The notes under the pieces: model-generated
Seen by the model: the letters and a program-made list of their open reading frames with translations, nothing else
The model's database searches: none
Told to the model about the DNA's origin: nothing
Made by a program: the position numbers and the translations under genes
Shown: piece by piece, positions 1-64,000 of the stretch
Position numbering within the stretch: the first letter of the stretch is position 1
How the letters are laid out: the number at the start of each line of letters is the position of its first letter
Source of the DNA: Euonymus europaeus
Taxonomy: Eukaryota; Streptophyta; Magnoliopsida; Celastrales; Celastraceae
Assembly: GCA_963580455.1 (NCBI GenBank)
Contig: OY756967.1
Coordinates: 19,824,022 to 19,888,021, forward strand
Reading direction: 5' to 3'
Length of the DNA: 64,000 nucleotides

Positions 1-332
1 TCGTTTAAGCTCGATTAATTTGACGAGCTCGGCTCGACATGTTAAAAATGTAGATATGAATTTATAATTTATGGATTATATACTTATATGTAATATATGT
101 AATATATACTTATATTATAATATATAATTATAAGATTATAATTATATAATTAATAATATTATAATACTTAACGAGCCGACTCACTAGCCGAATAGTATAA
201 GTCTCGAATTCGAGCTCGTTTGATAAACGAGCCTATACATGTGTTCGAGCTCGAGCCATAACGAACTCGAGCCGAGCCTTATTGAGCTCGGCCCTAATAG
301 CTTGATAATGGCTCGGCTCATCAACAGCCCTA
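1..332. mobile_element. hAT-type MITE, 3' part (left copy)
   Basis: Same as 35229-35560 of the complete MITE described at 35156-35560. Its 5' terminal repeat lies off the window. It is rich in GAGCTCG and GCTCGG words with an AT-rich centre, and ends in the terminal repeat at 313-332. Confidence 0.75.
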
Positions 333-1043
333 GTCTTATCTATCACTCCACCAGCAATAATGCACTTTGCCTACTCAGATTCTGACTGGGCCAGTAATCC
401 TGATGATAGGTCATCCAACCCAATCTCCTGGCACTCCAAAAAAATAGAGGGCAATAGCGCGTTCTTCCACTAAAGTAGAGTATTGTTCTCTGGTTGCCAC
501 TGCTTCCTAAATTGTATGGATTACTCAACTTTTCTGTGAGCTTCACATTCCACTGCCTCGAACTCCTCTATTATTATGCGACAATCTTGGGGCTACGCAC
601 TTAAGTATGAATCCAGTCTTGCACTCCAAAATAAAGCATATTGCTATCGACATTCACTTTCAGCACGTTCTGGTTCAAAAATAAGTTCTTATTGTTCGGC
701 ATTTATCCACTGTGTACCAACTTGCTCACTACGGCTCTTCCACGATTGCACTTTCTTCTTCTCAGAGACAAGATCAGCTTGCTCGACAACACCCTGATCT
801 TGTAGGGGCATATAGAAACCACTGGTCAAAAGACCTAACCTTTAGATATATCCTAGTCTTGCTTTCCTAAGACCTATGCTCATGTGTAGACCTCAAACGG
901 GCTATATTATGTACTTGTATTATTTTTGTTACCGTTAACTCAACGGTCCTTTTCTTCGTCGCCTATTTAGCTAGCGTAGGTTGTATTCTTGCTTTCTAAT
1001 TGAATAAAAGTTCTCAATTCAAATACTTTGAACTCTCCAACTT
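333..1043 (+). pseudogene. Old Copia element, RNase H end and 3' LTR (left copy)
   Basis: A degraded reading frame still shows Copia RNase H features (for example an SDSDWAS-like segment near 380 and an ISWHSKK-like segment near 420), followed by an LTR at about 870-1043. It is broken by stops. The LTR matches the 5' LTR at 31431-31603 only in the right copy, because the rest of this element is outside the window here. It lies in RECG1 intron 6, antisense to the gene. Confidence 0.75.
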
Positions 1044-1061
1044 TTAATTTCAATCCCAATA

Positions 1062-1233
1062 TAAAAGGTAAACAACTCTCATGCACAAAGTTTCGCAATA
1101 GGCCCAAATTGGGGACATGCAGAATTTACACAAACCTTACGCATGGAAAGGCTTTTTTCAAGAATCGAACATGTGACCTCTAGAAGGCGCCCTGACAACT
1201 CTACCACTAGGCCACATGTCTGCATGTTATTTT
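1062..1233 (-). mobile_element. tRNA-derived SINE (left copy)
   Basis: On the minus strand the 5' end carries a Pol III A-box-like TGGCCTAGTGG and, about 45 bp on, a B-box-like GTTCGATTC, the usual head of a plant SINE. It is flanked by a 10-bp direct repeat AATCCCAATA (1052-1061 and 1234-1243), as expected for LINE-mediated insertion. It sits just beyond the old Copia 3' LTR inside RECG1 intron 6. The family is not identified. Confidence 0.75.
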
Positions 1234-1243
1234 AATCCCAATA

Positions 1244-2402
1244 AACAAATAAAATACTTAACATAATGTTGCACGTTGAACATATTTCAAAACACCAAAG
1301 CCTAGGAATATCACAAAAATCTAAAATCCAATCACCAATGTCAACAAGTTTGAGCTCAAATTCAGAGCTTAATTTAAAGAGAGAGCAAATTGTCCCAACA
1401 GACCTTGACCAACAGTCACATCAACTGTTTTTATCGTGTCATATAGTTTAGGAGCCACCACCTCTAAAAAATGATCTCTTTCCAAAAGACTCTTATTTCC
1501 AACACACATTATGTCACTTACAGGTTATTACATCACAAATCAATAAGCAGATGTCTTTTTGTAATTGATGCGAAAGTAACAAATCCATTACAATGATCTG
1601 TCCATTTGAGAAGCATCGAGGATATACACGTATATAAGATTCAGAAAAATCAAAAGAAAAAAGGGAAAATCAAGGCCAGAATCTGTTTAACAATATTTGA
1701 GTGTTTGCATCTGACTTCCAGATCCCACTTCCATTTCAGGGCATCGTTTTCCCCACGTTTTGTAAGGGTTAAACGTTTATTGAACAAAAGCAGTAAAGAT
1801 GAGATGCTCTTTAACAGTAACTACACATGAAAGGGAAAGCATTGCATCTGACAAAAAAATTTGTTTACATCAATTTTCTTTATATCCTAAAAAAAAAGAG
1901 TGCCTCGGCACTTGCAGCCGTGTTGATGATTCATCATAATAAAATGCTCTCTTTGCGCCTCTTGCTCCAAACGATCCAACAAATCACCAAAAATAAATTG
2001 AATCAGCCACTTAGTCTGGCCCTAATAAATAGTTAAAAACTACTGAAAGCTGAGCATTTAATTTTTTCTCCAATGCACTGACAACCACCCACGATATACC
2101 CATAATTTTTTAAATTTAACATCAAAAGTCTCCTTGCTTATCTACTACAAAATACAGCAAGAAACACCAAATCTCCAGGTTCCTTGCTTAGATGTTGCCT
2201 ACTCACTAATATTTGACCATTTCTTCGCAAATCATCAGCATTACATATCCTCTCCCAAAAGCTTTTCTGCTGAAGAACACTACTTCCGTGATCACTCTCG
2301 CTTCCAATAGCTTCCCATTATAAATTAAGTCCCACTCCCTCGTCACAAAAATGGTTATTTGTTAAGGATTGGATGTATACCATAAATTGGGAAACTCCTA
2401 TT
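1244..2402. other. RECG1 intron 6 sequence, no feature seen
   Basis: AT-rich intronic DNA of the left block copy (right copy 36472-37630). Short open frames occur but none resembles a protein, and no repeat structure was recognised. Confidence 0.5.
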
Positions 2403-2791
2403 CACCATGCTTTAAAAATTACTACAGCTAAGAAACATAAGATCAACTGCATAAACAGGGACACCATTAAACAACCCAATAATTTGATTGCTTCCTTAAT
2501 TAAAGGTGATATAATCATAACGGCCAACATATCACCATGCTTTAAAAATTACTACAGATGAGAAACATAAGGCCCACTGCGTAAATAGGGCACCGTTAAA
2601 CAACCCAAAAATTTGATTGCTTCCTTAATTAAAGGTGATAGAATCACAACGACCAACATATCACCATGTTTTGAAAATTACTACGGATGAGAAACATAAG
2701 ATCCGCTGCGTAAACAGGGACACTGTTAAACAACCCAAGAATTTGATTGCTTCATTAATTAAAGGTGATATAATCACAACGACCAACATAT
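2403..2791. repeat. Minisatellite, 3 x ~130 bp (left copy)
   Basis: Three head-to-tail copies start at 2403, 2533 and 2662 with CACCATG(C/T)TTT and differ by scattered substitutions. The array lies 78 bp downstream of RECG1 exon 6 on the gene strand, near the 5' end of intron 6. Open frames through it are by-products of the repeat. Confidence 0.9.
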
Positions 2792-2868
2792 CAATAATTT
2801 TGACTGTGAAAATCAAATATGAATAAAAGAAAGGGAATAGTCAACAACAGCTACAACTAAAAACGTAC

Positions 2869-5800
2869 CTTACCACTAACACATACAAGGTCTCCCAATT
2901 TATGCTTCTCCTGAAGACTCTTAAGAAAAGGCTGACTAGCAAAACGAGTGCCACGGAAAAATTTCTTCAGATGCACATAAATTTTTTTCTTTCCTAATCT
3001 ATCAGTATCATTCACAACATGCTCAAGAGCAGCCTCCTTGTTAGGAATCTCACAAGCAACAACCACTTCAAGAAACGAAAAGGAGTAGCCAGCCCTGATT
3101 CCCCTGGAAAAAGAAAAGAATTGTGATAACTTATCTCCACGGTTAACCATACTAATTGATATTGCATGCACACAATAAGGAATCATGTATGATTCCAGAA
3201 CTAAAGCCAAAACCTAAAGGTGTCAAAAGGCATATAATCTTCTATTAAGGGTATATAATTTAAGGGCCTACGACATCATCTTAATCAGAAGTTAGATTTT
3301 TTTTTATTCTAACAAGAAATCACAAAAACTTTCATAGAGAATATTAATCATATTCACAATATCAGGATGGCATGCTGATATCCCAGGCAAGAGTTCTGCA
3401 TGCTTCCGTCACTGTAAATGTTCAATTATTGAGAGATTATCATTTATGATATATCAATTCATTAACTGTTAAAGAACAGAAAGTCCACACCCTTATGAAA
3501 TATGCAGACTCCAAGTACATAAGGCATTAGACTTCATTTCCCCTCATCAAATGCCTCAGAGAACAGCCAAGAACATCTGTAACAAAGGCAAAGCTGGACG
3601 AAACTTTCTTGAACCCAACGAAGACACTGAAAATAATATGCATGCATTCAGGGAAACTATTACCACCAAACAATAAATATCTGCTTACCTAGAAGATAAG
3701 ACTTCCCCAACACAAATCATGTATTGTCCATCATTAATTTCTGCCTGGGCATTCTGTAAATCAGCGTAAGTCCGAGGAAAATGATGCAGCAATTTCCTTA
3801 GCTGCACGGAAACAACAAGTACAGTGTGAAGCTAAGACCAATTTCAAGCACAAGTTTTAGAAGGCAGTGCTTTTATATGGTCTCAAGAGAACCACCGTGT
3901 GAAAGCCACAGCTCTCCAGTTGACGACAAAACTTTTTGCTCAATCCAGGAATGCAACTGATAGAATTATCCAGGGACAACACAACCGATTCAGCATCCAA
4001 TTCTGACATCAGAACCGCTTTGCTAAGAGATTCAATTGTAAGCCCTGGATCATTGGATTTGTTTTCAACCTCCAAAGTTACTGACTGAGATGGCAAAGGA
4101 AAAGTAACAAAATTGTCATCTTGGTATTCCTTTGGTGTATGAGAATCCGCCTTCAAAATACCGTCAGTTGATGGAAAAGTACCACCAAGACCATTTTGAG
4201 AGTTCACCTTTGCAGTGGCATACGTAGTACGCCATGGTTCACTGACGGTATTTGAATGAACTCCCTCTGCACCCGTGGAAGTAGGAGGAAATTCTTCTAA
4301 ACTTGAATTTGGTAATAAACTCGTCATTTCAGAGCAAACTGGGTTCTCATCATACAGTGCGACTAAAGGAGAACTACCCAAAATGATAGATGGATACTTT
4401 CTACATGCCAAGGAAGCATCAAAGCCATCGATAGCAGCCTTAAAACTTGGACCAGATTGATTTCCAACTTGTTTACTCACAATTAAATCACAAGCGCTAT
4501 TACTATCCATTAGAACTGATACCTACGAGCAAAGAGAATTGCAATATGTGGATAATTATTCTGACAAAATAAATGAGGAACGGAATGAAATTAACACAAT
4601 TTCCTGATCCTTTACGAATTTTTCGAAGTGTTTTGCCAAGGATGGAAAAAAAAATCTATGACAAAGGAATAAGTTCAAGCCAAAAGGAACAAAGGAACAA
4701 TGAAATAAAGTTAATGCAACCCAGATGCAGGAGGGTCTTAACATAGATATGCTATAGCGCAAAAGATGAAATAAATACATATTCAAGACAATGAAGGCTA
4801 CATCGATTGAAACAAATGAGCAACCGCATGCATGCAAATGCCCCTATAAGAAAAGTGTGGCTTGAATAGAGGAGAAAACATAGAAGCAAATAAAGGCCAA
4901 ATTGACAGGGGAAAAAGGTTAATTTGAAAATAATATACTTACAGCTCTAGATAGAGCAGAGTCAAACAGCATAGTAGGAAACCATATACCCAATAGAAGT
5001 CATTCATTAGTCAAATTGCATCATAATGTCGTATAAAGTATAAACAAATTGATTTGACAAGAATTTTAAAAAAAAATGACCCCCATTATAGATCTGTTAG
5101 GAGTTGAGAGAACACAAATTTCTAGTATATTCAATCCTCTTAAATAATTACACAGCAGCTCACTAATATATATAGTCACACATACATAGTTCTAGATTTT
5201 CCTAGATAATTCTAAAAACATATGGATATATGTTTACCTACATAATTCTAGAATCATCTATACAAGTCTACACACTTGCGGATATATGTTTACCTACATA
5301 ATTCTAGAATCTTCTATACAAGTCCACAGACTTGTGGATATATGTTTACCTACATAATTCTAGAATCTTCTATACAAGTCCACACACTTGTCCTTCAACA
5401 CTCCCCCTCAAGTTGGAGCATAGATGTTACTCATGCCCAACTTGTCACACAACTCTAAGAATTGAGTCCTCCACAGTGCTTTAGTAAAGATATCTCCAAT
5501 TTGATCTTTAGAGCGAACAAACATTGGAAGAATTCGCTTGGTCTTCACTACCAAGTCTCGAATAAAATGGCAATCCACCTCAATATGTTTAGTACGCTCA
5601 TGAAAAATAGGATTAGAAGCAATATACATAGCTGCTTGATTATCACAGAACATTTTCATAGGAGTAAGAGATGGAAAACCTATTTCTTGCAGCAAGGACT
5701 GAACCCACATCATCTCACAAGCAGTGTGTGCCATAGCACGATACTCGGCTTCTACACTAGATCTAGCAACCACATTCTGCTTCTTACTCTTCCATGTAAC

Positions 5801-8800
5801 CAAGTTATCTCCCAGAAAAACACAATAACCAGAGATTGATCTCCTATCAAGAGAATCTCCAGCCCAGTCCGCATCACTAAATCCCTTGATTTCAAAGGAT
5901 TTAGAACGTTTAAACAATAAACCCAATTCAGGTGCACCCTTAAGATATTTAAGTATTCTACAGGCTGCATTCCAATGTTCTACCTGTGGATTCTGCATGA
6001 ATTGACTCACAACTCCAACAGCAAATGAAATATCAGGACGAGTAACAGTAAGATAAATCAATTTTCCTACTAATCTCCGATATCTACTTGGATTCTCAAA
6101 AGGCTCTCCACCATCTTTGCTAAACTTAACATTAGGATCCATAGGAGTCGAAACGGGTTTAGCTCCCAAGAGACCAGTCTCCTGTAATAAATCTGTCACA
6201 TACTTTCTTTGGCACAGAGATAAACCAAGATTGGATCGAGCTACCTCAATTCCTAAGAAATAACGCAATTTACCAAGATCCTTTACACTAAAAAGACCAT
6301 TGAGAAACAGTTTGAGTGCCTGGATGCCTGCTAAATCACTACCAGTGACTACAATATCATCCACGTACACAACAAGAATAATGCAACCACTAGCACTATG
6401 TTTCACAAAGACAGAATGATCCACAACTACCTGCTTCATGCCAAAGGTTAACACAGCATTACTGAACTTTTCAAACCATGCCCGAGGAGATTGTTTAAGA
6501 CCATATATGGCTTTGTGCAATCTACATACCTTCTTACACTCCCCCTGAGCAACATATCCAGGAGGTTGCTCCATATACACCTCTTCTTGTAAATCACCAT
6601 GTAAGAAGGCGTTTTTAATATCAAGTTGATATAAGGGCCAATCTTTGGTGACTGCAACTGCCAAAATGACTCGAACAGAAGACAACCGAGCAACTGGAGA
6701 GAAAGTTTCAAAGTAATCAACGTCATATGTTTGAGTGTACCCTTTTGCAACTAAGCGAGCCTTATATCTCTCGATACTACCATCAGGGAGATATTTAATG
6801 GCATAAACCCATCGACAACCAACAACATGCTTTCCAGGAGGTAAATCAACAAGAGTCCAAGTCTGATTGCGCTTTAGAGCAGCAATTTCATCATCCATAG
6901 CTTGTTTCCAAGCAGGAATAGTAACGGCTTGATTAAAAGAAGAGGGAAGACGAGTGGCAGAAAGAGAAGTAATAAAGGAAGAAAAGGAAGGAGTCAAATG
7001 AGAAAAGGACACAACATTGGAAATAGGATGTTGAGTACAAGTCCGTTTACCTTTACGAAGAGCAACAGGAAGATCAGTAGGAGAGACTGTAGGAGGAACA
7101 ACAGGATCTGGGAGCGAAGAGGACAGTGGGGGAGTCGAAGCAGGTTGGTCTTTAAGATGTGGATCTGTTGGACCAGCAGATTTAAGCTTGGACCAAGTGC
7201 CTCTACTATAAACTTGTAATGGTTTGGGTAAATCATTAGAAGAGGGAGGTAGAGGTAAAGGAACAGAAGAGGACTCGGGAACCATAGGAGAGTTAGAAAA
7301 ATATGGAACATCATCAAAGAAAGTAACATCAGAGCTTACATAATACCGACAAGAAACAGGATCCCAACAACGATAACCTTTTTGTGTACGAGAGTAACCA
7401 ACAAAGATACATGAAGTAGCCCGAGCAGTCAACTTATCATTACCACCACGCAAGATTTGAACAAAACATTTACTACCAAAGACATGAAGGGGAAGAGAGA
7501 ATGCAGGAAGAGAAGGAAAAAGAATAGAAAAAGGAGATTTACCATGTAAAAGAGAAGACGGCATTCTATTAATTAAATAACAAGCAGTTAAAACAGCATC
7601 ACCCCAATAGCATTTAGGAACATGCATATGAAGAAGTAGTGTACGAGCAATTTCAATAATATGCCGATTTTTACGCTCAGCAACACCATTTTGTTGAGGT
7701 GTATGTGGACATGAAGTTTCATGAATAATACCTTTGGTTGCCAAAAAAGAAGATAAGGGTCCTTTAACATATTCAAGAGCATTATCAGAACGTAACACAC
7801 GAATAGAAGTACCAAATTGATTGTAAATTTCATTATAAAAGAGTTCAAAAATAGGGGCTATATCAGAACGACGTTTTAATAAAAACAACCAAGTCATCCG
7901 AGAATGATCATCAATAAAGGTTACAAAGTAGAAATGACCACTAAGACTAGCAACACGAGTAGGCCCCCAAATATCAGAGTGCACTAATTCAAAAGGAACA
8001 GAACGACGACTAGTAACACGTGGAGGAAAGGAAACACGATGATGTTTACCTAACTCACAAGCATCACATTCTAACTTAGACAGAGAAGAAGGAACAAACA
8101 TAAGTTGTCGAAGAAGTTTCAAGGATGGATGCCCCAAACGATAGTGCCACTGAAGAGGAGACAAGGAAGATACGTCAAAAGTAGAAAGCAAAGCAGTAGG
8201 TGGATCCAAATAATAAAGACCAGCGTGTTCACGACCCCCACCAATCATCTTCTTCGTCTCTAAGTCTTGAAAAACACAATGAGAGGGAAAGAAAGTGACA
8301 CTACAGTTAAAGGCTTTGGTAAGCTTACTGACAGACATAAGATTAAAAGGAAAGTTAGGAACATATTGAACATGTTGCAGGGAAAGAGAAGGAGTAGGGG
8401 ATAAAGTACCACTGCCTAACACAAAACAAGGACGTCCATCAGCAACAGTTATAGTTTGAGGGGATGAATTAGAATCAAAGGTAATAAATTTATCAAACTT
8501 TCCAGTAATATGTGTTGAGGCACCTGAGTCAATAACCCAAGGAGACATACCAGAAACATTAAGACATGGAGAAGTACCTGATTGAGTAAGAGTAGCAACA
8601 TCTGAAGACGAATATTGTTGAGAACGATGGAGAAGAGAGTCATACTCAGCTTGAGAGATAGTGATAGTAGAAGGAACAGGTACGGAAGATGAAGAAGCAG
8701 CACTAGCAGCACCAGAACTTGGAAATCCTGAACTACCGCCAGAAGAAGGCCGAGAGAGATTATTACGTTCCCAAGGTTTACCATATTTATCATAACATCG

Positions 8801-10472
8801 ATCAACAGTATGGTTGTCCTTTCCACAAAAGATACATTTACGTACAATTCCACGTCCACGACCACGGCCAAAAATTTGAAGAGTGTCATGATCACGGGAC
8901 AAGTCTGAAGTAGAGATTGGTGAAGATGCAGAGGCAGACATTGGTATGGTAGATAATCAGACACAAACACCAGAAGCCAAATAGAAGGACTAAGAGAGTA
9001 CCAGAACAGCAAGTGATAGGAAAATGCTAAAGCAAATTCACAGACAGAACCTGAGAATACCAGCAAGACAGAACCTGGAACAACTGGGGAAACAAAACAA
9101 ATTCACGCCTGAACCACAGAATACCAGACGAAATAGAACACCTACACAGGACGAAACTTCCGACAGAGGCGGGAAGCAACAAGCGCAACACCACAAACAG
9201 AAGCGCAACACCAGAACAACTTCCGAAACAGAAACCAGAGACGAGGCGCAACCACCGCAGCAGAGGCGCGACCACACAAGAAGGAGAAACCCTAGATACC
9301 TGGCTCCGATACCATGTTAGGAGTTGAGAGAACACAAATTTCTAGTATATTCAATCCTCTTAAATAATTACACAGCAGCTCACTAATATATATAGTCACA
9401 CATACATAGTTCTAGATTTTCCTAGATAATTCTAAAAACATATGGATATATGTTTACCTACATAATTCTAGAATCATCTATACAAGTCTACACACTTGCG
9501 GATATATGTTTACCTACATAATTCTAGAATCTTCTATACAAGTCCACAGACTTGTGGATATATGTTTACCTACATAATTCTAGAATCTTCTATACAAGTC
9601 CACACACTTGTCCTTCAACAAGATCAATTAGAAAAGACAAGAAAAAAGAAACTTGTATTCAAGCAGAGAGATAAAAAAATTATTTATGCCTGAAGCAAAA
9701 TGAAGACTAAATCAATTTATGAGGATTAACCAGCACAAAACATTCATGCATAAACACAAATGCACCTTATCAAGCAGCTTTGAACGATAACCAATGCCAG
9801 TTGTCTCATAACCATCTACTTCCTGCAGCAGCTTTTCTGCATATTTATGCCTTGCTCGATAACGTATTTTTGATAGTTTGGATAAGAGGAAATTATTAAA
9901 CCTGTGAATGGCAGCCAGTTAAGAATAGGTCTAAACCTCCACACTCGAGCTGAAAGTGATAACAAGAAGAACAATGTACAGTACCTCATTTTTGTACCCA
10001 AAGGATTCCAGTATCCTATCTCCACTTTGAAGAAAATATCACTTCTCACTCGATTCCCACCAAAACACTGAGGATAGGAAAAAAAATCATTTTAAGTACC
10101 ATTAATAAAATCTAAAAAGAGAAACATTTTACAAAGCTCCAAATCACAATGTCATGGTGTAAACATCCATGTGCAATGCATTATCCTATAAATTCTAAAA
10201 ATCTTTCAATGTGAAGAGTATGAAATATTCATGGGTTTTAATCTTCACAAGTTAGCCTTCACCAAAAACTTAATGATTATAATCAAACATTGCATGCAAA
10301 ATCAAACAGTAAGCCAAAAGCCAAGCTCATTGAGAATGGATTTAGTTACAAATTGTGAATGTTATAAAGAAACAAACAAACAATGTACTACAGAATCAAA
10401 AACACAAAAATGTCTACAGAAATTTATGTATACCGCGCCCCGTGATTGAACAACTGAGAGCGTAAGTGCCAT
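2869..10472 (-). CDS. RECG1: RECG1 exons 1-6, left copy (partial in window)
   Basis: Coding blocks (minus strand, 5' to 3'): 10434-10472, 9985-10067, 9766-9901, 3896-4522, 3689-3801, 2869-3103. All borders are GT/AG and the phases join. They encode residues 1-411 of the RECG1 described at 20152-45700: transit-peptide-like N-terminus, helix-hairpin-helix and start of the wedge/OB region. The sequence matches the right copy and no disabling change was seen. The helicase exons (7-17) are not between here and the window start. They may lie to the left if the whole gene was duplicated; otherwise this is a dead 5' fragment. A probable non-coding first exon ends at 11096 (donor GTATGT). Intron 3 (4523-9765) contains the young Copia element. 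Confidence 0.85.
5095..5400 (-). repeat. 3' LTR of young Copia (left copy)
   Basis: 306 bp, identical to 9315-9620. It contains three tandem 56-bp units starting at 5224, 5280 and 5336, each with the word TTCTAGAA(T). A TATA-like ATATATATAG lies near 5166-5175, downstream of the repeats in element orientation, so the repeats occupy the U3 promoter position. Confidence 0.95.
5246..5370 (-). promoter_or_regulatory. Tandem heat-shock-element-like sites in Copia LTR
   Basis: Two perfect three-module heat shock elements (nTTCnnGAAnnTTCn) occur as ATTCTAGAATCTTCT at 5301-5315 and 5357-5371. A third unit at 5245-5259 has the last module changed to ATC. In element direction they lie upstream of the TATA-like box. 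The heat-induced Copia ONSEN of Arabidopsis carries such sites in its LTRs, so heat-factor control is a reasonable inference here. The same sites recur in the other three LTR copies (9466-9590, 40474-40598, 44694-44818). Confidence 0.65.
5401..5411 (-). other. Polypurine tract of young Copia (left copy)
   Basis: Minus-strand TTGAGGGGGAG directly precedes the 3' LTR and would prime plus-strand DNA synthesis. The stop codon of the polyprotein (TGA, 5408-5410) lies within it. Confidence 0.85.
5408..8941 (-). CDS. Copia polyprotein, gag-truncated (left copy)
   Basis: 1177 residues without a break. Domains in order: CCHC zinc knuckle (C36, C39, H44, C49), aspartic protease D-S-G at 138-140, integrase zinc site (H266, H271, C292, C295), integrase core D323/D386/E422 with 35 residues between the last two, reverse transcriptase with YVDD at 859-862, and RNase H from about 1018. 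The protease-integrase-RT order is diagnostic of Copia. Only about 35 residues precede the zinc knuckle, whereas Copia gag normally has some 200-250 residues of capsid there. The 357 bp between this start and the primer site encode no gag. The enzymes look functional, but particle formation would need gag supplied by another element. Confidence 0.95.
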   Translation of the reverse strand: MSASASSPISTSDLSRDHDTLQIFGRGRGRGIVRKCIFCGKDNHTVDRCYDKYGKPWERNNLSRPSSGGSSGFPSSGAASAASSSSVPVPSTITISQAEYDSLLHRSQQYSSSDVATLTQSGTSPCLNVSGMSPWVIDSGASTHITGKFDKFITFDSNSSPQTITVADGRPCFVLGSGTLSPTPSLSLQHVQYVPNFPFNLMSVSKLTKAFNCSVTFFPSHCVFQDLETKKMIGGGREHAGLYYLDPPTALLSTFDVSSLSPLQWHYRLGHPSLKLLRQLMFVPSSLSKLECDACELGKHHRVSFPPRVTSRRSVPFELVHSDIWGPTRVASLSGHFYFVTFIDDHSRMTWLFLLKRRSDIAPIFELFYNEIYNQFGTSIRVLRSDNALEYVKGPLSSFLATKGIIHETSCPHTPQQNGVAERKNRHIIEIARTLLLHMHVPKCYWGDAVLTACYLINRMPSSLLHGKSPFSILFPSLPAFSLPLHVFGSKCFVQILRGGNDKLTARATSCIFVGYSRTQKGYRCWDPVSCRYYVSSDVTFFDDVPYFSNSPMVPESSSVPLPLPPSSNDLPKPLQVYSRGTWSKLKSAGPTDPHLKDQPASTPPLSSSLPDPVVPPTVSPTDLPVALRKGKRTCTQHPISNVVSFSHLTPSFSSFITSLSATRLPSSFNQAVTIPAWKQAMDDEIAALKRNQTWTLVDLPPGKHVVGCRWVYAIKYLPDGSIERYKARLVAKGYTQTYDVDYFETFSPVARLSSVRVILAVAVTKDWPLYQLDIKNAFLHGDLQEEVYMEQPPGYVAQGECKKVCRLHKAIYGLKQSPRAWFEKFSNAVLTFGMKQVVVDHSVFVKHSASGCIILVVYVDDIVVTGSDLAGIQALKLFLNGLFSVKDLGKLRYFLGIEVARSNLGLSLCQRKYVTDLLQETGLLGAKPVSTPMDPNVKFSKDGGEPFENPSRYRRLVGKLIYLTVTRPDISFAVGVVSQFMQNPQVEHWNAACRILKYLKGAPELGLLFKRSKSFEIKGFSDADWAGDSLDRRSISGYCVFLGDNLVTWKSKKQNVVARSSVEAEYRAMAHTACEMMWVQSLLQEIGFPSLTPMKMFCDNQAAMYIASNPIFHERTKHIEVDCHFIRDLVVKTKRILPMFVRSKDQIGDIFTKALWRTQFLELCDKLGMSNIYAPT
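9299..9314 (-). other. Primer binding site of young Copia (left copy)
   Basis: Minus-strand TGGTATCGGAGCCAGG directly abuts the 5' LTR. It matches the usual plant Copia primer site complementary to the 3' end of initiator tRNA-Met (TGGTATCAGAGC...), with one change in the core. Confidence 0.85.
9315..9620 (-). repeat. 5' LTR of young Copia (left copy)
   Basis: Identical to 5095-5400. On the minus strand it starts TGTTGAAGG at 9620 and ends CTCCTAACA at 9315. The internal 56-bp tandem units and TATA-like stretch are preserved. Confidence 0.95.
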
Positions 10473-12110
10473 ACGAAACAACCTTAGGCCATAGACAGCA
10501 CATTCCCAAACAACACAAGCATCGAAGCTGCAAAAACATATTTGAGTGAATCATCAAGGTTAACAAACAACTTCAACAGACAACTCGAAATCATCAAAGA
10601 TTTTATTAAGTGCAACTGTGCCTTTCACCTAAATACAATAACGTGTACAACGATTGAAATAGAAATATTACTCAATCTAGAACGCAAATTCTGAGTGTAT
10701 ACTTAATTTCTTGAAGATATTGTACGAATATATGACGCGGTCCGTCTATTTGAAAAGGAATTCAAAACGAAACTGTCATGAAAACCCTAAGTTCACGGCG
10801 AACTTTTCCCCAAAAATTCCCAGCAACCAAACAGGGAAATCTGAGAACCATAGATTAGTGAAAAGGAAGGCGCTAGAGAATGTCTTCAAACACCGGATTA
10901 CAAAAGAAAGTCCAATACCCAAACGATTTGCCAGCAGCCAATCAAGGAAAGCAGAAAACCAGATATTAGTGAAAAAAGGAAGCTCTAGAGAACGTCGTCG
11001 AACACCAGTTCTCTTAAGAAACTTCAATGCCCCGGAACAAAACAAGGAAAGCTGAGATTAGTGGAAAGGAAGCTGTAGAGAATGGTGTTACATACCAGAT
11101 TGTAGAAGAACCTCGATGCCCAAATATTCGAAATGCACGAATAGAGACGTTAGCGAAACCCCCGATGACACTACTTTCCCTAGAAATGAAGACGGTTACC
11201 ACCGTTGAAATTATGTGATGCACGGTGTAGATCTTTCTTATCACCCCCACAATGCCAACTCGAATTTTAAAAAAAATACATTGAAAAAATCAAAACGGTC
11301 ACCTACGTTGAGACCGAATAATGAACGGTGGAGATCATGTGGAAGTTTGAAGAGATGAAGCCAAAAGCTTAAGATAATTCTTTTTATTTGTAGCCGTTGG
11401 TTTCTAATCTGAGCTGTCCATCATCCGGGACAGGACAAGTTTTTAGTTTTTTTTTGGTAAATGGTACATAACTCCCTAAAATATGACGATCTGACATGGC
11501 AGTCAACTTACATAAATGTTATTAAACTGCAGGAATAATTGTCTATATTATAGGGGCCAAATGTCAATACATTAAATTATAGGGGTATATTAGCAATGAC
11601 AATGACAATAACAGGGAACTAAAAATTGAGAAAAACAAGCATTTCTATAAAAACAAGAAAACTATAAGCCATTAGTATCATATCCACCAAAATTCTACAT
11701 ATCATGAGACTAAACTAACCGTCAAAGTCAGCATACAACATATCCAAAATACATCTAGAATTACTTCATGTCCAAAATAACAAAGAACAAAAGAGGAGTT
11801 ACTACATGAACCAAGTAACAAACAGCTCAAACCTACTTTTGGAGTGGAGATGGTGCCCTAACAAGAGGAATCTTTGGTCTAAGACAACCACGGTTGATTT
11901 TGATAGGAGACTTGTTCCTTGTTGTAGGTTTTAGTGGAAGAAAAGACATAATCGTTGGTGTTGGCGTGAATAAGGGTGCAGTAGTCCTGGTGGACTGTAA
12001 AGATTAATCTGTGGAGGTGAACCTAGTGGCAGACTGCTTGATGGTGCTTTGGTAGAATGAATCTCTGGAGGTGAATCTAGTGGTGGACTAATATGATGAA
12101 TCTGTGCAGG
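10473..12110. other. RECG1 5' UTR/promoter region and intergenic (left copy)
   Basis: Contains the rest of the first coding exon (up to about 10527), a 5' UTR intron and a probable non-coding exon ending at 11096. Beyond it is AT-rich DNA with the single base that differs between block copies (11649). Open frames at 10711-11055 and 10776-11045 overlap on opposite strands and show no family resemblance. The right copy is 45701-47338. Confidence 0.5.
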
Positions 12111-12462
12111 TTAAACCAGTGATGGACTGATTGGTGTAGGATCAACAATCTGTGATAAAGCCTCTGTGTCTCCATGATCAACAACCTCATCACCTTGTGA
12201 CAATGCCTCTACCTCTCGACTTGCTTGTCTCAATGCCTCTACCTCTCGTCTAGATGCTAATGCAAGACAAGTCCTCACATTATATCCCGTCATATTGCAA
12301 TGCCTACATCTTAGAACTTGTCCTCTTCTGCTCAATGCACCTGTCGTTTGTGTTGGCAACTCATCAAACCCTCTTATTCTTGCCTTTTTAGGTCTACCAG
12401 ACTTTCTTTTATATATTGGTGGTTCTAGAATAGTGTACTCAGTACTTGGCCATTGATCTTCC
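12111..12462 (-). pseudogene. MULE (MuDR) transposase C-terminal scrap (left copy)
   Basis: The minus strand encodes a GRPKKARIRG-like basic stretch followed by a zinc knuckle (C-x2-C-x4-Y-x4-C, normally H in place of Y). This arrangement ends many plant MuDR-type transposases. Nothing of the catalytic or SWIM region is visible nearby and no terminal inverted repeats were found. The zinc-knuckle histidine is replaced by tyrosine. It lies upstream of RECG1. Confidence 0.6.
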
Positions 12463-12487
12463 CCGCAAAGCCTTCTTCATTACCTTT

Positions 12488-12540
12488 AAAAAGGGGAAGA
12501 GAAAAGGAAAAAAAGGGGAAGAGAAAAGGAAAAAAAGGGG
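12488..12540. repeat. Purine-rich tandem repeat (left copy)
   Basis: AAAAGGGGAAGAGAAAAGG-type units repeat about 2.5 times between the MULE scrap and the hAT element. The right copy is 47716-47768. Confidence 0.7.
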
Positions 12541-12956
12541 GAACACACCTGACATTGTTGATCTTTAAACTTGATGGAAAGATGTAGTTCTATGATGAAT
12601 CACGCTCAAATATTAATGAAAATCTCAAACCCCATTGTTGGACATGATTGAGAGAAGAAACAAGCAAAAACCTAGCAAATAACAAAGTAGAGAAAAGGAA
12701 GAAGAATGTTGGCGCCTCTGTTTTCAAATGCGTTTTGGAAACGCGTTTTGGTACGTTTTGGAGTGAAAAAACACAGAGGCGTATGTGAAATACCATACCT
12801 CGAATGCGTACGTTCTTAGAGAAAAAACGTAAAAACCAGCAAGGCGTGATGCGCCATGATACGTTCGCTCTTGAGGCAAATTTCCGAAACTACATCGTTT
12901 AACAAATTTTGTAACTAAAAAACTAAAATCGAAGACTCTGGCTGGCATACCTCTAG

Positions 12957-13270
12957 GTCACGACCGTCTCTGTCTCGCTGGGTCTCTTGTTCCGCCTCTC
13001 TGCTGCTAGTCGAGAGTCGCAACTGGTCGACTGTCTCTGCTCGCTAGTCGCGACTGTCTCTGCCTCTTTTGGTGTCTCGTTCCGCCTCTCTGCTGCTAGT
13101 TGCGACTCGCAACTGCTCGACTCTGCCTTGCCGCCTCTTTGGTCGACTCTGCATGAAAGTTGCCTCTCTGGTCGACTCTGCCTGGAAGCTGCCTCTCTGG
13201 TCGACTCTGCCATTCCGCCTCTCTGCTGCTGTTCGCGAGTCGCGATTGCTATTGCTACCGTTCTGCCTCT
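12957..13270. repeat. Subterminal GC-rich repeat of hAT (left copy)
   Basis: Many degenerate copies of GTCGACTCTGCC and CCGCCTCTCTGCTGCTAGT are packed into about 300 bp at the 5' side of the transposon. hAT elements often have transposase-binding repeats here. Overlapping open frames on both strands are low-complexity by-products. Confidence 0.65.
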
Positions 13271-13477
13271 CTGTTTCCTCTTCCAAGTTCCACCTAAGGT
13301 ACCCACTGCCCACTTGCCCAGTACCCACATTTTATTTCGTCACTTTTAAGTAGGTTTATTTTACAATTTACTTGAAACTTAGAAAAGCAATGTACTCAGA
13401 ATTGCAGATGCAAAATTGTAATTCGGAATCAATTCTGAATTTGTGTTTGTGGTTTTTTTTTATGATGGAATTAACGA

Positions 13478-15630
13478 ATGGCTAATAAAAGAGACCCAAA
13501 AAAAGATTTTTCTTGGGATTATGCGAAGATAGTTTTGAGTGAGAAGTATTTCAGATGCAGATTTTGTGATCACATATGCAGTGGAACTATTACTCGTTTG
13601 AAGAATCATATAGCAGGCACTCATTCAAGAATTATGCCTTGCAAAAGTGCTCCTAAAGATGTGGTGTTGAAATGTCAACTTGCCCTGCAAAAATTGAAAG
13701 ACCAAAAACAACTACAAAGAGAGACGATGAATGACATAAGGATGGCTGGAAGTGGGACTGGTAGTGCGAGTGATAGTGTTACACAAAATGTTAGTTGTGG
13801 TCTGGGTGCCCATGTTCCACAGCCTAGAGTTCGGCGCCTATGGATAAGTTTACAACTTCAAAACCAAGGCAAACTAAACTCAACAGCCAATGGAAAAAGG
13901 AAGAAAGGAAGGAGGTTTGTCGAAAAATTGCAAGGTTCTGTTTCTCGAAAGCATTGTCATTTAATGTTGTCAATGATCCTTATTGGGTTCCTATGTTTGA
14001 GAATGTTGCTAACTTTGGCCCCGGGTTCAAGCCGCCCTCTATGCATGAGATGAGGACATGGCTGCTAAAAGAAGAGGTGGAGGATATTAACAAGCTTAAG
14101 GTGGAGCATATGAGGGCATGTCAAGACTATGGTTGCTCTATAATGTCGGATAGTTGGTAAGATGGAAAAAATCGATGCTTGATTAATTTCTTAGTGAATA
14201 GCCCAGCTGGTACTTGGTTTTTGAAATCAGTGGATGCTTCTGATTGTATTAAGAGTGGAGATTTGATGTTCAAGTTGCTTGATCAGGTTGTTGAGGAAGT
14301 TGGTGAAGATAATGTTGTGCAGGTTCTTGCTGATAATGCTAGCAATTATGTGTATGCTGGAAAGAAGCTTATGGAGAAAATAGTGAGGTTATATTGGACT
14401 CCTTGTGCTGCACATTGCATTGATTTGATGTTGGAGGACATTTCAAAGTTAAAGGTGTTTGAAGAGACAATTCCAAAGGCCAAGGCAGTTGTGAGGTTCA
14501 TATATGGGCATTCTTGGGTGTTAGCATTGATGAGATTTCATACAAATAACCAAGAAATCATTCGTCCAGCTGTGACTCGATTTGCAACCTCCTTTCTTAC
14601 ACTTCAGAGTTTGTACAAGTAAAAACAAGCTCTAATGTCGTTGTTTAGTTCAGAGAAGTGGGCTTCTAGTACTTGGGCAAAGAAGCCAGATGGCATGAAG
14701 TGTTGTGGAATTGTATTGCATGATGGGCAATTCTGGGGTAATGTTGCATATTGTATCAAGAGTGTTGGTCCACTTGTTAGTGTTTTGAGAGAGGTTGCTT
14801 CAGAAGAGAGACCTGCCATGAGTTTTATTTATGAATTGATGGACAGAGCAAAGGAGAAAATTCAAACAAATTGTGGAAACAACATAAGGAAATATAGTCC
14901 AATATGGAAGAAAATTGATGCAAGATGGACTCCACAACTTCATCAGCCTTTGCATGCTGCTGGATATTACCTTAATACGTCTTTAAGATATGATTTGCAT
15001 TTTTCTAATGTTGAGGAAGTGAGACAATGATTATTTGAATGCATGGATAGGATGTTGCCATATGAAGATCGTTTGACAGCGGATATCCAGTTGGATATGT
15101 ATGACCATGCTAGAGGAAATTTTGGAAGCAGAGTGGCAGTTGATTCTAGAAAGTTACGCTCTCCAGGTATTTAAATAAATCCTTCCTTCTTTGATTTAAA
15201 ATTCAAACAGTAGAATTCCTAGTGGTAAATGTATCACACTCTCACTACTTTATTATTTTGTCATAGCTGATTGGTGGGGGCGTTTTGGTGGCAAAACTCC
15301 TGAATTGCAGCGCTTTGCTATTTGTGTTATTAGCCTCACTTGTAGTGCATCAGGCTGTGAGAGAAATTGGAGTACCTTCGTGGTGGTATGATTCTTAATT
15401 TTCAATCTTGCATAAATGATCTTTATTTAGTTACGTAAAACTTATATAATTATAAATTTGTACATTAGATCCATACCAAAAAAGGGAATAGGCTGGAGCA
15501 CCAAAAGTTGAATGCACTAGTGTATGTGATGTACAACACTAGGTTGCATGAGAGGAGCATCAGAAGGAAGCTGAATGTGGACCCTATTCTGGTCAAAGAA
15601 ATTGAATCTGATGATGAATGGATTGCAAAA
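13478..15630 (+). pseudogene. hAT transposase pseudogene (left copy)
   Basis: The frame opens with a BED zinc finger (C27, C30, H44, H49), then a one-base frameshift near 13830. The shifted frame continues through a DUF659-like region and is broken by in-frame stops at 14158, 14620 and 15028. After introns (15173-15266 and about 15387-15469) comes the hAT dimerisation region, with a CERNWSTF-like motif near 15357-15380. The last acidic exon is missing because of the breakpoint. Not functional. Confidence 0.85.
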
Positions 15631-15631
15631 C
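15630..15631. other. Duplication breakpoint inside hAT
   Basis: The two block copies agree up to GATTGCAAAA (ending 15630 and 50858) and then differ completely. The right copy continues with the hAT reading frame and terminal repeat. The left copy enters unrelated AT-rich DNA. No target site duplication or poly-A sits at the join. If the duplication is tandem, 15631 is the first base of the second unit. Confidence 0.8.
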
Positions 15632-17012
15632 ATGTACCCAACAATATTATTATGTAGATTTTGAAGAACTCAATCTACATTGGTGTCAATCCTTACCTTA
15701 CAACCAACATGTCTCCTCCGACAATTTGCCACCAAAACAAATTCTAATTTGATGAAAGCCACAATCATTGCTACAAACTTCACTGTAGCTGCTGCCCTTT
15801 TCCCAACCCACCTCTATCTCTGTCTGCTACCTTATGTGGTGCATAAAATTACGAAATAATAATAATATTGCACGGCACTTTTTGAATTTGATTGCTATAT
15901 ATTCTAGATAATTTGCTTGCGAATCTTTCATTTTATCAAAGAAAAATAAAATGTTACCAACACGAGGACATCTCATACTAAGTCCAGGAAAATCAATTGT
16001 TACTACTTATACTAAAATATAATTAATATCTAAGCGATATGAGACCGTATCAATATATTAATACGACATCAGAGACAGACATATACCCTTGACATGAATC
16101 TCTAATTTAGGCAATTAACCACTTCCCCATTCATGTTTAGATTTATCATCATCCACACGAAACACATGTTGTAATTAGTAATCTAGCTATGGAACTTGAT
16201 AATTATAACTGGGTCTTGATGATTTTTATAATTTGATGTGATTACTTGAATTTCCGATGTAAAGAATCGATTATTTTGGTTAGATATTTCTTCTACTTTG
16301 CTCTACATGTGTCAAAAATGGTAAGGATGGTGTTGGCAATGATGTGAACTCTCAAACAATATCATTTACAGCCTCTTATATCTCGTGTTGCTGCTTATTC
16401 GAAAACACTACAACAAGTTTTTGTCGGAGAAAGATTTGATTGAGATGGTGTGTAGAATAACATCCATCTTTTTTTCTTTCTCCGATGAACTCATGATATG
16501 ATTGGAATTTATATATCCACCATACATAATCTTGTAGTTCATGATATGATTGGAATTTATATCCAACAGACATAATCTTGATGACTAAAGGACGTAAGGT
16601 ATATATACCAACTTAGTGGCCTACAGTGACATGAACTTAGAGTTGAATTTTCTACAGTTTATGAGAGGGACATAAATTATATTTAGTACTAATCCATGAC
16701 CATGTGAAACACTATCAAGATTTTTTTTTTAAGTCACGGCAACATTATTGTCATTTGGATGTTTCATATGAGACTAAATACGAATAGTCAGTCATGCGCA
16801 CATGAATAGAATAAGTTTTGTCAAAGTCTAACGCATGAATACAAAATATTACTCTAAGTGATGATAAAACTTAGGATCTTTCCCGTTTGTATAATTTGAT
16901 CTAGAGAAATTCACCATTATACTCCACTCGGGTGAGTGCCAAAAATTCAAAACTTGCATAATTCTCAATAAAGTAATATTCAACTTGTTAATTAATAAGC
17001 TCAGCAATTGAA
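15631..17012. other. Intergenic, no gene seen
   Basis: AT-rich single-copy DNA right of the duplication breakpoint. It holds a short direct repeat: CATGATATGATTGGAATTT occurs at about 16491 and 16541, each followed by a CATAATCTTG word. No coding frame could be supported. Confidence 0.5.
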
Positions 17013-17417
17013 GTTTTTTTTTTGGGTACAAAGGAGGGGGTCAAAACCCACAAAGAACAGACTCAAAATAAAACCTCAGCAATCTCGAACCAATCGAGGC
17101 CATGAAACTCCAACCAAGTCTTCCCAAACCAACTTGTTAATCTCATAGGAGGGACTGTGAACAATAATCATACCCCTCCTATTATGCAACGCCTCATTCG
17201 CCAATTTATCAGCCACTCGATTTCTTTCCCGGTAAACGTGTACCACTTTAACATTCCAAGAGCGAGCAATCAAATTTTTACACTCAACAACCAGATTTAT
17301 CCCCGCGAACAATGGGTTCTCCTTATTTGTAAGCCACTTTGCGACTTCTCTCAGAGATAACGAATGCCTTCTACCTTTTTGGGCTTTTCCCAATATTAAT
17401 GGAGTTTGGTGGCCCAA
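17013..17417 (-). pseudogene. LINE 3' end with RNase H-like domain
   Basis: A minus-strand frame (17076-17417, 113 residues) resembles the C-terminal RNase H-like (RVT_3) domain of plant non-LTR retrotransposons, ending with the typical VYRERNRVADKLANEAL segment. It is followed by a short tail and a run of ten A (minus strand, about 17013-17022), the normal 3' end of a LINE. It is heavily 5'-truncated. A domesticated RNase H-like gene is less likely because of the poly-A. Confidence 0.7.
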
Positions 17418-20151
17418 CTATATACTTATTTATTCATTCATCTCTAAATATGTGGGATATGTTTTTTTTATGGCAAAATGTGTGGCTTGTTTGATGCTTA
17501 TTATACTTTCACTTCTGAAAATTGTCAATACTATATGCTCAAAAGTCTTCATCCTTTTAGGCTAAAATTAGTGGAAGACCAAGTGCACAAAGAAATCTCC
17601 TAGATATAGAATGAAGGAGCAATGTATTTTTCTAGGGCAATATATGTAAAAACCCACTCAACATTCAATACTCCACATTAATTACAGGTCAAATGCAGGT
17701 CATATTTTTGGGTCTTGAGCATTATTTATCTTTCAAAAATAAATTACCCTCAGCATAATCAACTAAACATAAAGTGGTTGCCATAATGAAATTTTAAATT
17801 AAAGCAAGGAGTTATTGACATATTGGTAGTGACTCTTCATGATTTTGAATAGCCCAAGATTCAAATCTTCAAAGTTCCTAAACCCCAATGTAACTAAATC
17901 TATATTATTCATAAAAAACAACCTTTAAATTTGCTCAAAATAGAATCCAAACCCTGGACCTCTTTTTCTTAATAGGCTTAATGACTTAATCTCATCTAAT
18001 GCGATACTCACGCAACAATACAAAGTCCAATTAGTCATACGAACGAAAGAGATTCATCATTCATCATATCCCTCTTACCTAATAGTTTGATTGATAGAGA
18101 TGTAATGATTAAAAGGATAATGAAAAGTTTATGAATAAATAAATACTCATATTTTATAGACACAAATATTATTTACCCGGAAATTTTTTAAACAATTATC
18201 TTCATATTTTTGATATAATGATTTTTCATAAAAATAAATAAATAATAATTATCATAATAATATATTACACTTCAAAATGAGGACAAAAGGAGTAAAGGGA
18301 AGCCGTGCCTTTGTTTTAGTATGCATTCAATGCTAGAGCTTTAATAATTTTAGTTCGACTAATAAAAAAGAGTTAAAAGACAGAATCAGAAGACACGCGC
18401 TTTCAAGATCTGCCGTGACAAGCCCCTCATGCTTTGGTAAATTGTCAGGTCATGCGAGTCATCAGTCATGGATATGGGCTATGCATTTGCATGTGATGTA
18501 CTAAAAAAACCCCCACCAATCAAAACATGCTACGCGTCATTGATAAACGCCAGCTCGATATGGAAGGAGATTAACATCGATCATGACTGTAAAAGGAGCC
18601 GTCCAGTATTTCATGCATCTATGATACACTTGATATTGACACCGAAAATTTTAGAATATATAGAGATAATTATTTGAAAAAAATGTATTGAAATATGTAT
18701 AAAATCATTGACAAAAATTAAAAATAATAAAAAAATATGAGAGATATGATATTGATACTTGATATTTAAAGTGTTTCTAAATAAAAAATAAAAAAAATTA
18801 TATTCAAAAATATATTTTATTGATATGTCTGTATTCAGAATCGTGTTTTACTATAATAAAAATGGTACTTTTTTAAAAATTTTGTAGTGTTTGAAACGCA
18901 TCTCATTCAACCTTGTTTAATGTACCTCAGTCGTTTCATATAAAGACACCTCGATCTTTAATGGTGCTTATGTTTTTGGTACACAACACCATACAGGCCA
19001 GACGCAACTTTCTAACGAGGGAGCAGATTGAGAGAAATTATAGGGCAAAAGCATGGCTATGTGGGGCCAGCCTTGATGATTAGGTCATGGACATGGAACA
19101 GACGAAGGAACACTGAAACCCTTAAGTGACCCCACTTTGTTGATGGTAAGGGAACCGAACTGGGTCCCACTTGTCTGCTGCTTCTTCCTTTCAACAGCTG
19201 GACTACTGTTTCTTTTTTTTTCACTGGGGTAGATCATGAGTACACTCGAAAGACTAATCTCAGAGGATGACACGTGAGCCCACAATTAGACTTAATCCCA
19301 AACACTCTTAGTTAATCACGTTGCTTTTTAATTGAAATAATAACTGTTACTTTGATTAGTATTTATTTACTGTCAATATAAGCCTGCCGACATAACATTT
19401 CCTCAACTAACCCATTCTCTCTTAACAGCTAATCACCAGAAATTGTCAAAAGTAAAGTCCCAGTTTACTGTTTTGTTTCTTAACATATTATTTACTTCAC
19501 ATTATTAGGGAGAAAAAGAAAATCACAGCATGTCATAAATCATAACAATGCCACAAGCAATCATATGAATTAACCTGTTGAGTGGAAGCCATCAGCCCAT
19601 CCAGCTAGATGAGACATAGGGCCCGTATGCAAGAACGGAGGCCCATGCAGTATTAGAGAAAATTGACGACTTTCAATTTTCCATATATGTTTTACATATT
19701 CACCTGTATCAATGTATGAAACTGTTTATTAGAATTTCATTACTTGCCTGACGAACATCTGCTTGCCTGCAATTGCACTGAAGATAATTAGTTATAAAAT
19801 TATCTGTATGCATCAGAAAGAACAAAAATGAATGGCAAGACTTTCAATATTCAAGAACCAGTCCCCCACGACAACAATCAAACGAAGCAGCCATCTCCTT
19901 TGATCATCATATAAAATTACAAATATCCAAAGCATCTACCAATAAAGGGAATAACAATGTATAAAACATACGAATGTTGGCATTATAAGCACAGCTGCAA
20001 TTCCATATAGCGACACAATTTACATGATGTAGAGAAAGCTATAAATTGTACAAAAAAGCGGCAAAGATATCATTATGATGCCAGGTTTGAGAGGATGTAC
20101 AAGACAGTTAATACCTTTGGCATGGAATCCTTACGCTTCAGCATCAAAAGT
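17418..20151. other. Intergenic and RECG1 3' UTR
   Basis: Mostly AT-rich with no supportable gene. The last few hundred bases (about 19.8-20.15 kb) are the likely RECG1 3' UTR. A coding-like stretch on the minus strand at about 19610-19730 is discussed among rejected items. Confidence 0.45.
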
Positions 20152-23100
20152 TCAGTCACCCAAAATACAGAGTGGTTGCCTCATGCTAAGTTCTGCTTTG
20201 AGTGCCGGATATCGCTTCAAATCATGAGAATCACCTAAGATTTTCTGCAAAACCAAACCAACAATTCTTTTACAAACATAATCTACACATTAGGGAACAG
20301 TTAAGTAGCACTGGTTTTCAATGCAAAACAAATTACATATCACATAGTCTAAGCACTGAAAAATATGCTTCAGAAAATCCGCTAAAGCATTATGAAGGAT
20401 GGGTTGCTCAACTAGTCAACTTTGCACTTCCACAAGTCACGTGTACGACTGAATCAGCAACCTTTTCAATTGCAACATTCTCATTAAATCGTTATAAACC
20501 ACAAAATATGCACTAACCTACATCCCAAGACCCAAGCACAGGAACCAAAAGTCACTCAGCACCACTGACTTCACACTACTCTATGTTGCACCCTAAAACT
20601 CTATCACTGAGCAACATGTTCGCCTATACATATCACAAGATCAAAACAAAATTATCCAATGAGTGGGATCAGAAAAAAGAAAAAATAGCATTTACCAGGG
20701 CAGCAGAATGCGCTTCTTGCAGAATGTTTCCGTCTATTTCTAACCTTGCAATAGGAAAATCAGGAAGGTGTCCTGATTGTTTTTTACCAAGCAAATCTCC
20801 AGGTCCACGGAGTAGAAGATCCATATTTGCCAAGTAAAAACCATCTGATGATTTTTCCAGCACCTTTAACCGTTCTAGGTTACTTGTCGTTGCTGCTAAC
20901 AATATACATTTAGACTTCCTTACACCCCGACCAACTCGTCCTCTAAGTTGGTGCAACTGAGCTATTCCAAACCTCTCAGCATTCATAACAACCATCATAG
21001 ATGCATCTGGAACATCAACACCAATCTCAATTACTTGAGTGGAAAGAAGTATATGTGTTTCCCCAGATCTAAAGCGTCTCAATGCTGCATCTTTCTCATC
21101 ACTCTTCAGTTTTCCATGTAACAACCCACAGTTATAATCCTCAAACATCTCTGATATAACTTCCAGGTCTGCAGAAGCAGCACGAAGTTGAGGCAGTTGC
21201 TCAGATTGTTCAATGACTGGATACACTAGATACACTTTTCCACCATCTTCCAACTCATTAAGCATCATCTGTTCCACATGACAAGCATTCAGGTGCCAAA
21301 TAACATCAAAAGTAATGGAAAAAGAATTCCCAAATCAATTCAAAAAACATGGTAATCAATTCATCAATCCCTTCAATTATAAATTATGACAAACTGAATC
21401 CCGTTTAACTATATGTTTCAGAAACAACGATTAAGACAGCAATTATTTCATCCCAAAATCATTAAACAACGAACATAGCTTCACAATTTATTTCTTTGAG
21501 GTCAATGCAGCATTTTTATCAAAAACACCACAAATACATATCCATAAGGAGGGTAACTGGGTAAAGTACTAGTTCAAATGTGCTTGAGGATGTTCTAGTT
21601 TATCTCAAGGAGAGATTAGTGCAAAAACTCATCATACAAGTAAAAATTGAAAACCAGGACCTCTACCTCTACTGCTACAATCAAGCTACCTCTATCTTAC
21701 ATAAAATGGTTTTGTTTCGTATAGTCATTTCTTGTGCTGTTACATGTCTAGTGCAAACATTCTCCTTTATGCTAAATATATTTTCAGCTGGTAATCTATT
21801 AATAGTAAACAACGTTCAGCTTCGAGGGTACTCTTTGATCTCACAAAACGCCATGAAACACTTCTGATTTTTTAAATATGACATTTTTACCAACAAATAG
21901 GTCAAGAAACTGCATTCGCCAAAACCAATCTTCAGGAATCAGCTTTACTGGTTAAATCCGAACAATCAAGAAATAGAAAAGCAAGCAGAATTAAACAATA
22001 GGATGTAATCCTGTAATATTCTCTCTTTGCAATTGGAAATGACAAAAAGAAGAAATGGAAGAAGAACCTTCATAATGATTTGTCTCTTTGCAGTAACGCA
22101 CCTGATATGCGATAAAGAAAGCTCTTCGAATTTCCAAGCAGTATAGGTTTGCCTCAACTAGTAAGCAAATATTTTATTCAATTGCTTTCACAAAGCAATT
22201 TTGAAGATAGCAAGTATCAAAACTTATCGCTAATTTCCTTCTTGTCTAGAAAAGTTGAAAATAAATGTAATGCTAATCAGCTTGGTACTATTGCCATCAG
22301 TGAAGTTCCATGAAGCAGCTTGTTTAAACTATCAAACAAGTAAAAATGATACACACAAAATCCTTACCTTGTACATGTTCTCAAAGCCAGTATCATTTCC
22401 TTCAATAAGATATGTTTCAATTGGAACTCTTCCAGGAGGTAAGTCAGTTATCTGTGATTTAAAATCAAAGGAGAGATAATTCTCACTATAGTCCATTAAA
22501 TGAACAGGGATATCAAACTAAAACACAAACTTCATGAATTTGTGGGTCTATTCAGCAATAATAGCACAAAACTTCACTGATCCAGATCAAACTAAAGATA
22601 TTAAGCATAACGATAAAAAAATCTTAAAAATAGAAAGATAATTGTCTCTTTTTTTATTGACATTTTAATATCTTATTCATTTTAAAAATGAATAATAAAT
22701 TAAACAATTTAAAGTAGGGTAGACCAATCAAAAAACCGGTTGGATGATTTATATAACTTGGCCTACCCTTGTTTAATTTACCACAGACACAAGTCTTAGG
22801 CTTGTGTTTGTTATTATATATCTTAATTCTCTAATCTTATCTATATTTTATTATTATTTAAATTTGACCCAATTTTTTTTCTTATCTTAGTAATTATTAA
22901 TAATTTTTCCTGGAAGGTAAGTCGGCTATCTGTGATTTAGAATCAAAGGAGAGATAATTCTCAGTTTAGTCCATTAAATGAAAGGGGATATGGAACTAAA
23001 CCAGAAGATTCATGAACTTGTGGGGTCTATTCAGCAATAATAGCACAAAATTTCATAACTTCCTTACCCTTGCTGGAAAGAAGTTTTAATACTTAAAGAC

Positions 23101-26100
23101 TTCAAATCTATCGAATCAACCAATTTTCTTTTCCAATTTTCCTCAAGCACTCTTCATCGGAAATAGTGACCTAATGTTACCTAATGTTAAAGTCGTTTCA
23201 CTGCAACATAGGGTTCACAGTTCAAAACGTGAAATAACAACTCAGCAAAGGGGGAATGCTGCATACATCTACTCTTTCCCCAATCACAGCTCTTCTGCAA
23301 GAACCTTGTGCAGAATTGTTTAAATTCTTCATTACAACTAATAGAATGTCTTGTCCCTCTGACAGGACTCAAAAGAGGATCAAATTAAAGCGCAATGATA
23401 AGTTAAAAAAATAAAAATAAAAAATAAGGAAAAAAAGAAGAGACCTGACTAAAATGAACATATAATAGATTATAGACCAAAAATATAACAGCAAAGACAT
23501 CAGATGGTACATACTTGTGTCAAAGACATATCCCCATATAAAGCCAGTGCAAGTGTTCTCGGTATAGGAGTGGCTGACATGGCAAGAACATGCGGAGCCA
23601 TATAAACATCATTTTTGATAGACATATCTTGATTATCTGCCTCCATTCTCGAACTTAAGGAGGTATAATATAACTGCAAGTCCATTAATATCAATAAAAA
23701 TTTCTTCTTAAGTGAAGACCATTTTTCCAGAAATGAGGGAAGAGATTTTACTACTATATGACATTTACATATTTAATAAGAGATGATGAGAGTTTTCATT
23801 ACAAAGTTACCGTCACTGGTTCTCAGATATTTTAGACATTGATGACTACACACTAGTTGTTGTTCAACTATGAATGATTCAAAATTGCAAATCAATCGAA
23901 GTCCTACTTTGCCAATTCCATATAAGAAACTGACAAAAATAAAAAGCAAAAAAGCTTTAAGTAAATAAATGAGGCTAGATAAAAAAAATATTGGAATTTT
24001 ACTATGTTAGAGGACAAATTCATAAAACATCCTCGACAAACCACTTCATGCTACTGTCGCATAATATAGAAATGCAAGTTGTGCGACATTCAATGGTACC
24101 GTATGCTAATAATTTCTAAGTGAGTAAGTGGATTATTAGCTTCGTGCACATGAAATCAGAGCCTGGCGTGGTTTGCATCTCAGCACACACATGATTATTT
24201 TTGGGAACATGAAGAATAAGGATAGAGTCTAGCAACCCGATAAATGTTCCAGGGTTTTTCCAATGGCAACAATGCTTATTGTACTATAGGGGTCTTCCTT
24301 CTACTCAGTGGAATCATTTCCAGTAAAAGGAGTTTAATCCATCTTTGTGTTGAGCATATTTTATGGGTCAAAACTGTTGATGCAAGTGACTCATTGTAAC
24401 GACCCGACCTTTTCTCCAGGTCCAGCCAGCCGTTACAGGCCCATGGGCCACAACCCCCAACCTCTATTCGCGTCCAGCCCCTCACGACTGACTCATACGA
24501 TAGGTTGTTGAAGGCAGGAGTCGAACTCCTGACCTCCCTTTAACACGCAGCCCATGGCAACACATGCTACCAACTAAGCCATGGCTTAGTTGGTAGCATG
24601 TGTTGCCATGGGCTGCGTGTTAAAGGGAGGTCAGGAGTTCGACTCCTGCCTTCAACAACCTATCGTATGAGTCAGTCGTGAGGGGCTGGACGCGAATAGA
24701 GGTTGGGGGTTGTGGCCCATGGGCCTGTAACGGCTGGCTGGACCTGGAGAAAAGGTCGGGTCGTTACATAAAAACTGCCTTTTTATAGAAGCCTTCCCCG
24801 TTCCGTCACTCCACGGACACATAGGGACACAACCAGGCCCATGGGCCAGACAGCCCAACCTCTATTCGCGTCCAGCCCCTCACGACTGACTCATACGATA
24901 GGTTGTTGAAGGCAGGAGTCGAACTCCTGACCTCCCTTTAACACGCTGCCCATGGCACCTCGTGCTACCAACTAAGCCATGGCTTAGCTGGTAGCATGTG
25001 TTGCCATGGGCTGCGTGTTAAAGGGAGGTCAGGAGTTCGACTCCTGCCTTCAACAACCTATCGTATGAGTCAGTCGTGAGGGGCTGGACGCGAATAGAGG
25101 TTGGGGGTTGTGGCCCATGGGCCTGTGACGGCTGGCTGGACCTGGAGAAAAGGTCGGGTCGTTACACTCATATAGTCATATTCAATTGGAGAGTAAGCAG
25201 ACAAGGCAATTGGTTGGAGTAGTGCAAGGGGAGCTCAAATGCAAGGATCAAGAGGGAACTATCGACGACCCAATTTTTACCCTATTTTTAACAGAGTTAC
25301 GGGAGAAACTTCTTATGCATAAGTAGGCACATTGTTTAACCACAACACACATCACTGAACCACGCAAAAATCTGAGTGTCTGTGGCTTGTGTGTTTATTA
25401 CTTGAGTTTTCATCTTTATAGTTTTGATCCAAAAGGTTAAGTTATCAAAGAAATTAACCAAAATAGAGTTTTTCCAACTTTTACAGTTTTACTGTAGCAT
25501 AAAGTTGAGACTTGAGAAACTCAAGTAAGATACACTAAGAAGGGGGACCCTACAAAATACAAGGATGCAAGTAATAAAATAACTATATAGACAATATAAT
25601 ATTAGTAAAAATGTAGCTTTACACCAGGTTGAATGGAAAGACAATCCAAGTAGTGGACACCAAAAATAAACTTTATTAGATTCATGTAGCTGACTCTACA
25701 TATTTGGGATTACAGCTTTGATAATGAAGGGGAATCCTCTGGTTCAGATTTTGCTGTTAGAGAACCCAAATTCGAATTCTTTCAAGACCTACTATAAACT
25801 GCAGTCTTTATTCATTCACAAAAATGCATCAATAAATATTGCTCATCAAAACATATAAAGTGCAATCATTGCTGTTCATGTGGAAATTCCTTGAGTAATG
25901 TACTCATCATAAAACAATAATAATAAGGCAATGCATTGGGATCTGAAACTTGAGTTTCAACATAGTTCATGAAGTATTTCAAATGATATAATATTGAGCC
26001 AAATGAAAGAAAACAACCTTACTATTAAATCTTCCTCGCTGAATCACACCAAAGCGATGTTGCTCGTCTACCACGGCGATGCGCAAATTAAGGAACTCTA

Positions 26101-29100
26101 CCTTTTCAGCTATTAAACTGTGTGTTCCAATAACCAATGAAATGTCACCCCTTTGGAGATCCTGCATAAAATAAAGCCAATAACACAAATCACAAGTTAC
26201 AGAGAAAGACAATTCATGAACAAAAACTCGAACAACCAGAAATTAAAGCATGCCTGACGAATCATCTGTGATTGTTTTGATGGTGTTGAACCAGTTAACA
26301 ATGCAATAGTAGGTTTGGTCTGGTCCTCCATATTTTCTAGCAAACTAACCAGGTGCTCATAATGCTGGACTGCCAGCAACTCAGTTGGAACCATGAAAGC
26401 TGCCTTTAGAGAAGATAACGTAAATTAGTCATTGTACAAAATCCTTATGTTAAGTGTAAACTTATTAACTTAATCAGAACAGCAGCATATGGTTAAAACA
26501 CCAAGAAAGAGAAACGAAACGTGTATATTGTAAATCAATAATCGTCCTATGCAATCGTTGCCACAAAATCAGCCAAATAAGATGCATGTAGATTACATGT
26601 ATACAATATTATTTGTGCAACATACCTGATACCCAGAGCCTATGACCTCCATACATGCCAGAAAAGCCACAACAGTTTTACCGCACCCAACATCACCCTG
26701 AAAGAATATATGAACATTTAAGCAGCAGTTTTTTTATGTTTCCAATAATAGGTCATACAAAAGAGTAGTCTATCTCGACATACTTGATGCCAGACAAAGT
26801 CCTCCTTTCAAAAAAAATTATTTTAACAAGAAAGTAAGAGAAAAGAAAAGGATGACAATTAAGATATAGCTCTGACGATATAGGTTGTTGGCTTTTGGAT
26901 TAGATTCACAGTTGAAACAGAGAGATTCCAATGAATATAAAAGGGATATTGTATTACACTCTCAGATTTAAATTCCTGAAACACCTTCAAAGTTCTCTTT
27001 ATTCTTCAGAAGATTGGTCCCCTCTCCAGAATACCCCTAGACTGTACCAATATGTCCTCTAATAATCCTTTGTCAGGTGGCTTAGGTAATACTGAAATCG
27101 CAGATGCAGCTGTGAACAGATACTTGAACTCCAACCAAAACCCTAGAGAGACATCTGCTCGAGTTGAATCTGCTCGGTGCCTTTTGAATAAAATTGTTTT
27201 CCATTCAGAAAAAAAAAAAGAGAATTTGGAAAAACCAGCACATGAAAATATCACCATAAATCCAGCGCTTTTGTGTCCACTAGTGCATAGACTGCACTGT
27301 ACACTTATGTTACTGACACAAATTATGGCTATTTCCGGTTCTTGTGATGTAAACTCCTATGTACATTACCTTCATCAAACATTGTATACGACTTCTGATA
27401 TTAACATCTAAGAACCAGTGCCCAATCATGGACTATGTCAGCCCTAGTATGGTTCTCATTTACTTCTCAAGCTCCTCATGATGTTACTTTTACATCATCG
27501 CTACCAAACCAAAACAATGTTCTGGCACAGAGAAACATCAAAGTTGGTGCCAGAAGAAAAATGAGACTCTGGCAGATCATTCAGTTGCATTGTTGAACAG
27601 AAACGGAAAAAAAAAAATTAGAGCACATTTTTTCCATTTGGTGAGAAGCATGCATCGCGAAGGAGAACAATACAGTTCAGGAAAAATAGAGTCAGATATA
27701 GGGAAAAACCACATAGTAGATTCCAACAACAAAATTCCGTATCTGTTAATACAGCTGACCCGAAGTTCTTGGGCATGAGCGTTTGTTGAGGAATCGCACT
27801 GTGGCATTTTTGGAAATGTTATCTTTGATGCTCTAGCTCATCCACACATTCCCACTCACCAAATTCCAAGGGAGCATAGCAGGTAATTCCAATCATTAAA
27901 GCTCACGCTTCATCTTGTTAGTCACAGTGTCACACAGTTTTTTCCTTTCTGGTCCTTCAATTTCAATTTTGTACCTTCATTGCGCCATTTTTGGTTATAA
28001 TGATTTTATTACTTCACAGAAGGAGGAGAAAAAACAGAAGTACATATTCTGTACCTAGCCATGCAGTTTCTTACCTTTTCCCTCCTTTGTACTTCATTTT
28101 TACCTTCTTTGTGCCATTTTTTTGTTCTAATAATTTTATTACTTAACAGAAGGAGAAGAAAAAAACAGATGTACAACTTCAAGATCATTATAATACTCGA
28201 AGAATACAACGAACTAAAAGGTATCTTCAATAAAAGTCAAAGTGGGTAGAGTGACCAGCGAATGGGAATGCTGAGTAAAATCGAATACCTGTAAGAGCCG
28301 ATTCATTGGGACGGGTCTCTTAAGATCCCATATAATTTCCGAGATAGCACTTAGCTGACTAGAAGTAAGAGAATATGGAAGAGCCTTCAAAAACTTCTTT
28401 GAGAGACTAGACCACTCCTCTACGTAAGTAGCATTCAGTTCAGGTTTTCTGTACTTATCAAGCAACCCATCTTTCTCTACCTGTGAACCAAGACCTTCAA
28501 GCATTTGGAATAAGCGTCCAAGCTGCAGAGATATTAGCTTATTAGGTTGCATTCTTAGCGAGATAAATTATATAACCTTAAGCCACAAAAAAAGTACTAT
28601 GATCTTTTAACATAATCAACGCATGCAATTTCAGCTCGGAGCTTAGATATTTAGCGAGAAACAACAGGCTCAAATGCCAGATGATCAATCAGTCAAAATC
28701 CAGCACATAATCAAGTGACCTGAAGGTAGAAAAACTCATCAAATATGAGCCTCCTTCGAGCCAAATCAGCACTCTCTTTATTTTTTGGTTGGTGAATTCC
28801 AAAATATGCCTGCATAATCAACAAAATATTCAGCTTTGCGCTGAAAAGTACAAAAACCCAGCAAGAAATGTTGGTTCAGTTAAGACTCCAAACAGCAAAA
28901 GACATGCATATGTTACATCATAAAAAACAAGTTCATAAATAACCAACACGAGATACAAGAAATTTTAAATGAATAAATTTGAACGTGAGCATCTACAGCG
29001 CAAAAAGAAATCAGAAGAATTTACATAAACAAATTCAGATTTTAATAATTCATAATATATATTAACATATTTGATTTCAGATGAATGTGACCCAGTGGTA

Positions 29101-32100
29101 GAATGGCAAGGTGCAACATTGAGGACACAGATTAAATTCCTAGAAACAACCACTTCATATATTATGTGAGGGTAAGATATGCGTACATCTTATTTGTCTC
29201 TGGCCTCGCCCATTGCAGGTGTCTTGTGCACGAATGTTGTTTACCTTTAATAGTATATTTGGATTCCTTTCTTAGGACTCTAGTGTTGGGCCAGTGCAAC
29301 ATGAGGACTTCCTAAAGGTCACCAATTTGGTACACTCATGAGTCATGACTCACAGGGTTAGAGTTGAATTTCTGAATCACTAAGCTAACTCTAAAAGCAT
29401 ATGACAACCTATCCCAAAACCCATGTGCAAAAAACGTATCAAGCATCATAAAAATAAAATAAAAATCAACTTAGAGTAACTTCTGATGCTGTGACCATTC
29501 CTCCATATTCACTGTCGAGCATCCCTCATCTCTAATATAGGGTCTATCAAAAGCATTATCGTTTTGGTGCTCCTTACAAATAGCTTATTTGTACTTCTTT
29601 CTTTTGCCACTTTTGGTGCTTTAAAAAAATTTGCAATTCAAAAAAAATATATATATAAGTCATAGGCCGTTAAGCAAAGTTTTGTCAGAGATTCAAGGAT
29701 TGACAACATAAACTTTGATTGCACACCATCAAACACATGTGATCCAAAATCAGGTACCGGGCAACAAGTATAAGTGAGCACAGCAACAAAAAAAAAACCT
29801 TTCAAATATAAATAAGAAAATAATTCATTGGAGAAAGATCCCTTACATCATGGAGTGATAAAAGCCCAAACTCCTGGGTGATTTCTGTAGGAATTGGATC
29901 AAAATCAGCAGGCAAGGATTCTAAAGCCCTGGAAGTTATTAAAATTTAAACAGTATATATATGAGTTTGCATATCATTACAATTACGAGAGTACAAAAAT
30001 ACAAAGTCAAAACCAAATATTCCAATACTCAAGGAAATTTAAGCAAAATAAGAGTTAACACCAATTCCCAGTTCACAAAAATGATCTCATGAATCATGAT
30101 TACATGATAGATTATATTCAATTTACGCCTTAACAGGTGCATACATTCGTTGGGAATACTGCAAATGCGATGGGCAATAATCTATAGAAGTGACGATTTC
30201 ACTCACTATGGATCTCACTTTTTTTGAATTCAAAAAGCTTTTCTAGGCCAGCATAGTTTACAGTAAAACTACGACAACTTTTTTGGCTCTGCTAATCTCC
30301 AAAGGATGTCATTCTCCAGAAGCAGCATTGGATCACAAAATGAATTCTTCGAATTCCTTTTCTCAATACAATCCTATGCAAAGATTCTTTTCTTACAAGT
30401 GAGATGCAACAAAAAGACATATCAAAACTAAATGAACAATCCTATATGGAAGAAACTTTTGAAACTCTAGTAGGCCAACTCATGAGCTAAGCATTCTATA
30501 TAGAATTTCCCAACTTTAAAGAAGTTGTTCAACAGACGGTACCATCATCCAAGGATTGATAAGATCTTTCACCTGATACCACACATGGGACAAGTTCCAT
30601 ACTACCAATTGAGAACAAACTCATGCTTCAAAAACAGATATCACGTGGAAAAAACACTAATTCACACCTGATGCCACACATGGGACACAAGTTTCATACT
30701 TCCATTGAGACCAAACTCATGCTTCAAAAACAGATATCAAGTGGAAAAAATGTTAATTCAGGTGCATTAATTTGTACAAAGTAAATTCTACACTGCTTGC
30801 GCTGACAAACATAAAATGTCGTAATGATTCTTCCATTAGATCCATGCACTGTATAAAAATTGGCAGTCTTGTAGACACATACAAATGGTAAGAGGTAGAA
30901 ATGTTGCCTTTTCAAATATCCTGCTATAAAACAAAGTTCAAGATATCACTTGCCAACAGTCTTGAAATGGACTAAAACGATAACATCACAGTCCTCTAAC
31001 ACAATAGAGAGAACAAAGTAGATTCCAGTAATTCATTCAAAAGAATAGACTCATAAAATCTTCAAAAGGAAAAAAAGAAGGTAGTACCATATTTCAAACA
31101 ACAGAAAAAGGCATGAGGCACAAACCTTGCAATAATTGTCCGAAAAAAATTAGGATGTACTCCTCCTTTTGAAGGGTATATTGGATATGACCTCCTTTCT
31201 ACGTGAAGAGATGAATCTTTTTCCTCTTTAAGCACATCAATATTATACTCCCTCATTTCAAAATGATCTTTAGTACGCATGGCTCTCACCTAGAAGCAAG
31301 GCACAAGTTTTGAGCAAAATATTTGCACGACAGCTATATAATACTCAGAGAAATGTTCATAACTTTGAAAGAAAATAAATACTATGATGCTGCACTATGG
31401 TTGACAAAAATACGCAAGTTCTTGCTACTATGACCTATGCTCATGTGCAGACCTCAAAGGGCTATATTATGTACTTGTATTGTCTCTGTTACCATTAACT
31501 TAACGGTCCTTTACTTTGTTGCCTATTTAGCTAGCTTAGGTTGTTTTCTTGTTTTCTAGTTGAATGAAAGTTCTCAATTCAAATACTTTGAACTCTCCAA
31601 CTTTATGGTATCAGATGATGTTCAAAATCAAGCTTCAAACAACAATACAATCTCTTCTACCTACACGGTGACTATATCAACAAGTCTAAGTGGGGAAGAC
31701 ATCAACACAGTACAAACATCCAGTGAAAAAACTCTTATAGCAATCAATGCCAACTCTCAATTAGCCTTGAAGCTGAAGACTACAAACTTCACAGCATGGA
31801 GACATCAATTCTTGACTATTCTAAGAGGTTATAGGCTACTGGGATATGTCGATGGCAGTCTTGTCTACCCATCTGACTCAAATCCAGATGCAAATGATCA
31901 TTCGATATGCCAGGACAGCTTGCTGCTGAACGCAATAGTTGCTTCTCCTCATGAGGACTACAATACCACTTTTAGGCGATGTCACAACAAGCAACAAAGC
32001 ATGGACAAAACTGCACAATCTTTTTGCTAACACTTCGAGATTGAGAATTGTGCAACTCAAGCAAAAACTAGTTACTATTCTCAGAGGAAACAAAAAGATT

Positions 32101-35100
32101 AAAGAGTATCTTGGTGAAGTTAAACAAGTTGCTGACGAACTGGCCTTGACTGTCACCCTGTTGAAGATGACGAACTGATTATTTTTATTTCGAATGGCCT
32201 AGGAGCAGAGTACTGTTGAATCTATCAATGGAAGAGAAAATCGCATTTCATATGAAGCAATCAGATCTCTACTTCTAAGCCAAGAAGCCTATCAACAAAG
32301 ACTCGACCAGTATCAAGCTCAACTCTTAGCTGCTGCAAACTTTGTACAAAGGCAGAACACACAATCATCTCGGAACAATCAAAGGTTTTCTGGAAATAAT
32401 CAGTTCCACAAAGGAAACAATCAAAGGCAGCAAGAACACTACAGATCTAACAATCAGCATCAACAGGGATCATTTTACAACAACAATCAGTCCAACAATG
32501 GGGGAAATCGTCAAAGACCAAGAATTTTTTGCCAAATATGTGACAAACCAGGTCACTCTGCAAGGACCGGCAGAAAGCTGGTCTCAGACAATATGTCATC
32601 TGCCAACTATGCGCTGCTGCTAGCTCACAAGATTCCATACCCTCTCAACCTTCAAACAATATTCAACCATGGCTTGTCGACTCCGAAGCAAGTCACCATA
32701 TTACAGCAGATCATGGCAACCTCACCCTCAATTCGGAATATGATGGGACAGATGAGGTTAAAATTGGCGATGGAGCAGGTTAAGTAACACATAAAGGGCA
32801 CACTGTGTGTTCCAAGTCTTAAATGTAATTTGTTATCTGTTCATCAATTTGCTAAAACTAATAATGCTATGATAGAATTTCAACTGAAAACGGGATTTGC
32901 GTTGATGTTAAGGATTTGAAAACGGGAGTATCTTGGGCTCGGGGTCTCTGCCTTGAAGGGATCTATCAGTTCAGACTGGTTCAACCCAAGACAACCTATG
33001 TTGCTCAACAGTCCAGCTTGGATGTTTGGCACAAAAGATTGGGCCACCCCAACTTTGTGTTACTCACTGCCTTAATTAACTCTGCAAACCTCAATTCTGT
33101 TGTTTCTACTTCCCATCAATCCCTGTCTTGCAATTCTTGTGACATTAATAAAATTCATAAATTTCCTTTTCGAATCTCAACTGTTACTAGCACTGCACCT
33201 TTGCAAATACTATACTCCGATGTGTGGGGGCCAACTCCAAAGGCCTCAATTTTAGGCCATAAATACTACGTTTTATTTGTAGACCATTACACAAAATATA
33301 CATGGATTTTTCCTATGTTTCAAAAGTCTGATGTATTGTCTATATTTGTACAGTTTCAAAGGATAATGGAAAGACAACATGGAGCTAAAATAAAGACACT
33401 GACAATGGAGGGGAATACATCAAGTTGTAGACCACTTTAAATCAACTTGGTGTCACTTGGATGCAATCTCCTCCCTACACTTCCCAACATGTGGGTCTAG
33501 CTGAAGAAAGTATTGCCATGTTGTTGAAAATGGCAAAATTCTCCTCAGCCAAGCCCATCCTCACCCCATGTTTTGGTCATTTGCCTTTGACACTGTTGTT
33601 TACCTCATAAACAAGCTTCCTCTTACCTCTACCAAACCACTCTCACCTTTTCAGCTTCTTTATCAATCATCTCCTAGCTACCTAAAATTACGGGTCTTTG
33701 GCTGCCGCTGCCATCCTTGGTTAAAAACCTTACACTCATAATAAGCTTGAACCAAAATCTACACCTTGTCTTTTCTCAGGCGGCTACACCACTCAAAGCT
33801 CCTCTAAATGCTATGCTATGAACCCACTACTGGTAAGTTGTACCTCTCTTGACATGTCCTTTTTTAGAGAACATGTATGTCCTGGCCTTCTACCTCCTCA
33901 ATCTTCTCTCTTTCTCCACCTGATAATTCAGCTTGGATTAAGGCCCTTTACCTACCCCTACCTACCATGGTCCTACTCCTTTAAATCAATCTTGTTCTGC
34001 ACCTTTTGACACCAAAAATTCAACTTCCATTCAAGGACCTTTATCTACCCCTACTTCACCTTCTGACTCCCTCCACATCCGTAGCTCCATCTCCTGCTCC
34101 TCGTCCCCGTTCCATGAACAACATCTATAAGCCCAAATCTCTTTATCACAGCACCATTCACCCTATTCTGAAACCTCTGAACCTCACACTATCTACCAAG
34201 CACTCAAATCTCATCATTGGTCTAAAGCCATGGAAGCCAAGCTCACTGCTCTCCACACCCATTCTATCTAAACGTTCCACCGGATCCCCATCACAAACCC
34301 ATTGGTTCCAAGTGGGTCTTTCATATCAAACAAAACCATGATGGAACCATTCATCAGTATAAGGCCCATCTTGTAGCTCAAGGTTATCTTCAACGGCTTG
34401 GCCTAGAGTACAGTCAGACATTCAGCCATGTCATTAAGCCTACCACCATACGTCTGGTTCTCTCTTTAGCTGTCATTAAGCGTTGGCCACTGAAGCAACT
34501 TGATGTCAATAACGTCTTCTTGCATGGGGCTTTACATGAAACTATCTCGATGAAGCAACTTTCAGGTTTCCTGATGCACAACATCCTCAACATCTTTGCC
34601 TTTTTCAAAAGTCCATCTATGGACTTAAACAAGAACCAAGGGCCTGATTTACTGCTTTTCATGTTGCCCTCTTTAATTTGGGGCTTCCAACTCCAAAGCA
34701 AATACTTCATTATTTATTTATCTTATCCATATTAGGTCCAAACTCGACTTTATTCACAAAGTTACTCATTAAAGGCCTCCAAGTTTTCTGTCATTGGAGA
34801 TCTCTTATATTTTCTAGGGATTGAAGCAATTTGCACCCATGATCAGTTGTTCCTCTGCCAACACAAATACATCTGTGAGATTCGGGATCATGCAAATATG
34901 CTTGGTGCCAAGTCCGCTAACACACCTCTTCCTTCCTCATTCAGTCTCTCTCAACACTTTGGTAACACTTTGACAGATCCCACCTTATACCATCAGTTAG
35001 TAGGAAGTCTCCAATATCTCTCCTTGACAGATCCAAACATCAGTTAAACTGTCAATCATCTAGCCAAGCACCTTGCTAAACCTACAACTGCTCACTGGTC

Positions 35101-38100
35101 TACTCTGAAATGCTTACTTCGTTACCTCAAAGGCACTCTTCATCATGGTCTCATCTAGGGGTGTTCACGAGCCGAACTTCTGAATGTTCAGGCTCGGCAC
35201 GACAGGAAATTTCGAGTTCGAGCTCAACTCGTTTAAGCTCGATTAATTTGACGAGCTCGGCTCGACATGTTAAAAATGTAGATATGAATTTATAATTTAT
35301 GGATTATATACTTATATGTAATATATGTAATATATACTTATATTATAATATATAATTATAAGATTATAATTATATAATTAATAATATTATAATACTTAAC
35401 GAGCCGACTCACTAGCCGAATAGTATAAGTCTCGAATTCGAGCTCGTTTGATAAACGAGCCTATACATGTGTTCGAGCTCGAGCCATAACGAACTCGAGC
35501 CGAGCCTTATTGAGCTCGGCCCTAATAGCTTGATAATGGCTCGGCTCATCAACAGCCCTAGTCTTATCTATCACTCCACCAGCAATAATGCACTTTGCCT
35601 ACTCAGATTCTGACTGGGCCAGTAATCCTGATGATAGGTCATCCAACCCAATCTCCTGGCACTCCAAAAAAATAGAGGGCAATAGCGCGTTCTTCCACTA
35701 AAGTAGAGTATTGTTCTCTGGTTGCCACTGCTTCCTAAATTGTATGGATTACTCAACTTTTCTGTGAGCTTCACATTCCACTGCCTCGAACTCCTCTATT
35801 ATTATGCGACAATCTTGGGGCTACGCACTTAAGTATGAATCCAGTCTTGCACTCCAAAATAAAGCATATTGCTATCGACATTCACTTTCAGCACGTTCTG
35901 GTTCAAAAATAAGTTCTTATTGTTCGGCATTTATCCACTGTGTACCAACTTGCTCACTACGGCTCTTCCACGATTGCACTTTCTTCTTCTCAGAGACAAG
36001 ATCAGCTTGCTCGACAACACCCTGATCTTGTAGGGGCATATAGAAACCACTGGTCAAAAGACCTAACCTTTAGATATATCCTAGTCTTGCTTTCCTAAGA
36101 CCTATGCTCATGTGTAGACCTCAAACGGGCTATATTATGTACTTGTATTATTTTTGTTACCGTTAACTCAACGGTCCTTTTCTTCGTCGCCTATTTAGCT
36201 AGCGTAGGTTGTATTCTTGCTTTCTAATTGAATAAAAGTTCTCAATTCAAATACTTTGAACTCTCCAACTTTTAATTTCAATCCCAATATAAAAGGTAAA
36301 CAACTCTCATGCACAAAGTTTCGCAATAGGCCCAAATTGGGGACATGCAGAATTTACACAAACCTTACGCATGGAAAGGCTTTTTTCAAGAATCGAACAT
36401 GTGACCTCTAGAAGGCGCCCTGACAACTCTACCACTAGGCCACATGTCTGCATGTTATTTTAATCCCAATAAACAAATAAAATACTTAACATAATGTTGC
36501 ACGTTGAACATATTTCAAAACACCAAAGCCTAGGAATATCACAAAAATCTAAAATCCAATCACCAATGTCAACAAGTTTGAGCTCAAATTCAGAGCTTAA
36601 TTTAAAGAGAGAGCAAATTGTCCCAACAGACCTTGACCAACAGTCACATCAACTGTTTTTATCGTGTCATATAGTTTAGGAGCCACCACCTCTAAAAAAT
36701 GATCTCTTTCCAAAAGACTCTTATTTCCAACACACATTATGTCACTTACAGGTTATTACATCACAAATCAATAAGCAGATGTCTTTTTGTAATTGATGCG
36801 AAAGTAACAAATCCATTACAATGATCTGTCCATTTGAGAAGCATCGAGGATATACACGTATATAAGATTCAGAAAAATCAAAAGAAAAAAGGGAAAATCA
36901 AGGCCAGAATCTGTTTAACAATATTTGAGTGTTTGCATCTGACTTCCAGATCCCACTTCCATTTCAGGGCATCGTTTTCCCCACGTTTTGTAAGGGTTAA
37001 ACGTTTATTGAACAAAAGCAGTAAAGATGAGATGCTCTTTAACAGTAACTACACATGAAAGGGAAAGCATTGCATCTGACAAAAAAATTTGTTTACATCA
37101 ATTTTCTTTATATCCTAAAAAAAAAGAGTGCCTCGGCACTTGCAGCCGTGTTGATGATTCATCATAATAAAATGCTCTCTTTGCGCCTCTTGCTCCAAAC
37201 GATCCAACAAATCACCAAAAATAAATTGAATCAGCCACTTAGTCTGGCCCTAATAAATAGTTAAAAACTACTGAAAGCTGAGCATTTAATTTTTTCTCCA
37301 ATGCACTGACAACCACCCACGATATACCCATAATTTTTTAAATTTAACATCAAAAGTCTCCTTGCTTATCTACTACAAAATACAGCAAGAAACACCAAAT
37401 CTCCAGGTTCCTTGCTTAGATGTTGCCTACTCACTAATATTTGACCATTTCTTCGCAAATCATCAGCATTACATATCCTCTCCCAAAAGCTTTTCTGCTG
37501 AAGAACACTACTTCCGTGATCACTCTCGCTTCCAATAGCTTCCCATTATAAATTAAGTCCCACTCCCTCGTCACAAAAATGGTTATTTGTTAAGGATTGG
37601 ATGTATACCATAAATTGGGAAACTCCTATTCACCATGCTTTAAAAATTACTACAGCTAAGAAACATAAGATCAACTGCATAAACAGGGACACCATTAAAC
37701 AACCCAATAATTTGATTGCTTCCTTAATTAAAGGTGATATAATCATAACGGCCAACATATCACCATGCTTTAAAAATTACTACAGATGAGAAACATAAGG
37801 CCCACTGCGTAAATAGGGCACCGTTAAACAACCCAAAAATTTGATTGCTTCCTTAATTAAAGGTGATAGAATCACAACGACCAACATATCACCATGTTTT
37901 GAAAATTACTACGGATGAGAAACATAAGATCCGCTGCGTAAACAGGGACACTGTTAAACAACCCAAGAATTTGATTGCTTCATTAATTAAAGGTGATATA
38001 ATCACAACGACCAACATATCAATAATTTTGACTGTGAAAATCAAATATGAATAAAAGAAAGGGAATAGTCAACAACAGCTACAACTAAAAACGTACCTTA

Positions 38101-41100
38101 CCACTAACACATACAAGGTCTCCCAATTTATGCTTCTCCTGAAGACTCTTAAGAAAAGGCTGACTAGCAAAACGAGTGCCACGGAAAAATTTCTTCAGAT
38201 GCACATAAATTTTTTTCTTTCCTAATCTATCAGTATCATTCACAACATGCTCAAGAGCAGCCTCCTTGTTAGGAATCTCACAAGCAACAACCACTTCAAG
38301 AAACGAAAAGGAGTAGCCAGCCCTGATTCCCCTGGAAAAAGAAAAGAATTGTGATAACTTATCTCCACGGTTAACCATACTAATTGATATTGCATGCACA
38401 CAATAAGGAATCATGTATGATTCCAGAACTAAAGCCAAAACCTAAAGGTGTCAAAAGGCATATAATCTTCTATTAAGGGTATATAATTTAAGGGCCTACG
38501 ACATCATCTTAATCAGAAGTTAGATTTTTTTTTATTCTAACAAGAAATCACAAAAACTTTCATAGAGAATATTAATCATATTCACAATATCAGGATGGCA
38601 TGCTGATATCCCAGGCAAGAGTTCTGCATGCTTCCGTCACTGTAAATGTTCAATTATTGAGAGATTATCATTTATGATATATCAATTCATTAACTGTTAA
38701 AGAACAGAAAGTCCACACCCTTATGAAATATGCAGACTCCAAGTACATAAGGCATTAGACTTCATTTCCCCTCATCAAATGCCTCAGAGAACAGCCAAGA
38801 ACATCTGTAACAAAGGCAAAGCTGGACGAAACTTTCTTGAACCCAACGAAGACACTGAAAATAATATGCATGCATTCAGGGAAACTATTACCACCAAACA
38901 ATAAATATCTGCTTACCTAGAAGATAAGACTTCCCCAACACAAATCATGTATTGTCCATCATTAATTTCTGCCTGGGCATTCTGTAAATCAGCGTAAGTC
39001 CGAGGAAAATGATGCAGCAATTTCCTTAGCTGCACGGAAACAACAAGTACAGTGTGAAGCTAAGACCAATTTCAAGCACAAGTTTTAGAAGGCAGTGCTT
39101 TTATATGGTCTCAAGAGAACCACCGTGTGAAAGCCACAGCTCTCCAGTTGACGACAAAACTTTTTGCTCAATCCAGGAATGCAACTGATAGAATTATCCA
39201 GGGACAACACAACCGATTCAGCATCCAATTCTGACATCAGAACCGCTTTGCTAAGAGATTCAATTGTAAGCCCTGGATCATTGGATTTGTTTTCAACCTC
39301 CAAAGTTACTGACTGAGATGGCAAAGGAAAAGTAACAAAATTGTCATCTTGGTATTCCTTTGGTGTATGAGAATCCGCCTTCAAAATACCGTCAGTTGAT
39401 GGAAAAGTACCACCAAGACCATTTTGAGAGTTCACCTTTGCAGTGGCATACGTAGTACGCCATGGTTCACTGACGGTATTTGAATGAACTCCCTCTGCAC
39501 CCGTGGAAGTAGGAGGAAATTCTTCTAAACTTGAATTTGGTAATAAACTCGTCATTTCAGAGCAAACTGGGTTCTCATCATACAGTGCGACTAAAGGAGA
39601 ACTACCCAAAATGATAGATGGATACTTTCTACATGCCAAGGAAGCATCAAAGCCATCGATAGCAGCCTTAAAACTTGGACCAGATTGATTTCCAACTTGT
39701 TTACTCACAATTAAATCACAAGCGCTATTACTATCCATTAGAACTGATACCTACGAGCAAAGAGAATTGCAATATGTGGATAATTATTCTGACAAAATAA
39801 ATGAGGAACGGAATGAAATTAACACAATTTCCTGATCCTTTACGAATTTTTCGAAGTGTTTTGCCAAGGATGGAAAAAAAAATCTATGACAAAGGAATAA
39901 GTTCAAGCCAAAAGGAACAAAGGAACAATGAAATAAAGTTAATGCAACCCAGATGCAGGAGGGTCTTAACATAGATATGCTATAGCGCAAAAGATGAAAT
40001 AAATACATATTCAAGACAATGAAGGCTACATCGATTGAAACAAATGAGCAACCGCATGCATGCAAATGCCCCTATAAGAAAAGTGTGGCTTGAATAGAGG
40101 AGAAAACATAGAAGCAAATAAAGGCCAAATTGACAGGGGAAAAAGGTTAATTTGAAAATAATATACTTACAGCTCTAGATAGAGCAGAGTCAAACAGCAT
40201 AGTAGGAAACCATATACCCAATAGAAGTCATTCATTAGTCAAATTGCATCATAATGTCGTATAAAGTATAAACAAATTGATTTGACAAGAATTTTAAAAA
40301 AAAATGACCCCCATTATAGATCTGTTAGGAGTTGAGAGAACACAAATTTCTAGTATATTCAATCCTCTTAAATAATTACACAGCAGCTCACTAATATATA
40401 TAGTCACACATACATAGTTCTAGATTTTCCTAGATAATTCTAAAAACATATGGATATATGTTTACCTACATAATTCTAGAATCATCTATACAAGTCTACA
40501 CACTTGCGGATATATGTTTACCTACATAATTCTAGAATCTTCTATACAAGTCCACAGACTTGTGGATATATGTTTACCTACATAATTCTAGAATCTTCTA
40601 TACAAGTCCACACACTTGTCCTTCAACACTCCCCCTCAAGTTGGAGCATAGATGTTACTCATGCCCAACTTGTCACACAACTCTAAGAATTGAGTCCTCC
40701 ACAGTGCTTTAGTAAAGATATCTCCAATTTGATCTTTAGAGCGAACAAACATTGGAAGAATTCGCTTGGTCTTCACTACCAAGTCTCGAATAAAATGGCA
40801 ATCCACCTCAATATGTTTAGTACGCTCATGAAAAATAGGATTAGAAGCAATATACATAGCTGCTTGATTATCACAGAACATTTTCATAGGAGTAAGAGAT
40901 GGAAAACCTATTTCTTGCAGCAAGGACTGAACCCACATCATCTCACAAGCAGTGTGTGCCATAGCACGATACTCGGCTTCTACACTAGATCTAGCAACCA
41001 CATTCTGCTTCTTACTCTTCCATGTAACCAAGTTATCTCCCAGAAAAACACAATAACCAGAGATTGATCTCCTATCAAGAGAATCTCCAGCCCAGTCCGC

Positions 41101-44100
41101 ATCACTAAATCCCTTGATTTCAAAGGATTTAGAACGTTTAAACAATAAACCCAATTCAGGTGCACCCTTAAGATATTTAAGTATTCTACAGGCTGCATTC
41201 CAATGTTCTACCTGTGGATTCTGCATGAATTGACTCACAACTCCAACAGCAAATGAAATATCAGGACGAGTAACAGTAAGATAAATCAATTTTCCTACTA
41301 ATCTCCGATATCTACTTGGATTCTCAAAAGGCTCTCCACCATCTTTGCTAAACTTAACATTAGGATCCATAGGAGTCGAAACGGGTTTAGCTCCCAAGAG
41401 ACCAGTCTCCTGTAATAAATCTGTCACATACTTTCTTTGGCACAGAGATAAACCAAGATTGGATCGAGCTACCTCAATTCCTAAGAAATAACGCAATTTA
41501 CCAAGATCCTTTACACTAAAAAGACCATTGAGAAACAGTTTGAGTGCCTGGATGCCTGCTAAATCACTACCAGTGACTACAATATCATCCACGTACACAA
41601 CAAGAATAATGCAACCACTAGCACTATGTTTCACAAAGACAGAATGATCCACAACTACCTGCTTCATGCCAAAGGTTAACACAGCATTACTGAACTTTTC
41701 AAACCATGCCCGAGGAGATTGTTTAAGACCATATATGGCTTTGTGCAATCTACATACCTTCTTACACTCCCCCTGAGCAACATATCCAGGAGGTTGCTCC
41801 ATATACACCTCTTCTTGTAAATCACCATGTAAGAAGGCGTTTTTAATATCAAGTTGATATAAGGGCCAATCTTTGGTGACTGCAACTGCCAAAATGACTC
41901 GAACAGAAGACAACCGAGCAACTGGAGAGAAAGTTTCAAAGTAATCAACGTCATATGTTTGAGTGTACCCTTTTGCAACTAAGCGAGCCTTATATCTCTC
42001 GATACTACCATCAGGGAGATATTTAATGGCATAAACCCATCGACAACCAACAACATGCTTTCCAGGAGGTAAATCAACAAGAGTCCAAGTCTGATTGCGC
42101 TTTAGAGCAGCAATTTCATCATCCATAGCTTGTTTCCAAGCAGGAATAGTAACGGCTTGATTAAAAGAAGAGGGAAGACGAGTGGCAGAAAGAGAAGTAA
42201 TAAAGGAAGAAAAGGAAGGAGTCAAATGAGAAAAGGACACAACATTGGAAATAGGATGTTGAGTACAAGTCCGTTTACCTTTACGAAGAGCAACAGGAAG
42301 ATCAGTAGGAGAGACTGTAGGAGGAACAACAGGATCTGGGAGCGAAGAGGACAGTGGGGGAGTCGAAGCAGGTTGGTCTTTAAGATGTGGATCTGTTGGA
42401 CCAGCAGATTTAAGCTTGGACCAAGTGCCTCTACTATAAACTTGTAATGGTTTGGGTAAATCATTAGAAGAGGGAGGTAGAGGTAAAGGAACAGAAGAGG
42501 ACTCGGGAACCATAGGAGAGTTAGAAAAATATGGAACATCATCAAAGAAAGTAACATCAGAGCTTACATAATACCGACAAGAAACAGGATCCCAACAACG
42601 ATAACCTTTTTGTGTACGAGAGTAACCAACAAAGATACATGAAGTAGCCCGAGCAGTCAACTTATCATTACCACCACGCAAGATTTGAACAAAACATTTA
42701 CTACCAAAGACATGAAGGGGAAGAGAGAATGCAGGAAGAGAAGGAAAAAGAATAGAAAAAGGAGATTTACCATGTAAAAGAGAAGACGGCATTCTATTAA
42801 TTAAATAACAAGCAGTTAAAACAGCATCACCCCAATAGCATTTAGGAACATGCATATGAAGAAGTAGTGTACGAGCAATTTCAATAATATGCCGATTTTT
42901 ACGCTCAGCAACACCATTTTGTTGAGGTGTATGTGGACATGAAGTTTCATGAATAATACCTTTGGTTGCCAAAAAAGAAGATAAGGGTCCTTTAACATAT
43001 TCAAGAGCATTATCAGAACGTAACACACGAATAGAAGTACCAAATTGATTGTAAATTTCATTATAAAAGAGTTCAAAAATAGGGGCTATATCAGAACGAC
43101 GTTTTAATAAAAACAACCAAGTCATCCGAGAATGATCATCAATAAAGGTTACAAAGTAGAAATGACCACTAAGACTAGCAACACGAGTAGGCCCCCAAAT
43201 ATCAGAGTGCACTAATTCAAAAGGAACAGAACGACGACTAGTAACACGTGGAGGAAAGGAAACACGATGATGTTTACCTAACTCACAAGCATCACATTCT
43301 AACTTAGACAGAGAAGAAGGAACAAACATAAGTTGTCGAAGAAGTTTCAAGGATGGATGCCCCAAACGATAGTGCCACTGAAGAGGAGACAAGGAAGATA
43401 CGTCAAAAGTAGAAAGCAAAGCAGTAGGTGGATCCAAATAATAAAGACCAGCGTGTTCACGACCCCCACCAATCATCTTCTTCGTCTCTAAGTCTTGAAA
43501 AACACAATGAGAGGGAAAGAAAGTGACACTACAGTTAAAGGCTTTGGTAAGCTTACTGACAGACATAAGATTAAAAGGAAAGTTAGGAACATATTGAACA
43601 TGTTGCAGGGAAAGAGAAGGAGTAGGGGATAAAGTACCACTGCCTAACACAAAACAAGGACGTCCATCAGCAACAGTTATAGTTTGAGGGGATGAATTAG
43701 AATCAAAGGTAATAAATTTATCAAACTTTCCAGTAATATGTGTTGAGGCACCTGAGTCAATAACCCAAGGAGACATACCAGAAACATTAAGACATGGAGA
43801 AGTACCTGATTGAGTAAGAGTAGCAACATCTGAAGACGAATATTGTTGAGAACGATGGAGAAGAGAGTCATACTCAGCTTGAGAGATAGTGATAGTAGAA
43901 GGAACAGGTACGGAAGATGAAGAAGCAGCACTAGCAGCACCAGAACTTGGAAATCCTGAACTACCGCCAGAAGAAGGCCGAGAGAGATTATTACGTTCCC
44001 AAGGTTTACCATATTTATCATAACATCGATCAACAGTATGGTTGTCCTTTCCACAAAAGATACATTTACGTACAATTCCACGTCCACGACCACGGCCAAA

Positions 44101-45700
44101 AATTTGAAGAGTGTCATGATCACGGGACAAGTCTGAAGTAGAGATTGGTGAAGATGCAGAGGCAGACATTGGTATGGTAGATAATCAGACACAAACACCA
44201 GAAGCCAAATAGAAGGACTAAGAGAGTACCAGAACAGCAAGTGATAGGAAAATGCTAAAGCAAATTCACAGACAGAACCTGAGAATACCAGCAAGACAGA
44301 ACCTGGAACAACTGGGGAAACAAAACAAATTCACGCCTGAACCACAGAATACCAGACGAAATAGAACACCTACACAGGACGAAACTTCCGACAGAGGCGG
44401 GAAGCAACAAGCGCAACACCACAAACAGAAGCGCAACACCAGAACAACTTCCGAAACAGAAACCAGAGACGAGGCGCAACCACCGCAGCAGAGGCGCGAC
44501 CACACAAGAAGGAGAAACCCTAGATACCTGGCTCCGATACCATGTTAGGAGTTGAGAGAACACAAATTTCTAGTATATTCAATCCTCTTAAATAATTACA
44601 CAGCAGCTCACTAATATATATAGTCACACATACATAGTTCTAGATTTTCCTAGATAATTCTAAAAACATATGGATATATGTTTACCTACATAATTCTAGA
44701 ATCATCTATACAAGTCTACACACTTGCGGATATATGTTTACCTACATAATTCTAGAATCTTCTATACAAGTCCACAGACTTGTGGATATATGTTTACCTA
44801 CATAATTCTAGAATCTTCTATACAAGTCCACACACTTGTCCTTCAACAAGATCAATTAGAAAAGACAAGAAAAAAGAAACTTGTATTCAAGCAGAGAGAT
44901 AAAAAAATTATTTATGCCTGAAGCAAAATGAAGACTAAATCAATTTATGAGGATTAACCAGCACAAAACATTCATGCATAAACACAAATGCACCTTATCA
45001 AGCAGCTTTGAACGATAACCAATGCCAGTTGTCTCATAACCATCTACTTCCTGCAGCAGCTTTTCTGCATATTTATGCCTTGCTCGATAACGTATTTTTG
45101 ATAGTTTGGATAAGAGGAAATTATTAAACCTGTGAATGGCAGCCAGTTAAGAATAGGTCTAAACCTCCACACTCGAGCTGAAAGTGATAACAAGAAGAAC
45201 AATGTACAGTACCTCATTTTTGTACCCAAAGGATTCCAGTATCCTATCTCCACTTTGAAGAAAATATCACTTCTCACTCGATTCCCACCAAAACACTGAG
45301 GATAGGAAAAAAAATCATTTTAAGTACCATTAATAAAATCTAAAAAGAGAAACATTTTACAAAGCTCCAAATCACAATGTCATGGTGTAAACATCCATGT
45401 GCAATGCATTATCCTATAAATTCTAAAAATCTTTCAATGTGAAGAGTATGAAATATTCATGGGTTTTAATCTTCACAAGTTAGCCTTCACCAAAAACTTA
45501 ATGATTATAATCAAACATTGCATGCAAAATCAAACAGTAAGCCAAAAGCCAAGCTCATTGAGAATGGATTTAGTTACAAATTGTGAATGTTATAAAGAAA
45601 CAAACAAACAATGTACTACAGAATCAAAAACACAAAAATGTCTACAGAAATTTATGTATACCGCGCCCCGTGATTGAACAACTGAGAGCGTAAGTGCCAT
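20152..45700 (-). CDS. RECG1: RecG-like DNA helicase, organellar
   Basis: Superfamily 2 helicase of the RecG family. In plants it acts in mitochondria and plastids, remodels recombination intermediates and restrains ectopic recombination. Coding exons, 5' to 3': 45662-45700, 45213-45295, 44994-45129, 39124-39750, 38917-39029, 38097-38331, 31126-31289, 29847-29928, 28720-28809, 28289-28522, 26626-26697, 26254-26403, 26018-26161, 23515-23673, 22368-22451, 20696-21268, 20152-20244. They total 3078 bp and 1025 residues, with phases consistent throughout. Visible features: basic transit-like N-terminus, helix-hairpin-helix/wedge region (about 275-470), Walker A GDVGCGKT 602-609, DEQH 707-710, SATPIPR 756-762, motif [13 protein letters not shown] 908-918, and the RecG-specific C-terminal region. 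All introns are GT-AG except 26162-26253 (GC-AG). A probable non-coding exon lies upstream, ending at 46324. Introns 3, 6 and 13 carry transposons, but the frame is intact. Confidence 0.93.
22436..23060. repeat. Direct repeat copying the RECG1 exon 15 edge
   Basis: About 140 bp at 22436-22575, spanning the 5' edge of exon 15 and its acceptor, recur with scattered changes at 22917-23055 inside intron 14. The second copy keeps the acceptor-like CACAG and the first six codons or so, but then runs into different sequence. It is an exon fragment, not a full spare exon. Confidence 0.8.
24395..24768. repeat. Perfect 374-bp palindrome, no loop
   Basis: The two 187-bp arms are exact reverse complements meeting at 24581/24582 within GCCATGGC. 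I checked the arms base by base and found no mismatch. An RNA read through it from RECG1 would fold into a 187-bp hairpin. Confidence 0.95.
24584..24645. promoter_or_regulatory. Pol III A-box and B-box-like motifs in palindrome arm
   Basis: GGCTTAGTTGG (24584-24594) fits the tRNA A-box consensus. GAGTTCGACTCC (24634-24645) fits the B box, about 50 bp away as in tRNA genes and SINE heads. Being palindromic, the element has the same pair on the other strand. No good cloverleaf could be drawn, so this is not called a tRNA gene. Confidence 0.6.
24793..25166. repeat. Second, imperfect palindrome
   Basis: The right arm 24980-25166 nearly repeats the right arm of the first palindrome. The left arm matches inwards from about 24836 with several substitutions, but its outer 43 bp are unrelated. 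The centre is the same GCCATGGC. Confidence 0.85.
27967..28175. repeat. Direct repeat, two ~80-bp units
   Basis: 27967-28047 and 28096-28175 share TTTTATTACTT(C/A)ACAGAAGGAG and surrounding sequence, 128 bp apart, in RECG1 intron 10. The flanking stretch 26.7-28.2 kb (intron 10) otherwise shows no recognisable gene. Confidence 0.65.
29091..29250 (+). mobile_element. Au-type SINE relic
   Basis: A tRNA-like start (GACCCAGTGGTAGAATGG) and, further on, GGGTAAGATATGCGTACATCTT and CTTGTGCACGAATGT resemble the body of the Au SINE family common in plants. The B box is decayed. It lies in RECG1 intron 8. Ends are approximate and no clear target site duplication was found. Confidence 0.55.
30570..30758. 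repeat. Direct repeat, 2 x 95 bp
   Basis: Two adjacent units starting CACCTGAT(A/G)CCACACATGG at 30570 and 30665, about 85-90 percent alike by eye, in RECG1 intron 7. Confidence 0.8.
31431..31603 (+). repeat. 5' LTR of old Copia
   Basis: Aligns with 36098-36271 (and 870-1043), sharing GACCTATGCTCATGTG and TTGAACTCTCCAACTT at its edges. It is followed within 3 bp by the tRNA-Met primer site. The start may extend a little further left. Confidence 0.7.
31616..36060 (+). pseudogene. Broken Copia gag-pol
   Basis: Pieces in order: gag with a [17 protein letters not shown] segment (about 31760-31810), a zinc knuckle that has lost its last cysteine (about 32520-32565), protease site D-S-E instead of D-S-G (about 32668), integrase with WHKRLGHP (about 33030) and YSDVWGP (about 33215), RT pieces to about 34600, and RNase H around 35600-36020. 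Frames change repeatedly and stops are frequent, and the RT YVDD motif is not visible. Unlike the young element, this one still shows a gag region. Confidence 0.8.
35156..35560. mobile_element. hAT-type MITE nested in old Copia
   Basis: 405 bp with 20-bp inverted ends (TAGGGGTGTTCACGAGCCGA and, on the other strand, TAGGGCTGTTGATGAGCCGA). Flanked by 8-bp repeats GTCTCATC (35148-35155) and GTCTTATC (35561-35568), one mismatch. The 8-bp duplication points to hAT. The arms are rich in GAGCTCG/GGCTCG around an AT-rich core. Non-coding. It splits the Copia between RT and RNase H. Confidence 0.85.
36098..36271 (+). repeat. 3' LTR of old Copia
   Basis: Partner of 31431-31603 and identical to 870-1043 in the left block copy. 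A purine-rich TTGTAGGGGCATA at about 36027-36039 upstream may be the remains of the polypurine tract. Confidence 0.7.
36290..36461 (-). mobile_element. tRNA-derived SINE (right copy)
   Basis: Same as 1062-1233, with AATCCCAATA on both sides (36280-36289 and 36462-36471). In RECG1 intron 6. Confidence 0.75.
37631..38019. repeat. Minisatellite, 3 x ~130 bp (right copy)
   Basis: Same array as 2403-2791, lying 78 bp downstream of RECG1 exon 6 on the gene strand. Confidence 0.9.
40323..40628 (-). repeat. 3' LTR of young Copia (right copy)
   Basis: 306 bp, same as the other three LTRs in the window. Perfect heat-shock-element motifs lie at 40529-40543 and 40585-40599, and a TATA-like stretch near 40394-40403. 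Transcription from this LTR would run into RECG1 exon 4 at 39750. Confidence 0.95.
40636..44169 (-). CDS. Copia polyprotein, gag-truncated (right copy)
   Basis: Identical in translation to 5408-8941: 1177 residues with zinc knuckle, D-S-G protease, D/D/E integrase, YVDD reverse transcriptase and RNase H, but no capsid region. Frame intact. Confidence 0.95.
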   Translation of the reverse strand: MSASASSPISTSDLSRDHDTLQIFGRGRGRGIVRKCIFCGKDNHTVDRCYDKYGKPWERNNLSRPSSGGSSGFPSSGAASAASSSSVPVPSTITISQAEYDSLLHRSQQYSSSDVATLTQSGTSPCLNVSGMSPWVIDSGASTHITGKFDKFITFDSNSSPQTITVADGRPCFVLGSGTLSPTPSLSLQHVQYVPNFPFNLMSVSKLTKAFNCSVTFFPSHCVFQDLETKKMIGGGREHAGLYYLDPPTALLSTFDVSSLSPLQWHYRLGHPSLKLLRQLMFVPSSLSKLECDACELGKHHRVSFPPRVTSRRSVPFELVHSDIWGPTRVASLSGHFYFVTFIDDHSRMTWLFLLKRRSDIAPIFELFYNEIYNQFGTSIRVLRSDNALEYVKGPLSSFLATKGIIHETSCPHTPQQNGVAERKNRHIIEIARTLLLHMHVPKCYWGDAVLTACYLINRMPSSLLHGKSPFSILFPSLPAFSLPLHVFGSKCFVQILRGGNDKLTARATSCIFVGYSRTQKGYRCWDPVSCRYYVSSDVTFFDDVPYFSNSPMVPESSSVPLPLPPSSNDLPKPLQVYSRGTWSKLKSAGPTDPHLKDQPASTPPLSSSLPDPVVPPTVSPTDLPVALRKGKRTCTQHPISNVVSFSHLTPSFSSFITSLSATRLPSSFNQAVTIPAWKQAMDDEIAALKRNQTWTLVDLPPGKHVVGCRWVYAIKYLPDGSIERYKARLVAKGYTQTYDVDYFETFSPVARLSSVRVILAVAVTKDWPLYQLDIKNAFLHGDLQEEVYMEQPPGYVAQGECKKVCRLHKAIYGLKQSPRAWFEKFSNAVLTFGMKQVVVDHSVFVKHSASGCIILVVYVDDIVVTGSDLAGIQALKLFLNGLFSVKDLGKLRYFLGIEVARSNLGLSLCQRKYVTDLLQETGLLGAKPVSTPMDPNVKFSKDGGEPFENPSRYRRLVGKLIYLTVTRPDISFAVGVVSQFMQNPQVEHWNAACRILKYLKGAPELGLLFKRSKSFEIKGFSDADWAGDSLDRRSISGYCVFLGDNLVTWKSKKQNVVARSSVEAEYRAMAHTACEMMWVQSLLQEIGFPSLTPMKMFCDNQAAMYIASNPIFHERTKHIEVDCHFIRDLVVKTKRILPMFVRSKDQIGDIFTKALWRTQFLELCDKLGMSNIYAPT
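44543..44848 (-). repeat. 5' LTR of young Copia (right copy)
   Basis: Identical to 40323-40628. The primer binding site follows at 44527-44542 on the minus strand. Confidence 0.95.
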
Positions 45701-47338
45701 ACGAAACAACCTTAGGCCATAGACAGCACATTCCCAAACAACACAAGCATCGAAGCTGCAAAAACATATTTGAGTGAATCATCAAGGTTAACAAACAACT
45801 TCAACAGACAACTCGAAATCATCAAAGATTTTATTAAGTGCAACTGTGCCTTTCACCTAAATACAATAACGTGTACAACGATTGAAATAGAAATATTACT
45901 CAATCTAGAACGCAAATTCTGAGTGTATACTTAATTTCTTGAAGATATTGTACGAATATATGACGCGGTCCGTCTATTTGAAAAGGAATTCAAAACGAAA
46001 CTGTCATGAAAACCCTAAGTTCACGGCGAACTTTTCCCCAAAAATTCCCAGCAACCAAACAGGGAAATCTGAGAACCATAGATTAGTGAAAAGGAAGGCG
46101 CTAGAGAATGTCTTCAAACACCGGATTACAAAAGAAAGTCCAATACCCAAACGATTTGCCAGCAGCCAATCAAGGAAAGCAGAAAACCAGATATTAGTGA
46201 AAAAAGGAAGCTCTAGAGAACGTCGTCGAACACCAGTTCTCTTAAGAAACTTCAATGCCCCGGAACAAAACAAGGAAAGCTGAGATTAGTGGAAAGGAAG
46301 CTGTAGAGAATGGTGTTACATACCAGATTGTAGAAGAACCTCGATGCCCAAATATTCGAAATGCACGAATAGAGACGTTAGCGAAACCCCCGATGACACT
46401 ACTTTCCCTAGAAATGAAGACGGTTACCACCGTTGAAATTATGTGATGCACGGTGTAGATCTTTCTTATCACCCCCACAATGCCAACTCGAATTTTAAAA
46501 AAAATACATTGAAAAAATCAAAACGGTCACCTACGTTGAGACCGAATAATGAACGGTGGAGATCATGTGGAAGTTTGAAGAGATGAAGCCAAAAGCTTAA
46601 GATAATTCTTTTTATTTGTAGCCGTTGGTTTCTAATCTGAGCTGTCCATCATCCGGGACAGGACAAGTTTTTAGTTTTTTTTTGGTAAATGGTACATAAC
46701 TCCCTAAAATATGACGATCTGACATGGCAGTCAACTTACATAAATGTTATTAAACTGCAGGAATAATTGTCTATATTATAGGGGCCAAATGTCAATACAT
46801 TAAATTATAGGGGTATATTAGCAATGACAATGACAATAACAGGGAACTAAAAATTGAGAAAAACAAGCATTTCTATCAAAACAAGAAAACTATAAGCCAT
46901 TAGTATCATATCCACCAAAATTCTACATATCATGAGACTAAACTAACCGTCAAAGTCAGCATACAACATATCCAAAATACATCTAGAATTACTTCATGTC
47001 CAAAATAACAAAGAACAAAAGAGGAGTTACTACATGAACCAAGTAACAAACAGCTCAAACCTACTTTTGGAGTGGAGATGGTGCCCTAACAAGAGGAATC
47101 TTTGGTCTAAGACAACCACGGTTGATTTTGATAGGAGACTTGTTCCTTGTTGTAGGTTTTAGTGGAAGAAAAGACATAATCGTTGGTGTTGGCGTGAATA
47201 AGGGTGCAGTAGTCCTGGTGGACTGTAAAGATTAATCTGTGGAGGTGAACCTAGTGGCAGACTGCTTGATGGTGCTTTGGTAGAATGAATCTCTGGAGGT
47301 GAATCTAGTGGTGGACTAATATGATGAATCTGTGCAGG
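45701..47338. other. RECG1 5' UTR/promoter region (right copy)
   Basis: Contains the 5' UTR part of the first coding exon (to about 45755), a UTR intron, and a probable non-coding exon from about 46324 to 46.46 kb with donor GTATGT. Upstream is the likely promoter, shared by sequence with the left copy except for C at 46877. Confidence 0.5.
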
Positions 47339-47690
47339 TTAAACCAGTGATGGACTGATTGGTGTAGGATCAACAATCTGTGATAAAGCCTCTGTGTCTC
47401 CATGATCAACAACCTCATCACCTTGTGACAATGCCTCTACCTCTCGACTTGCTTGTCTCAATGCCTCTACCTCTCGTCTAGATGCTAATGCAAGACAAGT
47501 CCTCACATTATATCCCGTCATATTGCAATGCCTACATCTTAGAACTTGTCCTCTTCTGCTCAATGCACCTGTCGTTTGTGTTGGCAACTCATCAAACCCT
47601 CTTATTCTTGCCTTTTTAGGTCTACCAGACTTTCTTTTATATATTGGTGGTTCTAGAATAGTGTACTCAGTACTTGGCCATTGATCTTCC
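47339..47690 (-). pseudogene. MULE transposase C-terminal scrap (right copy)
   Basis: Same as 12111-12462: a basic GRPKKARIRG-like stretch and a zinc knuckle with tyrosine in place of the histidine. Confidence 0.6.
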
Positions 47691-47943
47691 CCGCAAAGCC
47701 TTCTTCATTACCTTTAAAAAGGGGAAGAGAAAAGGAAAAAAAGGGGAAGAGAAAAGGAAAAAAAGGGGGAACACACCTGACATTGTTGATCTTTAAACTT
47801 GATGGAAAGATGTAGTTCTATGATGAATCACGCTCAAATATTAATGAAAATCTCAAACCCCATTGTTGGACATGATTGAGAGAAGAAACAAGCAAAAACC
47901 TAGCAAATAACAAAGTAGAGAAAAGGAAGAAGAATGTTGGCGC

Positions 47944-50900
47944 CTCTGTTTTCAAATGCGTTTTGGAAACGCGTTTTGGTACGTTTTGGAGTGAAAAAAC
48001 ACAGAGGCGTATGTGAAATACCATACCTCGAATGCGTACGTTCTTAGAGAAAAAACGTAAAAACCAGCAAGGCGTGATGCGCCATGATACGTTCGCTCTT
48101 GAGGCAAATTTCCGAAACTACATCGTTTAACAAATTTTGTAACTAAAAAACTAAAATCGAAGACTCTGGCTGGCATACCTCTAGGTCACGACCGTCTCTG
48201 TCTCGCTGGGTCTCTTGTTCCGCCTCTCTGCTGCTAGTCGAGAGTCGCAACTGGTCGACTGTCTCTGCTCGCTAGTCGCGACTGTCTCTGCCTCTTTTGG
48301 TGTCTCGTTCCGCCTCTCTGCTGCTAGTTGCGACTCGCAACTGCTCGACTCTGCCTTGCCGCCTCTTTGGTCGACTCTGCATGAAAGTTGCCTCTCTGGT
48401 CGACTCTGCCTGGAAGCTGCCTCTCTGGTCGACTCTGCCATTCCGCCTCTCTGCTGCTGTTCGCGAGTCGCGATTGCTATTGCTACCGTTCTGCCTCTCT
48501 GTTTCCTCTTCCAAGTTCCACCTAAGGTACCCACTGCCCACTTGCCCAGTACCCACATTTTATTTCGTCACTTTTAAGTAGGTTTATTTTACAATTTACT
48601 TGAAACTTAGAAAAGCAATGTACTCAGAATTGCAGATGCAAAATTGTAATTCGGAATCAATTCTGAATTTGTGTTTGTGGTTTTTTTTTATGATGGAATT
48701 AACGAATGGCTAATAAAAGAGACCCAAAAAAAGATTTTTCTTGGGATTATGCGAAGATAGTTTTGAGTGAGAAGTATTTCAGATGCAGATTTTGTGATCA
48801 CATATGCAGTGGAACTATTACTCGTTTGAAGAATCATATAGCAGGCACTCATTCAAGAATTATGCCTTGCAAAAGTGCTCCTAAAGATGTGGTGTTGAAA
48901 TGTCAACTTGCCCTGCAAAAATTGAAAGACCAAAAACAACTACAAAGAGAGACGATGAATGACATAAGGATGGCTGGAAGTGGGACTGGTAGTGCGAGTG
49001 ATAGTGTTACACAAAATGTTAGTTGTGGTCTGGGTGCCCATGTTCCACAGCCTAGAGTTCGGCGCCTATGGATAAGTTTACAACTTCAAAACCAAGGCAA
49101 ACTAAACTCAACAGCCAATGGAAAAAGGAAGAAAGGAAGGAGGTTTGTCGAAAAATTGCAAGGTTCTGTTTCTCGAAAGCATTGTCATTTAATGTTGTCA
49201 ATGATCCTTATTGGGTTCCTATGTTTGAGAATGTTGCTAACTTTGGCCCCGGGTTCAAGCCGCCCTCTATGCATGAGATGAGGACATGGCTGCTAAAAGA
49301 AGAGGTGGAGGATATTAACAAGCTTAAGGTGGAGCATATGAGGGCATGTCAAGACTATGGTTGCTCTATAATGTCGGATAGTTGGTAAGATGGAAAAAAT
49401 CGATGCTTGATTAATTTCTTAGTGAATAGCCCAGCTGGTACTTGGTTTTTGAAATCAGTGGATGCTTCTGATTGTATTAAGAGTGGAGATTTGATGTTCA
49501 AGTTGCTTGATCAGGTTGTTGAGGAAGTTGGTGAAGATAATGTTGTGCAGGTTCTTGCTGATAATGCTAGCAATTATGTGTATGCTGGAAAGAAGCTTAT
49601 GGAGAAAATAGTGAGGTTATATTGGACTCCTTGTGCTGCACATTGCATTGATTTGATGTTGGAGGACATTTCAAAGTTAAAGGTGTTTGAAGAGACAATT
49701 CCAAAGGCCAAGGCAGTTGTGAGGTTCATATATGGGCATTCTTGGGTGTTAGCATTGATGAGATTTCATACAAATAACCAAGAAATCATTCGTCCAGCTG
49801 TGACTCGATTTGCAACCTCCTTTCTTACACTTCAGAGTTTGTACAAGTAAAAACAAGCTCTAATGTCGTTGTTTAGTTCAGAGAAGTGGGCTTCTAGTAC
49901 TTGGGCAAAGAAGCCAGATGGCATGAAGTGTTGTGGAATTGTATTGCATGATGGGCAATTCTGGGGTAATGTTGCATATTGTATCAAGAGTGTTGGTCCA
50001 CTTGTTAGTGTTTTGAGAGAGGTTGCTTCAGAAGAGAGACCTGCCATGAGTTTTATTTATGAATTGATGGACAGAGCAAAGGAGAAAATTCAAACAAATT
50101 GTGGAAACAACATAAGGAAATATAGTCCAATATGGAAGAAAATTGATGCAAGATGGACTCCACAACTTCATCAGCCTTTGCATGCTGCTGGATATTACCT
50201 TAATACGTCTTTAAGATATGATTTGCATTTTTCTAATGTTGAGGAAGTGAGACAATGATTATTTGAATGCATGGATAGGATGTTGCCATATGAAGATCGT
50301 TTGACAGCGGATATCCAGTTGGATATGTATGACCATGCTAGAGGAAATTTTGGAAGCAGAGTGGCAGTTGATTCTAGAAAGTTACGCTCTCCAGGTATTT
50401 AAATAAATCCTTCCTTCTTTGATTTAAAATTCAAACAGTAGAATTCCTAGTGGTAAATGTATCACACTCTCACTACTTTATTATTTTGTCATAGCTGATT
50501 GGTGGGGGCGTTTTGGTGGCAAAACTCCTGAATTGCAGCGCTTTGCTATTTGTGTTATTAGCCTCACTTGTAGTGCATCAGGCTGTGAGAGAAATTGGAG
50601 TACCTTCGTGGTGGTATGATTCTTAATTTTCAATCTTGCATAAATGATCTTTATTTAGTTACGTAAAACTTATATAATTATAAATTTGTACATTAGATCC
50701 ATACCAAAAAAGGGAATAGGCTGGAGCACCAAAAGTTGAATGCACTAGTGTATGTGATGTACAACACTAGGTTGCATGAGAGGAGCATCAGAAGGAAGCT
50801 GAATGTGGACCCTATTCTGGTCAAAGAAATTGAATCTGATGATGAATGGATTGCAAAAAAAAGAAGACCTTGTTCTTTCACTAGATACTAGTTGGATTGA

Positions 50901-51657
50901 AGATGAATAATTGTTCAAAGTGGATGTTATTAGGAGTCTCCCTGTTGCGAGTGGGGAGTCTTCAAATCCTCCACAACCTATGAGTCGGCCTGCTGATTCT
51001 TCAATTCCTCCAGCGCCCACTAAGAGTCCCCTTTTTTTGAGCGCGAGGAATCTTCAAATCCTTCAACTCATCCCATCTTCTATAAAAGAAAGTCTTCTAC
51101 CACTACAAAGAGGAATCAAGGTAGGTTTAAGTGTTAAATTATGTAATAAATCATTAAACACACTTTCTATACAATTTAATTATATTTTTTGTCAATATTT
51201 AAGGTGGAAATGGAGATGATAGAGGCCAAGCAAAATCACCAAGATTGCAACCTCTTGGTGAAATTGGAGAGGAAGGATGTCCATCATATGTTGAACTTAT
51301 ACCTTGCACAAACATGGAAGAAGGGCCTACTCTTGATGAATTGGCTATGATGGAGGAAGAAGAGAATGATGATGAGATGGATGAAAAATGAATTCTTCTA
51401 AATGTTAATGATGTGATATTGTGATGTTTGATGAACTTTCTTTGTTTTGAACTTCTAATTATGTGGATGCTTGTATTAATTATGACTTTGTTGAGCACTA
51501 TGCAATTTGGATGGAAATAACTTCTTATAAGTTATATTATTATTTTTGTGTTTAAAATATTTATACCCGAAAAACTTACGCCTCGTGTATCAAGGCTTAC
51601 GCCCGCCTCGTGGAGGTGATTTCGCCTCGCCTTACGTTTTCGCATTTGAAAACACTG
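47944..51657 (+). mobile_element. Complete-ended hAT transposon
   Basis: 3714 bp. The 17-bp terminal repeats are CTCTGTTTTCAAATGCG at the 5' end and, read inwards from the 3' end, CAGTGTTTTCAAATGCG (two mismatches). Both sides carry GTTGGCGC (47936-47943 and 51658-51665), an exact 8-bp target site duplication diagnostic of hAT. Short ACG/CGCCTCG words repeat near both ends. The transposase is dead, so movement would need an enzyme from elsewhere. The 5' tip departs from the usual CAG start. Confidence 0.93.
48706..51391 (+). pseudogene. hAT transposase pseudogene (right copy)
   Basis: BED zinc finger (C27, C30, H44, H49), one-base frameshift near 49058, in-frame stops at 49386, 49848 and 50256, then the hAT dimerisation exons at about 50495-50614 and 50698 onward. 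Only this copy retains the end: a one-base slip after 50858, a Ser/Pro-rich stretch, an intron from about 51121 to 51204, and an acidic last exon ending at the TGA at 51389-51391 (rich in E and D). Degenerate, non-functional. Confidence 0.85.
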
Positions 51658-51665
51658 GTTGGCGC

Positions 51666-52161
51666 CTTCACCTTTTAATTTTAATCATTTTTTAATTAAA
51701 AATAATTAATTCACTTAATCATGTTTTAGGGTTTAAAAGTGAGTTAAACGTGTTAACCGTCATCTCAGACCAGTCAACAAACGTCTAAGAGGTTATACAT
51801 ACATAATTTGAGAGTTTTTTTTCTTTCTATTAGATCATACTTTAGAAGGTTTTGTACCCTTTTTCTCTTTTTTTTCTCAGTTTTTAGTTACGAGATACTG
51901 ATAAAGTTGGATTCGAGTTTTTCTGCATTCTTTTAAAACAATTATGCATTTCTTCAAGTCTGATTTGAGTTTGCAATATGAGTCAGTCTTGTTTTACAAA
52001 CTAGATCACAAGTTTTAAAACAAACATGAGGACCTTTTAATTGGCAACATTAGTCTTAAATGCAGATTCTCTACTGCAAATTGAACCAGAGAAGTGGGAT
52101 GTATTCATTTTTTTGAGGAGGATCATCATAAAACAACAGCAAAGGAGAATCATTTCAAAAT
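51666..52161. other. Intergenic / 3' UTR of SCPL gene
   Basis: AT-rich DNA with T-runs between the hAT element and the carboxypeptidase stop codon. The last 150 bp or so are probably its 3' UTR. Nothing else seen. Confidence 0.5.
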
Positions 52162-53535
52162 TCAAATAGTTCTCTTGAAAACTGATGGCCAATCTCGATC
52201 CTTCTGATGACCAAACAGCCCCCTCTCCGAAACCCAGTCTTCTATCATTGCCTGAGAGTTTACAGGCTGATCGGTTGGCACAAGATGGCCAGCTCCCATC
52301 ACCACTACATGGCTCAAACTCCCCCACTTTTGCACATACCCTGCAAGCTCTCCGTTTACTCTCCAAACCTCTCTTTCAGCCTTCAAAAAACTTCCTATGC
52401 CCTCCCAATCCATTGTCTTTACCCATGCCTCGGTTGAAACCACCCCATCTCTTAAATCAAAGTGTCCCTGATAAAGCAAAACCTTGCTTCTTTTCACCAA
52501 GAACACCACCATGTATTTCACACTCTTCATCACATCCTCATGCAGTGCATCCCCTACCACATCACTGCAATCCTCATACACCATTGATTCATTCACTCCC
52601 AATGCCTTCTTCGCCGACCAATGGTTCAAAAATCTAGTCACCAAGGCTGTGTTGTACGGTGCTTTCTTTGTAAAGTCAAATAAAGTGACCAATCCTGTCA
52701 TGTTCTGCAACAAGTCCAACAATCTGTTTCTTGCATCTGTTGCTGCACTCCAATTTCCCATTTTGACTAGCTTAACAGCCTCAGACTGAACTTTCTCCAA
52801 TTCCCCCTTTTGCTTCTCATTGACTAGACCAGAATAGTAAGCATTCAAGGCATGAGTATTCACTTGTATCACTGGGTGTGTTAACCCATCACCTATAGCA
52901 ACACCTGCCATATTCACTTGCTCTGACTCTGGTAACCGCGTATTCTTCTTCAGAATATAGTAACCAATTGCAGGAACATACTTTCCTGCATAACTTTCAC
53001 CAGTGATATATATGGGGCGATTTTTGAACACTGGATCTGACTTTATAAACCCCTGAATTGCCACAAATAGGTGCTTGGCGACAGCATGCTGATCTCTTGG
53101 GATTTCCTCAGGCTTGGAAGCAATGCTAAAACCGGTTCCTATTGGGTTATCAAGGAAAAGAAGGCCATAGATGCGGTTCCAAGCACCGGGATTGGCTTCG
53201 AGGGTAATGTGTTCGACGTTTTGACTGTTAGAACTAGTGACCCGCCAAGGGCCAAGCTCGAGGAAGTTTCCAGTCATAGAGGAGCATCCAGGGCCTCCCT
53301 GGAGCCAAATGAGGAGTGGGGTTTGGGAAAGGGGGGAGGTAGAGCTCTGAGCTTCATAGTAAGCGTAGTAAATCGCAGAGCCGGTGACGGGATTGACGGT
53401 GAGATAGCCAGATTTGGTGGGGAGAGCTTCATCTGGAAAGATGGCAGTCGAAGCAGGTCCAGATGAGGCTTGCAGATGGTGAAAGGAGAGTAAGAGAAGG
53501 AGAATGAGGAAGGAGACTCGGCCTGTTGACTCCAT
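52162..53535 (-). CDS. Serine carboxypeptidase-like protein (SCPL50 type)
   Basis: 457 residues in one exon. A hydrophobic signal peptide (about 1-23) predicts entry to the secretory pathway or vacuole. The S10 family is visible throughout: oxyanion segment GGPGCSS at 80-86, catalytic Ser181 in GESYAG, Asp360 in YQGHFD, His417 in GAGHLVP. Possible N-glycosylation sites at N261, N278 and N315. The HFDLRDGVVSTEAWV-like region and the lack of introns resemble the SCPL50/51 branch rather than the acyltransferase clade. Whether it is a peptidase or an acyltransferase cannot be told from sequence. The start is the first Met before the signal peptide. No defect seen. Confidence 0.93.
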   Translation of the reverse strand: MESTGRVSFLILLLLLSFHHLQASSGPASTAIFPDEALPTKSGYLTVNPVTGSAIYYAYYEAQSSTSPLSQTPLLIWLQGGPGCSSMTGNFLELGPWRVTSSNSQNVEHITLEANPGAWNRIYGLLFLDNPIGTGFSIASKPEEIPRDQHAVAKHLFVAIQGFIKSDPVFKNRPIYITGESYAGKYVPAIGYYILKKNTRLPESEQVNMAGVAIGDGLTHPVIQVNTHALNAYYSGLVNEKQKGELEKVQSEAVKLVKMGNWSAATDARNRLLDLLQNMTGLVTLFDFTKKAPYNTALVTRFLNHWSAKKALGVNESMVYEDCSDVVGDALHEDVMKSVKYMVVFLVKRSKVLLYQGHFDLRDGVVSTEAWVKTMDWEGIGSFLKAEREVWRVNGELAGYVQKWGSLSHVVVMGAGHLVPTDQPVNSQAMIEDWVSERGLFGHQKDRDWPSVFKRTI

Positions 53536-55292
53536 CAGTTCTGAGCAGTCTGAAACTGTTTTCTGCTTTGGTTTTTCTCTATTTTTTAAAAAAGTGGGCT
53601 AAGGTTGGAGGGAGATGAGAAATTGCGGGCTGTTTGGAATTTCTTGTTAGTGTTGTATGACAAATGTGTCATTGGATTTTTATGGTTCTCATCCAGTATG
53701 AGGAATGCTGTTGTATTTAACTTTGAGTTTTTCTGTCTAGAATGGAATATCTAGCAAATTTGAAGGAAAAAAAATGGTCAATTTATTCCAGAGGTGATAA
53801 ATTTAGGGCACTAAATTTTTTAAAAAAAATCTGAAAAATGATAAATGTGTAATGTACATCGTAAAGATATCAATTGATATATTTTTTGTTCGAAACAAAA
53901 ATCAAAATGATAGTGCTCTAAAATTGAATGTTTAGATTTTAAATCTAACGGTTTAGAATTGTCACACATGTTTTACAATAATTTTGATTTTTGTTTTCAA
54001 CAAAAATATATCATTGAAATCGTTACGATGTACACTATACATTTATAATTTTTTCATATTTTTCAAAAAAAAATAGTGTCCCAAAATTGGGGCATTGAAC
54101 CACCCCGAATCCTACGCATTTTACGAGTTGTTTTGGTAATTCTGATGGCAGTTTGACCCGTTGTTAGGTGAAAAACTGAAAATGTTTCAAATCAAAAGAA
54201 TTACAGTGCTTTTGGAAGGGATTTTCAAAGAGGAGCAGGTATTTGGACCACAAAAATTGAGTTATGGACCCCATTTAATATTGGGTAACCATCGCTGTAA
54301 GACAGCTGTATAAATACCTGCTCAATTTTCAAAGGAAGATTTTTACAACAACTTTGTTGAGGAGTGATGTTCTAAGATCTGATTTGTTTATATTTATTTA
54401 TTATTTTCTGCCTTCTAGGTCTTCCAAGTTTCTTCTCTAGATTTTGAACCTGATGAGAGGACTTATCATAGGTGAGAATTAAAGGCATCTCACATTTCCA
54501 TTGGCACCCTAAAAAATCCTAGCCTATAACACCTCACCAAATCAACCATTTTCCTATTCACACCCCGCCGAGCCAACCATTTCTCGTTGACATCCCAGCC
54601 TTGCTTGTGCTTGTAACGGATAAACTAGAAGGTGATGACAGACTGTACAAGACATTTTTCTCTGAGAGGAATAACATATTGAAAGGTCAGTATTGCGATG
54701 CTTCGATGACAACAGACTGCGTTAATGGCACTGCATTATGATGTGAAGTTGGATTTACCAGGAAAACTTCAAATTCAAAATGGAGCAAATATATGAACAA
54801 TAGTGACATCACACCAGTTGATGGTCCAACTTATGTACCTTGACAATGATTCTTTCCCTCTTCTTTTTTAACCATGGGAGATTCTGCATCGCATAAAATT
54901 GGTGTTCAACTTTTGTTCCTTACAGTAATATCTGTATATATATACTTTGCAGCACACCTTCTTTCTCATGGACAAATCGATGGAAGTGGCTAGGAAATCA
55001 CGCAAGTTCATTTCCAGTTGGTCAAATGGGTATTTCTTGACAATACATTTATAAAACGAGCTGTTGGTAACATTAATCAAGTAGTTTGGATACTAATGAA
55101 GACTGCATTATTTTCTCCAGCACCATTTCCACCAAAGGAATATTGAGCATGACTCGAAGAAAAAGGACAGCTGCCAGTAGTACAATCTAAAAGAAAGATC
55201 AAATTAAGGTCCAATTCTTAATGTCAAATAAATTACAAATTATCGTCATCATCAAAGGGTTGTGTGCATTGCTTATGTCATATAATTTCAGT
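53536..55292. other. Intergenic between SCPL and MAP kinase
   Basis: Contains the SCPL promoter (right of 53535), the foldback MITE at 53803-54105, and the kinase 3' UTR near 55.0-55.29 kb. No coding frame supported. Confidence 0.5.
53803..54105. mobile_element. Foldback MITE
   Basis: Left arm 53803-53911 and right arm about 53979-54105 are inverted repeats of about 100 bp at about 80 percent, centred near 53945, with GGGCAC/GGGACAC at the tips. Shared core words are GTACATCGTAA and AAACAAAAATCAAAAT. Non-coding, AT-rich. Exact ends and superfamily uncertain. Confidence 0.75.
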
Positions 55293-60823
<5,531 letters not shown>

Positions 60824-61864
60824 GCTCTGAGTTAAATCAGCAATTGTTAGAAAATAGAAACACACCAAAGAAGCAAGTGAATATCAGAAAAAGCAGCATC
60901 AGAGGAGGGAAATTTTTGGAAAGAAGAGAAAGGAAAGCGACAAGAATGGAACGAGCTGATAGTTCCATTCACCAACAAAGCAAAATCTAGAATCTTAAAC
61001 ACAATAATCAAGTGTTTCATGGATCTGACACATTTTGTAGGAATTTTTTTCCCACTATCCAGCTTTAAAATATACAAAGTGACGGTTGAAATACAAAAGC
61101 CCTAAATTACGGCAGAAGCCATTTTATTCTGGAAAGTTTTAGAAGTCATAGAAATCCAAATCAACAAAAAAGAACCTTGCCAAAAAAAAAAATCAGACAA
61201 GTATCAAATATCTTCACTCAATCACTAAATAATTTATTTTGTTTGAAGGTACTGTTTTCTTCTCACTTAGTCCTTACAATTAAATTATTCACAAACTCCA
61301 TCTGTACAAATTGCTCCAGAATCTATCTCCCCCATGAAGGATACTGAATTTCTAAAGAACTTCTTAAGTGAGATCTAATTGCTTCTTCAACTTCAGATAA
61401 ATCTATGGGCATATGAACTTCTCGTTGGGCAATGAACATGGCAGGAAATGATAATGAGCCACCAAGACCATACTGGCTGACTAATCAAAGACTGCTAATT
61501 AAATCGTTCACAAATCGCAACCAAATTTCATTTATCAAACATACAGTTTTATCAAATCCATGCTCACAAATTATTAGAAAAAAAGATCATTCGTCCAAGA
61601 AAAAATAAAGAACAAAAGAGAAAAATTCAGCTAGAGTAGGCTCATTCGTTACGATCAATACATAATCAGGGCAAAAAATTCATACTAATATTAAATGCTC
61701 TTTAATGCTACAAGTACGAATAAGTAAATAAAAAATAGAGGAAAATCCAAGAATCTTCAATTCACTTCACAATCAAGCAATTCACAGCAAATGAATTCCA
61801 CAATCAAACCTAGAGAAGAAGAAAAAAAGGAAAAGGAAAGAAAAAGAAAAAGGAAGGAACTTAC

Positions 61865-62035
61865 TGCTGCTGTGAAAACAAGCGAGACCAGAGGACGGGA
61901 TTGTTAGACGCCCTCTGAAATCTCCACGAAACCCTGGGCCAAGGATGGAATATGAATATATTCAACATATAATGTGTATTATGCGAGTATGGAACCATAA
62001 ACAAACAGGCAACAGGTATATATATACACACATAT
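61865..62035 (-). promoter_or_regulatory. MAP kinase 5' non-coding exon and TATA region
   Basis: On the minus strand a CAGCA|GTAAGTTCC donor at 61865/61864 marks the end of a first exon. Joining it to the acceptor before 60826 puts no upstream frame in phase with the ATG at 60823, so it is non-coding. A TATATATATA stretch at about 62014-62023 could be the TATA box, putting the transcription start near 61.99 kb. Inference from motifs only. Confidence 0.5.
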
Positions 62036-62670
62036 ATTAGCCGTTTCAATTTACAGATCACGGCCGTCATGAACGGTCAAATTTTAGGGAAAGGGAAACC
62101 CAGTCAAAAGCATCGTCGTAGCCGTAATTTTCAAGGATGAGGTCAAAGAAGGGGTAAAATTGGAAACGGATCCCAAAAAATACACACTTATACGTATGTA
62201 TATATTTTTTATATACGTAGTGTAAAAGGACAAAAACGGGGATAAGATAACCACATGCAATATGGTGGTGTTGTTTTTTTTTTTGCTGGAAAGGACTTAA
62301 TGTATGAGAACATATATTTTAATTAATATTAATATGAATGTATTGAGATATATATATATTTTGATGAAGTAACTGACTATGCGACTTAATTTTTTATAAA
62401 AAATGTGAGATTTAATAATGATTTTGATATAATTTTATTGAGAAATTAATAAAAGAATGAAATAGTACTCTCTCTCTCTGCTGATATGTTAGATTTCTAT
62501 ATTTGATTTATCCTAAATTATAGTTCACTCCCTTATTGAAAATAAATAAAAATGACTAGTTTAGTAATCTACATTCATTTATTGTGTATTTTTATCAACA
62601 AATAAAATTAAACTCTAGCAATAGTAAGGTGGAGGGGAGTAGTCTTAATGAAGATAATATTTGAAAGAAT

Positions 62671-62774
62671 ATTAATTAAATTTATTTTTTCAATGATATT
62701 AATTGAATTTTCTTAATCTATCATTAATTAAATTTATTTTTTCAATGATATTAATTGAATTTTCTTAATCTATG
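62671..62774. repeat. Tandem repeat, 2 x 52 bp
   Basis: Two adjacent, nearly identical units beginning ATTAATTAAATTTATTTTTT at 62671 and 62723. Confidence 0.9.
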
Positions 62775-63009
62775 TGAAAAAAAAGTCTATCAAATAGGGG
62801 GAATAGAGTAGTTGTCTAATAGGAAAATGAAAAATTGTCTAGGGATTTATATTTGGTTGATGTGAGTATATTACGAGACGTGTTTTGATGATATAGATGA
62901 GTATGCGATTAGACTTTCTGTGTAATAGAGTTGAGATACAACTTTAATTTTGATAGGAAGAGATGCACATGAACTCCAATGGACATCACACCAAGGGAAG
63001 GGACAGCAG

Positions 63010-63315
63010 ACCCCACTATAGGAGAGTTTTATGGTAGCGATTTTTATTTTATTATTTAAAATTATGAATATGTTCTAATCGAAATTACGAATTTAATCCT
63101 ATATTATTTGTATCAAACAAATATCAAATAGATTATAAAAAAAAAATTATGAATCATTAAATATAAATCTGAAATATTTTATCTCAATTTTTACAATTCA
63201 ATTCATTTTTATTTAACACAAATAATATATCATTGAAGTTATAATCCCGGTCAAAACATATTTATAATTTTTAAATAAAATTTTTTATAGCTCCAAGATA
63301 TTTTACAGCGGAATA
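63010..63315. mobile_element. Foldback MITE, related to the one at 53.8 kb
   Basis: Inverted arms of about 75-100 bp (63015-63115 and 63215-63310) share AAATTAT(A/G)AATATGTT and TTTGT(A/G)T(C/T)AAA(C/T)AAA. The right arm core (TTATAACTTCAATGATATATTATTTGTG on the other strand, in part) parallels the core of 53803-54105. Ends approximate. Confidence 0.6.
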
Positions 63316-64000
63316 TCCTATAAAAAATTACCACGGCTCCAACCAACGAGCAACGAATATGAATACAAATGAAGCAAACAGGTAAAATTTCCTTCCTTTG
63401 GAATGCGCGCCTGTCTTATCTTTATTCCCCGATTTCCACGGAGGAGGGTTCATCTGGTGCAGTCGACTACTGGGACCAGATATAGTCGCTGTCTATCTTT
63501 TGATTCTGTGGTTCTATTCTGACTTCGGCGCTGGATCTGCTATTTATGCTCAAGCCATTTGTTTATTGCGTAGCTCGCATATATGTATGGGTGGTTGTAG
63601 TCTCTGAAGGAGTTTGCCGCTAATTTTAAACCAAGTGTCAGTAGTAGAACCTGCCACGAAAGCATCTCGACTCGCTTCACGTGATGGGCATATGCATACT
63701 TCTCTATCTTGGCTTTCATAAATGAAGACGACGAGTGGTTGGAAATTTGGAATTATTTGTCGGATTGTTGGATAGTGACGATAAGATAGAGAGGAATGAC
63801 TACTTTTAATATGTGTTCGCTAAGAAATTACGCAGCTAATAATTAACTATACAAAAAATTATGTCAAAAATAAATACTTCACTGTATCACTAGCATATTT
63901 TCTTAGAATGTGTCATTTGGAAACATATTAAAAAATCCATAAATTAATGGTTGCAATGGGGCAATTTCCCCTTTTTTTATTGGAACTCGTATATATTGCA

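Follow-up and report, generated by a model that had tools for sequence, protein, structure and literature searches.

The window, the 64,000-nucleotide stretch of DNA analysed here, carries on its minus strand a 4526-bp Copia retrotransposon (40323-44848), probably a young insertion of a low-copy family whose LTR acquired an ONSEN-like heat-inducible promoter through one base change and module duplication. This form of promoter would now reside mainly in a BARE-2-like subfamily that has lost gag and relies on relatives still carrying it.

Structure of the element

The LTRs run from TG to CA, and with a 5-bp target-site duplication (TSD), a tRNA primer binding site and a polypurine tract they display the structural marks of Ty1/Copia. 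In a domain search, integrase was placed upstream of the RVT_2 reverse transcriptase within a single pol frame, which is the Copia order. The initial annotation had given the LTR identity as 306/306; this is confirmed, with the TSD AGATC flanking both sides. A protein search with frame residues 60-460 found no near relative among the best 120 of 7986 scored candidates, the top-scoring protein sharing 53% identity and none exceeding 56%.

40323..40628, minus strand: 3' LTR, 306 bp, TG...CA
44543..44848, minus strand: 5' LTR, 306/306 identical to the 3' LTR
40318..40322, no strand: target-site duplication AGATC, left
44849..44853, no strand: target-site duplication AGATC, right
40629..40640, minus strand: polypurine tract CTTGAGGGGGAG
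44527..44542, minus strand: primer binding site TGGTATCGGAGCCAGG, which we take to be of the tRNA-iMet type
40636..44184, minus strand: uninterrupted 1182-aa frame with zinc knuckle, Pol_BBD, gag_pre-integrs, integrase and RVT_2; Gag capsid domain absent

The insertion site in RECG1 and its tandem duplication

Since RECG1 exons lie on both sides of the element, it is intronic and in sense orientation. The intron ends are GT and AG, and the joined frame LLDK-VSVLM agrees with that of a relative (alignment of RECG protein P0242). Downstream of the sense 3' LTR, the exon that begins at 39750 has an in-frame ATG for its fifth codon (39736-39750). The N-terminus of the protein presumably holds an organelle-targeting signal, to judge from the name of its relatives (chloroplastic). 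Among the matches listed for the RECG helicase, the one with the highest identity, ranked second in score, is from Tripterygium wilfordii (94%, covering 87% of the part searched). The neighbouring serine carboxypeptidase also has its best match in this species (89%), and the host thus probably belongs in or close to Celastraceae.

39751..44993, minus strand: RECG1 intron with the element in sense orientation, between an exon ending at 44994 and one starting at 39750
15631..50858, no strand: copy 2 of the tandem duplication, 35,228 bp
5095..9620, minus strand: same Copia element in duplication copy 1 (LTRs at 5095 and 9315)

Positions 1-15630 of the window equal 35229-50858 with a single mismatch, and the second copy of the element in the window is therefore not independent. 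With 29.6 kb of upstream sequence added, a head-to-tail duplication of about 35 kb holding RECG1 becomes apparent, copy 1 of which (34,451 bp) begins near C11:19805201 and ends at 15630. Over 25,693 bp the two copies differ by a single mismatch; over 8,764 bp their identity is 99.99%. Two separate insertions were ruled out as the origin of the two elements, the flanks and the TSD being identical over 15.6 kb and the tandem duplication confirmed upstream. Either the duplication itself arose very recently, or it is an artefact of the assembly or of haplotypes.

Other features were noticed in the same region. Copy 2 of the duplication contains an insertion of 772 bp (24395-25166) that copy 1 lacks. 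It has long terminal inverted repeats (TGTAACGACCCGACC...) and is flanked by the 5-bp duplication CTCAT; it may be either a DNA transposon that inserted once the duplication had taken place or a difference between haplotypes. Intronic RECG1 sequence holds three tandem copies of a 130-bp unit at 37630-38021 (also 2402-2793). The remnant of a different Copia lies on the plus strand at 34226-36290; in it, RVT_2 (34226-34735) precedes an A+T-rich stretch and sequence resembling an LTR, the far end being judged by eye. A DUF659 frame at 49389-49847 (also 14161-14619) is, we assume, typical of a hAT transposase remnant.

The LTR modules and their heat-shock elements

In element orientation, the U3 region consists of 56-bp units at LTR nt 10-65, 66-121 and 122-177, with 93-98% pairwise identity, and of a fourth, decayed unit in register at nt 178-233. 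The initial annotation had described three such tandem units, carrying two perfect and one near-perfect heat-shock element (HSE) upstream of a TATA-like box, and the LTR coordinates bear this out. On the plus strand the perfect HSE reads TTCnnGAAnnTTC, as first annotated. Roughly 130-195 bp separate the two perfect sites from the TATA-like box that follows them.

40564..40619, minus strand: unit 1 (distal), 56 bp, 3' LTR
40508..40563, minus strand: unit 2, 56 bp, 3' LTR
40452..40507, minus strand: unit 3 (proximal), 56 bp, 3' LTR
40396..40451, minus strand: degenerate unit 4, 3' LTR, 62-64% identity to units 1-3
40586..40598, minus strand: perfect 3P HSE GAAGATTCTAGAA, LTR nt 31; 5' LTR twin at 44806-44818
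40530..40542, minus strand: perfect 3P HSE GAAGATTCTAGAA, LTR nt 87; 5' LTR twin at 44750-44762
40474..40486, minus strand: near-perfect HSE GATGATTCTAGAA, LTR nt 143, one mismatch; 5' LTR twin at 44694-44706
40418..40430, minus strand: decayed HSE GGAAAATCTAGAA, LTR nt 199, two mismatches; 5' LTR twin at 44638-44650
40391..40403, minus strand: TATA-like CTATATATATTAG, LTR nt 226, downstream of all four HSEs

When the LTR, with its tandem copies collapsed, was shuffled by dinucleotides, at least one perfect HSE arose in 0.12% of the shuffles, a figure that by itself amounts to moderate evidence, the motif having been picked by eye. Outside the LTRs, the unique part of the window that does not belong to the element (43,844 bp) has one perfect HSE, and an additional one lies inside the pol region of the element at 42941. 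Between units, the bases of the HSE are no less variable than the other bases (Fisher 0.42-0.51). An exact search of viral contigs with a 35-base piece of the unit gave no match.

Harbouring at least one 3P or 4P HRE in its LTR, the element belongs to the HRE-bearing class of Copias as an excerpt of the defining study has it (PMC5059998). The parallel with ONSEN drawn in the initial annotation stands as far as complete 3P HSEs and the promoter logic are concerned. It fails for CG and CHG: the LTR contains one CG and 4+3 CHG sites, and the ONSEN-type absence of both is not found. Against the window background these sites show no clear depletion, 10% of 171 GC-matched windows being as low in the sum of CG and CHG, and 19% in CG alone. 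Heat responsiveness of the LTR is nonetheless a good prediction, and it is likely that the element works like ONSEN.

LTR states in the host genome

A single LTR search of the host genome (443 Mb, 30 contigs) returned 41 matches, and the family counts are thus lower bounds. The 36 pieces fetched, which cover the 37 matches outside the window, yielded 33 with units, which together with the two window LTRs make 35 classified LTRs. Three pieces without a recognisable unit (L041, L042, L044) were dropped before counting, and the LTRs of duplication copy 1 were not recounted. One truncated LTR of 123 bp (C12_19.1) was counted as one-unit and excluded from the alignment of proximal units.

The initial annotation had proposed to compare repeat number among family members, and this comparison reveals that the number varies and that the perfect HSE looks derived. 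None of the nine one-unit LTRs has a perfect HSE; eight of them read GATGATTCTAGAA and the ninth carries a further change. Among the 11 two-unit LTRs, six possess a perfect HSE: five are perfect in the distal unit only, one solo LTR is perfect in both, and the remaining five have none. All 15 three-unit LTRs carry a perfect HSE, and 14 of them carry two, in the order GAA, GAA, GAT, the exception being a solo LTR in which one of the two perfect sites is mutated. The proximal unit reads GAT in 15/15 of these LTRs.

What sets most distal units apart from proximal ones is the very base change by which the 3P HSE becomes complete, and three-unit LTRs hold this completed unit in two copies. We infer that GAT is the older state because it is the one found in one-unit LTRs and in proximal units. 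The simplest order would then start from a single ancestral 56-bp module whose HSE was incomplete, with an intact TTCnnGAA but GAT as its first triplet, pass through a first module duplication to two units, continue with a distal T to A change (GAT to GAA) completing the 3P HSE, and end with a second duplication of the completed distal module. A simple nested tree of unit number was also tried and is unsupported, since leader and U3 disagree and a 1.2-kb pol piece is indecisive.

Lability of the unit number

In three of the 14 elements that retain both LTRs, the two LTRs hold unequal numbers of units, and the 5' LTR is the longer one every time.

C3:3202948-3207946: 5' LTR three units, 3' LTR two; matching target duplication
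C2:31692240-31694131: 5' LTR two units, 3' LTR one; matching target duplication
C1:27868215-27870520 (C1:27.87 Mb): 5' LTR two units, 3' LTR one; matching target duplication

The two LTRs of the C3 element have small lineage-specific changes in common, and the extra unit therefore arose, or was lost, within its lineage. In the C1:27.87 Mb element the extra unit measures 58 bp and starts with the first bases of the LTR itself; it is an independent duplication. During replication, completion of the 5' LTR draws on plus-strand strong-stop DNA, and slippage at this step would explain the 5' bias, three cases of three being too few for proof. As new U3 copies derive from the 3' LTR, units gained in the 5' LTR should not be inherited, so that the gain in the gag-less clade must have come about by another route. 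In the initial annotation, tandem amplification had been read as a hint of selection. This argument does not hold: units are gained and lost within single elements, amplification alone is consequently no sign of selection, and the HSE positions show no stronger conservation than other positions of the unit.

Loss of gag and mixed ancestry

The frame of the window element lacks PF14223, the Gag capsid domain of autonomous Copias. Only 40 residues precede its zinc knuckle, against a median of 240 in the 79 knuckle-bearing relatives among the best 120 listed; at least 180 residues precede the knuckle in 73 of these and at most 60 in three. The capsid region is absent, with one common junction, from all six elements that have three units in both LTRs.

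44098..44100, minus strand: gag-deletion junction, common to the six elements with three units in both LTRs; compared with a gag-bearing relative, the deletion removes about 668 bp

Gag-like sequence is kept in 8/8 other elements, of which the internally deleted C2 and C1:27.87 Mb copies retain the first part only; the longest open stretches in these eight gag-bearing 5' pieces range from 155 to 397 aa. For the association between gag loss and three units in both LTRs, a test that ignores kinship gives Fisher 3e-4.

The six gag-less elements form one clade in the tree of a 1.2-kb 3' internal piece (93/94), where inner branches are mostly weak (1/11 starred), and in the leader tree (99/99). The leader tree sets them apart from a clade (100/99) holding the perfect-HSE two-unit elements, and a single clade comprising both groups is rejected by the leader (AU p 0.0019); for the 1.2-kb pol piece the values are p 0.195 and 0.189. 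In U3, the two groups have in common the completed HSE and a change in the proximal unit. Given that the leader does not group them, the shared perfect HSE calls for either U3 exchange or parallel gain. A reverse transcriptase template switch between two co-packaged family RNAs would explain this mixed ancestry and could also have produced the gag deletion in the branch with most HSEs; the alternative would be a parallel gain of the same base.

Lacking a capsid gene of their own, the gag-less elements occupy no fewer than six sites, which makes Gag from relatives the likely helper, and their spread suggests that they very probably use the Gag of the gag-bearing copies. Loss of gag, an open pol, recent insertions and gag-bearing relatives in the same genome correspond to the BARE-2 type, the open pol frame having been checked whole in the window copy.

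Age of the insertions

Each of the 14 elements with both LTRs is bounded by matching copies of a 5-bp TSD, and the short flanks differ from one element to the next; they therefore represent 14 separate insertions. The differences between their LTRs are as follows.

Three units in both LTRs (per 306): window 0, C11:21.4 Mb 0, C8 1, C14 1, C4 0, C1:5.6 Mb 0
Per 249: C1:26.75 Mb 1, C5 0, C3 2, C10:18.2 Mb 7
Other compared lengths: C2 1/193, C1:27.87 Mb 3/191, C10:2.96 Mb 1/194, C11:17.17 Mb 9/191

Six independent insertions with 0-1 difference corroborate the recent activity initially deduced from the window copy. Substitution rates of 1.3e-8 to 7e-9 per site per year allow an age of up to 0.4-0.7 My for 0/306 differences, and the rate of 2.5e-9, which may suit a woody plant, up to 2 My. 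When pooled, gag-less elements display 2 differences in 1836 bp, gag-bearing elements with a perfect HSE 3 in 747, and elements with no perfect HSE 21 in 1018. In this set, which was found by likeness to a young LTR, the elements whose two LTRs both have a perfect HSE are younger than those lacking it (Mann-Whitney p 0.004, 9 vs 5; p 0.063 if the gag-less clade is counted once). Two of the elements that lack a perfect HSE altogether are fairly young as well (1/193 and 1/194). Four of the five elements with identical LTRs in the genome are gag-less.

Proposed function of the modules and alternative readings

On heat, trimers of the HSFA1/HSFA2 type may bind the two perfect HSEs and drive synthesis of full-length RNA, as in ONSEN. 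The gag-less branch would then be a non-autonomous, BARE-2-like passenger, with a predicted heat promoter stronger than that of its helpers. An extension of this scheme, which we put forward tentatively and regard as rather doubtful, is that of a 'parasite's parasite' out-promoting its heat-activated helper: a template switch would have joined the HSE-improved U3 to the gag-deleted body, and any selective advantage would come from the extra HSE module raising transcription in heat bursts, so that the passenger would have come to dominate the elements with identical LTRs.

As to readings without heat function, neutral slippage with lineage succession would have unit number drift and the youngest lineage carry, by chance, three units and two HSE-like strings. 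The unequal LTRs, one of them through the 58-bp unit starting at the LTR terminus, indicate that units are frequently gained and lost and have more than one origin; moreover, conservation specific to the HSE is lacking, and many motifs could have been picked by eye. We nevertheless hold this explanation to be unlikely, because the base change between distal and proximal units is exactly that completing the 3P HSE, because the completed unit is doubled in three-unit LTRs, and because perfect HSEs are as rare by chance as the shuffles indicate.

It is still less probable that the units are enhancers answering another signal (defence, wounding, tissue culture), with the HSE match being secondary. 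The part of each unit outside the HSE is as conserved as the HSE itself, and the Tnt1 U3 boxes are described, in an excerpt, as binding defence-induced factors (PMC3316501); yet the unit possesses a full 9-of-9 HSE, and the recurring change between units falls within it. Finally, that the intronic copy acts as a heat-inducible alternative promoter of RECG1, its transcript yielding from the ATG at 39736-39750 a protein without the N-terminus, is very improbable: the sense orientation of the element ahead of that exon would permit it and excerpts on ONSEN mention start sites arising from its insertions, but the same source has most full-length genic insertions spliced out (PMC12112155), and the present insertion is young.

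Comparison with known systems

The preferred reading, a heat-inducible promoter assembled from duplicated modules, finds its closest counterpart in ONSEN/ATCOPIA78 of Arabidopsis (Brassicaceae). Both are Ty1/Copia elements with complete heat-response elements in the LTR, and in both a TTCnnGAA proto-element was, or would have been, improved by duplication, as excerpts on ONSEN have it (PMC3907296, PMC5059998). An A+T-rich LTR and the occurrence of intronic insertions are further points in common (PMC3907296, PMC5059998, PMC12112155). In the excerpted data, the ONSEN LTR is bound by HSFA2 in vitro, measures 440 bp and is devoid of CG and CHG (PMC3907296). It combines a 4P with a gap HRE, whereas the element described here has two separate 3P HREs in 56-bp modules, a 306-bp LTR and the CG and CHG sites counted above. 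The likeness concerns promoter logic, membership of the ONSEN family proper being defined by RT nucleotide identity above 80% (PMC5059998).

The excerpted survey of Brassicaceae Copias links predicted 3P HREs with up to about 100-fold and 4P HREs with up to about 1000-fold heat induction, gap and step types having mostly failed, and derives the ONSEN HRE from duplication of a TTCnnGAA proto-HRE (PMC5059998). There, COPIA37, TERESTRA and ROMANIAT5 exemplify the recurrent, mostly species-specific gain of 3P/4P HREs in Copia LTRs; those of COPIA37 come from a TTC-rich stretch and those of TERESTRA lie at different LTR positions, unlike the single substitution in a repeated module of changing number proposed here (PMC5059998). 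Outside Brassicaceae, excerpts of a review mention LTR elements raised by heat in adzuki bean, cotton and moso bamboo (PMC9780303). Further differences from ONSEN are that the host probably belongs to another plant order, that the young branch is gag-less and that the heat response is predicted. One genome, of a plant with its nearest protein matches in Celastraceae, displays the apparent intermediates of a promoter gaining complete HSEs (incomplete module, duplication, completing base change, further duplication). The ONSEN story becomes testable as a repeatable route, for which natural one-, two- and three-unit LTRs are ready reporter constructs.

BARE-2 of barley, the subject of 'Life without GAG', is likewise Gag-defective; it has reportedly been described as a 'parasite's parasite', with Gag help proposed to come from relatives. 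To our knowledge, it is not known for heat elements, whereas gag loss here accompanies extra HSE modules. With promoter strength tied to a gag-less passenger, competition between helper and passenger under stress becomes measurable.

The BII boxes in U3 of tobacco Tnt1 also bind inducible factors, which, as far as the excerpt goes, are defence-induced and not heat-shock factors (PMC3316501). RAC at soybean Rhg1 is, according to an excerpt, another Copia in an early gene intron inside a tandemly repeated block (about 36 kb), and differs by its antisense orientation and intact 1438-residue polyprotein (PMC6712407). Searches of the open-access literature brought up no title or abstract that reports such an HSE module series or this Copia family. 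Copias with heat elements are a kind already known; the modular 56-bp route, its visible intermediates and their coupling to a gag-less branch are apparently new, at least to us.
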